64,000 nt of DNA from Ananas comosus (taxonomy: Eukaryota; Streptophyta; Magnoliopsida; Poales; Bromeliaceae): contig NC_033638.1 of NCBI RefSeq assembly GCF_001540865.1, positions 3,134,895 to 3,198,894 of the forward strand, read 5' to 3'. The position numbers were made by a program, and so were the translations under genes. Position 1 is the first letter of the stretch. Each line of letters opens with the position of its first letter. This document shows positions 1 to 64,000 of this stretch, in pieces. The notes below the pieces were generated by a model, which was not told where the DNA came from, ran no database searches, and was given only the letters and a program-made list of their open reading frames with translations.

Positions 1-948
1 CCGATATGAGATTTGTGGAAACGGGTATGTTGGTTCTCCTCACCCGTTGAGCTTGAGCGACTGGTGGTCCGAGGTTCGACGGTTCTCCTTACCCTATGGT
101 AGACCTATAGTCGAGTGAATTTAAAGCAGAGGTGCATGTGAGACGTCCTTCACCACGAGCCTGACTGAGCACGGTACTCCACGGATGTTTGACTCAAGAC
201 CGAATCGAGTGACATAGTTGGCTAAGGTAGAGAAAACCTTAGATGAAAATGGTAAATGATGTGGATCTAAGGTAGAGGAAACCTTAAAAGCTAGTTGGAT
301 AAGCTGTGGATAGCGAGATAGAAATTAGAATCAGTAGATCTACCTGCATTGTTGCATGATTTGCATGTTGCATGTTGTGAGGCAGAAGCATGATAGTTGT
401 TAGTTGCATAAATTATATGATGATATATATATCTGTTGTGCTAACATGTTGTTTTGCTTTTTTTGGACCTGGTGGGTCGAGCTCTTCCCTTAGGTGGCCG
501 TACCCACTGGGAACTATGGACAATAGTTTTCACCCCACGTTTTTTAGGTCCACACGCGAGCGGCAAGGTGGCTCGAGGAAATGGCGTAGCTCCGTAGATA
601 GCGCCCTACCACTGAGACCAGAGATAGCCAGTATCCCAAGTCGGCCTAGCTAGGTGTGTAGAAAAGAAAGAAACACAAATATAATATTTATACTAGTGAG
701 GATTGTATTTAGAAGCTAAGTGAAAAAATGTAATATGTAAAATGCATGTGTGTTTAATGATTGTAATAGTTTAGCATTTATATTTTTGATACTTTCCTTA
801 TGCAATCTGTGTATGAATGCTATTCCTGGTTGGAATCTCGCGAATTGTATGGATTGTGACGCCTAGGACGTACAGGGGAGACTCTGTCCGTTCGGCGGTC
901 TGTCGGCGTGCCCGAATCCGACCAAATAGGCGGGTCTCGGAGCGTGAC
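1..948 (+). mobile_element. 3' part of an LTR (family I), cut by window start
   Basis: This is the downstream end of a long terminal repeat in sense orientation; it ends in GCGTGACA at 948. It is the reverse-complement relative of the left part of the solo LTR at 53528-56848: both share paired AAGGTTTCC / GGAAACCTTA blocks (about 225-290 here, 54265-54300 there), the GTACCCACTGGGAAC hairpin (511-530), a TTTTTTAG|GT acceptor-like site at about 547-552, and the tail AGACTCTGTCCGTTCGGCGG. The 5' part lies outside the window. No coding potential; the open frame at 390-653 is not conserved in the relative. Confidence 0.8.
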
Positions 949-1337
949 ACCCTCGGCCTCCGGCGACCGGCCGCCGTCGCCTCGAGGCTCCTCCGGCCGC
1001 CGCCTGGCTGCCGCTGCCTCCTTGAGCCGAGCCGAGTTGTGCGGGCTTGAACTCCTCCGCCGCGCCACCGGCTGCCTCCTGCCGCCGGCCAGCGTGAGCC
1101 CCGGCCCCCGCTGACCGGCCGCACCCGCCTCGGACCGGCCCGCCCGCTGTCAGGCCACCGCCGGTCACCCCGTGCCCTACCTTGCTCCGGTAAGGCTTTT
1201 ATTAGCTTTCTGTGCACTGTTTTGGATTCCGGTCACCTTTCCGACGATTCGGAGACACCTCGACAATTTTGGATGTGAGAACGATGATCCCTGATCTGTG
1301 ATGAACATCGTGCTCACCTCCATTGGGGTCAGTGATG

Positions 1338-1613
1338 CCCCGGTTTGCGTGTTAGACACGATTTAGGCGATATGCGTGCTGTTTCGCTAAAGTTTACGTC
1401 GCTCGCGCGCTTGCCACAGTGGCCGGTTGTGCTCCGAAGTGTGAGCACGGCCTCCGGCACATCGAGACCTGTCANCCCCAGTGTGCATATTAAACGCGGT
1501 TTAGACACTATGCGCGCTGTTTCGCTGAAGTTCGCATCGCTCGCGCGCTTGCCACAGTGGCCGGCCGTGCTCCGAAGTGTGAGCACGGCCTCCGGCACAT
1601 CGAGACCTGTCAG
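1338..1613 (+). repeat. 138-bp tandem duplication
   Basis: Two adjacent units of about 138 bp, starting near 1338 and 1476, share GCTGTTTCGCTRAAGTT, CTCGCGCGCTTGCCACAGTG and the tail CTCCGGCACATCGAGACCTG. The related copy near 38880-39020 has only one such unit, so the duplication is specific to this copy. The single N lies at the unit boundary. Confidence 0.85.
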
Positions 1614-2546
1614 CGGATGTCTCAGCCTAGCTAGAAAGTCCTCGCTTTGCGCTGTCGGGCCGTGAAACCCAAAAAATCACATGCAATAATGTGATTTTAT
1701 GTAGTCGCAAGGGTTTCTATGCAATTGTGCGTTATGTGGTCGCCGGTGGCAGCGTGTGCAGGCAGTAGGTGACCTCTAGACTCGTTGTCCAAGGCCCCAG
1801 GTCTTTTCGAAGATCGAAAACTGATTTTCGATGCGTTTTTCGGCAAAATTCGCCAACGGAACGCGTTTTCGGTTCGAAATTCTTCCGACGGTGGCTCATG
1901 ATAATTTGTGTCGTTGCTGAGCCTTGTTGGCTGGTCACCCGCATCATTTCGAGGGTCCGAAAAACGACGAGTGAGCGACGGTAGGTTTCGGTGTCGAATT
2001 GGACACTTCCGGGAACCCGAATCAGAACGACTATCCGATGATAATCGTTTCGAAGTGAGATAGTGTATTTGCTGCCAGGTCACACAAATATATGTATTTA
2101 GTGGCAGCGGGAGACTCGTAGCACGAGTCGGTGAGTTCCGGGACAGTTCGTGGGTCCCGATGCGATTTTCGGGACTTTCAGTGTATTGCGGCAATCGGTC
2201 TTAGGAACCGATTCCCGTAGGGTTATTGGTGGGGTTTGTGAGTTAGTGATTCATATTGTGGGTTGGACACTAACCAGGTGGACCCTTCGTAGATTCGGTT
2301 GTTACTTCCTCCGTAGTTGGAAGGCCAGTACCATATTTGTACAAGTGGGTACTTCGATCCGAAGTCGGTACAGTGGTGCACGCTCAGTGATATCTTCTTA
2401 CCCTTGTTCTCTTGTTATTACTCTACATGCATATAATATATGTTGAGCCTAGCATCTATACTATGTTTCCTTGTTGCTCTACTTAGCTGTTTTGCATATC
2501 CTGTATCATGTTTAGAGTAGAGCGGTTTCGTGATTATTTGTGAGAT

Positions 2547-2930
2547 TGTGACCTAGTCGGTCAGTGCGTTGCATCTGTTTTGTGATCTAGTTGGTCGGTT
2601 GTTGTATTCCGTATCTGTGACCTATTCGGTCGGTTTGCTGCATTGTTGTCGTGACCTACTTGGTCGGTTGGACCACTTGATGACCTATACGGTCGGTATG
2701 CCTTGAGGGGCAGAATTGTCGGCTAGTGGCTGACGGTTAGTTCTGGATTAAACCGATGTATGATGTGACATCCTTGTGGCCTATTGGTCGGTTCTTGTGT
2801 ATATAAATGTTAGTTGACATTGAGTGGTCGATACTTGCACGTCTTCGAAGGGAAGTTGAGTTGTTCCATCCTAGTTGACCTGAGTGGTCGGTACTTGTGT
2901 TCCTTACAGCTCGATGACCTATTAGTCAGT
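2547..2930 (+). repeat. Degenerate minisatellite TGACCTAnTCGGTCGGT
   Basis: At least eight imperfect copies of a 17-base motif (consensus TGACCTATTCGGTCGGT) occur at about 2549, 2580, 2617, 2651, 2679, 2778, 2877 and 2913, with uneven spacing of 30-100 bases. The related LTR at 37.4-39.9 kb is truncated before this position, so I cannot tell whether the array is ancestral. Confidence 0.75.
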
Positions 2931-3100
2931 GTGCCTCGAGGGGCGGTGATTGTCGGCTAGTTGCCGACGGATGGCTATTGAGCATATTAGTATTGATCGC
3001 CACTGCTCGTACGCATTTCACGAACACCAGCGGTTTGGCCACCGCAAGAGGGTGTTCTTTTTCGAAAAAGTGGTTTGGAGTGCCAGCCCGTGAAACCCAG

Positions 3101-3197
3101 GTGCTTTATGTAAGGGTTATGTGCTTTCAGATCCGTGTGCTTTATGCGAGGGTCATATATCTTTCAGACCCGGGTGCTTTATGCGAGAGTCATATAC
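3101..3197 (+). repeat. 36-bp tandem repeat, about 2.7 units
   Basis: Three units begin with GTGCTTTATG at 3101, 3137 and 3174 (period 36-37) and share a centre GNAAGGGTYAT/GCGAGRGTCATAT followed by CTTTCAGAYCC. Non-coding, inside the family II LTR. Confidence 0.8.
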
Positions 3198-4105
3198 AGG
3201 TTGAGGAGCTGTGGCACAGGCCTGAGGTGTTGCGGACCAATATGGCTATTTCAAATTGGGTATTTGGACTTGTCGTCCGGTTGATGCATACATACAGTAA
3301 CCGTGGTTGTTTATTATATCTCTTGTTCATTTATTATCGTTGCTACTGTATTACACTTACCCCTATCTTTGTTATTCTCCTTGACTGGTGAGCACCCCTC
3401 GCCCTCGCCGGCTTGCGGTACCCACTTGGAGAGGAGACATGTGTACATGTTCTCACCCCCCACCCCGATTACAGATGACGTCGCTGGTTCTAGTGGGACG
3501 GTTCGCGAGGAGCGTACTTAGCGGTTTGGTAGAGTTTACGGACCCGTCCATTGGTTTAAACTCTAAACTTAGTTTATCTAAATAAATAACTTATACACCA
3601 TTTATGGTTCAGTACTTTTATGTGAATTGAATATTTGGGTTTTCGTGAATATAATAAAGAATTTGTGGAATCTTGTGAAATGAAAATGGTTTTCTATCCC
3701 TCATGATAGTATGTTTTAAAAGAAAAAGGTTTCCATGTGGAAAACAGTTTTTTAAAGGTTTTCTCTTAGTTTTCATGACTTGGAATTTTAAAACGAGTTT
3801 CCGGGTAGGAAACATTTTAAACTAATAGTTGTGGATTTATAGATAAACTCTGAATGTGAATCTAAATAGGAATGGTGTATGAATGCGTGTATATTCATAT
3901 GTAGTGGTTGTATCCTATATTATGTATCTTGTACTTGTGCGACGCCGTGCAAATATAGAGGAGACTCTATCCGTGTGAATAGTAGACTCTCTATATTTAT
4001 GGCAGATCTAGCATACCGTAGGGGTCAGGTTTTCCAAAAAAAAAAAAAAAAAATTGGGCACTTCCGCTTTGCTTTTAAATCAAAGAAGGATCCTGGGGCG
4101 TGACA

Positions 4106-4619
4106 TTTGAATACTTAATCCCCATGTTGAAAATAAATTTAAGAAAAATTATTCGGATCATAAATCTATATTTGAAGGAAATCGGATTTAAATTCAGATT
4201 CAAAATGTTATCATTACTACTGAATTCAAATTTGAGTTCGAGTCCGATTGGATTAGTCAAATTTTGACACATGATCAGAAATATCCAAACCATTTTAACA
4301 TTAGATTCATGTCCCTATCATGCAATCACCACATCCAATAAATTCTACCTTTCCTAATTTAAATAACCATATTTTTTTAAAAAAATAATTAAATTGTTAA
4401 ATTGTAATAAAGTGCATTCAAGTTCTCTTTATGGAAATTCTAAGCCTGAGTATGTTATAGAATTTTTGCTTGATTGGCTATGTTTCTTCTCTATCCTTTC
4501 TTTTCTTTTGAGTGACTCTCATTCTTTTACTTTGCCCCTTATCTCAAATATACTTTTCCATAAAATCGTACTTCAATTTATGTCCTGTATTTTACCACTA
4601 TTTTAAATACATCCAAAAA
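4106..4619. other. AT-rich spacer, nothing recognised
   Basis: About 510 bases of AT-rich sequence between the LTR end at 4105 and the Helitron start at 4620. I see no gene, no clear repeat and no RNA signature. It is the local host sequence that received the Helitron between A4619 and T5620. Confidence 0.6.
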
Positions 4620-5619
4620 TCTATAGATATATTAAAAGTTAGGTTCTAACGGGGTTATGTGTCGCGTCTCCCATCGCAACAGGCGGGGCCGCATGGGCGT
4701 GTCGAGCGCACAGTGCAGCATGGCGGCGTCGGACGGGTCGCAGGCGCGAGTGGCAGCACGGCCGGGCGCGCGCGGGTCTCCCCTCTCCCTCTCCCCCCTT
4801 ATCTCCTCTCCTTCCCCCCACGCGTTGGGCGGCGCAGAGCGCCGCGATGGCGGCGCGGGCACGGCGGCGGTGAGTACAGCGCAGCGCGGGCATGCGCGGT
4901 TGGGCGGCTGATCGAGCCCCTGCCCCTCTTCTCCTCTCTCCATTTCTCTCTTCTCCCTCACCCTCTCCCTCTCCCTCTTCCCCACGGCGGTCGCGGACGC
5001 CTGAGCTGAGCGGCGGCCAGGTGTGGCGAGACTCGAGCGCCCCCCCCTACCCCTCCCCCTCTCCGGTCTCTCTCTTTCTACTCTTCTCTCTCTACTTGAC
5101 CATTAAAAAGGTAAGAAATTTAAAATTAAAGTTTAAAATTTAAAATTTAATATTTGAATTTTAAATTCAATTTATAATTTAATATTTAAAATATTAAAAT
5201 TTGAAAATTAAAATTTAAAGCTTAAAATTTAAAAATTTTACATGTTATCTTAATTACTAAAACTAAATTTTAAAATTTTACAATTTTAAATTTAGAATTT
5301 CAGTTTCTAAATTTTAAAATTTAAATTTTGAATTGCAAAATTTAAAATTTAAAATTTAAAATATAAAATCTAAAATCTAAAATCTAAAATCTAATATTTG
5401 AAACCTAAAATTTTAAATTTTAAAAGTTAAAAATAATATTTAAAATATAAGTCTGAAAGATGTTAATTTGAAATTCATCAATTTTGAATTTTAAATCTGA
5501 AAGATAATTTAAAATTCAACTATGAAATCAAAATTTAAAATTTTATTTTAAATTGAAAATTAAACTGAGATGTTAGATTGCCGATGTTGATCCGCCGCGA
5601 AGCGCGGGCCCTAAACTAG
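4620..5619 (+). mobile_element. Non-autonomous Helitron, about 1.0 kb
   Basis: The 5' end is TCTATAGATATATTAAAAG, a plant-type Helitron start (TC plus TATTAAA), preceded by A. The 3' end has a hairpin CCGCG-AAG-CGCGG a few bases before the terminal CTAG (5616-5619), followed by T, which fits insertion between A and T. No RepHel helicase is encoded. The 5' half (4640-5050) is very GC- and CT-rich (CTCCCTCTCC tracts) and could be a captured promoter or leader; the 3' half (5100-5580) is a degenerate AAATTT-rich tract. Open frames in the GC-rich half are overlapping shadows with no recognisable domain. Confidence 0.75.
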
Positions 5620-7018
5620 TATAAGATGATCACTGAATTTGAAACTAAAACATCAAACATAAATAATTTGGTTGGCTTAGCTTCATTTATTCATTTTAAA
5701 TAAACCAAACAGGCGCTCGAGCTTAGCACTTTCGCCAACAGAACCTGAACTTTGATTAAATCTCTCAAATTTTGTCAAATAGCATAATAGATCTCTCTCC
5801 TCATTCAAAGTTACAAATTAAAAAATATTCATGAATTTTTCATCACAAACTATACACATGAATAGCTTCCTTGTGTGATTGATTAAAGTTCATATTCTAA
5901 ATACCAGCGAACGGGGTTTGAAGGAAAGCCTTTGCACTATATTGATTATTCTGTTTTTGAACGCTCAATTTGAATATTGAAAACAAATCTAAATATAGAT
6001 ATTTGAATCCAAATATAGATATTTGAATCCAAAGAGAAAATTATTATTATTACTGAATTTAAATCTGAAAACTAAACAAATAGCCCATTTTGATATCCGA
6101 ATCGGACCGTCATAAAATTTACATTCTGATTCGATGGGATGATAACCCAACCATTTTCAACCCTAGAAATTAAGTGTACTATCTTTTAATCTTTCCTTAA
6201 TTAAAATAAATTAAATTTTAAAAGATTAATTGGATTGTTAATTTAAAAGTAAATATTTAACTTCTTTTCATGCAAATAGTAAAGAGGTTTTTCCTACAGA
6301 ACTTCTACCGGATTTGTCCCTTTTTTCTTTTTTGACTAGCCCACATCTCTTTACTTCTAAGAAATCATTGTGCTTCGTTACATACCTACTCCCTAAAAAC
6401 AAATCAGATTTGAAAAATAAAATGGTTTAAAAAAAAAAAAAACCTATCAGGTCGATAATTATTTAAACTCAAAATTAAATTATCTTTTAAATTTGATTCA
6501 CAAATTTAAATTTAAATTCTTGAAATTAATATAAATTTTTAAATTTTGGATATACATTAAAAAAATTAATATCATGGAACATATATAAAAACTCTGTACA
6601 GTGTAACTAAATTAAAAACAGACCTAAAAACAAATCAAATTAAAAATACATCAATTAAGAAAATAGACTCATACCACCTATAACAGTTTAAATAAAAATT
6701 ATAGAGTTTAAAATTTATTTTAACTTTAAATTTATAATTAAATTAAGTTTAATTTATAAATATTGATGTATATCACCCGTAAAGATGTTTGTAGACTGGG
6801 TTGGGTCTAGATAGTTGATATACTGTATCCGTACCCTAAAAAGAAATGGTTACAAAAAAAAAAAAAAATCCTACCCATTTAACTTCGGGTCGGATTCGGA
6901 TCTGCGTACGTAAGTTGCTAATATATCCATCGAGTTTATTTGAGTGGGTCTGGATAGTGATTACTCGTGTACTATCCGTTCATGACCGGGTATGGGTATC
7001 CCTGTATATATATATATA

Positions 7019-7561
7019 GAGTAGGTCTTGTTTGCTATTAGGAGCACGGAGGCCTCCGTGCTCCTAAGCCATTTTTAATCATGAAGCTTCCGAATCGACG
7101 ATCGGCTCCGTTAGACTTGATCTAGCGCATTTGAAGTATCTAAAAAATAAATTTTGTCATTTTTCGATATCATTTACCTAGTGATCGAAAGGGTTTAAAA
7201 TCAACGGCTGAAAATAAAAATCTCAAAAAAAGTGGTGATATAGTACTAAAATTTTCGATCAGAGATATTGATCTCGCTATAAATAGTATAAAAAATTTTC
7301 TATCAGAATTTTATTTGATTTGAATACTTCTACACCGTTAAACTTACAAATGGTTTACATCAACCATTAAAAATTGTTGATTTTGAATCTTTTGATCACT
7401 AGGTAAATGATATCGAAAAATGGCAAAATTTATTTTCGAGATACTTCAAATGCGCTAGATCAAGTCTAACGGAGCCGATCGTCGATTCGGAAGCTTCATG
7501 ATTGAAAACGGCTTAGGAGCACGGAGGCCTCCGTGCTCCTAATAGCAAACAAGACCTACTC
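7019..7561. mobile_element. Foldback MITE in a (TA)n site, at the palindrome centre
   Basis: A 543-bp element flanked on both sides by (TA)n. Its termini begin GAGTAGGTCTTGTTTGCTAT; about 150-170 bp at each end are inverted copies, including the GGAGCACGGAGGCCTCCGTG block (itself a palindrome, 7041 and 7521) and GAATCGACGATCGGCTCCGT. The central 200 bp is not palindromic and has ACACCGTTAAAC, shared with the MITEs at 11583-12117 and 12161-12715. No transposase. Insertion into TA microsatellites recalls the rice Micron elements; that comparison is from memory. Confidence 0.8.
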
Positions 7562-8997
7562 TATATATATATATACAGGGATACCCATACCCGGTCATGA
7601 ACGGATAGTACACGAGTAATCACTATCCAGACCCACTCAAATAAACTCGATGGATATATTAGCAACTTACGTACGCAGATCCGAATCCGACCCGAAGTTA
7701 AATGGGTAGGATTTTTTTTTTTTTTTGTAACCATTTCTTTTTAGGGTACGGATACAGTATATCAACTATCTAGACCCAACCCAGTCTACAAACATCTTTA
7801 CGGGTGATATACATCAATATTTATAAATTAAACTTAATTTAATTATAAATTTAAAGTTAAAATAAATTTTAAACTCTATAATTTTTATTTAAACTGTTAT
7901 AGGTGGTATGAGTCTATTTTCTTAATTGATGTATTTTTAATTTGATTTGTTTTTAGGTCTGTTTTTAATTTAGTTACACTGTACAGAGTTTTTATATATG
8001 TTCCATGATATTAATTTTTTTAATGTATATCCAAAATTTAAAAATTTATATTAATTTCAAGAATTTAAATTTAAATTTGTGAATCAAATTTAAAAGATAA
8101 TTTAATTTTGAGTTTAAATAATTATCGACCTGATAGGTTTTTTTTTTTTTTAAACCATTTTATTTTTCAAATCTGATTTGTTTTTAGGGAGTAGGTATGT
8201 AACGAAGCACAATGATTTCTTAGAAGTAAAGAGATGTGGGCTAGTCAAAAAAGAAAAATGGGACAAATCCGGTAGAAGTTCTGTAGGAAAAACCTCTTTA
8301 CTATTTGCATGAAAAGAAGTTAAATATTTACTTTTAAATTAACAATCCAATTAATCTTTTAAAATTTAATTTATTTTAATTAAGGAAAGATTAAAAGATA
8401 GTACACTTAATTTCTAGGGTTGAAAATGGTTGGGTTATCATCCCATCGAATCAGAATGTAAATTTTATGACGGTCCGATTCGGATATCAAAATGGGCTAT
8501 TTGTTTAGTTTTCAGATTTAAATTCAGTAATAATAATAATTTTCTCTTTGGATTCAAACTTCAAATATGATTTTTCTTTAAATACGATTTGGATTCAAAT
8601 ATCTATATTTAGATTTGTTTTCAATATTCAAATTGAGCGTTCAAAAACAGAATAATCAATATAGTGCAATGCAAAGGCTTTCCTTCAAACCCCGTTCGTT
8701 GGTATTTAGAATAAGAACTTTAATCAATCACGCAAGGAAGCTATTCATGTGTATAGTTTGTGATGAAAATTCATGAATATTTTTAATTTGTAACTTTGAA
8801 TGAGGAGAGAGATCTATTATGCTATTTGACAAAATTTGAGAGATTTAATTAATTGCTAAAATCAAAGTTCAGGTTCTGTTTGCGAAAGTGCTAAGCTCGA
8901 GCGCATGTTTGGTTTATTTAAAATGAATAAATGAAGCTAAGCCAACCAAATTATTTATGTTTCATGTTTTAGTTTCAAATTCAGTGATCATCTTATA

Positions 8998-9156
8998 CTA
9001 GTTTAGGGCCCGCGCTTCGCGGCGGATCAACATCGGCAACCTAACATCTCAGTTTAATTTTCAATTTAAAATAAAAATTTGAATGATTTTGATTTTCTTA
9101 GTTGATTTTTAAATTATCTTTCAGATTTAAAATTAAATTGATGATTTTTGACAAAT
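8998..9156 (-). mobile_element. Second copy of the Helitron 3' end, cut by gap
   Basis: The sequence CTAG at 8998-9001, the hairpin and the following AT-rich stretch repeat 5460-5619 in inverted orientation, with the same flanking TATAAGATGATCA sequence outside CTAG. The remaining Helitron body would lie in the 249-base gap or is absent. Confidence 0.75.
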
Positions 9157-9405
9157 NNNNNNNNNNNNNNNNNNNNNNNNNNNNNNNNNNNNNNNNNNNN
9201 NNNNNNNNNNNNNNNNNNNNNNNNNNNNNNNNNNNNNNNNNNNNNNNNNNNNNNNNNNNNNNNNNNNNNNNNNNNNNNNNNNNNNNNNNNNNNNNNNNNN
9301 NNNNNNNNNNNNNNNNNNNNNNNNNNNNNNNNNNNNNNNNNNNNNNNNNNNNNNNNNNNNNNNNNNNNNNNNNNNNNNNNNNNNNNNNNNNNNNNNNNNN
9401 NNNNN
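9157..9405. other. Assembly gap (249 N)
   Basis: A run of N at the outer end of the right palindrome arm. Sequence after the gap does not match the expected continuation of the left arm. Open frames across it are meaningless. Confidence 1.
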
Positions 9406-10228
9406 TATATTGTAGATTTTATTAAATTATCTAGACAGAACTTATTTCGACCATTATATTAACTGATTAAAGGCCTAAAATTCAAAATAATTTTATATGT
9501 AAACACATAAAAATAAAAAAATTATGATGTCATATTATAGATAAAGAGAATATAATAGTAATTACTAATATTATATACTAATATTCAAAAAAAAAGGAAA
9601 AAATAAAGCGGAATCAGAAAATTTACTAAATAGAATATTCATTAAAAAAAACTAGTTTGTCGACTTGATTGGAGAAGGAATTTGTAAAAAACTCACTTGT
9701 ACTCGCCTGCAGAGAATTAATATCGTTGTTGATGACGACGATGGAAATATTATTTCACAAAAAACTTTTAGGCAGAAATGAAACAAAAAAATAAAGAATA
9801 AAAAACAAAGAGTAAAAAATTTAGAAAAAAAGAAAGGAGTAAAAGAGCAGCTAGGGTTTCAGTATTTCACTAGGATGAAAATACTTAGAGATCCCTCGTC
9901 TATAAGTACTATTAAAATTGATCCATCAACTTCAAAAGTTCCAATCATTTTTATTTACTATCAAATATTCCATTGGGTTCGGATCCGGGTTCAGATTTAA
10001 AAACTATTCCGGACCCTACCCATTTAAAAGTTGGGCTCGGGTTGGGTCCACATCAGGTATGAATATAAAATATCCGGACCCATATCCAAAACTTTAATGG
10101 GTAATTTTTTTTATCCATATACTATTCATTTTTTATCGGGTCCAGGCCGGGTAGGGTCCGGGTCGGGTATCGGTTATCTCGAAATATTTTGGAACAGCTT
10201 AATCCTCGATGCACTAGATAAACAAATA
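9406..10228. other. AT-rich sequence with a GGGT-rich patch
   Basis: No gene is recognised. At about 9975-10175 there are repeated GGGTYCGGGT / GGGTCGGGT words, similar in style to motifs at 6885-6995 and 7580-7715 in the palindrome arms. This looks like part of a dispersed repeat; I cannot name its family. Confidence 0.5.
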
Positions 10229-10236
10229 TAATAATA

Positions 10237-10271
<35 letters not shown>

Positions 10272-10290
10272 ATCATATATATATATATAG
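10229..10290. repeat. (TA)n microsatellite
   Basis: An imperfect AT dinucleotide run, broken by short interruptions, that ends directly at a MITE-like start (AATTAGCACGTACTATAC). Similar TA runs flank the other MITEs at 11561, 12142, 12719, 17231 and 18313. Confidence 0.9.
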
Positions 10291-10500
10291 AATTAGCACG
10301 TACTATACTATAATGCATTAAGCGCTATGTTGCTATTATATTTTTGGCCTTTTGGTCGTGAAGACAATGTATGCGTTAATGGATGTGTGGATTCTCTTAA
10401 AGTTGATGTGTGATGCGTTGGTTGAATAATATGACTCGTAACAGAATTGAAAATAGTTAAAAAGGGTAGATTCCTAACGGTGAAACGGTAAAAACTTCGG
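10291..10500 (+). mobile_element. MITE fragment (TA-flanked), 5' part
   Basis: It matches 18341-18532 (ACTATACTAT...GCATTAAGCGC, TTGCTATTATATTTTTGGCC, GTTGGTTGAATAATATGA) and then stops, whereas the other copy continues to a terminal inverted end. The next 100 bases are unrelated, so this copy is truncated. Confidence 0.65.
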
Positions 10501-10601
10501 ACATCGCCGAAAGACAGCGCGTTCTCCTCTCACTACCAAATGGCTTTGGGATTCTCACTATCATTCATCGCTTGATCTTCGAGTAGCAGACTGCATATAT
10601 A

Positions 10602-11310
10602 TCTATCCCTACTATATTAAAACGTTATAGGATTTCTTACCATGAATCAAAAAGGAATTAAAAAAATTTTCTACAAATGGTTTTGATCAATTTGTTAAAA
10701 AATTTATCAAATAAGAATGAACATTATGATCAATCTGTTAAAAAATAGTATTCCTATCTATCTATATATTCAATCCTACAAATGGTTATGATTAATTTAT
10801 TAAAAAATATCTCAAATAAAAATGAATGATTATAATCAATCTATTAAAAAATAGCATTCCTCTCCTTACATTTTATACTAAAATTAAAATTTAAGTTTAA
10901 GTTTAAATCATGAATTAAATTTCATTTTGGATATCAAATTTGAATTAATAATTAAAAAAATTAATTACATGGATAAAGATTAAATTTTAACAAATTTAAA
11001 TTTATAAATTTTGGATATAAAATTTGAATTAACAATTAAAATATTTAATTACAGTAAATCAAAATTATATTTTAAATTTTAAAGTAAATGTGAATTAAAT
11101 TTTGACACTTTTATTTAAACTACATAATTAAATTTTAAATTTATCAGAATTTAAAAAATATATAAAAAATAATACAGGATATTGCAATTTTTTTCTAATA
11201 AAATATAATTTATGAATTTATAAAATATAATTTTTATTATAAATTTTTAGATAAATATAATGTAAAATAACTATTACGTGCATTTATATGTACACTCAAC
11301 GATATCTATA
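10602..11310 (+). mobile_element. Helitron-like 5' end and AT-rich body
   Basis: TCTATCCCTACTATATTAAA at 10602 resembles a plant Helitron start. It is followed by two related units (about 10660-10755 and 10780-10865) sharing CTACAAATGGTT and ATCAATYTRTTAAAAAATAG. The rest is AT-rich. I do not find a matching hairpin-CTAG end before the next MITE, so the 3' boundary is uncertain. Confidence 0.4.
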
Positions 11311-11320
11311 TATATAGCTA

Positions 11321-11564
11321 GGGCTACTATATTTTTATGAGTATAGCCCCTCTGTACTCATTAGTTTTCGGCCGTTGGATGAAGGGATGTGTGGTTAGTA
11401 TGACAGTAGTCTTCAGTTACGTTGATAGTGGTCCACTAGGGTTGAGTGGGTGGTTGGTTGAATAGTATGATTTAACACGTGAAAATGGTCAAAAGGTAGA
11501 TCTAACGGCGGAAAACTTATGAGTACAAGTAGGCCTATATACTCATAAAAGTATAGTAGCCGGA
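11321..11564. mobile_element. Short MITE, 244 bp, in (TA)n
   Basis: Left end GGGCTACTATATTTTTATGA and right end TCATAAAAGTATAGTAGCCG form long imperfect terminal inverted repeats, with (TA)n on both sides. Interior words GGTTGGTTGAATAGTATGA and AAAAGGTAGATCTAACGG are shared with the elements at 10291 and 18341, so these belong to one family. Confidence 0.75.
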
Positions 11565-11582
11565 CTATATATATATATAGCT

Positions 11583-12117
11583 GAGCTAGAATACTATCGA
11601 TAGCAAACGGGCTCCGTTGCCACCCATTTGTTTTCGATGATGGAGTCTCCAAATCGACGATCGGCACTGTTGAACATGATCTATACCACTGGAAGTGTTT
11701 AGAAATCAAATTTCATATATTTTTGATATTGTTCTCTTATTTATCGAGTGGACACAAAAATGAAAGGCTGAAAATGAATATTCTTTAAAAAATGATGATA
11801 GGAGTCTTGTAATCAATATCAAGAGTATAGATCTTGTTTTAAATAGTTTAAAGAATTTTCTAACAAAAATTTAATTGATTTGGATATCTTTACGCCGTTA
11901 AACGAGAAAACGCCTCATATCAACCATTAAAATTACAAATTTCGAAACCCTTTGATTATTAGGCAAATGATGTGGAAAAGATTTGAAATTTGATTTCTAA
12001 ACACTTTAAGTGATATAGATCATGTTCAACGGTGCCGATCGTCGATTTGAAGGCTTTATCATCGAAAACAAATGGTTGGCCAATGGAGACCGTTTGCTAT
12101 CGATAGTATTCTAGCTC
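11583..12117. mobile_element. Foldback MITE, 535 bp
   Basis: The terminal inverted repeat begins GAGCTAGAATACTATCGATA and the other end is its complement, ending CGATAGTATTCTAGCTC. Subterminal AATCGACGATCGGCACTGTT pairs with AACGGTGCCGATCGTCGATT. The interior CGCCGTTAAAC and TTTGATTATTAGGCAAATGA resemble the MITE at 7019-7561. The flanking piece 12118-12142 looks like the end of another MITE, suggesting nesting. Confidence 0.8.
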
Positions 12118-12160
12118 AACTCTAATAGTACAGTAGCCCTACTATATATATATATATATA

Positions 12161-12715
12161 GGGTCCGGCTACTATCCTATTAATAGGATTGGGACCCTTG
12201 TCCTTTCAAGTCGATTTGAATGATCCGAACTTCAAATTAATAATCGGCACCGTTGAAGTTGATCTACACAATTAGAAATGTTTAGAAACCAAATTTTGTA
12301 TTATTTAAAAATCATTATCAAGTTCATCTTAAGAGTTGAAAAATGAACGGTCATAAATGAATAACCTTCTTAAAATAGAGGTTAGACTTTCTCAGTTCGT
12401 ACTCAGAGTTATCAAACATTATCTAAATAGTATAAAGAATTTTTAATCAAAAATTCAAGCAATTTGGATTGCTCTACACCGTTAAACAAGCAAACGGCTC
12501 ATATAGGCCGTCAAAAATTGTCGATTTTACGACACTTTGATCACCATGTAAACCATTATCAAAATTTATGAAATTTGTTAGTTTCTAGAATTTAAAACTA
12601 CTCTAATCAACTTCAACGGCCTGCCGATCATCGATTCGGAAATATCGATCATCAAACAACTTAATAGACAACTGCTCCTATACCTATTAAAGATCGAGCA
12701 TTAGCCTCTAGAGAG
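12161..12715. mobile_element. MITE, about 555 bp, in (TA)n
   Basis: It starts GGGTCCGGCTACTATCCTAT directly after a TA run and ends just before the next TA run. Subterminal parts are inverted (AATAATCGGCACCGTTGAAG against CTTCAACGGCCTGCCGATCA). The interior has CACCGTTAAACAAGCAAACG, as in its neighbours. The right terminal repeat is degraded. Confidence 0.7.
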
Positions 12716-12744
12716 AGTAATATATATATATATATATATATATA

Positions 12745-15700
12745 GGTCCGCTACTATACTATTATGATAACGATCGCGCCCTCGACTCATAACTTGTTTA
12801 TCGATAAGAAGTTCCGAATCGACGATCCACACCGTAAATCGTTATTTTACACATTTAAAACTCTAGAAATCAAAATTTTCACTAATTTTTCGACATCAAT
12901 TTACGCTTACGATCAAGAGGTCACAAATTTGACAATTTTTTAAACCCGGCCTAGTATGGATAAACTTGCTAACTTTAACTGTAAAAGATAGAATTTCTTG
13001 TAACAACCTGGACTTCTAAAGTTATGAAATACGTGTAGGTTGGCTCGGAAAACTATTTGAAGAGTTCCGGTGAGAAAGTTCGGTGAAGTTCGGAAGCTTT
13101 CCGGCGTTTCGTGGCAGTAGGCGCGAAAAAGTAACCCGAAAGCTATGTGGGCACCGGAAGCTACAGATTTCGACATATCTGTGGATAAAAATGAGAGACA
13201 TGTTCGAACATGTTTGAGAAATGGTAACATATAGACACCGCAGAAGGAATCGAGCGGAACTTTAGCGAAATTGGCTTAAAAGCATAGCGAAAGAATGAAT
13301 GAATGGAGTTCATTAACGTCCAATCAAGGTGAAGGTTAAGAAGATCTTACATAAAGTTAGAAAGTTTTTAGCAGTTTGTCCGGATGCATGAATACGAGTC
13401 GAAAAAAGCTAAAAAGCCCCAGTCTGGACCATATTACCCTGTACAGCAGTTGATGTTGTATGCGGTAACATACAAGCGAGCCCGAAAAGAAGGCAACTCT
13501 CGACAGTTGGAGTGAAAAAAGAGACTGTTACACCGGTGACACGAAAGTGACCGTACCTTTGCAAACTGACAAAGATTTGGTCTGCTGCAATTTACCATTG
13601 ATTGGAGGGGATTTATTTGCAATTGTACCTACAACTAAAATCCCTAAACCCCTCCCTCACAGCAGATCTCCTCTCCCTCTCTCTCCTCTCGTGTCTCTCC
13701 CTCTCCCTCTCAACCGATTGCAAGACAAGGAGAAGCGAAAAGAAGAACAAGAAAGAAAAAAAAAGAAGAAAAAGAAGAAAATGATCGAGAAGCAGAACGC
13801 TTACCTCCCATCTTCATCTCTCATGCTGGAGGAGCTTGAGATGTAAACCATTTTCCTCTCATGGGCGGATAAGTTAGGGTTGGTTTTTTAAACCCTAATA
13901 CCTGAGATTTGGAGCTTCTCAAGATGTTTAAACGCATTGGAGAGCCAAGAATCACATGAAATCCATGATTCCTCAAAAGGCTCTAATCGTGAAACCCTAG
14001 AGTTGTTTTAAAACATGCCCTAGGATGATTCTAATTAACGGAAGTAATTTAGAAACTTCTTGGGTGATCAAGCTCGATTATGCATAGCATCATGACATCA
14101 ATCCCAAGAAATTGATTACGGAGCATTTATGTTAGGGCACCGAAAATGGGTCTTTTTGCCTCCGGGTTTTAAAGGCAAATTGTCCTGAGGAAACCAAAAT
14201 TGGCACCTAACAACAGCGTTGACACCGCTCAGCGGCAATCCACCGACGAGCGTAACGCGAAGTTATTGAGCCGAAACGGTCGTTTTGATACAGATAGCCC
14301 GCAGCAACGCGACATAACGGTCAAAAATCACTGAAGATCGGAACTAGAACTTGATCCCAAGGAATAAACCCGGAAAAGACGGATCGCGTCGGAGGTCGTT
14401 TGGCAAGCGCGGCAAGATTCGGGAAGGCCAAAACCAGAGTGTGGGCAAGCGTTGCCGCCCAAGGCCGAATTGACAAGAACTACCAACAATCGACGCGCGT
14501 GTTATTAAGGTAGTGTTTAACCGAAACGCACTAGATCGAAGTGCCTTTAGTCTAAATTCCTAAGTAAGACTTCAAGTTGATGCATTTATGATACGGCATA
14601 GCATGATCGCTAATACGAAAATTCATAATACATGAATAGGATGCTAAAAGGTTGATACATATAGAATGTAAAGTGAACGCAACTGTAAAGAGCCTGGACT
14701 AAATAATAAACATGTTGAGAGCGTGAGTAAATGCTACATATAAATGGCAAATATGCGAAAAAACTTAATAAATCTAGGATAATATGTGACATCATTCAAG
14801 AATAAGATTATAAAAATGCAAATCCATATTCGATGACATAAGTTACAATGATGATAATAGAAAGGCATCGAGTAACACATCAGAGAGAGAGAGCATAATG
14901 CTAACAATAATTAATAGAAAGCAGAGGGCATAAGTGATAAAGGAGAAAATGCATGTTGAGACACTTGTGGAGACATTAAAATATGCTAATAAACAACCTA
15001 AGTTAACTAAACCCCTAAGAATGACATAAATAAATAAGCATAGCTAAAGTAGATAGATGATATAAAGCAATCACGCCAATGCAAAAAACAAGCATAAAAT
15101 ATGCAAGTAAGTGCAGAAAATGCTAAAGATAAGGATTATGTAGTGACTGAAATAGAACACCTATAGAATACGCACGTAAGACATATATACACCACTAAGT
15201 CTTTGGACATTGTAGGTTAAATAAGAAGATCAAAAAACCTAAAATTACAAAAGAACAAAAGGTTGTGGAAAATGAAGAAGTATGCTTAAACCATACAGTC
15301 CAAAGGGAAACCCAGGTTGAAAAGAAATCCATATCCTAAGTGTAAATAAACCCTACGCAAACAATGTAAAGCAATAAAATACAAAGTAAATAACATATTG
15401 TGATAAAAGGATGAGAACCTAGAGTCAATATGACCTTAGGAGATAAAGGCTTAGTACCTAGAGAGTACAGAATTCCAATAGGTTAAGACCAACCTTGTAA
15501 TGGAATGGAATTCCGGAAATCCCAAAGCTTGCTTGATGCATCCCAAAGGGTGGTGGGTGTGTGCGACGATTCGCCGCCGCAGGGCTAGAAACCCTTGCTA
15601 GGGCTGTTACGAACGATTTGCGCGGCGAGGACTGGTTAGCCAGGTTTGGACCGCGGTACCGCCGTTGACTAACCACTTGCCCGTAGGAGCCTGCGTGATC

Positions 15701-17102
15701 GACGATTTCGCCGCCCAGAGGTGACAAGTCATTGAACGCTAGGCACGTTTTGGATAGGTGTCAGTTCGTTGCGGCCCGCCAGAAAAAGACACGCTATGGA
15801 CAAGAGAAGATAAAAGGTTAGCCACCCCACTTGTGCCAGCTGATGGGCTGCATGTGAGCAGCTCTTCAACCTCGAGCAAGACAGCGCGGACATAACGCGA
15901 AAATTACGCATGAACACCTCCACTAAGACAAAAAGAAGTCAGGGATGCCCTAAATAAGACTGGCTAAGAATACAACGGACCTTCAGAAGTAGAATGCCAA
16001 GCTAAAAAGAAATAGCAATCGTTCAACGAGTCGTTAAGAGAAAAATAAGCTAAATAACAAGAATAGCTAAAAGAAAACGTCTCAAGAAAGGAATAAATAA
16101 GAGCTAAAAGTAAGCATTAATGGCCAAAGAGTAAATAATGCATAATGAACATAATATGTTAAAAGTAAGACTACTCATGATTCCAGAATATTGCATATAT
16201 GCAATCGGAGGCAGACATGTATTTCAATTGAATACTAATATCTGTTGTACTATTGTTGACTCAACATGTTGGGCAACAAAGTGGAGCTCTAAGAACTGTT
16301 GCATGAGCTGTTCTATCATTGGGTGCTAAACCCCAACTGCACGGACTAGGACACTCACCCCAGGTTCTGCTTGGGGGTATAGTACCACGTGTCCGGCCGG
16401 CGTCTAGGCAAGGAATGTTAGTTCTCAGATAGCGGATCTCTATTTATACCCAGAGACGAGATACATACCAGGAGTGCTAGTTGGGAAGGTTTAAAAGACA
16501 ATAACAAACTTTGTTTTAAGTTATTAAAAGAATGAATAATTATCGTTGTCATTTGAGGTAATGAACAAGAAAAATTATTTTGTAAAAATCATCTAAAATT
16601 GAATGCCGTACATACACTTAGTAGTATTATGTTTCATCACTATCTTATGCAATCTGTTGAAATGAATACTGTCCTATTGGAACCTCTCGTATTGTTTTGA
16701 ATCGCGACCCTAACGTACAGGAAAACTCTCGTCCGTTCGGACGGTGGCGCAGCAGACTCAGACACGGCGCCAAATAAGCGATCCGGCCAAATGGGCGGGT
16801 GCGTCGGGTCGGACAAATTTGTTGAATTTTACAGAAAATTCATTCACTACACTAATAAAGTTCAAAAACTCCGATCTTGATATCTGAAACGATCCGATCA
16901 TGCTTCCTTTATAGACCGTTCCGATTTTGACCGTCATATTTATGGCCCACTTGAGGACTTATATGATTTCGAAAATACAAAATTCTATTTTCTAAAGTTC
17001 AAATATCTAGATTATTCGGAGTGGATCGTGATTCGGCAAGCTTCCACTCATTTAAACCAACTTATAGCACGAGGGCCCAATACTCATAATACTATATGTA
17101 CC
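12745..17102. mobile_element. MITE split in two by a solo LTR
   Basis: The left half (12745-12996) starts GGTCCGCTACTATACTATTA and carries GATCGCGCCCTCGACTCATA. The right half (16816-17102) ends with the inverted counterpart GAGGGCCCAATACTCATAAT ... TATGTACC. Subterminal CCGAATCGACGATCC pairs with GGATCGTGATTCGG. Removing 12997-16815 leaves one ordinary foldback MITE of about 540 bp. Confidence 0.75.
12997..16815 (+). mobile_element. Solo LTR, about 3.8 kb, inside a MITE
   Basis: It starts at or near TGTAACAACCTGGACTTC (TG at 12999) and ends in GGTCGGACA at 16815. A possible 5-bp target duplication is AATTT (12992-12996 and 16816-16820), with two extra bases at the left junction. Features are a CT-rich leader (13660-13720) followed by purine runs (13730-13790), AAACCCTAATA near 13890, and a GACCCTAACGTACAGG...CGTCCGTTCGG tail like the other LTRs. 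No gag, pol or host gene was found; open frames at 13547-13846 and 15458-15727 are low-complexity or unconserved. Confidence 0.65.
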
Positions 17103-17109
17103 ATGGCCT

Positions 17110-17236
17110 ATATATTTCAAATACTTAGATCAACTTCAACGCTCCGATCATCGATTCAATCACGATCATTTCAAGAACTATTGGAATAGGGACACAATGT
17201 CTCCTATCCTATTAATATAAGTAAACTTTACCCTAT
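17110..17236. mobile_element. MITE right-end fragment
   Basis: AGATCAACTTCAACGCTCCGATCATCGATT and CTCCTATCCTATTAATATA match the right-hand part of the 12161-12715 type of MITE. Its left part is missing; it ends at a (TA)n tract (17231-17290). Confidence 0.6.
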
Positions 17237-17249
17237 ATATATATTATAG

Positions 17250-17286
<37 letters not shown>

Positions 17287-17290
17287 CTAG

Positions 17291-17556
17291 GTCCGGTAGG
17301 CTGCTATTCTATTAAAAGAATTGGATCCACCGATGTCCCTAATCCAAGCTACGTTTTGAAGCGATCTGAAACTTCAAATGAATAATCAGCAGCCGTTTAA
17401 GCTGATCTACCACAATTAGAAAATATTAGAAAACACAAAATTTTAAATATTAAAATTATTATCAAGTTCATTCTAAGTTTTGAAAAATGAACCGCATAAA
17501 TGTAATAATCCCTAAAATAGAGTGACTTTCTCAATTCATAATCAGAGTTATCAATG
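17291..17556. mobile_element. MITE left-end fragment
   Basis: It starts GGTCCGGTAGGCTGCTATTC after (TA)n and aligns with 12163-12415 (AACTTCAAATGAATAATCAGC, TTATCAAGTTCATTCTAAG, ACTCAGAGTTATCAA). It is broken off at about 17556, where unrelated LTR-like sequence begins. Confidence 0.65.
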
Positions 17557-18177
17557 ACAGGACTGAATTTTGACAGTGCAACTACAAACTCTCTGTTGAC
17601 GATGTTTATGCGGGGGCGGGGTAATTTAATTACATAAGCACCTGCGTGAAGTTTTAGAACACGAAACTGAATCTAAAAAGGAGACGATACGGCTACGAAT
17701 TTTTAGATTTCACTAGGCATGAATAGTAACATTTAGGAATAATCAGAAATCGTTTAAACACGAGGATAACCACGGTACACCAGTTGCTCTGGTCGCTATC
17801 GACCCTTCATATCATCCAATAAGCTCGTTTCAAGCCAGCTTCATTGTTCTCTGGAAACTACCGGCGGACGGCATTTGAGAGTTTAGAGAATGACACACAA
17901 TGGTGTGCGCACGAAAAGCAAAATACATGTTTTATATGTAATTGTAATGTGTGATATTCATTCTGCTGTTGGAAGAAAGTTAGATTTCGATCGCGACAAC
18001 CGTGGAGTCGATTCATGATGAACCAAAAATCGTAGATTTGCCCATCGGTCTGACGCATTGGTAGCAATCCTTCGCTAAATCTGACTACGGAACTGGTCGC
18101 AAAATCACGATCAACCACGAACGCGTTGCTCGAGGAAGTCGGTGATCGACAAAATGATATTTTTTTCATAGGACCAA

Positions 18178-18182
<5 letters not shown>
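17557..18182 (+). mobile_element. Fragment of family II LTR U3
   Basis: The segment 17985-18170 resembles 37470-37610 in the same orientation: GATTCATGATGAACCAAAAATCG, then GCAAATCTGAC-like, GCGTTGCTCGAGGA and CAAAATGATATT blocks in the same order. It thus looks like the upstream U3 of the family II LTR without its body. The open frame at 17858-18169 runs antisense and is not supported as a gene. Confidence 0.5.

Positions 18183-18225
<43 letters not shown>
18183..18225. repeat. Poly-T tract, 43 bases
   Basis: An uninterrupted T run. It could be the A-tail of a retroposed sequence on the minus strand, but the flank to its right does not look like a LINE or SINE that I recognise. Confidence 0.9.
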
Positions 18226-18231
<6 letters not shown>

Positions 18232-18287
18232 TGTATCGAATTGCGTGAATCAACATCATCACGGAGTACATACGCCGAAACGCGACA

Positions 18288-18312
18288 NNNNNNNNNNNNN
18301 NNNNNNNNNNNN
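18288..18312. other. Assembly gap (25 N)
   Basis: A run of N directly before a (TA)n tract. Confidence 1.
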
Positions 18313-18340
<28 letters not shown>

Positions 18341-18345
<5 letters not shown>

Positions 18346-18732
18346 TAGACTACTATACTATTAATAGCATTAAGCGCTTGTTGCTATTATATTTTTGGCC
18401 TTTGGGTGAAGAAATGTATGGTTAGGATGATAGTGATCCTTTAAAGTTGAGTGGATGGTTGGTTGAATAATATGATGTAACAGATGGAAATAGTTAAAAG
18501 GGTAAATCTAACGGTGAAAAACTCCATATATAGTACCAAATGCTTGGTACAATTGATAATATAGTAGCCAGACTCTATATATCTATACTATATATTAAAG
18601 TTAATAGGATTTCTTACCATGAATCAAAAAGGAATTAAAAAAATTTTCTACAAATGGTTTTGATCAATTTGTTAAAAAATTTATCAAACAAGAATGAACA
18701 TTATGATCAATCTGTTAAAAAATAGTATTCCT
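18341..18732 (+). repeat. MITE plus Helitron-like start, duplicate of 10291-10753
   Basis: A TA-flanked MITE (18341-18575, ending ATAGTAGCCAGACTC) is followed directly by TCTATACTATATATTAAAG (18582) and then by a stretch nearly identical to 10625-10752 (ATAGGATTTCTTACCATGAA, CAAATGGTTTTGATCAATTT). Both sides are assembly gaps, so this is a small isolated piece. Confidence 0.8.
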
Positions 18733-18832
18733 NNNNNNNNNNNNNNNNNNNNNNNNNNNNNNNNNNNNNNNNNNNNNNNNNNNNNNNNNNNNNNNNNNNN
18801 NNNNNNNNNNNNNNNNNNNNNNNNNNNNNNNN
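18733..18832. other. Assembly gap (100 N)
   Basis: Exactly 100 N, the usual size for a gap of unknown length. Confidence 1.
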
Positions 18833-20400
18833 GTATAAACTAGACTACAAACTATTCGACGTAACAAATTGGCAAATAATGGTCAATTTGATCATTTCTT
18901 TTCTTCGTCCACTTGACGATGAATTCACTGATGAATCATCGCTACGTTTATTGCTTGCATAGCCTTTTGTCTAACCGTCTTTAAGAACAATCCTCGGTCG
19001 CAATGTGCCGTTAACCTTTCTTAGCATTATCTCCTGACCTCGTATATTATTCTCTATCCTGTTTATTGCCTTTCTTTGAATCTTTTGGCAACTTTCCGAG
19101 TCCCGTAAATGTAGAAATGTAATAGTATAAAAAAATGCTGCGCCGGAGACGATAAAGCCTTGCTATAGTTTATCTCTTCTTCGAAATTCCGTGACGTTTG
19201 GGGGTCTGAGGCGGAACACCGACGTATCTTCGTATAGAAATGCGGCAATCCTGGTGTTGCAAGAGTCCCAATTGAAAATGATCTGCCGGCGAAGGCTCGC
19301 CTGTCGAGTCGTCACCTTCCTCATTGCTTTTGGCGAGATTTCAGATTCGGCAACACCGCCTGTGCTCTTAGAAGAAGACCTTGGATAGCGGAATAATTAG
19401 TTCCATAAGTAGGAAAGTCAATTTTCGTAAGTTGTCAAATCACCTTTGAGTGCCTACACTAATGCTTGCTGTATCTTCTTCATCTCCGCTCCGGTGCATT
19501 GCGGTAGCCGGATATTGTGCGAGCCGGGAGGTTGTGCCGATTCGGTGAGTCATGGCGGTTCGTTACTTGAGTCCCGAGAAATAGTCCTTCTCTAGAACCG
19601 ACCCGTTCGTACCCATGTAATAATTTGATATACTCGTAACAACTCTCAGAATTCCTGTAAGTGTACGTTCTCGTATGCCAAATTAGCGCACATGTATCAC
19701 ATGACTAGCTGATGCCAATATAGTAATAGTAAAAATTTATGATCCTCCATACGATATCAAAATCAAATTGACCTAATGCCACATTGGATGCAATAAAAAT
19801 AAATCAAGAAATAAAAGCACAGTCCTGTTGCTGTGCGGCCCTGTTGGACGAGATTTACGGGGAAAACTCCAAAACTGAGAAAACCGACGGTACCAAACCG
19901 ACAAAATGTATTTCACTAAGGAGAAAGAGAGAATTATGCAAGTGCATTACCGATCGGGGTGGTGTTTGACCCACGTCGACTCTCTCGCGTAACCTCTATG
20001 AACTCTTGCGCATCTCTGCCTGTGCCATTGCCTACTTCGATCCACGAACTTTCCTCACACTCGAATCCAACCCAAGCTTCAAATCACGTATGAGACCGAA
20101 TCCACAAACGCCACTGTCCACTCAATTACGACCCACATCCGAATCCACGAACTCGCCTTAATCTCGCCGAATCCACACATCGTTCATGAAGAACATCCAA
20201 TTATGTGATTCCTTCGCTTAGAAGTTATAGGTATAACCAGGGAATAGAACTCCTACAGCGAAGCGGGAGATCAATCGACATATAAAATCGAAACATATCC
20301 GATTTAGTCAAAGATGTCTAATTTGTAAAAATATGTTTAGAATAAAACATTGCGAATCCTATGGTTTCTGCAACATTAGTATTTATATGACTAATCAGTT
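18833..20400. other. Unassigned sequence, no gene recognised
   Basis: About 1.57 kb of mixed composition without a TE signature I can name. The GC-richer patch 19190-19390 has short open frames on both strands (for example 19063-19248 minus and 19191-19388 plus), but neither shows a known motif. It may be decayed retroelement internal sequence. Base order is not obviously repetitive. Confidence 0.4.
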
Positions 20401-20978
20401 AAGAGAACCCCTATAGCTTATATATATACTTTACGAATCAAAACGAGTAGGATCAGATAAGTTTCTTTCCAAAACACACCATGTACCGGAACAAGTAAAG
20501 CGTCCAGGGTACCAGACATGAACGGAAATCACATGCGAAGCTGCTGTACCTGACCAGACTCGGCATCTTGTACCAAACAGGCTGTACCCTGAACAGCCCT
20601 TGATTATTGTCCCGGATACATACATCAACTTTTCTGTACAAACGCGATAGGCGTACCCTGACAAAAACTCTTTTATGCGTACAACAACTCATTCGCTGAA
20701 AATCATTGTCGAATTGTTTCGAGTTTTACAAGCTCTTAGAAACTTTCTAATCAATTACAACTTGAAAACATGATTCTAAAATCTATAATTAAGTATGAAT
20801 CACCATAAACAAGATTTAAAGCTTACCTAAGCATCGTGATTCATGTTTTACATGTTTTGCGTCCTTTCTGATTCTTCGAAGTCTTGGATTCTTCGATCTT
20901 CAATACTCCGCTCCGGACTTCTTCAAGACTCCGACTCGGCCGACGAAACTTGCCAACACATAGGACCTAACACAATCC
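20401..20978 (-). mobile_element. LTR fragment abutting a decayed gag-protease
   Basis: Read on the minus strand it has scattered GTACC/GGTAC words (20470-20660), then a leader-like part ending CTTAG|GTAAGC (20825), the donor-like pattern seen in the other LTR leaders. It joins the protease reading frame directly at about 20979, so a recombination breakpoint lies there. Confidence 0.45.
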
Positions 20979-22586
20979 ATGCCTAAAATGACGTCGTACG
21001 CCTCCAGTTTAACGAGTTCTAACATCCGGATGGGCATTATCCAATCACCCACTTGCACCGGACACGACGAGCACTCCGTGTAGGTGTTAAATGACGAGTC
21101 GGGACCTTCGACTCGCCACTTGCCACTTGCTTCAATGGGTATGTCATGCATGCGTGCAAATGCTCTACTAATAAACGAATGCGTGGCACCCGTATCGAAC
21201 ATAGCTCTGGAGGGAACTCCATGGATTAGAACCATACCTGCCACAACATCAGGCTCTTCAGCTTGGATAGGCTCCTCGGCTTGGGCCTGAGCGGCGAACA
21301 CCTATCCGCTCGGCGCTGATCGAGTCACCTCCGGTTGGCGTGGTGCCAGTGCACGCCCTGCTGACACAGGGACATATGGGGCCCCTTCCTGATAAGGCGG
21401 GGGCGCTGGAGTCGATGCGACTAACGGAGTAGACGAGGCCCTTGCCGGACAGTCGCGGCTGATGTGTCCCTCTTGTCCACAATTAAAGCACCTTCCCTGT
21501 CGCTGTCTACACTGCGGTGCCCGATGGCCTCTATCTCCTCAGATAGGGCACCGCTGTGGCCCACGGCCCCACGACTGCGACCGCGGATGCTTCGGGGGCC
21601 TCCTCGAACTAGATTGTCCCCCCGAACCGCCACCCGATCGCTTCTTCCCCTTGTCTTGGGATCCGGCCAACAACTCGCGTTCCTCCCGCACGTGGGCATC
21701 TCCATGCTCTGCCCACAGCGCCTTGTTGAAAACCTCGGTGAAAGTCGTGAGCTGGAACAATTGCACTGCCCGATATATCCACGGCCGGAGTCCCCGCAAG
21801 AACCACTCGGCTCGATCCGCGTCATCCTTAACAACGTCCGGGACGCAATCTATGATATGGGAGAACTTCTGCTCATAGTCCACCACCGAACGGTCTCCCT
21901 ATCTCAATTTGCGAAACCTCTCCTTCAACTTCCGCTTCTCGGTGTCGGGGAAGTAATTTCTGAACATCTCCTTCTTAAACTCCTCCCAAAGCATTGGTGG
22001 AAGGTCAGAGGGTCGATCCTGCTTCAACCTCTTCCACCATACCTTCGCCGCCTTTTCAAGACAATGGGTGGCGAGGGGCACCTTATCCTTCTCCGGGGTA
22101 TATAGGTCCTCGAAGAGGGTCTCCATAGAGTCAATCCAAGACTCCACCACCGGCGGCTCCACCTTTTCCCCTTCAAAAGTTGGTGGTTTAAACTTCATGA
22201 ACTTCATCAGAGTCGTCAGCGCACGTTCCCACTCCACTTCGTCGGCCGTCGTATCAAGTGTCGCCGAACCCGAAGCTGTCGGAGGCGCACTTGTCTGCTG
22301 CCGCCATCGGAACTGCCGCTATGCCCTCACCCTCGACCGCTACCGGCGTGCGCGCCGAAGGTGCGGGCGGATCGCGATCTCTTGCCGCTGTCGCGGCCGC
22401 CGCCGCTGCCGCTTGCCGCTCCACGACTTCCTGGACCTGCTCGAACCGAGCCTCCTGGCGCTGCATCGCGCCCAACATCGCAGCGACCTGCTCCCGCAGC
22501 TCCTGCACCTTCTCCGATCTTGGCTGCTCGGGCTCCGCAGAAGGCGATACCGGAGCAGACCTGCGTACGTAACGCCTTGGGGACAT
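20979..22586 (-). pseudogene. Decayed Ty3/gypsy gag-protease fragment
   Basis: This is the N-terminal part of a Tekay/Del-type polyprotein closely related to the one at 48750-52027. In order it has the N-terminal MSPRRYVRRSAPV leader (22586), the Gag core ([29 protein letters not shown]), a single remaining zinc-knuckle start (CPI) and the protease ([12 protein letters not shown] at about 21200). Lesions: a frameshift near 22300; a TAG at 21899-21901 where the sister copy has CAG; a TGA replacing the second zinc-knuckle cysteine codon near 21537; a further frame change before 21301. The frame breaks off after VILGMD at about 20979 and joins unrelated LTR sequence. It lies just inside the 5' LTR at 22960-28172. 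It is non-functional. Confidence 0.85.
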
Positions 22587-22959
22587 TTGCTCCTAAAAAG
22601 CAACAACTCAATTAGTTATCTTAACCTGATAACTTTTTAACGTTCGCGAAACGAAACAACTCAATAATGAAATCGGGCGGAAGCTCGCAAGTGCTCTAGT
22701 GTTGGACTCTTAGTGTTGCGTCGTCGGGCGCCGACACAACCACTACAAGCCAAGAAACTAGTGTCACTTGGATCCGTCTCTATTCACAGCTAGAGACATG
22801 ACACCAACTTCGACCCAATCAATCAACTTCCGCCACCGTCAATGGCGTTCTACGTTCACCTCACTCGTCCCTCATAACCTAGGGTTTACCATACGGGTCT
22901 CCTAAGGTCATCCTAGACTCTCTCCTTTACTTTCATCTGTATCTTTATACCACTTTATC
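22587..22959 (-). other. Retrotransposon 5' leader with mutated primer-binding site
   Basis: Untranslated leader between the 5' LTR and the gag start. Adjacent to the LTR end the minus strand reads AAGTGGTATAAAGAT, a damaged version of the TGGTATCAGAGC site kept intact at 52377-52388. The leader aligns with 52028-52395. Confidence 0.7.
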
Positions 22960-24989
22960 TGTCCACCCCCAAGACCCGCTACCATTTGGTTTGGCCCCCG
23001 GCGCGTCGAACAGACGACCGAAACGGACAGGACCTCCCCCTGTCGCCCAATGGCTAGCCAACAAGATCATGTATAAAATTCCAGGAATCAATTCAAAATA
23101 CACTGATCAAGAAGCAGCCACCAGTACAACAACCAAAACAAGATACAATAATTTAAACCATATAGAAGTACATAAAAGAGAAGGTTATCTATTACATCAT
23201 TCAACTTAGTAATTTGAACTCAACTTTTACATTCTTCCAAAAATATAAATACACCACTCCAAACCTCACCCTATACATGCATTCTACTCTCATAATATAA
23301 AATTAAGGGTAGAGCAATAATACAAAAGGGTAGGCTGGCTAATGTCAACTAGGGCGGCGGGCCCTTACCGCGATCCTCACGCTCCGCCCGAGACAGCCGA
23401 ACTCGACCTGTAAAAAGTTGGGTGAGAACTAACTTCCTTAGTTCCCAGTGGGTTCGGCCGCCGACTCCGCCGGTCTCCCCACTAGGTCCAAGTGGGCACA
23501 GGTAGATAAACAGATAGATAGATATGGAAAGCTGTAGAAGCAGATAGAAAACTACTCTACTATGCTTGAATCATAAACATATGGATGCATGTACAATGAA
23601 GTGGTAAGCGACTAACCCGTCAGCATGTCCAAAAGTAAAGCTATGCACTTATTCATCAATCTCGTTTACTTGTTTCTTAATCTCGTGGCTTCTCTGAAAG
23701 CTTGCCTACTGCTCACTAGCCATCTCGAAGGTAGGGAGGGTCAACTCGCACTACAAACTGAGACCGTCTGCCGGGACCCAAAATAGGCAATCCCTTGGGA
23801 CCCAAAATAGGCAATCCCACGTGACCAACTCCGGAGCGCACTTCTTGTGTGGGGCTTCCATCACAAGCTAAAACAGACCGTGAGCATGATCCAATTCTCT
23901 CCACTCTAGGGTTACTACCATCATGTGGTCCATAGGCATCGTATACACCAAGTTCAACATGTATTACTTGTTTTCTTATACACTATCAACTAGACTGCCA
24001 CTCGTCCATTGTTTACTATCGAGTAGATGCCACTCGTCCATTGTTTACTATCGACTAGATGCCACTCGTTCTTTGTTTAACATTAGACCAACCATTGAGC
24101 CCATCTCTTTCTCTGCACTATAGGATTCACAAGTCTCGACCCAATCCTTATCGATCCACTATATCAAGTATCCAATACATGTTACGATATCATCAAGGAA
24201 AGCATAAGGAAAGGCAATGCACAATCATCCTATAATGCAATAATATAAGATGCAAGAATCGAAATGTACTAAGACATAGAAGGGGGCCCAGTTGCTTCGG
24301 GATGGTCACCACCCACCTCTTGGTGATGCCGCGATGATAGAAAACTTGACGTCGCGGTTCTTGCACGTCGCCCTAGCTCCTCGGGGCGAAGAGAGCCCTC
24401 AAGTACCCGCTCGGCGATTTCTCCGCACCTGCTCGTCGGATCGAGAAACTGACTTCGCCAACGCGTTCCGGGACCTAGCAATTAGGTTTGTGACCTATTA
24501 AATTAGACCAAAACCCTAGATTTCCAAAATCCTAATTTCGTGCCCTAGAATGGCAACGGGGAAGAAATCCGTGGTGCGAGCTTCAATTGCGAGCCCGAAC
24601 CATCTATTTATCTCCTCTAGGTTCCATTCGAACCAATTCTAAACAATAAAACCCAATCCTAAGAAATCCACCATGGATGGGTTTGGAGCTTACCTCTAAG
24701 CCAAGCTCCAAGCTTGCCCTAGCTTGAAGGAGAGAGGGAAGAAGACCTTCTTCTTCTTCTTTTGGACTTCTCCTTCCACTTCTTTTTCTTTGCCTTCCTC
24801 TCTTTCTCCTCCTTCTTCTTCTCCTTCTTTTCTTTCTAGAGAGAGAGAGGGAAAAAGTGTGAGATGGAGAGAGAGCAAATGAGAGCGGAAGAGGGGTTCC
24901 CCAGCCTCTAATAAAGGCCATTTTGCAAATAGCCCCTCCAACTTTTCATCTTCAGAATCAGCCCTCTCTGGGCATTTTCGTAGTGAGTG

Positions 24990-25192
24990 ATCGGTCCCAG
25001 CTCGAGGAGACCGGTCCCCGAAAGCTGCAATTCCGAGCAGAGGGGATTTCGCGTTCGGGAACCGGTCCTTGCCTGAGAGACCGGTCCCCGGGAGACCGGT
25101 CCTTGTCCGAGAGACCGGTTCCCGAAAGTTGGATTCTCGGGACTTAGCCAAATTTTGGCTATTCTCGCTGGGCTGACGTTCGGGAACCGGTC
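24990..25192 (-). promoter_or_regulatory. U3 array of GACCGGTC palindromes
   Basis: Words of type GGACCGGTCC / GAGACCGGTC recur about every 15-50 bases, upstream of the TATA-like box. The solo LTR at 25193 is inserted inside one of them (the target duplication is CGGTC). Confidence 0.6.
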
Positions 25193-27911
25193 TGTCACGC
25201 CCCGGGACCGGCGAAGGCCCTCCCGGTAGCGCGCCCAAACCGGCCGTATGTCTACACATATAAGGCGTCTACAACAAAAGCGGAAGTAAAGCAAGAAGTA
25301 GAACAAATAGCATAGTGATAACTAATGATATCAGAGCGAGTAAAGTTCTATCATCTAAACCAGAGTAAAAGAAACATAACTAAACAATAAAAGTAGCCAT
25401 AAAGTAGTACAATACTATCTCCTCAAAAGAAAAATAAAGATCCAAAAGAAGGGTGGTCTCTATACATAAACGGGTACAACTCACAACCTCTCACAAAATA
25501 AAACCACGAGAGATAGACCACCTATCAAATCGTCCTCGAAAGAAGCTAGCTCGAAGCAACTCCCTTCCCGCGGTCCCTAGCCTCTCCCGGCGTGGAAGGC
25601 TCTGAAAGAAAACATAAAACAGAGGGCGTGAGAACTATAATTTGTAGTTCCCAGTAGGCAATTACTGACCTTAGCTCATTGCACCGCTAGGCCCAAAAGA
25701 AAAGGGATAAGTAACGACAAATAGTGATAAGCGATAATTGGCGAGTATAAAAACTGTTGAAAGGAAGCATGAATGAAATGCTATACTACTATGTCTCCAA
25801 TAAGCATGATGTCATGGTGATGTACATCTACGCTATCATAAAGTAATATATCCAATGCATACTAATATACCTCAACATGATGAACAAGTAAACCTCACAA
25901 TACAATATGTCAAAACATAAGGAGTAAGTTCTATCAAGACAACCCAGTATATTATGATGCACTGCATGAAACCGGCAAGTGTACTATATACCCCAATGCT
26001 ATATCATGAGCATGTTAAGTAATCCAACTACTAAGCCTATCTAGTAGTGATTATTCATCCTCAACACTGTGTCGATTTTCTTTTCCAATCAAGGACCTAC
26101 CAAAGGTAGTCCAGCTTGTGCCGCCTAAGTGCCTGTGGTAGCCCAACATCCCTACTCTTGGAATGTGTCTGTCCTACTCGACCCCGTATGCTTCTCAATA
26201 CCGCACGAGCGAACATAGGCGTAGGCTAACTCCGGAGTGCCGACTTGTACGGAGCGACCCTCACAAGCATGTGTGAATGAGCACAAATGGCAAGCAAGCA
26301 AGGTCAAAGTCTCAAGTGCTCTACTCTCATGCCTCTCACATTGCAAGGCCACTAGCATCCCAAGGATCTAGTCCAAAATCTCAAAGTGACGCTCCAACGC
26401 ACACACTTGCTTAGTGCCTCTTTACGACACTTAAACATCACAACTAATCATGCCTAATTCATGTTCCATATTCCAATTAAAACAATACTAGCTAGGTTCA
26501 CTTTAGCCCGGGCCCAATGACTCTTTATGACATTGGCCCAATCTCTCAAATAGTCTAAGTCCTCAAGCCTCTCTAGGCTTCCAAAAATTTCTAATGTCAT
26601 AAGTGGCAAATAAGCTAAATGCATGAAAGCAAGGTCCATTTTCATAATAGGGATCTTAGTTTCAGTCTCAACCAGAATGCTATATCACACATGTATGCTC
26701 TCTACTACATAGAGGCCCAAAATTTTACTATATGCAACATAGGCATTTTAAGCATTCTAAAATTCAAAATAAATACATATAACAAGAATATGCATGCTTT
26801 TTCAATTAATGATACTTAATTCATCACAAATGAGAATTTCTCATTGTGTGGCTAGGCCAAACCCACCGAACCGTCGCGTGCTCCTTCGATTCACCGAACG
26901 GAGTTGTCCACGAGCCTCAAAATACCCTAAAAGTATTGAGCGAAGAGATACACGGGCATTACGATCAACTACAAGATCAAATATTAACTAACAAGACAAA
27001 AGGGCTAAAACTCACCTAAAGAGAAGAAATCTCTTCCAAAGCTCCAAAAGAGAGCTATAACCCTTCCAATCCAAGCCCAAGGAAGGTTCTAAACCAACTA
27101 ATTTAGCCCCAAAAGCCCTAGATCAAAAATGCCCAAAATCAACCCTACAATTCCATTCTAGGGTTCCATCTACTAAAAACCTTCAAATCAAAGTCTAGAG
27201 GAAGAAAAAGAGCAACAAACCTCCTTAGAAGCTCCAATCCAAGCTCCAAGAGTGAGATCTCCTCTTTGACAAGCTCCAAGTTCAACCTCCAAGCACCAAG
27301 GAAGAAGAGAGGGTGAGGAAGATGCTCCAAGTCCACTATTAGCTCTCAAACTTCTTCTTCTTCCTTCCTTCTTCTCCTTCTCCTTCTTCTTCTTCTTCTC
27401 TATCAAGGGTGTAGAGAGAGTTGAGAGAAGAGAAATGAGGAGAAGAGAGAGTGGATGGGTCATATAGACCCCTCTATTGTAACAAAATCCAGCTAGGTCC
27501 CCCCAAAAATCCAAAATTACAACAGCCCGGTCTGGGCAGTTTTCGCCCAGAGGGACCGGTCTCTCCCCAACAGGGACCGGTCTCTCACTGCGAACCCGAG
27601 AAACCAACGTTCGGGAACCGGTCTCTCCCTGCGCGGGACCAGTCTTTCACTGCGAAGATGAGCTCGGGGACCGATCTCGCCCGCCAGGGACCGGTTGCCT
27701 CAAGGCTGCCGCAACACTGCTCACTGGGGGACCGGTCTCTCCTTCCAGGGATCGGACCCCGAGAGTAAAAACTCTCGGGACTTGTCCAGAATTTCAGTTT
27801 TCGAACTTTTTAGGTCGGAAAACATTCTACAACCCTCCACCAAGTGTGGAAAAGCTCGAAATACATCCAAGCACTCGAACCTCGCAATTTGCAGAGGTCC
27901 AGTGTGTTACA
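25193..27911 (-). mobile_element. Solo LTR (type B), 2719 bp, TSD CGGTC
   Basis: It starts TGTCACGCCCCGGGACCGG and ends GTGTGTTACA, with perfect 5-bp target duplications CGGTC at 25188-25192 and 27912-27916. Its 3' two thirds match the plus-strand solo LTR at 40339-43014 (same CTTATATGTGTAGACATA, hairpin at 25632-25650, CTCCGGAG at 26230-26237), but its U3 (27540-27775) carries GACCGGTC palindromes instead of TACCGGTA. TATA-like TCTATATGACC lies at 27455-27475. No internal region: a solo LTR left by LTR-LTR recombination. Open frames are antisense shadows. Confidence 0.92.
27540..27775 (-). promoter_or_regulatory. U3 palindrome array of solo LTR B
   Basis: At least five GGGACCGGT(C/T) words plus decayed ones (GGGACCAGTC, GGGACCGATC, GGGATCGGAC) at 30-50 base spacing, upstream of the TATA-like site. 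Confidence 0.6.
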
Positions 27912-28172
27912 CGGTCCCTCACCACCAGGGACTGGTCTCATCAGAGACCCCCGCAACCCAGCCCGATGGGACCGGTCCCTCCCTGCCAGGGACCGGTCCC
28001 CGAGAGCATTTCTGCTCCCGTGCAAATTTTGCACTGGTGCTCCCGCGGACCTTTCTTTAATGCACTTTATGCATTATAATCACCTTCGGGCTTTCCAAAG
28101 CCTACACGCTCGCCAAATAGTCGATTCCAATCGAAGTCTAATCCCCGAATTCCGAGGATTCACTTCCTTACA

Positions 28173-28257
28173 GTTAGGGTTTCTAAAAGGTTATCTCGCT
28201 CAATACCTCACATATGGAGATAAACATATCATATTTATATGTTTAGAAGACTTCTAG
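28173..28257 (-). other. Flank of type C insertion, left side
   Basis: 85 bases between the type A LTR end and the type C solo LTR. With 32213-32400 it forms the pre-insertion target, probably another LTR U3. Confidence 0.5.
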
Positions 28258-31200
28258 TGTCACGTCCCGCTATCGCCAATTTGGTCGATCCGGGCCCGTA
28301 CACAGACGCCGAACGAACAGCACCTCCTCTGTTCGCCCAAGGCTCAACAACAACGAATACATGTATACAGAAATAAACAATTCCCAGGATACATTTCAAT
28401 ATACATGGCTTGCACGAAGACAAGCAACAACACAAGTGATAGTAAGTCTAACTAAACATGAAATCCACTGTAATTTAAAACTTTACATAACTGAAATATT
28501 TAGTTATTACATGCTTTATATACATTCATTTACATGTCTCTGTACATCGAAATAGATGATACATGAACCCAAAATGGTATACCACTAGTACTCGGGTGTC
28601 CACTAGCTAGGCTGCTGGCTCTTGCCTCGATCCTCGGCCACAACACTCGCACTGGAACCTGTATGGTTAGTGGTGTGAGAACTACAAGAAAGTTCCCAGT
28701 GGGTTCGGCTGCCGACCTCACCGACTCACCCACTAGGTCTACTCAGGCATATGTAGGCAAGAAAAGTAAAGCAGATAGTAACCAGCTATAATATGTAACT
28801 ACTACAATGCCTGTACAAAGCTGAAGGAAGTAGTATATGAAAACTGTAAATATGCATGCATGCTTTTTATTAACTTTACCCAATCTTTTGGTTAACCCTC
28901 TGGTTAACAATAACTCACTGACGCTATCCCAAATATCGGGGAGACGCAACCTGCACCCGACGGGACCGTCAACTGGGGGAGACGCAACCTCCTGGTCCAG
29001 TAAAGATGACTACTCCGGAGCTCATCGTTCAAGGAGGAGCGACCTCACTTGAACCAAACAAATGTGAGTATGATCTGATCCTCCTTTAGAGGATTCAACT
29101 GACAAACACTGTCCCACTTTACTCTAACTAGTTCTTTATGCTAGTTTTATAATTCCAATGTCGATGCTAACCAAATCTCTAGTCATATGTCACCAAGTTC
29201 ACTATTGTTATAGTCCATGCATTCATAGGGTTCTATGTCCACATTCTATGTTCATATGTTCTTACTTGCATAATGCCAATGCCCATACCCTATAATGCAT
29301 GAAAACAGAAGTAAATATGCTCAATGAATAGCATAGACATAAAAGGTGATTCAAAGACTTCGGATAGCACCACCCACCTGTAGTGGTGTCAACAACTAGA
29401 ATCCACGTCTCGAACTGTGTCAAGAACAATCTTGCGCGTCTCGGTGTAAATAGAACTAGAACGGCCTCTACCGTAATTAGCGCGTCGTCAACCTGTCGGA
29501 AAGTCAATTTAGACTTTCGAGCAAATTTAACTTTCATTTATATAAGAGTAAAAGGGATTAAACTAGAGTCATTGTTCATATTTTACAAGTTAGCCTTTCC
29601 AACTCCAATTATCCATGTGTATATATATACACATATACACTATCATTCATCAGCTCACTGCTGATTTCAGCACCAAGCTGAAATCTAGTCTCATGCTGTT
29701 TTTTCAGCAATTAACCTCTTCTTGAGCAACTATTATAAGCATAGGATTATTAGTTCTTATGCTTAGAACTCTATTAGAGTAACTAATTGCCATTTATCTC
29801 GATTTGCTACTAAATCAGTTCTTTCTCAGCCTTAACATTAATGATCTCCAATGCTGAAATTCTGCATTGGAGCTTCACAATTTCAGCACCAGTTCAGGTG
29901 CTATTCTCAACTTTAATTACACAAAACCAGTCTCAAGGCAACTAACCCTCCAATCAGTTTGATCTCGATTTCAATCAGAAATCAATTCCCATGCTAAATT
30001 AATGCTAAAATCCGCAGGAATTTTCACTTCATTACTCCATAGTAATGAACTCAATATTAATCAAGTAGTAACCAAGCTTATTTTTAATTTAGAAGCTGCA
30101 CCAAATTGCTTACTTCTTCAACAATTCAATTTTTCCTCTGTGACAATTCAACAAGCCTCAACTTCAACTTAATTACCTCAAGTAGCAGCACAATGTATAT
30201 ATATATATATATATATACATCAGCTCCAATAATAAGAGTTCCCAATGCTGAATTTTTCTGCACTTGCAAAATTTCAGCTTATGCTGAAATTTTCTGCACA
30301 CTATGCTGAAATTCAGCTTATGCTGAATTTTCAGCATACTATGCTGAATTTTCAGCACACAATACACTCTTAACTTTCCCTGCTACAAACATAACTCCTT
30401 AAACTTCTTTGCAGCAGTAAAGTTCTAAGTTCACATCTGTAATTCAGATTTATTCAAGGCAATTAACAGCACTCTGAACAGTAGGTATATTAAGTTACCT
30501 CCAGTCAGTGCCTTTGCCCCTAGTTTCCTGCTCCACAGCTTTAAACACTCCTTCAGTTCAGCAGCACCTCAGCAGTAAGAAGTCACCACCCAAGCCCTAT
30601 AAAATTCAGAACTTAGGCTTTACTACTTGTAATTCTCTCTCCAAGTTAAACCCTTTACAATGGTTAACTCAGGGATAAGCATCTACTCACCTAGATTTCA
30701 GGTTTTTAATCATTCTTCTTGCAATTCAACATACTAGAGAAGCTCCTTCAGTTCTTCCCTCAATCTGAGCAACAATCACACTTTGCTCAGTTATCTACTT
30801 GAATTTCCTGTACAAATTCAAGTACTAATTAATTCAATTTGAAGCATTGCTTCTAAGCTATTCTATTACTCAATTAGCTTACTTCCAGCTTTTTACATGA
30901 GTAACAGCATCACTCCAATTTAGAATTGAGAGTTAACACATCTCCAATTTCATCTCTACTAACTTATCCATTAACACCAATTTTTATGGTTTAGGTCTAA
31001 TTCTTATGCAGGTGTTAATTAACTCTCAATTGGAATTGAAGTTGCTTACCTCCAGTCTCAACTTCCTGGTTGAGCTTCTCAATTCATCAGCTTCTACAAA
31101 TCTGAACTTCAGCTCTAATAATTCCCAGCCTCTACATGCTCGAAATTCAAACTTGCTGAATTTCAATTCCTGGCAGTAGTTCACCCATAAAAGGATCCTC

Positions 31201-32212
31201 TCTAATACATCAACTAATCTGCTTAATTTGGGGCTGCATTAAGTACACAGCAGCATCAATAACCTGAATAATTGGCTCGAATCATACCTTGCTTCTCAAT
31301 CTGGAGCTTCCAAAACCTTCTCTTTGGCTCGGATCAACCCCTCCAGCTGAACCCGCAGGCTACAAGGTTACCCACTACACTCCTCAAGCTTCACTTCTCT
31401 CTCTCTTTTCAGTTCTCTATTTCTTTTCCCAGCTGAATCCTTTCTTCTCAGCTGAACTCCACCGAACTAGCTTCCTTCTCTACTTCGTTTCCTTTGGCTG
31501 AAGGAAAAGAGAAGAAGAGAGATAAAAGAGGGTGAGAGAGAAGAAGCCTGGTGCTTTGCCAGGTGTTATAAACCAGGGATGAGATGATAAGGATGAAATT
31601 TTGCAACTTAACCCTCTAATTCTCCATAATTACATTGCAACCCTGCTGCAGGTTTGTAGGCTGGTACCTCACTACTTGCTCCTAGGCTAAGAGAAAAGAG
31701 AGGAAGAAGTTGGATGTAATCAAGCTGATGAAGGGGTTACACGTGTACAACTTCCACCCAGCTGGGGTTAAGTGATAAGACTGGAATTTTGCACATTAGC
31801 CTTTCATTTCAGCATAAGTGCATTTCAGTCCAGCTGCAGAATTCTCTGGCAGCAGCAGCATTAACCACTCAATTTGCTCTTCCACCTTGTTTCAAATACT
31901 TCTAATCACTTCCAATTTATACTAATACGCCTCTATAAGTTACCAGATTAATTTGGAAGCATTTAATTCTCAATTTTGCATCAATTTGATCATTTTGACC
32001 AAATCGACTAAAATTTCAGCATTCAAGTACTAATAGTAATTGGAGGTCTTTAACCACTTCGATTCCATTCGTGTCTATCCTCACACTTCCAAAACCTGTC
32101 AAATACCATTCTCAAGCTACTAATTAAGTTTAGAAACACTTAATTTCCATTTTTGCATTATTGTGACCACTTTGATCACCATTAGCTTCTAATCAAAATT
32201 CAGCCTATTACA
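28258..32212 (-). mobile_element. Solo LTR (type C), 3955 bp, TSD TCTAG
   Basis: It starts TGTCACGTCCCGCTATCG at 28258 and ends CCTATTACA at 32212, flanked by TCTAG at 28253-28257 and 32213-32217. It has the shared hairpin (28679-28695), CTCCGGAG (29013-29020), a TATA-like TTTATAACACC (31568-31580) and CT-rich leader (31380-31420). It is unusually rich in TTCAGC/GCTGAA words between 29650 and 31500. No internal genes. The plus-strand LTR at 60429-61590 is a relative (CGGCAGCCGAACCCACTGGG). Confidence 0.85.
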
Positions 32213-32400
32213 TCTAGATAGACTAAGATTTCAAAAATCCAATTTTAAAAACAGACGACGGTCTCAGGGTCCAGTCCTCCCGAGGAGACCGGTCCTTGGG
32301 AGACCGGTCCTCTAAGGTGAGGTCCGGTCTTTCGCTGCGTAGATGCAAAAATATGCGTACGGGGACCGGTCCTCAATTCAGAGACCGGTCCTTCCCTGCG
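32213..32400 (-). mobile_element. LTR U3 remnant with ACCGGT palindromes
   Basis: After the TCTAG duplicate there are four GAGACCGGTCC/GGGACCGGTCC words (32285-32395). The sequence then stops where another LTR starts at 32401. It is the only remnant of the LTR that received insertions C and D. Confidence 0.55.
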
Positions 32401-35082
32401 TGTCACGCCCCGGGACCGCTGCCAACTTGGCCCGACCCGAGCACGTCAAACAGACGCCGGACGGACAGAGTTTCCCCTATCCGCCCAAGGCTCATCACAT
32501 GTACATTTTCATCAATAGAGAAAAGCACTAGCGGAAACATACACAAACGGCTTACGCGAGGGTAAGCAATAGCCATCAGTGAAAGAAAGGAAAACTAAAC
32601 ATTCACAAGTAATATGATTCATTTTAGATCATATACATTGCATCCATCTCTTACATTTAAGATTCTTTGCTGTTCTTACATAATCTCATCATTTCTTTCT
32701 TACAACACATTTACCTCAAAATAAGCTTTGCATTCTTTTCTTTACATCACTAATCATCAAGTACAAAAGATGATAAAAGGGTGTCTACTAACAAAATGTA
32801 ACCCAACTCTGGTGGCCTCTGACTAAGGCGCGATACCTTTACCTCGGTCGCTCGCCGGCTCGCTCGGTCCCGGCTCTGTGGAAATAGTGGGGTGAGAACT
32901 ACAACAAAGTTCCCAGTGGGTTCGGCCTCAACATCACCGACTTTCCCACTAGGACTAACTCAGGCATAATAGAAAGGATAAGCTGAAATATGGTAACCAA
33001 TCTATAACATGATGCTAATATGCCTGAACAAAAGCAAGGAATATGCTCAACATTAATAGATGCAGGTTATGCATGTTCTTTAGTTCTTTTCACTTTACTC
33101 TTTGTTCTTTATTCTTTGTTCTTTGCTCTTTAATCATTAAGGCTAACCCGGGGGTTTCGCCATATTAACTTGCCTCACGCTAAGTCCATCATCACAGGTA
33201 CTCACCAGTTAGGACCGTCCTTTCGGGTCTACTCCAACCCGGATGCATAACTCCGGAGCGCATCGCCCGAGGGGGGAGCGACCGCCCTCGAGCACGGAAC
33301 TCAACAGCAAGTATGATCATATCCTTAACTCAAAGGATTATAGTTCAATCTTGACTTTACACTAGCTCTAGTGTTCTTTACATCACTTTATGTTGCAAAC
33401 TCATGCAATCACATTCTTTACATTCTCATTACTCTTGCTAACTCTAGCAATCATTGTTCTTTGCATTTCTTTTACTTTTGCTAACTCTAGCATTCTTGTT
33501 CTTATTGCCCACTTTACTTTAGCTTTACTCGTCGTTATTTTCATCATTCTTTACATCACTTTAATTCTTTACATCACACTAACTCTAGTGTCATTTCACA
33601 TTAGCTTTATCGAATGCCACTCGATCTATGTCATTGTGCCACTCTGTTTTTTTGCTCACTTTGGGTGCTCACTTTTCTCTCATGCATACATATAGGGTTT
33701 TGACATTATTAGGTTCTCAACCATCTCAATGCAAGTTGTGCTCACAATTATGCAATCATCACATTTCATCATTACTTTACCCTAAAATGCATGCAACAAT
33801 ACATATAACATATGCTCAAAGAATGACACATTAGGCATAGAGAGAATTTCAATGAGTTTGAGAAGCACCACCCACCTTGTAGGTCTCTTTAGGTGCTCCG
33901 ATGATTTTCTTAGAATTTTTAGATGCCTCGTTCTTTACCTGCGGCAAAACGAACCCTTATTAGGCCATTTTGCCCATAACCTTTCATACACTTTTCGAAA
34001 TGCTATTCCGAGCGCACCAACGCGTCGGAAATACCCCCAATTAGATTTTTAGAGGGTCAATTGCACTTAGCAATCCTCATGAGCAAAAGCCCCAATTTGG
34101 TGCCCTAGCTCTAACACATGTATCAAACCTAGGGTTTGATCTCTAAGAGAAGCAAAAGTAGCTTCATTATACTCTAAATAATCTATTAGAACCATTCTTA
34201 GCTCACTCCAAACCCTAGTTTGGATTTCACCATTAGAGGTGGGTTGAAGCTCACCTTGAGCTCAACCATGGATTTGATCTCTAAAGAAGCAAAAGAAAGC
34301 TTCAAAAGACTCTAAAAGCTCCATAAAAATCAATTCTAGGTCTACCCAAACCCTAGTTTGGGAGTAATCATGAAAAGGGGCAAAGCTTACCTCAAAGCTT
34401 GCCCTAACTTGCACTAGAGAGGAAGAAGATGAAGCTCCTTTGGCTCTTTGATCTTTTTCTTCACTTCCTTCTCCTTCTTTTCCTTCTTTTCTTCCTTTCT
34501 TCTTCTTCTCCTTTGTCTTCTAGAGAGAGAGAGGGAGAGAAGAGAGTGTGAGAGGGTGAGAAATGAGAGAAAAAACCCCTCAGCCCCCCTAACATAGCTC
34601 AATGGGTTGCCAAAATGCAAATAAACCCCTCAACTTTCACTTTAATACACTGCCCGAACTGGGCATTCCGCGCAGGCAGAGACCGGTCTCCCCGAGCAGG
34701 GACCGGTTCCCGAACGTCCACCCTGCGCAGCCAGAGCTGCTGCGCGCAGGGCAACCGGTCTCTCCTTATGGGACTGGTCTCTGGGGGACCGGTCTCTCAG
34801 GCAGAGACCGGTTCCCGAGAGCTATCCTTCCAGGACTTAGCCGATTTTTCGGCTGTCTCATTTCATACGTGTTCGGGGACCGGTCTCTCCCTTTAGGGAC
34901 CGGTCCCCGAGAGCTGAAAATCTGCAGTCTTGCAGAATTTGATTCTTTAGCTCTCGAAAACCTTCCACAACTCACTTTCGATCATTTTAGCACCTTCGGA
35001 CTTTTCGAAGTGTACCGTCCTCGTACTTTGGTCAATTTGACTAAAGTTCGATATTTATTTTCCGAATTTTCGATATATTACA
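32401..35082 (-). mobile_element. LTR (type D), about 2.7 kb, no clear TSD
   Basis: It begins TGTCACGCCCCGGGACCGCT and ends ATATATTACA (35082). It has the hairpin (32896-32912), CTCCGGAG (33251-33258), an A/G-rich leader (34420-34560 in sense), a donor-like GCTTACCTC (34386) and a U3 palindrome array (34679-34912). Flanking 5-mers CTGCG and AAAGC differ, so either one end is recombined or my right boundary is off. No coding region. Confidence 0.7.
34679..34912 (-). promoter_or_regulatory. U3 palindrome array of LTR D
   Basis: About seven GAGACCGGTCTC / GGGACCGGTTC-type words, some paired head to head about 20 bases apart, upstream of the leader. Confidence 0.6.
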
Positions 35083-35852
35083 AAAGCTACAAATCAAAAA
35101 TCTCCAAATCTTAATACCAAAATCCAAACTGAGGGTTTGATTAATAGAAACATCGAAAACATGATTAAAACCGGAAATACAATTATACCTCTCAAGAAGC
35201 TTCAAAAACAGCTCGAGTCCTCAGGTGAGAGTTTGATCCTAATCAAAGCCTCCAACCAACTCTCAAGTTCTCCGAATGGGTGCAGAAAACCCACAAAACA
35301 GCGAAGAAGGAAGAAGAGAAAGGATCAAAAACCCTAAACACACAAAAAGGAGGAAGAAATTACAAGGGCGAGAGAGTTTCACCTTTGATCTCCTCTGAGT
35401 TAGGGCTCAAAACCGCAGTAAGGGCGGCTGATGTGATATTTAAAGGGTTGTAACAATTGCAAAAAGATCCGTCACGAATAACATGTGCCAAACTGCACTG
35501 TCTCGTACGTCACGCGTGTTTGTGTCCGTACATCAATCCACTGAAATAGGCCAAACCAGGCAGCCTGGATATTGCCTCAAATCGTATTGTGTAACCGGTA
35601 CGAGCTCTGCGTACGATACAGAAGCCTGGGTACGGTCAGCAAACACGGCGTACCTGGAACACAGCCCTCTGAGGCAAACCTGAGAGCTAACAAAAAATCC
35701 GATCTTTAGATTTGGTCAGCTCAAGACCACACAATTACTTGGGATGCGAAGCATAGAGGCGAACCTTGTCTACGACTTTCAGAAAACTGAAAAAAGCATC
35801 GACACACAATCACACTCACCTGCCGCAATTTGCAAAGGTCCAGTGTGTTACA
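35083..35852 (-). mobile_element. Partial LTR (type E): U3 and promoter only
   Basis: It ends at the sense start TGTAACACACTGGACCTTTG (35852), shared with the LTRs at 39911 and 40339. On the minus strand a TATA-like TTTAAATATCACATC lies near 35430-35445 and CGTACC/GGTACG words near 35500-35660. The rest of the LTR is missing at 35083. Confidence 0.6.
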
Positions 35853-37431
35853 TGGTTTAAGATTGAGCTTTTCGATGTTCGTTTCGATTGTGTAACTCTT
35901 GTTCCTACATCTTTAGGGTGCTAGGAGACTAGTGGACACCTCTGTTCAGCAAAACGAAGAGTTTCGATTTTCGGTGGGTTTGGCTTCATGAAAACGGAGC
36001 GAAATAGCCCCCGTGTTTTCTATACTTGTCGTAACGTCATTTTAAATGCAAATCTATGCTTAACGGAATTTATGTGAATTTTAGAACACTTAAAATACAT
36101 GTGTTATTTATAAAAAAATTTGCACTCTATATAGTAGAGCATTCTGGGTATTGTTACATGCAATTGGGTAGTGTTCGCATTAGTCGTTTGGAAACATGCT
36201 TCATATTTTTAAAGTGGCTCAATTATGCATTTATGAACATTTGGGTTAAGCTTGGACTTAGTAAATGAAAGTGTCATAAAGGGGCACTTAGACTAGCACA
36301 CTATGAGACTATTGTTTTGAGACTTAGAGATAGGCCATTGACATCTACTACTTTCCATGTTTTAGACATGATGACATAGAGATAGGCCTATGAGAGAGTT
36401 GTGACATATTCCATGTTGTTAGACATGAGGATTTAGTACTTGAGACGGATCTTTCGTTACTTACCATTGTGCTCATTCGCACATGCTTGTGAGGGTCGCT
36501 CCCTACAAGCCGGCACTCCGGAGATGGCCATCGCGATACATATTCGCCGTGCGGGATTGGGCACCGAAGTGGATTGCCATGGGAAAGGCTCATCCTAGAG
36601 TGGGGATGTTGACTACCACGGGGCCATTAGGCTCGGTACCGGCCAGACAGCCTACGGGTGGGTCTCAGGGCCAGACAGCCTTCGGGCGAGTCTCTTCAGA
36701 TTTGATTTTGAGCATTCATCATGCCATGTACATTGATTAGAATAGTAAACAAGGACATCTTTACTATTTGACTTATAGATATCATACTAGTGATGCTTGG
36801 GTACATTCATACGAGAATAGCTTTTCTTACTTAGGCTAAATCATGCTAAGTAGAGATATTATGTGGTAGCAAATATTCATGCTTATTTACTTGTCGTACA
36901 TATCGTATTTGTTTACATCTATTTACTGACCCCTTTTTAGTTTGGGCCTAGTGGTGCATTTCACTTAAGCCAGTAATTGCCCACTGGGAACTATTATTCA
37001 ATAGTTCTCACGCCTCCTGTTTTATGGTTTTATTTCAGAACCTTCAGCACCGGCGGTGGCACTGGATCGCGGCAAGGGAGTCGCATAGCTAGATAGCAGA
37101 GCTTGCTGTTGCTCCTAGATAGTCACTCTCTCATTTTTGGATTTTGTGAGAGAGAGAGTTTTGAGTACCATGTATAGAGAGACCACCTATGTACTTGTTT
37201 AGCTTTTGTATTGGGATTCCTAGTGTATTCACTTCATGTTTTTACTTAGTGGATTTACTTTTATATTCCTCACCCTTATTGTAGCTTCTAGACATACCTT
37301 GCTCTGATGCTTCTAGATGTTCTTTTTATTGTCTTACTTATCGTTTTGTTTTAGACGCCTTGTATATTTTAGATATACAGCGGGTCTGGGTACGCGCCGG
37401 GCGGGCTTCCGCTGGATCCCGGAGCATGACA
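35853..37431 (+). mobile_element. Partial LTR (type F): 3' part
   Basis: A plus-strand LTR tail ending CGGAGCATGACA (37431). It matches 43500-44718 and 42000-43014 (TTAGGGTGCTAGGAG, GAGGGTCGCTCCCTACAAGC, CTCCGGAG at 36516-36523). It has a perfect 8-bp-stem hairpin (36988-37007) and TTTTATTTCAG|AACC (37029-37039). It is joined tail-to-start with the oppositely oriented LTR E at 35852/35853. Confidence 0.7.
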
Positions 37432-37759
37432 TTTCGCCTTTCGGAGAGAGAACGGGTTCCGCTGTGAATCCGTGATCCATCGAGGCAAACCAAAATCGTG
37501 GGTTTGTTGTCTCCGTTGTGCTGATCGCACTGGCGTGATCCGTTCGCAAATCTGACGGACGAATCTGCGGATAATGCGCGTTGTTCGAGGAGGGGTCTAA
37601 GATGGCAAAACGATATTCTTGCGAAAAGCGCGACATTTTATGTGCCATTTTGCGTGAAACCGAAGGAGGAGGTGTGATTCGACAGTTTTACACGCGCTGT
37701 GAAGGACCCAGTATTAAATACTGAGGTTTGGTAGGCTAACTCGCAATTGTACACTTCTC

Positions 37760-37767
37760 TATATAAA
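37760..37767 (+). promoter_or_regulatory. TATA box of family II LTR
   Basis: TATATAAA in the context CTTCTCTATATAAAGTTCACC, about 30 bases upstream of the telo-box and the CT-rich leader. This is a good plant core promoter. Confidence 0.7.
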
Positions 37768-37790
37768 GTTCACCTAGGGTTTGCCCATTG

Positions 37791-37805
37791 GAAACCCTAA
37801 CCCTA
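37791..37805 (+). promoter_or_regulatory. Telo-box beside the predicted start
   Basis: AAACCCTAACCCTAG about 25 bases after the TATA box. Telo-boxes (AAACCCTAA) are known near transcription starts of plant growth-related genes. The motif also occurs singly near 13889 in the solo LTR at 12997-16815. Confidence 0.55.
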
Positions 37806-40097
37806 GCCTTGCCGCACCCCCCAGCCCCCTTCATCTCTCTCCCCTACCCCGCAGCGCACGCGCCGGCCGCCGCCGACCAAGCCCCGGCCGGCCAGCAGCC
37901 GCTGCTGCCGCAGCCGCAACCTTTGCCACCTTTCCTCTCCATCTTCTCCTTCCACCTCTCTTTATCTCGGGTTGAGGACGAGGCCGAGGTTGCTCTCCTC
38001 TCCGGCGTCACCCCCGTAGCCCCGGTGACCTCCCCCGCCGCCTGCTGCCGTCACTGAGCGCGGCCGCCGCGCTGCAGCCACCTTGCTGCCAGCTAGGGCA
38101 TCTCGGGCCGAGCTGAGCTCCATCTGCTAGCCGCGCGCCGTCGTCGCCTAAGGCTGCTCCCGCCGCCTTCCCCGGAGCCTCGGCGACCACCCCGGTCGGT
38201 CGTCGCCGCCGCCCCTGCGGGCCACCGCCGCCGCCTCGGCCAGTTGTGGCCGCCCCAGACCCGCTCGGGCCGAGGTGGACTCGCAACTTCTCCCCCCCGC
38301 ACCGCCGCCGCTCGGGGCCGCACCCGAGGCATCCTTTCGGCCTCTAGCAACTCCCTGCCGTCATCCCTGAGCTTCCCGGCCGCCGCCGTGGCTGCCATTG
38401 CTCTGGAACCCGAGCCCTAGCCCATACGGGCTCAGGCTGCTCCGCCGCTGCTGCCGCTGCACCTCGCTGCCGTCTAAGGTGAGCCCTGTGCTCCTCTTTT
38501 CCCCCGCACCCACCCCTGGCCCGCGTGCACCTTGTCGCGCCGCCGGAAGCTGGCCGGAGCAAGCTTGCTCCGGCCAAGCCCAAAATAGGGCTCTTCTCGG
38601 ATGGCTTACTGTTCCGAGCGACCGGAGGCTTCCCGATCTCTACGGAAGGGAGCACGATGATTGTTACTCTTTGCTGATCATCGTGCTCACCTTATATTCT
38701 GTCGGGAAGACTTCGTTCTGCTATTTCGGCAGTGTCGCCCCTTTAGGGCCTTCTTGGCTGCTATTTCGGCTTTGCGCGCACCTTTCCGGCAATCCGAGGC
38801 TGTCCCGATGCCTCCGGAGGTGAGCACGGTGATCGCTGGTTTGTGCTGATCACAGTTCTCACCTTACTTTGGATCATCGAATGTCGTATCGGCCTGTTCA
38901 ACGCGATTTTTCCCGACTGCGCGCTGTGCGCAGAACATTCGGGTTGCTCCCGTGCCTCCCACAGTGAGCCGTTGTTCTCCGCATCATGAGCACGCCCTCC
39001 GGCACGTCGAGACCTATCAGTACGTGTCTCGGCGGACCTTGGAAGTCCTCGGTTTGCGAGAACGAGCCACTAAATCACCCGATTTACATAAAATGATAGA
39101 TTTTATGTAAATATAGGGATTTTTATGCATTTGTGCACCTTATGGCTACTGTGGGCAGTGTGTATGTGTGTGTGGTGACCTCTGGACTGATTGTCCAAGT
39201 TCCGTTAGCCTTCGTGGAAATCGAAAGTCGATTTCGGTGCGTTTTTCGGCGAAATTCGCCGAAAGAACGCGGTTTCGGTTCGAATTTCTTCTGACGTTGT
39301 TTGGTTGCCCTGTGAATTGTCACTGAGCCTTGTTGGCTGGTCACCATCATCATATTGTGGGTTCGGTGATGACGGGTGAGCGACGGTGGGTTCCGGTGTC
39401 GAAATAAACACTTCCGAGAACCCGGATTCGTACATTTATCCGGCGATAATTGTGTAGTGGTGTTACCTCGTGTTTGCTGCCAAGACATCCAAATCGGAGA
39501 GTTTTGTTGCAGCGGGTTACTCGTGACACAAGTCGGTGAGTTTCGGGACACTTAGTGGGTTCCGATGGCGTCCCGGTGTGATTTTCGGGACTTTCGGCAA
39601 GTTACGGTGATCGGTTTTGGAAAACCGATTTTGGGGACTTGTATGGGGGTTTGTGAGTTGTGTACTTCAGGTTAGTGGTTTGGATACTAACTTAGTGGAT
39701 CTTCTTAGGTCCGGTAGACTCCGTGCGCACTTAGTGTTCCGACACGATAGTGACAGGTGGGTGCTTTGAGCTAGTAGTCGGTGAGATTGTTTCACCTTTC
39801 ATCTGTTCTTTCATATCAGTATCGTAGCCTCTACATGTCAGTTGATTGTTTATCATTTGTTTATCGTATCTCATTGATTGCATTTGGATAGTTGTGGATA
39901 GACATGTAGATGTAACACACTGAACCGTCGCAAATAGTGAGGTTTGAGTGTTTGATTTGTGTTCCAAACTTTTCCACACTTTGTGGAGGGCCGTGGATAG
40001 TGTTCCGACCCATGGTTCGAACTCCGAGATTGGAGGTTTAAAACCCAGCACCAAATCCGAAAAGTCGGATTTTTGGTCAGCTCTCGGGTAGCCTCAG

Positions 40098-40268
40098 CAG
40101 GGCTGTGTACCGGTACGGGGTTGATGGCTGCACCGGTACGCGCTGATGGCTATACCGGTACGGGGCTGGTGAACCGGTACACAGACAGATTTCGTGCAAA
40201 CCTGAGGCTCGGGTTTGGCTCTTTCGCAAGTGTTGAACCGGTACGCGAGCCCGTGTACCGGTACACAG
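40098..40268 (+). promoter_or_regulatory. U3 array of GTACCGGTAC palindromes (LTR H)
   Basis: Seven ACCGGTAC-centred words, including GTACCGGTAC at 40108 and GTGTACCGGTACAC at 40253-40266, upstream of the TATA-like CTATATATT (40319-40328). Confidence 0.65.
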
Positions 40269-40529
40269 TGCAGTGCGAGCAGTTTTCGGGCAGGGGTGTT
40301 TTTGTAATTGTTACAACACCTATATATTGCACCCCAGCTTTAACACACTGGACCTTTGCAAATTGCGAGGTCCGAGTGGTTGGTTGTGTGCTGAGCAATT
40401 CCAGACTTTCTGGTGGGTCGTTGACAGTGTTCCGACCTATGGCTCGCATTCCGAGAAGTGAGGTTTAAAGCCTAGCACAAAAATCCGAAAAATTGGACTT
40501 TTGGTCAGCTCTCGGGTAGCCTTCTGCAG

Positions 40530-40705
40530 GGCTTGTACCGGTACAAGGCTGATGGTTTTATCGGTACAAGGCTGGTGGTTGTACCGGTACAGGGGGCTTG
40601 TACCGGTACAGAGCCGCAGAACCCGCCAACCCGAGCCTCGGGTTGTGATTTTCGTGGGGCTTGTACCGGTATAGGGGCCCGTGTACTGGTACAAGGTGGC
40701 AGAAT
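40530..40705 (+). promoter_or_regulatory. U3 array of GTACCGGTAC palindromes (LTR G)
   Basis: Five or more TGTACCGGTACA-type words, with decayed forms (TTATCGGTACAA, GTACTGGTACAA), at spacings of 20-50 bases. Confidence 0.65.
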
Positions 40706-40749
40706 TTGAGCAGTTTGAACTGCAGGGGTGTTTTTGCGATTGTGGGTCC

Positions 40750-40757
40750 CTTATATC
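40750..40757 (+). promoter_or_regulatory. TATA-like box of solo LTR G
   Basis: CTTATATC in GGGTCCCTTATATCAGCACCC, 50 bases after the last U3 palindrome and 60 bases before the donor-like GT at 40810. Confidence 0.5.
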
Positions 40758-42555
40758 AGCACCCACGCCTCTAGGGCCCTCCTTTGAGCTCTCCACTGTA
40801 GGGAGAAAGGTAAGGCACCTCTCCTCTTCACCCCCTTTGGATTTGATCTCTTTTTAGCTTGGGATTTAAGTGTTGATCCTTCTCTTTTCCCTTTTCTTTG
40901 CTTTTCCACCATTGTGAAGCTTGGAGCTTGGTCTTGGTGGATTGTTGAGGGAAGATCTTGGGAATTTCAAGAGTTTAGAGCTTTGATTGAGGCTTTTAAG
41001 AGGTAATCCACTTATTCTCTCCCTCTAGATTGGATTTTATTGATGGTTTTGAGATGAAACCCTAGAATGAGGTTTTAGGGCTTATTTTGGGCGTTTTGAT
41101 TCTAGGGCTTTTGGGGCTAAATTATTTGGATTAGAGCACTCCTTTGGGTCGGGTTGGAAGGATCTTAGCCTTCTTTTGGAGCTTGTGAGAGTTTTTCCCC
41201 ACCCTCTGTGAGATTTTAACCCTTTTGCCTTGTTGGTTAATGTTTGATCTTACAGTTGATCGTAATGCCCGTGTATCTCTTCGCTCAATACTTTTAGGGT
41301 GATTTGAGACTCGTGGACAACTTTGTTCGGCGAGACGAGGCACTACGCGACGGTTCGGTGGGTTTGACCTAGCCACACAATGAGAAATTCTTATTTGTGA
41401 TGAATTAAGTATCGTTAATTGAAAAAGCATGCATATTCTTGTTATATGCATTTATTGTGAATTTTAAAATGCTTAAAATGCCTAAGTTACATATGATGAA
41501 ATTTTGGACCTCTATGTAGTAGAGAGTTGCTTGGGAGATCTATGGTTGCATTTAGCATTCTATATGAGACTTGGTTTCATACTTCTATAGTGTAAATGAG
41601 CTTGGATTCATGCATTTAAATCTAAGTTTATTTGAGACATGAAAGATGACAAAATAGCCATATAGGGGTATCGAACTAGAATGCATGTGAATTGGTGAGC
41701 TAATGTCATTAAGCGGCATTGAGCTCGGATTATGTGTGAACCTAGTGGTTAGAGCCATTGCGGGATTTGGTTTATGTTGAACATTAAATTGCCTAAGTGT
41801 CATCAAGGGGCACTAGGCGTAGTGAGTGTTTGGAACTTCGCTTTGTAACTTAACTAGATCTTCGGGATGCTAGTGACGATACCATGTTAGAGACATGAGG
41901 TTTGGGTACTTAAGACTTGGACTATGCTTGTTTGCCATTTGTGCTCATTCGCACATGCTTGTGAAGGTCGCTCCCTACAAGCCGGCACTCCGGAGTTAGC
42001 CTACGCGACCTATGTTCGCTCGTGCGGTATTGAGAAGCCTACGGGGTCGAGTGGGACAGACACATTCCAAGAGTAGGAATGTTGGGCTACCACAGGCACT
42101 TAGGCGACACAAGCTCGACTACCTTTGGTAGGTCCTTAATTGGAAATGAAAATCGACACGGTGTTGAGTTTATTATAATCACTACTAGATAGAGAATAGT
42201 AGTTGGATTACTTGGACTTGCTTCTAGCATAGTTTTGGGTACTTGGATATACATACATGCATGTAGCATGCTAGGAGATGTTTCTTATCGCATTCATATA
42301 TACATTGTTGCCATGATAAAGCATGATCTTCATAATTTCATAAAGCAAATAATGATTATTACTTGTGGTCATGTCAGGACGTACTTGTTCATAATGAAAT
42401 AGGTGTACATCATATTTGACACAATGTAGTTCCTTAGCATGTTTATTTATGCTTTCATAAATGCACTTTATTCATTACTATTGCTCTTCCTTGACTTACC
42501 CTTTTCTTTTGGGGCCTAGTGGTGCATTGAGCTGAGGTCAGTAATTGCCCACTGG

Positions 42556-42603
42556 GAACTATAAATTATAGTTCTCACGCCCTCTGTTTTATGTTTCTTT
42601 CAG
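42556..42603 (+). promoter_or_regulatory. Conserved hairpin plus 3' splice-site-like module
   Basis: GAACTATAAATTATAGTTC (stem 8-9) is followed by CTCAC, a branch-point-like word, then a pyrimidine-rich run and CAG at 42601-42603. The same order is found in every LTR here that keeps this region. With the donor-like GT at 40810 it would define an intron of about 1.8 kb. Confidence 0.45.
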
Positions 42604-45159
42604 AGCCTTCCACGCCGGGAGAGGCTAGAGACCGAGGGAAGGGAGTTGCTTCGAGCTAGCTTCCTTCGAGGGCGATTTGATAGGTGGTCTACCTCTCGTG
42701 GTTTTATTTTGTGAGAGGTTGTGAGTTGTAGCCGTATATGTATAGAGACCACCCTTCTTTTGGATCTTTGTATTCCTTTTGAGGAGATAGCATTGTATCA
42801 CTTTGTGCTTTTCTTTCATTGTCTAGTTATGTTTCTTTTACTCTGGTTTAGATGATAGAACTTTACTCGCTTTGATATCATTAGTTGTTATTATTCTATT
42901 TGTTCTATTTCTTGCTTTTACTTCCGCTTTTATTGTAAACGCCTTATATGTGTAGACATATGGCGGGTTTGGGCGCGCTACCGGGAGGGCCTCCGCCGGT
43001 CCCGGGGCGTGACACCAGCCCCCTTAGAGGGCTTTCTTGTGCCCTAACTAGTGGAGAACAAGGTGAGAACTCTCCCCTCTTGGTTCTTCTCCATTTTTGA
43101 TGGGTTTTTGCTTATTTTGATCTTCTCCTCTTTATGTTTCTTTGCTCCTTGTTGGTTTCCTCCATGGGAGAAGCTTGGAGCTCATGATTGGAGCTTCATT
43201 GAGGGAAGATCTTGGGAGCTTGTGGACTTTGGGCTTGTCGGAAGCCTTCTAGAGGTTAGTGGCTAACTTCTTTCCTCTAGATCCTAATTTTGCTGCTTTT
43301 TGTTGGTAGAAACCCTAGATTTGGGATATTAGGGTTGGAATTTGGGGATTTTTGATTTGTGGGCTTTAGGACCAAATTGATGGGTTTAGAACCTTCGTGT
43401 AGGTTGGGTTGGAAGGATTCTTGCTCCCTTTTGGAGATCAAGAGAGATTTTCACCACTTTTAGTGAGTTTTTAGCCCTTTCCTTGAGTTGCTTAATGTTT
43501 GAACTCATGATTTGTCGTTTCGATGTTGTAACTCCCCTAACCTATCTCTTAGGGTGCTAGGAGTGATTACCGAAGCTTTGTTAGCATTTTGGACGCCTGC
43601 GCGAAGACTTTGGTGGGTTTGGCTTCATTGAAATAGGGGAAAATGCCTCCTACGTGGTTAAATGTTTTCGTATACTATAAATGCATGCATATCCATGTTG
43701 AATAGAATTCATATGAATTTTAGAATGCTTAAAACTCATATGTTATGCATCATGATAAAGATTGACTCTATGTTGTAGAGAGAAGCATATGCATTGTTAG
43801 TATGCATGAGTTCAATGTTCTAATGAATGATCTAAGATCATGTTTCTTGTGTGGAAAATGATTAGAATGATAAGCTTTTAGACTTACTATTCATATTGGG
43901 ACATTGTAAGCAAAAGTTTCATAAAGGGGCACTTGAACTAGAAAATCGTTGAACTACAACTTAGAGACATGATGATAGGCCACTGGAAATTTGCTATATT
44001 CCATGTTTTAGACATGATGACATAGAAATAGGCCATTGAGATAGTTACTATATTCCGTGTTTTAGACACGATGACATAGAGGCAGGCCTTTGGGACATGT
44101 GCTGTATTCCGGGTTTTAGATCCGATGAAACAGTGATGAACCACTGGGACCTGAGACGGACTTATTCGCTTGCATGTCATTGTGCTCATTCGCACATACT
44201 TGTGAGGGTCGCTCCCTACAAGTCGGCACTCCGGAGATAGCCATCGCGACATATGCTCGCCCGTGCGGGATTGGGCGCCAAAATGGGATGCCGTGGGGGA
44301 GGCTCATTCCTAGAGTGGGGATGTTGGCTACCACGGGGCCATTGTTGGCACGGCGCAGGCCAGACTACCTACGGGTAGCTTCCACAGGATTGGGTTACTG
44401 GTGACATACTGTACCTTTTGAACATTGACTAGATTAGTAAATAATGACATCTTTACTATTTACATTGTGGATATTGGGTTAGTTGCATACTTATGCATTT
44501 ACATGTTGGATACTCTTGTGCACATGCTTGTAGTAGTTGCTTTCTTACTTATGCAACTTCATACTAAGTAGAGATCATGTGATAGTTTATTACTTATGCA
44601 AATCTATGCTAAGTAGAGATCATATGGTAGATTATTACTGATGAAAGTAGTGACTTCATGCTATATTGAGCTTCCATTTCAGCGAGTTATTTGTTCATAT
44701 TATTCTTACCTGCCTTGCTGTCACGCCCCGAGACCGCTACCAATTTGGTCCGGCCCCGGGCGCGTCGAACAGACGCCGAACGGACAGGACCTCCCCTGTC
44801 CGTCCAAGGCTAACCAACAGATCATGTATAAGAATTTGCCCAGGAATCAATTCATAAATACACGATCAAGAAGCACCACCAGTGCAACAATCAAGAGCAA
44901 GATACAAGTATAGAAACATATACAAGTACATAAGAGAGAAGGGGCTATCCATTACATTCATTTGATTTACTACATTTAAGTACGTCTTTTACATTCTTCC
45001 AAAAATATAAGTACAAGCACTCAAACCTCACCCTATACAACATCTACTCTCAAATACAAAAAGGGTGACAGCTAATGCAAAAGGGAGGTAGCTAATGCAA
45101 CTAGAGCGCCGGGCCCTTACCACGATCCTCACGCTCACCTGGGACGCCCGAACTCGAAC

Positions 45160-45198
45160 CTATGGTAAAATGGGGGTGAGAACTAACTTCCTTAGTTC
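45160..45198 (-). promoter_or_regulatory. Conserved hairpin and acceptor-like site, Tekay 3' LTR
   Basis: In sense: CCCACTGGGAACTAAGGAAG then TTAGTTCTCACC, a 7-bp stem; then CCATTTTACCATAG|GTTCG. Copies are at 52822-52875 (5' LTR, one stem-flank change) and 23406-23444. Confidence 0.5.
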
Positions 45199-46737
45199 CC
45201 AGTGGGTTCGGCCGCCGACTCCGCCGATCTCCCCACTAGGTCCAAGCGGGCAAAAGTAGATAATCGATAGATAGATAGATAAGGAAAGCGGTAATGACAG
45301 AAGTAAAGCTACTCTACTATGCCCAATCATAAATATATGAATGCATGTACAATGGAATAGGTAAGCAATTAACCCATTATCATGTCCAAAGGTAAAGCTA
45401 TTTACTCGTTCATCAATCCCATTTACTTGTTTCTTAATCTCGTGGCTTCCCTGAAGGAGCCTACTGCTCACTAGCCATCTCGAAGGTAGGGAGGGTCAAC
45501 TCGCACTACGAACCGAGACCGTCTGCCGGGGCCTAAAATAGGCAATCCCTTGGGACCCAAAATAGGCAATCCCACGTGACCAACTCCGGAGCGCACTACT
45601 TGTGTGAGGCTTCCATCACAAGATTTAAAAACAGACCGTGAGCATGATCCAATCCTCGTCTCGAGAATACCCTATCCTCTAGGGTTACCATCATCATATA
45701 GTCCATAGGTTTCACATACACTATGACTCATATGTGTCATTTGTTCTCTTATACACTATTAACTAGATTGCCACTCGTCCATTGTTTACTATCGACTAGA
45801 TGCCACTCGTTCTTTGTTTAACACTAGACCAACCGTTGAGCCTATCTCTTTCTTTGCACTATAGGATTCACAATCTCGACCCAATCCTTATCGATCCACT
45901 ATATCAAGTATCCAATACATGCTACGATATCATCAAGGAAAGCATAAGGAAAGGCAATGCACAATCATCCTATAATGCAATAATACAAGATGCAAGAATC
46001 GACATGTACTAAGACATAGAAGGGAGCCCGATTGCTTCGGGATGGACACCACCCACCTCTTGGCGATGCCGCGATGATAGAAGACTCGGCGTTGTGGTTC
46101 TTGCACGTCGCCCTAACTCCTCGGGGCGAAGCGAGCCCTCGAGTACCCGATTCGGCGATAACTCCGCACTCGCTCGTCGGATCGGCAAACCGTCTTCGCC
46201 GACGCGTTCCGGGACCTAACAATTAGGTTTGCGACCTAATAGATTAGATCAAAACCCTAGATTTCGAAAATCCCCAATTCCGTGCACTAGAATGGCAATG
46301 GGGAAGAAATCCGTGGTGCGAGCTTCGATTGCGAGCCCGAACCACCTATTCATCTCCTCTAGGTTCCATTTGAACCAATTCTAAGCAATAAAACCCAATC
46401 CTAAGAAATCTACCATGAGTGGGTTTGGAGCTTACCTCTAAGCCAAGCTCCAAGCTTGCCCTAGCTTGAAGGAGAGAGGGAAGAAGATGATCTTCTCCTT
46501 CTTCTTGATCTTCTCCTTCTCTTTTCTCTTCTTTTCATTCTTCTTCTTCTTCTTCTTCTTCTTCTTCTTTCTTCTTCTCTTTCTTTTCTTTCTAAAGAGA
46601 GAGAGGGAAAGAGTGAGAGAGTTAGAGAGCAATGAGGGAAAGAGAGGGGTCCCCCACCTCTATTAAAGGCCATTTTGCAGATAGCCCCCTCAACTTTTCA
46701 TCCTTCAAACCAGCCCTCTTTGGGCATTTTCGCAGTG

Positions 46738-47035
46738 AGGGACCGGTCCCAGCTCGGGGATACCGGTCCCCGAAGGCTACCATCTCGGGCAGAGGGATTT
46801 TCGCGTTCGGGAACCGGTCCTTGCCTGAGAGACTGGTTCCTGGGAGACCGTTCCTTGTCCGAGAGACCAGTTCCCGAAAGTTGGATTCTCGAGACTTAGC
46901 CAAATTTTTGGCCATTCTCGCCGGGCTGACGTTCGGGAACTGGTCCCTGCCTGCAAGGGACCGGTCTCATCAGAGACCCCCGCAGCCCAGCCCAATGGAA
47001 CCGGTCCCTCCCTGCCAGGGACCGGTCCCCGGGAG
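46738..47035 (-). promoter_or_regulatory. U3 palindrome array of the Tekay 3' LTR
   Basis: GGGACCGGTCCC, TACCGGTCCCCG, GGAACCGGTCC, AGGGACCGGTCTC, GGAACCGGTCCC and AGGGACCGGTCC words with decayed ones between them, upstream of the TATA-like box. The array recurs in the copies at 22960-28172 and 59310-60428. Confidence 0.65.
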
Positions 47036-47201
47036 CAATTCTTCTCCAGTGCAGATTTTGCACTGGTGCTCCAGCGGACCCTTCCTTAATGCACTTTATG
47101 CATTATAATCACCCTCGGACTTTCTAAAGCTTACGCACTCGACAACTAGTCGATTCTAATCGAAGTCTAATCCTCGAGTTTCGAGAATTCACTTCCTCAC
47201 A

Positions 47202-47215
47202 TCCTTCCCACCTTA
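47202..47215 (-). other. Polypurine tract
   Basis: In sense AAGGTGGGAAGGA immediately before the 3' LTR TG, preceded by TTCGAGGACGAAACTC, a sequence typical of the pol 3' end in Tekay/Del elements. It primes plus-strand DNA synthesis. Confidence 0.85.
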
Positions 47216-47292
47216 AAAGAGTTTCGTCCTCGAAACGAACTCAATACTACAATACTTAATTAGAATTCCAAATTCTAAACTCATACCTCGAT

Positions 47293-48112
47293 TTAACCTT
47301 CGAACAGGCGAGGATGATTCGCCTTCATCTCCTCCTCGAGCTCCCAGGTGGCTTCGCGATCATCATGATTGCTCCACCGGACTCGGACATAAGGAATTTC
47401 CCGATTCCTTAACTTGCGCACTTCACGAGCGGTAATTGCCACCGGAAACTCCTCGTAGCTCAGGTCCTCCTGAAGTTCCGGCGGTTCGTATAACATCGCG
47501 TGCTCGGGGTCAGGAATGTATTTGTGTAGATTGGAGACGTGGAATACATTGTGCACATCCGCTAGCTTCGGCGGCAACGCGAGCCGATAAGCCACCGTCC
47601 CAATCCGCTCCAAGATCTCATAGGGGCCAATATATCGGGGGCTCAATTTTCCCCGAACTCCAAATCGCCTTACACCCCTCATAGGCGAGACCTTCAAGAA
47701 GACACGGTCGCTCACCGCAAACTCTAGATCTCGTCGGCGCCTATCCGCATAGCTCTGTTGTCGAGACTGCGTCGTGAGTAATCGTTTGCGAGCAAGGCGG
47801 ACCTTTTCTTCCGCCTCCCGCAGCACATCAGGGCCAGATTCCGTGCGCTCGCCCACGTTACTCCAATAAATGGGAGAGCAGCACTTCCGCCCATAAAGAG
47901 CTTCGAACGGTGCCATCTCCACACTAGCGTGATAACTGTTGTTGTAGACGAACTCGGCCATTGGCAAATACTTACACCAACCTCCTTTGTAGTCGATGAC
48001 ACACGCTCGCAACATATCCTCCAGCGTCTGAATGGTTCTTTCAGTTTGTCCGTCTGTCTAGGGATGAAATGCAGTACTGAAGTCAAGCCGCGTGCCAAGG
48101 GCCTCCTGTAGG
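47293..48112 (-). pseudogene. Integrase C-terminal half with chromodomain
   Basis: This frame continues the integrase after a 1-base deletion near 48112. It first covers the end of the catalytic core (QEALGTRLDFSTAFHP, a TAG at 48058-48060 where the family has Gln, then TDGQTERTIQTLEDML with the catalytic Glu). The open part from 48015 has AEFVYNNSYHASVEMAPFEA, the GPY-type region (RGKLSPRYIGPYEILERIG), and a C-terminal chromodomain-like segment (VRVRWSNHDDREATWELEEE) ending near 47293. Chromodomains of this group are thought to direct integration to heterochromatin. About 80 bases separate the stop from the polypurine tract. It is broken. Confidence 0.88.
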
Positions 48113-48749
48113 CTTTCCAGAAATGTGAAGTGAACTTGGGGTCTCTATCCGACACAATCGATTTCGGCACCCCGTGTAACCTCACTACTTCATCAAGATA
48201 TACCTGCGCCAACTTATCTCCCGCCCAGGTGGTGTGGATCGGTAAAAAGTGCGCTGACTTTGTCAAGCGGTCCACAATCACCCAGATCGCGTCGTGTTTC
48301 CCTATCGAGCGAGGTAAGCCAACGATAAAATCCATAGATATATCCTCCCATTTCCAGACGGGAATAGGTAGGCTTTGAAGCTTCCCCGCTGGAAACCGGC
48401 GCTCCGCCTTTACTTGCTGACAAGTCAAGCACTTTGCCACGAAGCGCCCAATATCGGCCTTCATCCCTGGCCACCAATAGAGTGCTCTCAACTCATGATA
48501 CATCTAGGTGCCGCCCGGGTGATCCGCGTATGGAGACCGGTGGGCTTCCTGCAAAATCAGCTCGTGAAGCTCTTCATTCTCGGGCACGCACCACCGGTTT
48601 CGAAACCGAAGCGCGCCACCGACGTCCACACTAAAATCGCCATTTCGTCCTTCCTCGACGTTGCGCCACACCTCTTGGAGACTCGGATCTGCAGGTTGCA
48701 AGTTTCTGATCCTCTCCAATAAGGTCGGTTGAATAACGAGCGCCATCAG
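48113..48749 (-). pseudogene. Integrase N-terminal half, two stops
   Basis: The start of this segment (48746) continues the polyprotein after the TAG at 48750-48752. It carries the His side of the zinc-binding domain (HELILQEAHRSPYADHPGG), a TAG at 48504-48506, then the CLTCQQVKAERR Cys pair and the catalytic core with Asp in WEDISMDFIVGLPRS and Asp in IVSDRDPKF. The reading frame is lost after FTSHFWK near 48113, and the sense continues one frame over. Relative to the sister copy at 53265, the first stop is a CAG to TAG change. Confidence 0.88.
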
Positions 48750-51644
48750 CTAAGCCGGGATCTCGGGAGCAACCACTTCGAGGTCCAGTCGCTCCATCTC
48801 CAGCCCTAGGGGTGTTTGCCGAGTAACATCAAAAGCGAGGTTCTTCGTCGACTTTCTGCTAAGCGCATCCGCGACCACATTTGCTTTGCCGGGGTGGTAG
48901 AGAATGTCAACATCATAATCCTTTAATAGCTCTAGCCACCGCCTTTGCCGCATATTCAGCTCCTTCGGGGTAAATAGATACTTCAGACTTTTGTGGTCGG
49001 TGTAGATCTCGCAGTGTGCACTGTATAGGTAATGCCTCCACAACTTCAGCACAAAGATCACCGCCGCCAACTCCAAGTCATGGATGGGGTAATTCTTCTC
49101 GTGGTCCTTCAGCTGACGGGATGCATAAGCTATCACCCTCCCGCCTTGCATCAAAACACACCCCAAGCCCAGATAGGATGCATCGCTATAGACCACAAAG
49201 TTCTCGCCCTGCACCGGTAAGGCGAGTATCGGAGCCGACGTCAATCTTTTCTTCAATTCGTTGAAGCTTTGGTCACACTCGTCGCTCCAAATAAACTTGG
49301 CGCCCTTCTGAGTCAAACCGGTAAGTGGAGTTACAATTTTCGAAAAGCCCTCCACAAAACGTCGATAATAGCCTACTAAGCCTATAAAGCTTCGGACCTC
49401 CGTGACGTCCGTCGGGCGTGGCCAATTCTCGACTGCTTCGATTTTCCTCGGGTCAACTGAAACACCGCCCTCGGAAATCACATGCCCTAAGAAGGCAAGC
49501 TCTTGAAGCAAGAAATCACATTTCTTCAGCTTTGCGAACAGCTTCTCCTCCCGAAGGATTTGAAGCACTATCCGCAAATGTTCCGCGTGCTCCTCATCAC
49601 TCCGCGAATAGACCAAGATGTCGTCTATGAAGACCACGACAAATCGGTCCAAGCACGCCCTAAATATACGGTTCATCAGATCCATGAACGCCGCTGGGGT
49701 ATTAGTGAGCCCGAAAGGCATAACCGTGTACTCATAGTGTCTATAACGCGAACGAAACGCGGTCTTCTGAATATCCTCCGGCTTGATCTTTAACTGATGA
49801 TAGCCGGATTGTAGGTCTATCTTCGAGTACACTCGTGATCCCTGTAATTGATCAAATAGGTCGTCGATTCGGGGCAACGGGTACTTATTCTTTATTGTGA
49901 CCTTGTTCAACTCTCGATAATCTACGCAGAGTCGAAAGGAACCATCCTTCTTGCGCACGAACAACACCGGCGCTCCCCACGGTGATACGCTCGGCCTGAT
50001 AAACCCTTTGTCGAGAAGATCTTGTAACTGATCCCTCAATTCTCTTAACTCTGCCGGCGCCATGTGGTAGGGGGCCTTCGAGATTGGCGTCGTCCCGGGA
50101 ATCAAGTCTATAACGAACTCGATCTCCCGATCCGGCGGCATCCCCGCTAGCTCCGCGGGAAATACATCCGGGAATTCCCGCACCACCGATAGTTCCTCCA
50201 AATTCGGAGCCGCTCGGTCCACCTCCACGACGGTCGCCAAAAATGCTACGCAGCCGCCGTTGACCAACTTTCTAGCTCTCGTCGCCGATACTGTCGCGAC
50301 GAAGCAAGAACACCGACAAGCTCGATAAACGAACTCCCTCTGTCCTGGCTCCCGAAAGGTGATCGATTTATTCTTACAATCGATCGTGGCGTAATACTTT
50401 GAGAGCCAGTCCATGCCCAAAATGACATCATACGCCTCCAATTTAGTGAGTTCCAACATCCGGATGGGCATTATCCAGTCACCTACTTGTACTGGGCATG
50501 ACGAGCATTCCGTGTAGGTATTAAACGACGACTCAGGACCCTCGACTCGCCATTTGCCACTCGCTTCAATGGGTATGTCATGCATGCGTGCAAATACTCT
50601 ACTAATAAATGAATGCGTGGCACCCGTATCGAACATAGCTCTGGAGCGAACTCCATTGATTATAACCATACCTGCCACAACATCAGGCTCCTCGGCTTGG
50701 GCAGGCTCCTCGGCATGGGCCTGAGCGGCGAATACCCGTCCGCTTGGCGCTGATCGAGTCACCTTCGGCTGGCGCGGCGCTAGTGCGCGTCCCGCTGATA
50801 TAGGAACATACGGGGCCCCTCCTTGATAAGGCGAGGGCGCTGGAGCCGATGCGACTGACGGAGTAGACGAGGCCCTTGCCGGACAGTCGCGGCTAACATG
50901 TCCTTCTTGTCCACAATTAAAGCACCGTCCTTGTCGTTGTCTACACTGCGGTGCCCGATGACCTCGATCTCCACAGATAGGGCACCGTTGCGGCCCACGG
51001 CCCCACGACTGCAACCGCGGATACTTCGGGGGCCTCCTCGAACTCGATTGTCCGCCCGAACTGCCGCCCGATCGCTTCTTCCCCTTGTCTTGGGATCCGG
51101 CCAACAACTCGCGTTCCTCCCGCACATGGGCATCTCCATGCTCTGCCCATAGCGCCTTATTAAAAACCTCGGCGAAAGTTGTGAGCTGGAATAATTGCAC
51201 CGCTCTATATTTCCATGGCCGAAGTCCTCGCAAGAACCACTCGGCTCGATCCGCGTCGTCCTTAACCACGTCCGGGATGCAGTCTATAATGTGGGAGAAC
51301 TCCTGTTCGTAGTCCGCCACCGAACGGTCTCCCTGCCTCAGTTTGCAAAACTTCTCCTTTAGCTTCCGCTTCTCGGTGTCGGAGAAGTAATTTCCAAACA
51401 TCTCCTTCTTAAACTCCTCCCAAAGCATTGGTGGAAGGTCAGAGGGTCGATCCCGCTTCAACCGCTTCCACCACACCTTCGCTGCCTTGTCGAGGCAATA
51501 GGTGGCGAAAGGCACCTTATCTTTCTCCGGGGTGTACAGGTCCTCGAAAATAGTCTCCATAGAGTCTACCCAAGACTCCACCACCGACGGCTCCACTTTC
51601 CCCCCTTCAAAAGTTGGTGGCTTAAACTTCATAAACTTCATCAT
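48750..51644 (-). pseudogene. gag-protease-RT-RNase H frame, 964 codons
   Basis: The largest open frame in the window. Residues 1-180: Gag core ([31 protein letters not shown]). Residues 221-234 and 241-254: two CCHC zinc knuckles ([28 protein letters not shown]). Residue 339: protease DTG in [12 protein letters not shown]. Residues 530-760: reverse transcriptase with [31 protein letters not shown] and the FIDD catalytic motif (672-675). Residues 815-930: RNase H ([23 protein letters not shown]). Gag and Pol are one frame, usual for chromoviruses. The apparent Met start is internal; the true start is near 52027 in another frame. It ends at a TAG (48750-48752) that is CAG in the sister copy. 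Confidence 0.93.
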
Positions 51645-52027
51645 AGCCGTCAGCGCAGTTCCCGCTCCACTTCGTCGGTCGTCGCATCGAGCGTCGCCGA
51701 ACCCGAAGCTGTCGGAGGTGCACTTGTCGGCGGGGGAACCGCCGCCATCGGAACCGCCGCTATGCCCTCACCCTTGGCCGCTACCGGCGTGCGTGCCGAA
51801 GGTGCGGGCGGATCGCGATCTCCTGCCGCCGTCGCGGCCGCCGCCGCTGCCGCTTGCCGCTCCACAACTTCCTGGAGTTGCTCGAACCGAGCCTCCTGGC
51901 GCTGCATCGCGCCCAACATTGCAGCGACCTGCTCCCGCAGCTCCTACACTTCCTCCGATCTTAGCTGCTCGGGCTCCGCAGAAGGCGGTACCGGAGCAGA
52001 CCTACGCACGTAACGCTTTGGGGACAT
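51645..52027 (-). pseudogene. Gag N-terminal leader, stop and frameshift
   Basis: Starts at the ATG 52025-52027 (MSPKRYVRRSAPV), the same start as the copy at 22586. It contains a TAG at 51944-51946 where the 22.5 kb copy has CAG, an Ala-rich coiled-coil-like stretch (MLGAMQRQEARFEQLQEVVE, then poly-Ala), and a 1-base deletion near 51657 relative to the 22.2 kb copy that throws it out of the main frame. The function of this leader is unknown; the heptad-like pattern suggests Gag oligomerisation (inference). Confidence 0.8.
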
Positions 52028-52376
52028 TTGCACCTGAAAAGCAACAACTCGGTTAGTTATTTCAATCCGATAACTTCCTCAATGTTCACGAAATTAAACG
52101 ACTCGACAACGAAATCGGGCGGAAGCTCACAAGTGCTCTAGTGTTGGACTCTTAGCGTCGCATCGTCGGCCGCCGACACAACCACTACGAGCCGAGAAAC
52201 TAGTATCACTTGGATTCGTCTCGATTCACGACTAGAGGCGTAACACCAACTTCGACCCAATCAATCAACTTCCGCCATCGCCATGGGTTCACGTTCACTC
52301 ACGTCCCTATAACCTTAGGGTTTACCAACCTAGGGTCTCCTCGGTTGTCCTAGACTCTCTCTTTACTTGCTCTGGC

Positions 52377-52388
52377 GCTCTGATACCA
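52377..52388 (-). other. Primer-binding site, tRNA-iMet
   Basis: TGGTATCAGAGC on the minus strand, eight bases inside the 5' LTR end. It is complementary to the 3' end of plant initiator methionine tRNA. Confidence 0.92.
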
Positions 52389-52395
52389 CTTTATC

Positions 52396-53169
52396 TGTCA
52401 CGCCCCGAGACCGCTACCAATTTGGTCCGACCCTGGGCGCGTCGAATAGACGCCGAACGGACAGGACCTCCCTTGTTCGTCCAAAGCTAACCAACAAATC
52501 ATGTATAAGAATTTGCCCAGGAATCAATTCATAAATACACGATCAAGAAGCACCACCAGTGCAACAATCAAGAGCAAGATACAAGTATAGAAACATATAC
52601 AAGTACATAAGAGAGAAGGGGCTATCCATTACATTCATTTGATTTACTACATTTAAGTACGTCTTTTACATTCTTCCAAAAATATAAGTACAAGCACTCA
52701 AACCTCACCCTATACAACATCTACTCTCAAATACAAAAAGGGTGACAGCTAATGCAAAAGGGAGGTAGCTAATGCGACTAGAGCGCCGGGCCCTTACCAC
52801 GATCCTCACGCTCACCGGGGACGCCCGAACTCGAACCTGTGGTAAAATGGGGGTGCGAACTAACTTCCTTAGTTCCCAGTGGGTTCGGCCGCCGACTCCA
52901 CCGATCTCCCCACTAGGTCCAAGGGGACAAAAGTAGATAATCGATAGATAGATAGATAAGGAAAGCGGTAATAACAGAAGTAAAGCTACTCTACTATGCC
53001 CAATCATAAATATATGAATGCATGTACAATGGAATAGGTTAGCAACTAACCCATTATCATGTCCAAAGATAAAGCTATTTACTCGTTCATCAATCCCATT
53101 TACTTGTTTCTTAATCTCGTGGCTTCCCTGAAGGATCCCATTTACTTGTTTCTTAATCTCGTGGCTTCC
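52396..53169 (-). repeat. 5' LTR remnant with terminal duplication
   Basis: It matches 44719-45447. The last 34 bases (TCCCATTTACTTGTTTCTTA ... GGCTTCC) occur twice, at 53094-53127 and 53136-53169, before an abrupt switch to pol sequence at 53170. The first 115 bases differ from the 3' LTR by several C/T and G/A changes, while about 270 bases after them are identical. Confidence 0.88.
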
Positions 53170-53527
53170 TCGATGTTGCGCCGCACCTTTTGCAGACTCG
53201 GATTTGCAGGTTGCAAATTTCTGATCCTCTCCAATAAGGTCGGTTGAATAACGAGCGCCATCAGCTGAGCCGGGACCTCGGGAGCGACCACTTCGAAGTC
53301 CAGTCGCTCCATCTCCAGCCCTAGGGGTGTTTGCCGGGTAACATCAAAAGCGAGGTTCTTCGCCGACTTTCTACTAAGTGCATCCGCGACCACATTTGCT
53401 TTATCGGGGTGGTAGAGAATATCGACATCATAATCCTTTAATAGCTCTAGCCACCGCCTTTGCCGCATGTTTAGCTCCTTCTGGGTAAATAAATACTTCA
53501 GACTTTTGTGGTCGGTGTAGATCTCAC

Positions 53528-56500
53528 TGTCACCCCCCGCGACCGCCTATTTGGTCGGTTTCGGGCATGCCGACAGACCGCCGAACGGACAGGGTTTCCC
53601 CTGTACTGCGGGCAGAGTCTCCCCTATACGTTCAAGGCATAGCAATCAATACAATATGCGAAGTTCCAACCAGGAACACATTTCAATCAAGATTGCATAA
53701 TGGAAGGTATCAAACAACATAAACACATCCTATATTATTACATTCATTCATATTCATGCATTTTACACCTCAACTACCATTCCTTTTTCATTCAAATGCA
53801 ATCTAAATTATTACAACATTTATATCTTTAATACATCATGTTACATTGTGTTTTTTTCATTTCTTTAACCCCTAAGCTATGTCGACGGGGTACTGCTAGC
53901 TCTGGTCTCTAGGGTAGGGCGCTATCTACGGAGATACGCCCTTTCCTCGCGCCGCCGCGCCGCTCACGTGCGAACCTGTAAACACCCCAAAACCACGTGG
54001 GGTGAGAACCAACTCCATGGTTCCCAGTGGGTACGGCCACCCAAGGAAAGAGCTCGACTAATAGGTCCAAGGGAGGCAACTGCAAGTTAGTTCAATAAAC
54101 AGATAGCTATATATCTTGATTATGCAACGAATAAAACCATGCATTGCCTCACGAATGCAATAATGCAATGCTATATGCAAATCATGCAATAATGCAACTA
54201 TGCAACAAACTAGTAGTTCATTCGATACTACTTTCAATTCTGCTAACCATAGCTCATCCGTTTGATATCTAAGGTTTCCTTTATCTTAGATTCTTGTCAA
54301 TCACCGTTTTAATCATAAAGTTTCATCTACCTTTACAAGGCTAACCACCCGACTCGGTCTTGAGTTAATCGTCTGCGGAGTACCGCACTAGAACAAGGCT
54401 CGAGGCGATGGACGTCTCACTTACACCTCAGCCCTAAATCCTCTCGACTAGGATACCAAATCCATAACTCATAATGCATACTTGTTTTACATTCATTTAG
54501 CTATGACCCAATCTTACCGGTTAACCATGTTAACCCCAATAACTCACCACCAAAATCCCTTAATAACGGGGGACTCGAACCTCCCTGGGGACCGTCATCT
54601 GGGGGGACTTTACCACGCCCAGTGGTGACCAACTCCGGAGCGCACCGCCCGAGGGGTAGCTACCTCCCTCAAGCCAAGACGTAACGTGAGTATCGATCCA
54701 ATCCTCAACTTGAGGATTCATAGCCACTCGTTACAATGCCAATGTCATGATAGGTCTCTACCTATTTAATCATGCAACTCTCTATGTCAACTTGGACCAA
54801 TGTCAATATGGTTAAATTATATTTAACAATCACTTTCTTGATGTCAATCATGTCTCTATTGTCACTGTCACCTTTGTTTACTAATGTTCAAGTCCAACTC
54901 TCACATTTACACAATAATAGGGTCCTAACATACATGAATGACACCAGAATATACATGCTCAATCACCACGAGTGTTTGCTAGGTTCAAGATACTAGGTTT
55001 AATGCCACTCGATCTAATATATATATAGATTGTCTATTACGTTTCACAACATGGCAATATGTCATCAAGTATGTTTTTCTATTTAACATAATCCACAATA
55101 TGTAAATTCATAATATATCATCATGCACATATACCACTAGCATCACATGATATGTCAACATACATATAGTCATTATCCAAAATAGTCCATACTTAGCATC
55201 TCATGCATTCTTTTAGCACTTAATTCATTATGCATTACATTTAGCATATTCTACAACATGTCATCATACATTCCTTTTATGATGTTCTTATAATGCTAAC
55301 ATTCATACGCCCTTTATATTATGCATTCAAAACATTAATCATATGCATTTCTATAGTATGTTAACATGCATTCTTTTCACATTCTTATATTATGTCAATA
55401 TGCATCAATATGAAATCTCATTTCTCTTAGACATATAGGCGACCTAGTCGCTTCGGTAAGTACAACCCACCTCAAATCGCTTTCCGATTGCTTGTCGACA
55501 CTTACAATCGGCCGCCCGCGGCACCCGGTACCCGGTTTGGCCCGATCCCTCGCGCGACTACCTGAACGGCCTCCAATTCACAATCCGAAAATTAAAGGTC
55601 TTCGGTTATGTGCCACGATGCTTCAAATCCATTTTCATGAGTTTACGACATCGGCTCGGCCCTCCAGGCGGAAACGAAGCCTAAACGTCCGTTTCTTTAA
55701 TAACTTCGCAACGGCTCGACGAATCGCCGAACCGACTTCGCCAACGCGTTCGTTTACCTAGCAATTAGGTTTACATAGGGTCAAAATAGATCAAACCCAT
55801 CTATTAGCAAAAATTGCATTTTGAACCCTATGCTTCATCTATTGCAAGAATTAATTAAATTGATCCTAGATGCTAGCATTTATCATTTATTTAGCATGCT
55901 AGGATCCCAAATAAACCATTTCTATGGATTATAAATGAAGCTTTAAAGATCTACCATGAGAGGGTTCAAAAAGCTCATTTCAAGCCCTAGTTTACAACTA
56001 GACAAGAAATCATTAAATCGATCCGTGATTTAAGCAACAATCATCTCTTTAGCATGCTAGATTAGCTCTAAATCCATTCTTGAAGCTTAAAACCCAAACT
56101 ACAAAGAGATACCATTAAAGGGCATCAAAGCTTACCTTGCAAGCAAGCTCCAATGGAGAGAAAGAAGATAAAAGAGATGAAGATCAACCTCCAAGCTTGC
56201 TTTTCCTCCAATTTCATCAATTTTGGGAGAGATTTAGAGAGAGAAAGGAGAGCTCTCTTCCTCCCTCTCCTTGCGTGTGTGTGGCGTGTGTGTGTGTGTG
56301 CATTCGGCTGAGGAGAAGAAGAAGAAAAGGGATTAAATCCCTTTTTACAAATCAGCCCCTCAACTTTTACACTATTCACTCCCGGGCAGCTGTTTAGCAG
56401 TTCGGAACAGTTGGAGCCCTTCTAAATGTCCATTTGAGCTCAAATTTGACAGGCAGGCTCAGTTTAATGTACTGAGTAAGAATATATCTTAAGTTTTCAT

Positions 56501-56848
56501 TTTCGACCCCATTTGGTCACTGAAAACTGTGCCGAATTGTAATCTTTATCAGATAGCTGTCGGATTTTATTTCTCACTCTACGGGTGTCAGAAAAATATG
56601 AAACTTTAAATCTAGCCTCATAAAAATATTTCTGACTTATCCTTCAATTTTCATAATTTTCTGAGACTGCATTTTCTGCTAATTTATCTGTCCCGTTTCC
56701 AACAGAAAATTTTAGATCTTCTGTTTTCATTCCGATTTCAGCACAAGTCACTTCTGACTTATGTTTTACTCCTACAAATTCAATAAAAATAGTTTCTCAC
56801 ACTATTTTTATTTATTTTTATTTTTATACCAAAATCTGGTATGTTACA
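53528..56848 (-). mobile_element. Solo LTR (type I), 3321 bp, inside RNase H
   Basis: TGTCACCCCCCGCGACCG at 53528 to GGTATGTTACA at 56848, with target duplicates CTCAC (53523-53527) and CTCGC (56849-56853). The uninterrupted copy at 49010 shows one CTCGC. It has hairpin GAACCATGGAGTTGGTTC (sense, 54023-54006), GTTTACAG|GTTCG acceptor-like site (53974), CTCCGGAG (54633-54640), a GTGTGTGT tract (56272-56300) and no ACCGGT array. No internal region. Confidence 0.93.
53974..54023 (-). promoter_or_regulatory. Hairpin with compensatory change, LTR I
   Basis: Sense GGGAACCATGGAGTTGGTTC then TCACC. The stem GAACCA/TGGTTC differs from GAACTA/TAGTTC of other LTRs by a paired change (T-A to C-G), so pairing is kept. 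It is followed by GGGGTGTTTACAG|GTTCG. Confidence 0.5.
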
Positions 56849-57828
56849 CTCGCAGTGTGCACCGTATAGGTAATGCCTCCACAACTTCAGCGCAAAGATC
56901 ACCGCCGCCAACTCCAAGTCATGGATGGGGTAATTCTTCTCGTGGTCCTTCAGCTGACGGGATACATAAGCTATCACTCTCCCGTCCTGCATCAGGACAC
57001 ACCCCAAGCCCAGATAGGATGCATCGCTATAAACCACAAAGTCCTCGCCCTGCACCGGTAAGGCGAGTATTGGAGCCGACGTCAATCTTTTCTTCAACTC
57101 ATTGAAGCCTCGATCACATTCGTCGCTCCAAATAAATTTGACGCCCTTCTCAGTCAAACCGGTAAGCGGAGTTACAATTTTTGAAAAGCCCTCCACAAAC
57201 CGTCGATAATAGCCCGCTAAGCCTATAAAGCTTCGGACCTCCGTGACGTTCGTCGGGCGTGGCCAATTCTCGACCGCTTCGACTTTCCTCGGGTCAACCG
57301 AAACACCGCCCTCGAAAATCACATGCCCTAAGAAGGCAACCTCTCGAAGCCAGAAGTCACACTTCTTTAGCTTTGCGAATAGCTTCTCCTCCCGAAGGAT
57401 TTGAAGCACCGTCCGCAAATACTCCGCGTGCTCCTCGTCGCTCCGTGAATAGACCAAGATGTCGTCTATGAAGACCACGACAAATTGGTCCAAGCACGCC
57501 TTGAACACACGGTTCATCAGGTCCATGAATGCAGCCGGGGCATTAGTGAGACCGAAAGGCATAACCGTGTACTCATAGTGTCCATAACGTGTACGAAACG
57601 CGGTCTTCTGAATATCCTCCGACTTGATCTTTAACTGATGATAGCCGAATTGTAGGTCTATCTTCGAGTACACTCGTGACCCCTGTAATTGGTCGAATAA
57701 GTCGTCGATTCGGGGTAACGGGTACTTATTCTTTATTGTGACCTTATTCAACTCTCGATAATCTACGCAGAGTCGAAACGAGCCATCCTTCTTACGCACG
57801 AACAACACCGGCGCTCCCCACGGCGATG

Positions 57829-58802
57829 ACGGAGTGCCTACGCGACTTATGATCGCTCGTGCTGTATCGAGAAACTAACGGGTCGGAGGGATAGACTCAT
57901 TTTCAGAGTGGAAATGTTGGAGCTACCACCGCACTTAGGCGGCGCAAGCCGGACTACGACCGTGTAGGTCCCAAAAAAAGATGACATTTGGACATAACTC
58001 TTTAAATTTGAAATCAATCTGCTAAATAGACATAGTGTTGGATTATGGACATACTCATAGTGTGCTTTTGAGATATTGAACATGTAGTATTATTGATAGA
58101 ATTACTCCATTGCATCTTAGTATACTTGGAAGCCGATGAGGTATCATCCAACATTGGCATATTAAAGCCATATACTTTGATATACACTCAACGTTTACTT
58201 GTGGCCATAAGCATTTCACCATGCTTTTCAATTCTGCGCAGCTTATTATGTGTCTATTACTACTATTGTTGCTTATCATTACTGACCTTTTTTTTGGGCT
58301 CGTAGGTGCATTGACTGAGCGTAGTAATTGGCCCACTGGGAACTATAAATTATTCTCATGCCCTTTTTGTTTTATGTTTATATTTCAGAGCTTCACTCCG
58401 GGTGAGGGCTAGGACCGCGGAAAGGCTAATCGCCGTCGAGTTAGCTTGCTATCGAGGATGGTTGAGTAGGTGGGTCTACCTTCGTTGTTTTATTTGGAGA
58501 GGTTTCTGGAGAAGTTTATCTATGTATGAGGACACCCCATGTGGATTTTCTTTGTAGATTCTTATTGTACCTTTCATTTGCTTATGTTAGTGGACTACTT
58601 TTACTCTTTCCTACTTGTCGCTAGTTTTAGGAGTTGGTTAGCAGCTCTGATATCTTTAGATATTGGTTCTTCTTGCTTTCGCATCTCTTTTTGTTGTTAG
58701 ACGCCGTTATATGCGCCAGGGCATATGCGGGTCTGGACACGGCCTGCGCGCGCGGCACGGCCGCCGGTCTCGTCCCCCTATGCTGTTGTCCCGGGGTTGA
58801 CA
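57829..58802 (+). mobile_element. Partial LTR (type J), 3' part
   Basis: A plus-strand tail related to 42000-43014 and 36530-37431: GCTACCACCGCACTTAGGCG, CCCACTGGGAACTATAAATTATTCTCAT (the hairpin 3' arm is damaged), TTTATATTTCAG|AGC and GGTTGACA end. It starts abruptly next to a pol fragment. Confidence 0.7.
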
Positions 58803-59202
58803 GCTACCCAAGGAAAAGCTCGACCCACCAGTCCAGAAAGGCACTATAACATGTAGTCAAACAATATCTAGTAGATCTATTAAATTATGCAACTAACAGT
58901 TATGCATGTGTTTATGCCTCAAAATGGCCCTATTGCAAATCATGCGACATACAAGAACATCAACTAAGTTGATCACCCGATTCTACTCTTTTTATTCGCT
59001 ATCCATAGCTATCGAACTGACTTCTCAAGGTTTCCTCAATCTTTATTCATGTCATTGACAATTTGTTCATAAGTTTTATCTATCTTTCAACTACTATCCA
59101 CCCGACTCGAGTCTGAGTCATCATGCCGCGGAATACCGCTCAAATCAGGCCGACGGCAAAAGGACATCTCACTTACACTCAGGCCTTAATCCACTCAATT
59201 GG
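58803..59202 (-). mobile_element. Family I LTR fragment
   Basis: The order CTACCCAAGGAAAAGCTCGAC, CTATCCATAGCT, CAAGGTTTCCTCAATCTTTA and CCACCCGACTCGAGTCTGAG matches 54035-54470 of the solo LTR and, inverted, the start of the window. It is truncated on both sides. Confidence 0.65.
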
Positions 59203-59309
59203 TGTCACTGCCCGAGCTTCTACATTTGGTCGAGATTCGAGACATGACATGACGCCGAACGGCACAGCAATCACCCCCTGTCCGCCCAAGGCTCCCAAAC
59301 CAACGATGT
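59203..59309 (-). mobile_element. Terminal 107 bases of another LTR
   Basis: TGTCACTGCCCGAGC...ATTTGGTCGAGATTCGAG...ACGCCGAACGGCACAGC...CTGTCCGCCCAAGGCT, the terminal signature of these LTRs. It is fused to a type A LTR at about 59310. Confidence 0.6.
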
Positions 59310-60428
59310 AAGGGTCTTTGCACGTCGCTTCAACTCCTCGGGGCGAAGCGAGCCCTCGAGTACTCGATTCGGCGATAACTCCGCACTCGCTCGTCGGATC
59401 GAAAGACCGACTTCGCCGACACGTTCCGGGACCTAGCAATTAGGTTTCCGACCTATTAGATTAGATCAAAACCCTAGATTTCCAAAATCCCCAATTCCGT
59501 GCCCGAGAATGGCAACAAGGGAGAAATCCGTGGTGCGAGCTTCGATTGCGAGCCCGAACCATCTATTCATCTCCTCTAGGTTCCATTTGAACCAATTCTA
59601 AGCAATAAAACCCAATCCTAAGAAATCTACTATGAGTGGGTTTGGAGCTTACCTCTAAGCCAAGCTCCAAGCTTGCCCTAGCTTGAAGGAGAGAGGGAAG
59701 AAGATGATCTTCTCCTTCTTCTTGATCTTCTCCTTTCCTTTTCTCTTCTTTTCCTTCTTCTTCTTCTTCTTATTCTTCTTCTTCTTCTTCTTCTTCTTCT
59801 CTTTCTTTCTAGAGAGAGAGGGAAAGAGTGTGAGAGAGAGAGAGAGCAAATGAGAGCAATGAGGGAAAGAGAGGGGTCCCCCACCTCTATTAACGGCCAT
59901 TTTGCAGATAGCCCCCTCAACTTTTCATCCTTCCAACCAGCCCTCTCTGGGCATTTTCGCAGTGAGGGACCGGTCCCAGCTCGGGGAGACCGGTCCCCGA
60001 AGGCTGCCATTTCGAGCAGAGGGGTTTTCGCGTTCGGGAACCGGTCCTTGCCTGAGAGACCAGTCCCCGGGAGACCGGTCCTTGTCCGAGAGACCGGTTC
60101 CCGAAAGTTGGATTCTCGGGACTTAGCCAAATTTCGGCTATTCACGCTGGGCTGGCGTTCGGGAACCGGTCCCTGCCTGCCAGGGACCGGTCTCATCAGA
60201 GACCTCCGCAGCCCAGCCTGATGGGACCGGTCCCTCCCTGCCAATGACCGGTCCCCGAGAGCATTTCTGCTCCAGTGCAAGTTTTGCACTGGTGCTCTCG
60301 CGGACCTCTCCTTAATGCACTTTATGCATTTTAGCCACCTTCGGACTTTCCGAAGCTTACACACTCGACGAATAGTCGATTCCAAACCGAAGTCTAATCC
60401 TCGGATTTCGAGGATTCACTTCCTTACA
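59310..60428 (-). mobile_element. Type A LTR, 5' part (U3 and leader)
   Basis: It matches 46100-47201: GTCGCTTCAACTCCTCGGGGCGAAG, donor-like AGCTTACCTC (59648), (AAG)n leader in sense (59710-59810), TATA-like TTTTAATAGAGG-type site near 59886-59897 (here GCCGTTAATAGAGG), palindrome array (59967-60250), end TTACA at 60428. The downstream part with the hairpin is replaced by the fused 59203-59309 fragment. Antisense open frames at 59678-60385 are shadows. Confidence 0.8.
59967..60250 (-). promoter_or_regulatory. U3 palindrome array, third type A copy
   Basis: About ten ACCGGT words (GGGACCGGTCCC, GAGACCGGTCCCC, GGAACCGGTCC, GAGACCGGTTCCC and others), the least decayed array of the three type A copies. 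Confidence 0.65.
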
Positions 60429-61590
60429 ATGTTAGTATTATAGCATTCTTGCATGTAGGGAAATGAACGGTATATATATTGATTGTATCAATTATCTGCT
60501 TAATCTGCTTAAGATTATTGTAGGTGTTATAGAACCATGTGAACAAGGAAAATGAATGACCCTACTATGTGTATGTGAATGCGAGAACAGACTATGACAA
60601 TAGTAAACAAATGTTAAATTGACATTAGTGACTCGATTGACATCGAAAAGTGGATAGTTAAACAAGGCTTAACCCATAATGGCATTATGAGTAGTGTGGC
60701 ATCGAGGTATTGAGGCATGAGACAGGTTTGGCTATACCTCCTCAAATTGAGGGTGGGATCATACTCACAAGTATTGGTTCCGGCTTGTGTGGAAGGTCGC
60801 TCCTCCACAAGCGGTGTACTCCGGAGTGTAAGACACCACGGGTGAAAGTGCTTGGCGAAGATCCCTCGGGTGGTTATGCCTTGTGCCTCCCCCGGTAGAT
60901 GGGATGTGTGGATTGTGAGTCCGGGTAAACCAGGAGCACCCCGTGTTGATTGGGTAAAGGCCAAGGAAAATAAGAAATGGACATGCATGCATAATTAACA
61001 TGTATTCGAGTATGAATATCTATCTGTGGATTGCTTTCTTGCAAGCATTGTATTAGAATTGCATTAGTTGGTTCGTTATCCATCTTTATTGAAATACATA
61101 TGCCTAAAATAGACCTAGTGGACGAATCGGCGTGGTCGGCAGCCGAACCCACTGGGAACTTCTTTCTAGTTCTCATTACCACTAACCCTGCAGATCCGAG
61201 CACGTGCGGGGCGGTGGAGGATCGCGGCAAGGGTATCGTACCGTAGATAGCGGCCTCGGAGTTGATAGGCATACCCTACATTTTGGAGTACTCAACTATT
61301 GTATGTTGAATTAATAATGTAAAAGTAATGTAATTCATATATTTTGGGTTAAAGCCAATGTGATGTAAATGTACTGGTATACTTGTGTTTGGTTCAAATG
61401 CAATCAAATGACATGTTTGTGGATGAATGCATAGCCTAGTTTCGATGCTTTCACTTGTGGTTTTTGTTTGCCCTCGAGCAAACCTTGTATATCTTGCAAT
61501 CTTTTTATTGTATTGCTTGTTTTATACATGTTGTTGGAAGACCCATTTATTTATGAAGTCTGAAAACACCAGCCACATCTAGAGCGTCAC
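60429..61590 (+). mobile_element. LTR (type C relative), plus strand
   Basis: It shares with the solo LTR C (inverted) GGTCGGCAGCCGAACCCACTGGGAACTT and GTTCTCA. It has GGTCGCTCCTCCACAAGCGG followed by CTCCGGAG (60819-60826), the hairpin (61156-61172), CCCTGCAG|ATCCG (61195) and GGATCGCGGCAAGGGTATCG. Both boundaries are uncertain; the right end is set where LTR-like motifs stop. Confidence 0.55.
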
Positions 61591-61767
61591 GCGTGGTATG
61601 TCCATCACGGAAGTGTCAAAGTCGCGTTTCTAGTGGCAGCGGTTGAGGTTCAGTACCTACCCCATCAAGAAGAGCACCAGGAAGTCGACTGCCCTGCGTA
61701 TTCGATAGTGAGAGGGCGGAACGTAGTCCTGTGTGGGGTTTGGGTCTATCCTACGTAGTGATATCTG

Positions 61768-62175
61768 ATGTTTCAGGAGCGGGACGTGGCCATTCCGCTC
61801 ATAACCTCGGCTGCAGTTGGAAAAGAAGTTGAGCAACTTCGAAACCAGTGTGAGCAGCGAGGTTTATTTGAACTGCGGGAAGACACAGTCTGACCATTCA
61901 TCTCAGTGTTAGAAACTTTTCGGGAGGTGTTTGACAGCTATTATCGGGCGATTCGGGTGTTTCGAAGCCTGGAGGCACTGCAAGCAGCCCGCACCGGTGA
62001 AGAGCTGGCGAAGCTGAAAGGAACCCAGTTGGCTTTGTGGTGGGAGCCTTTAGTGTACGGGATTTTTCCGTTGGAGAGCTTCTGTTTTCAGTGTAAAAGA
62101 ATCGAAACGTTTATCGAAGAGCAGGGCTTCCTAAACTTCGTGATAGGCATTTACGAAGCGCACGAGGAGCAGTGA
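61768..62175 (+). pseudogene. Unrecognised 135-codon frame with one internal TGA
   Basis: The frame starts at ATG 61768-61770 and runs to TGA after 62175, interrupted only by TGA at 61891-61893. The product is charged and helical in look (VGKEVEQLRNQCEQRGLFEL, then FREVFDSYYRAIRVFRSLEA and FCFQCKRIETFIEEQG). I recognise no domain. It follows an LTR on the same strand, so it may be the start of a degenerate Gag (inference). The next 500 bases keep protein-like composition but are full of stops. A host gene exon is less likely. Confidence 0.35.
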
Positions 62176-64000
62176 GGAGCTTATCTGGTTCTACAGCAGA
62201 TACTTCTGGTACTGTTTAGCCAGGTTCGTGCGGGATTTGTGTGCCAAGTAATCTAGGTACTTGCAGCGGCCCCGTAATCACTCGGGCTTTCCGTATTGGC
62301 ACATGAGTATCACAGGTATTGCGCACGCTTTGCGCCAGAAGACCTGTAGAAGGCTGAATTAGAAGTTGACTACTATCGGCCTAACGTCCAGATAGAAGCT
62401 CATGTTAGCACTGGGAACATTAACCAACTTATTCAGCAGTTAAGCCCCGTTGCCCATAAATAAGAAATAACACTGAGATAAGTTGAGAGTTATCAGATGC
62501 GTCTCAGCTTTGCTCGGTAGGAAGAACGCGTACTTGTTGTGGCCCCGAGGGGTGCCGCTATGCCTCAACCGGATGCGCTGAATACTAGCGAGCACGACAT
62601 AGCTCTTCTGATGCCCCAGCCCTCCCTATCTGAGTAAAAGTCTCACCTTTACAACCTCGATGGTGGCTGTGAATCCGCCGCGTTCGGCCTGATGTGAGCA
62701 CATCCAGGGTTTTGTTCTAACTTAAACCTGTATTGGAGAATTTAAACTTAGTGACGATTTATCTAGTATCATCAACCTAATAACCTGTATGAGTATCACA
62801 CCGAAACTCTATAACCTTGTACATCATATGAACTATCTTAATGAGTAACGTAGAATCATATGAACCTTCGGCTACTCACATAAGTAGGTTGTAACCGTAT
62901 AAGTTTGTACTATCGAAACTATATGTAGTGCAAATGAACACCGTATCGTAAAGTGAGTACGAAAGTTAAGACGTCGAATAATAACAGATAATGATGATAA
63001 CAACGAATAGTATGACTGGGAAAGAAAACCCCGGATCACCACGTAACTCGACTCCAGTCATTAACGGGTGACCCTTGATATTTAATATCAAGAGTACGGG
63101 AAAAACAAAATACAAAATAAAGTCTCGGAAGGTGAGGCCCACTCCGATCCCTGGCGCCTTTCCCATAGCGGAGCTCAATCGAACGATAGCTCCTACGCAA
63201 CTATCCACCAGATGGAGAGCAACAAAATAAAACCTCTCCAAAACCTCTCAATAGATACATATCTCTGGTGGGGTGACACCTAAAGAAACACTAAGAATAA
63301 CATGGAAAAATACGAATACGAATCACCTGATGAAATGAGAAAGAGATGAACAGCGATCAAAAATCAACAATCGTCGAGACTATAGAAATCTATGAACAAA
63401 GAAGAACGAAAGCGTAGAGAAAACAACATCTGCGGAATATACGCGTCCGTATACCGCCCAGACCTGTGCGCGGCCCGCCCGGATACGACACAGGGCCCCA
63501 CACTGTCGATGGGTTCCTTTTTCGAGCTGGGTGGTCCAGGCTTTCTCCGTGATATTGTACAATCAGGTTGTTTATAGATATCTAGATATATTTAAGTACG
63601 TTGATTGTCAATAGTACAAATACGGAGTGTTGTACGATATACGTTAGTACGCTGGTATGTTACTTTAGTTGATTCATCTAGTGGGCTAAGATGAAAATAA
63701 GGCGATAGGTATCGAGTAGCTTGACTGAAGATTCCAAAGGAGTTAGAAAGTAAGTACAGTAACTGTTAAGACAAGTATTCCAAAATAGATAGAAATGTTA
63801 TGATAGGTGGGCTGAGTCAGAACTCAGTTAGTAGGCGCCTTATGGCGAGTTTCAGTCCGAGCTCCGTTTCCTGTAGAGTGAATGTGGAGTCGGAATTTAG
63901 GTGAGTTAACCACAGTGCGGGGCTCGAGGAGGCTAAACCAGTCTAAGCTCGTGTACTGTCTGCGGCTTGCCTGTCGTGGTGGGGACAGGCGGGTTCCGAG
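62176..64000. other. Degenerate sequence, LTR-like traces
   Basis: 62176-62700 looks like decayed coding sequence of unknown origin. At 63430-63490 the minus strand has CGGGCGGGCCGCGCAC and AGGTCTGGGCGG, resembling the LTR tail near 37380-37410. Nothing else is recognised; no RNA gene and no complete reading frame longer than about 90 codons. Confidence 0.4.

Follow-up and report, generated by a model that had tools for sequence, protein, structure and literature searches.

A palindrome centred on a MITE in the pineapple genome, probably an assembly fold-back through the terminal repeats of the element

Closest described systems

Haplotype-derived false duplications and chimeric joins occur in short-read assemblies. 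The palindrome described here resembles them in having an allele-like second copy, which ends at a gap and for which no other locus copy was found among the scored candidates of the assembly, but the copy is joined in inverted orientation, through the terminal repeat of a MITE. Foldback inversions and inverted duplications in yeast, as presented in the consulted excerpts of PMC10622511 and PMC7467729, share with this locus an unmatched central loop and arms that are continuous with the repeats. Unlike these, the pineapple copy is interstitial, retains its far flank, shows no copy end and diverges stepwise along the arms, and its biological origin is hypothetical. The element at the centre has its closest counterpart in Ac-mMITE-1, which is described in part of Lin, Sharma and Yu 2021 (PMC8449440) as 510-570 bp long with terminal repeats of 140-180 bp, (TA)n flanks and GA...TC ends. 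The same source reports (TA)n as the target of Ac-mMITEs. Among the titles and abstract openings surveyed, neither a MITE-centred palindrome or inverted duplication like this one nor a fold-back or inverted mis-assembly of this kind was found.

The central MITE and its terminal repeats

The window, that is, the whole stretch of 64,000 nucleotides analysed (C18:3134895-3198894), contains a MITE at 7019-7561 on the plus strand, which starts with GA, ends with TC and is bordered by (TA)7 on both sides (7005-7018 and 7562-7575). Its length of 543 bp lies within the range published for Ac-mMITE-1, and its terminal repeats of about 185 bp, a length also given by the consensus of 22 other copies, lie just above the published range. 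The repeats enclose an unmatched interior loop of about 170 bp, so that the palindrome centre is itself an inverted repeat. The left repeat includes a 30-bp perfect palindrome (7038-7067), with its mirror copy at 7513-7542. The focal MITE fits Ac-mMITE-1 when compared by the published description rather than by a consensus sequence: length, long terminal repeats, (TA)n on both sides and GA/TC ends are alike, and the species is presumably the same. Long mirrored flanks distinguish the focal copy, and the main text of PMC8449440 contains neither "palindrom" nor "inverted duplication". A TA run is present on at least one side of 21 of the 22 other copies (read by eye; L019 lacks it), and, allowing up to three mismatches, a 38-base piece of the family interior was counted 850 times, versus 19 times for a reversed control. 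Further (TA)n-linked elements are located at 11580-12120, 12150-12730, 17234-17560 and 18340-18590, clustered as described for Ac-mMITEs; the first two match the central MITE at 71% and 67%, respectively.

Comparison of the terminal repeats revealed a peculiarity of the focal copy. In the focal MITE, the two repeats differ from each other at 5 of 116 inner and 0 of 50 outer positions, whereas each of the 22 other copies, which come from 20 loci, shows 8-18 differences over about 116 inner positions and 1-10 over about 50 outer ones. Four private variants of the focal MITE are mirrored in both repeats, versus none or one in each of the 22 others, although it also carries three unmirrored private variants. 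Two strings containing mirrored variants each occur five times genome-wide, namely at the two focal ends and, once each, at three other places. Given the mirrored private variants and the low mismatch, the right repeat of the focal copy seems, over much of its length, to be the left repeat copied in inverted orientation. The switch from the right repeat's own type to the inverted left copy probably lies within 7424-7452. One position does not fit: next to the switch interval, on its inner side, 7158/7422 is mirrored, though the adjacent 7157/7423 keeps the right-repeat type. A turn within the 30-bp palindrome was considered and dropped, since further mirrored private variants lie deeper in the terminal repeat.

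The mirrored arms

A blastn comparison of the first 20 kb of the window with its own reverse strand matched 7376-9148 to 7205-5471 over 1778 columns at 96.0% identity, and base-by-base alignment gave a mirror sum of 14580 for a palindrome of about 3.7 kb centred on the MITE. A sequence-only reading of this DNA had reported mirrored arms around the MITE, with the symmetry running on into its terminal repeats, and had called for an alignment of the arms; both features are borne out by that alignment, as the mirror sum and the mirrored private variants inside both repeats indicate. Outside the MITE, 1592 columns are mirrored at 96%, which rules out chance symmetry. The left arm (5471-7018, plus strand) is the genuine left flank of the MITE, as the host repeat at its inner end resumes on the same strand past the gap. 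The right arm (7562-9156, minus strand), aligned as its reverse complement, is an inverted copy of that flank, probably the other allele joined backwards. Its homology persists right up to the edge of an assembly gap of 249 N (9157-9405), and therefore its natural end is hidden; position 9156, given earlier as the end of the palindrome, is where the gap cuts a still homologous arm.

Identity between the arms falls into three zones, with 5 differences in 116 positions of the inner terminal repeat (4%), 1 in the next 1028 (0.1%) and 14 in the next 568 together with 10 indels (2.5% plus indels). Expressed by coordinates, the proximal arm (6043-7020; zone of the left arm, 6043-7018) shows one substitution in 978 bp and no indel, and the distal arm (5471-6042, with its counterpart at 8538-9148 in the right arm) shows 14 substitutions in 568 aligned bp and 9-10 indels, a count that varies slightly with the start chosen and includes indels of 13 and about 18 bp. 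The difference rates of distal and proximal arm differ significantly (Fisher p 7e-6). The uniform identity expected from one copying event was thus not found, for which gene conversion afterwards could be an excuse.

A search of the 382-Mb assembly (381,958,007 bases, 3128 contigs) gave no second full copy of the arm among the best 40 of 643 and the best 40 of 213 candidates. This argues against the palindrome as a single dispersed foldback element, since only inner pieces of the arm are repeated elsewhere among the scored candidates (6780-6995 at 81-85% and approximately 6393-6763 at 69-83%). The latter segment is a dispersed repeat in its own right, present at at least 38 other places at that identity and as at least 10 shorter pieces. 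Further out, a short GC-rich hairpin at 5591-5619 (mirror at about 8998-9026) is followed by CTAG and T, an arrangement that we take to resemble a Helitron 3' end; the rest of such a candidate element would extend to the left of 5619. Just outside the left arm, 5116-5450 consists of about 47 degenerate AAATTTA copies, a tract that the mirrored arm would enter just beyond the gap edge and that may have caused the contig to stop there.

The survey of the family covered 47 MITE copies, comprising the focal copy, one other in the window and 45 in 20 fetched loci; 46 were testable, one flank being too short. A mirrored piece was detected within the tested limits at seven copies, with 1592 columns at 96% at the focal copy and 80-409 columns at 66-87% at the six others, so that long and close mirrored arms are confined to the focal copy among the 46. 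No focal-like arms are present at the eight other copies with a gap within 1.6 kb. Of the six minor cases, L016 and L020 were inspected and the remaining four were scored by columns and identity only. L016 was rejected because the mirrored counterpart of 106 bp adjoining a gap is only 87% identical and lies beside, and partly within, a diverged MITE (4305-4846), which we read as neighbouring MITEs, and L020 because its mirrored piece is a microsatellite. The sequence-only reading had suggested a look for other MITE-centred palindromes, and none comparable exists at the 45 other testable copies (21 sequences).

The host repeat and the order of events

In each arm, the innermost 216 bp (6780-6995) correspond to the left end of a dispersed repeat, here named R, which occurs at at least 38 other places at 81-85%. 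R is a non-autonomous, hAT-like element with TAAAGRTGTC ends, and its other copies show the short inverted ends and 8-bp target duplications of such elements; the hAT label is our assumption from the ends and the duplication length. Both ends were found by end motifs in 12 of 18 fetched copies, giving a length of 739-866 bp, and the remaining six had no motif match. Read by eye, 11 of the 12 have exact 8-bp duplications at their flanks, and L046 has a near-exact one. In the focal R, 4 of 8 target-duplication bases are alike, which is too decayed to use.

The focal R lies in two halves on the plus strand. The left half (6780-7018) stops at the left (TA)n of the MITE, with (TA)7 at its end, and the right half (9406-10201, outer end placed from a decayed end motif) begins directly after the gap. 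In two fetched copies, L037 and L038, R runs on into sequence matching 9410 onwards (82% over 673 columns in L038); the other 16 have a different interior and match the post-gap piece only from its base 308-396 or so on. At at least 6 of the 38 non-focal places listed, the left part of R is succeeded, 28-48 bp further on and in the same orientation, by sequence of the 9410 type. Between the focal halves, 25 + 4 = 29 bp are left over, which fits this range; therefore, R lacks no part and the right flank starts at 9406. As the halves fit on one strand across the MITE, the MITE was inserted into R, and its true right flank lies behind the gap. Judged from this fit, the right arm, together with the gap, separates the MITE from its real right flank, an order which implies that the MITE came first and that the fold-back through its terminal repeats followed, either in the cell or in the assembly.

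Origin of the palindrome

A fold-back made during assembly is the probable origin of the palindrome, ahead of a natural hairpin. In the plant, a (TA)n-targeting Ac-mMITE-1 would sit inside R. The left-hand contig would enter the MITE, turn round in the right terminal repeat, a sequence similar to the reverse complement of the left one, and run backwards along the left flank, distally along the other allele, to its end at 9156; the scaffolder would then have set the true right flank (9406 on) behind the 249-N gap. We infer both that software made the fold-back and that the distal differences are allelic. Several features favour the assembler. R is interrupted precisely at the MITE, and the copied arm ends at a contig edge, between the feature and its true flank. 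Beyond the gap, sequence resumes at the (TA)n border of the MITE, a place at which contigs built from short reads would break off. Divergence of the arms comes in blocks, a pattern that two alleles sharing a near-identical stretch might give. Among the scored candidates in the assembly, the arm has no second copy elsewhere. The published heterozygosity of F153, the presumed source, is reportedly near 2%. The presumed source assembly is also fragmented, with a contig N50 of 0.02 Mb and 6.79 Mb of N, and a collapse of similar short-read sequences has been suggested for it in part of PMC8824783, the table of which gives F153 as 377 Mb and so possibly refers to another F153 version. Chimeric regions are reported for F153 v7, and pineapple is called highly heterozygous, in the consulted part of PMC8774480. 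Some observations count against an assembly fold-back. A gap sized at 249 suggests that the arm was compatible with the linking reads, the second zone has to be almost the same in both alleles, or collapsed, for 1 kb, this kind of fault is absent at the other tested MITE copies, eight of them with a gap within 1.6 kb, and the switch is not clean, given 7158/7422 beside the right-type 7157/7423.

A real inverted duplication, in which the MITE served as hairpin primer, is a distinctly less likely alternative. After a break at the right end of the MITE, the right repeat would anneal within the strand to the left repeat, and at least 1.6 kb of left flank would be copied and rejoined; the near-identity of the inner 1 kb would be due to later gene conversion between the two arms or to copying that switched to the homologue. 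The topology is the same as that shown by R, and the four mirrored private variants, against none or one in each of the 22 other copies, agree with this account as well as with an artefact. In yeast, priming by foldback at short inverted repeats is an established process (PMC10622511). The gap, too, would be attributable to the AAATTTA-rich tract that comes next in the mirrored arm. However, the junction would have to lie inside a gap whose far edge is the border of the MITE, the zones of identity need a second event, and no similar case exists at the 45 other testable copies. In addition, a 1-kb palindrome at 99.9% identity is difficult to assemble correctly from short reads. The sequence-only reading had proposed that the MITE hairpin seeded the inverted duplication by a break, foldback priming and copying of one flank; its order of events is supported, in that R places the MITE first and the copy of the left flank was added via a terminal repeat, but its setting in the plant is not supported. 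A fold-back by the assembler is the simpler explanation of where the gap lies, of the contig restart at the (TA)n border and of the stepwise identity.

A laboratory snap-back chimera, in which an incomplete strand with its end in the right repeat used the left repeat as template during amplification for synthetic long reads and the chimeric read was then assembled, would produce an identical topology, and Moleculo reads were used for F153 (PMC6022998, in part). Since such a molecule copies itself, 14 differences in 568 bp and 10 indels in the distal arms would be unexpected, which makes this origin improbable. A palindrome from a missed adapter in a long read is disfavoured by reasoning, as a turn of that kind has no unmatched 170-bp loop. 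Insertion of the MITE at the centre of an older palindrome, whether random or preferential, could appeal to the (TA)n targeting reported for Ac-mMITEs (PMC8449440), because the MITE-less centre would be (TA)n, but it is extremely improbable: the R halves, both on one strand, join up across the MITE with the expected base count, placing the site inside an intact R, and the mirrored private variants tie the arm to this copy of the MITE. The sequence-only reading had likewise judged a chance insertion unlikely.

Significance and other features of the window

If the palindrome is an artefact, it serves as a warning: an abundant MITE with near-perfect terminal repeats can make contigs built from short reads double back, and the false palindromes that result would confuse genome scans for inverted duplications or for loci of hairpin RNA. 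If it is real, the locus would clearly exemplify an inverted duplication seeded by a MITE, and the interrupted host repeat would show the structure before and after the event; (TA)n MITEs, which number tens of thousands, would then be latent seeds of long palindromes, later homogenised near the centre by gene conversion, were the role as hairpin primer true.

For the window, no match was obtained in Rfam at gathering thresholds, nor, as expected, in a near-match search of a plasmid collection. Large direct repeats with 85-97% mutual identity are located at 20973-25211, 44718-47201, 50407-53138 and 59318-60435 and, as a guess, perhaps represent retrotransposon sequence. At 1338-1612, a 137-bp tandem duplicate at 88% identity contains a single N at 1475 and is perhaps another forced contig join.
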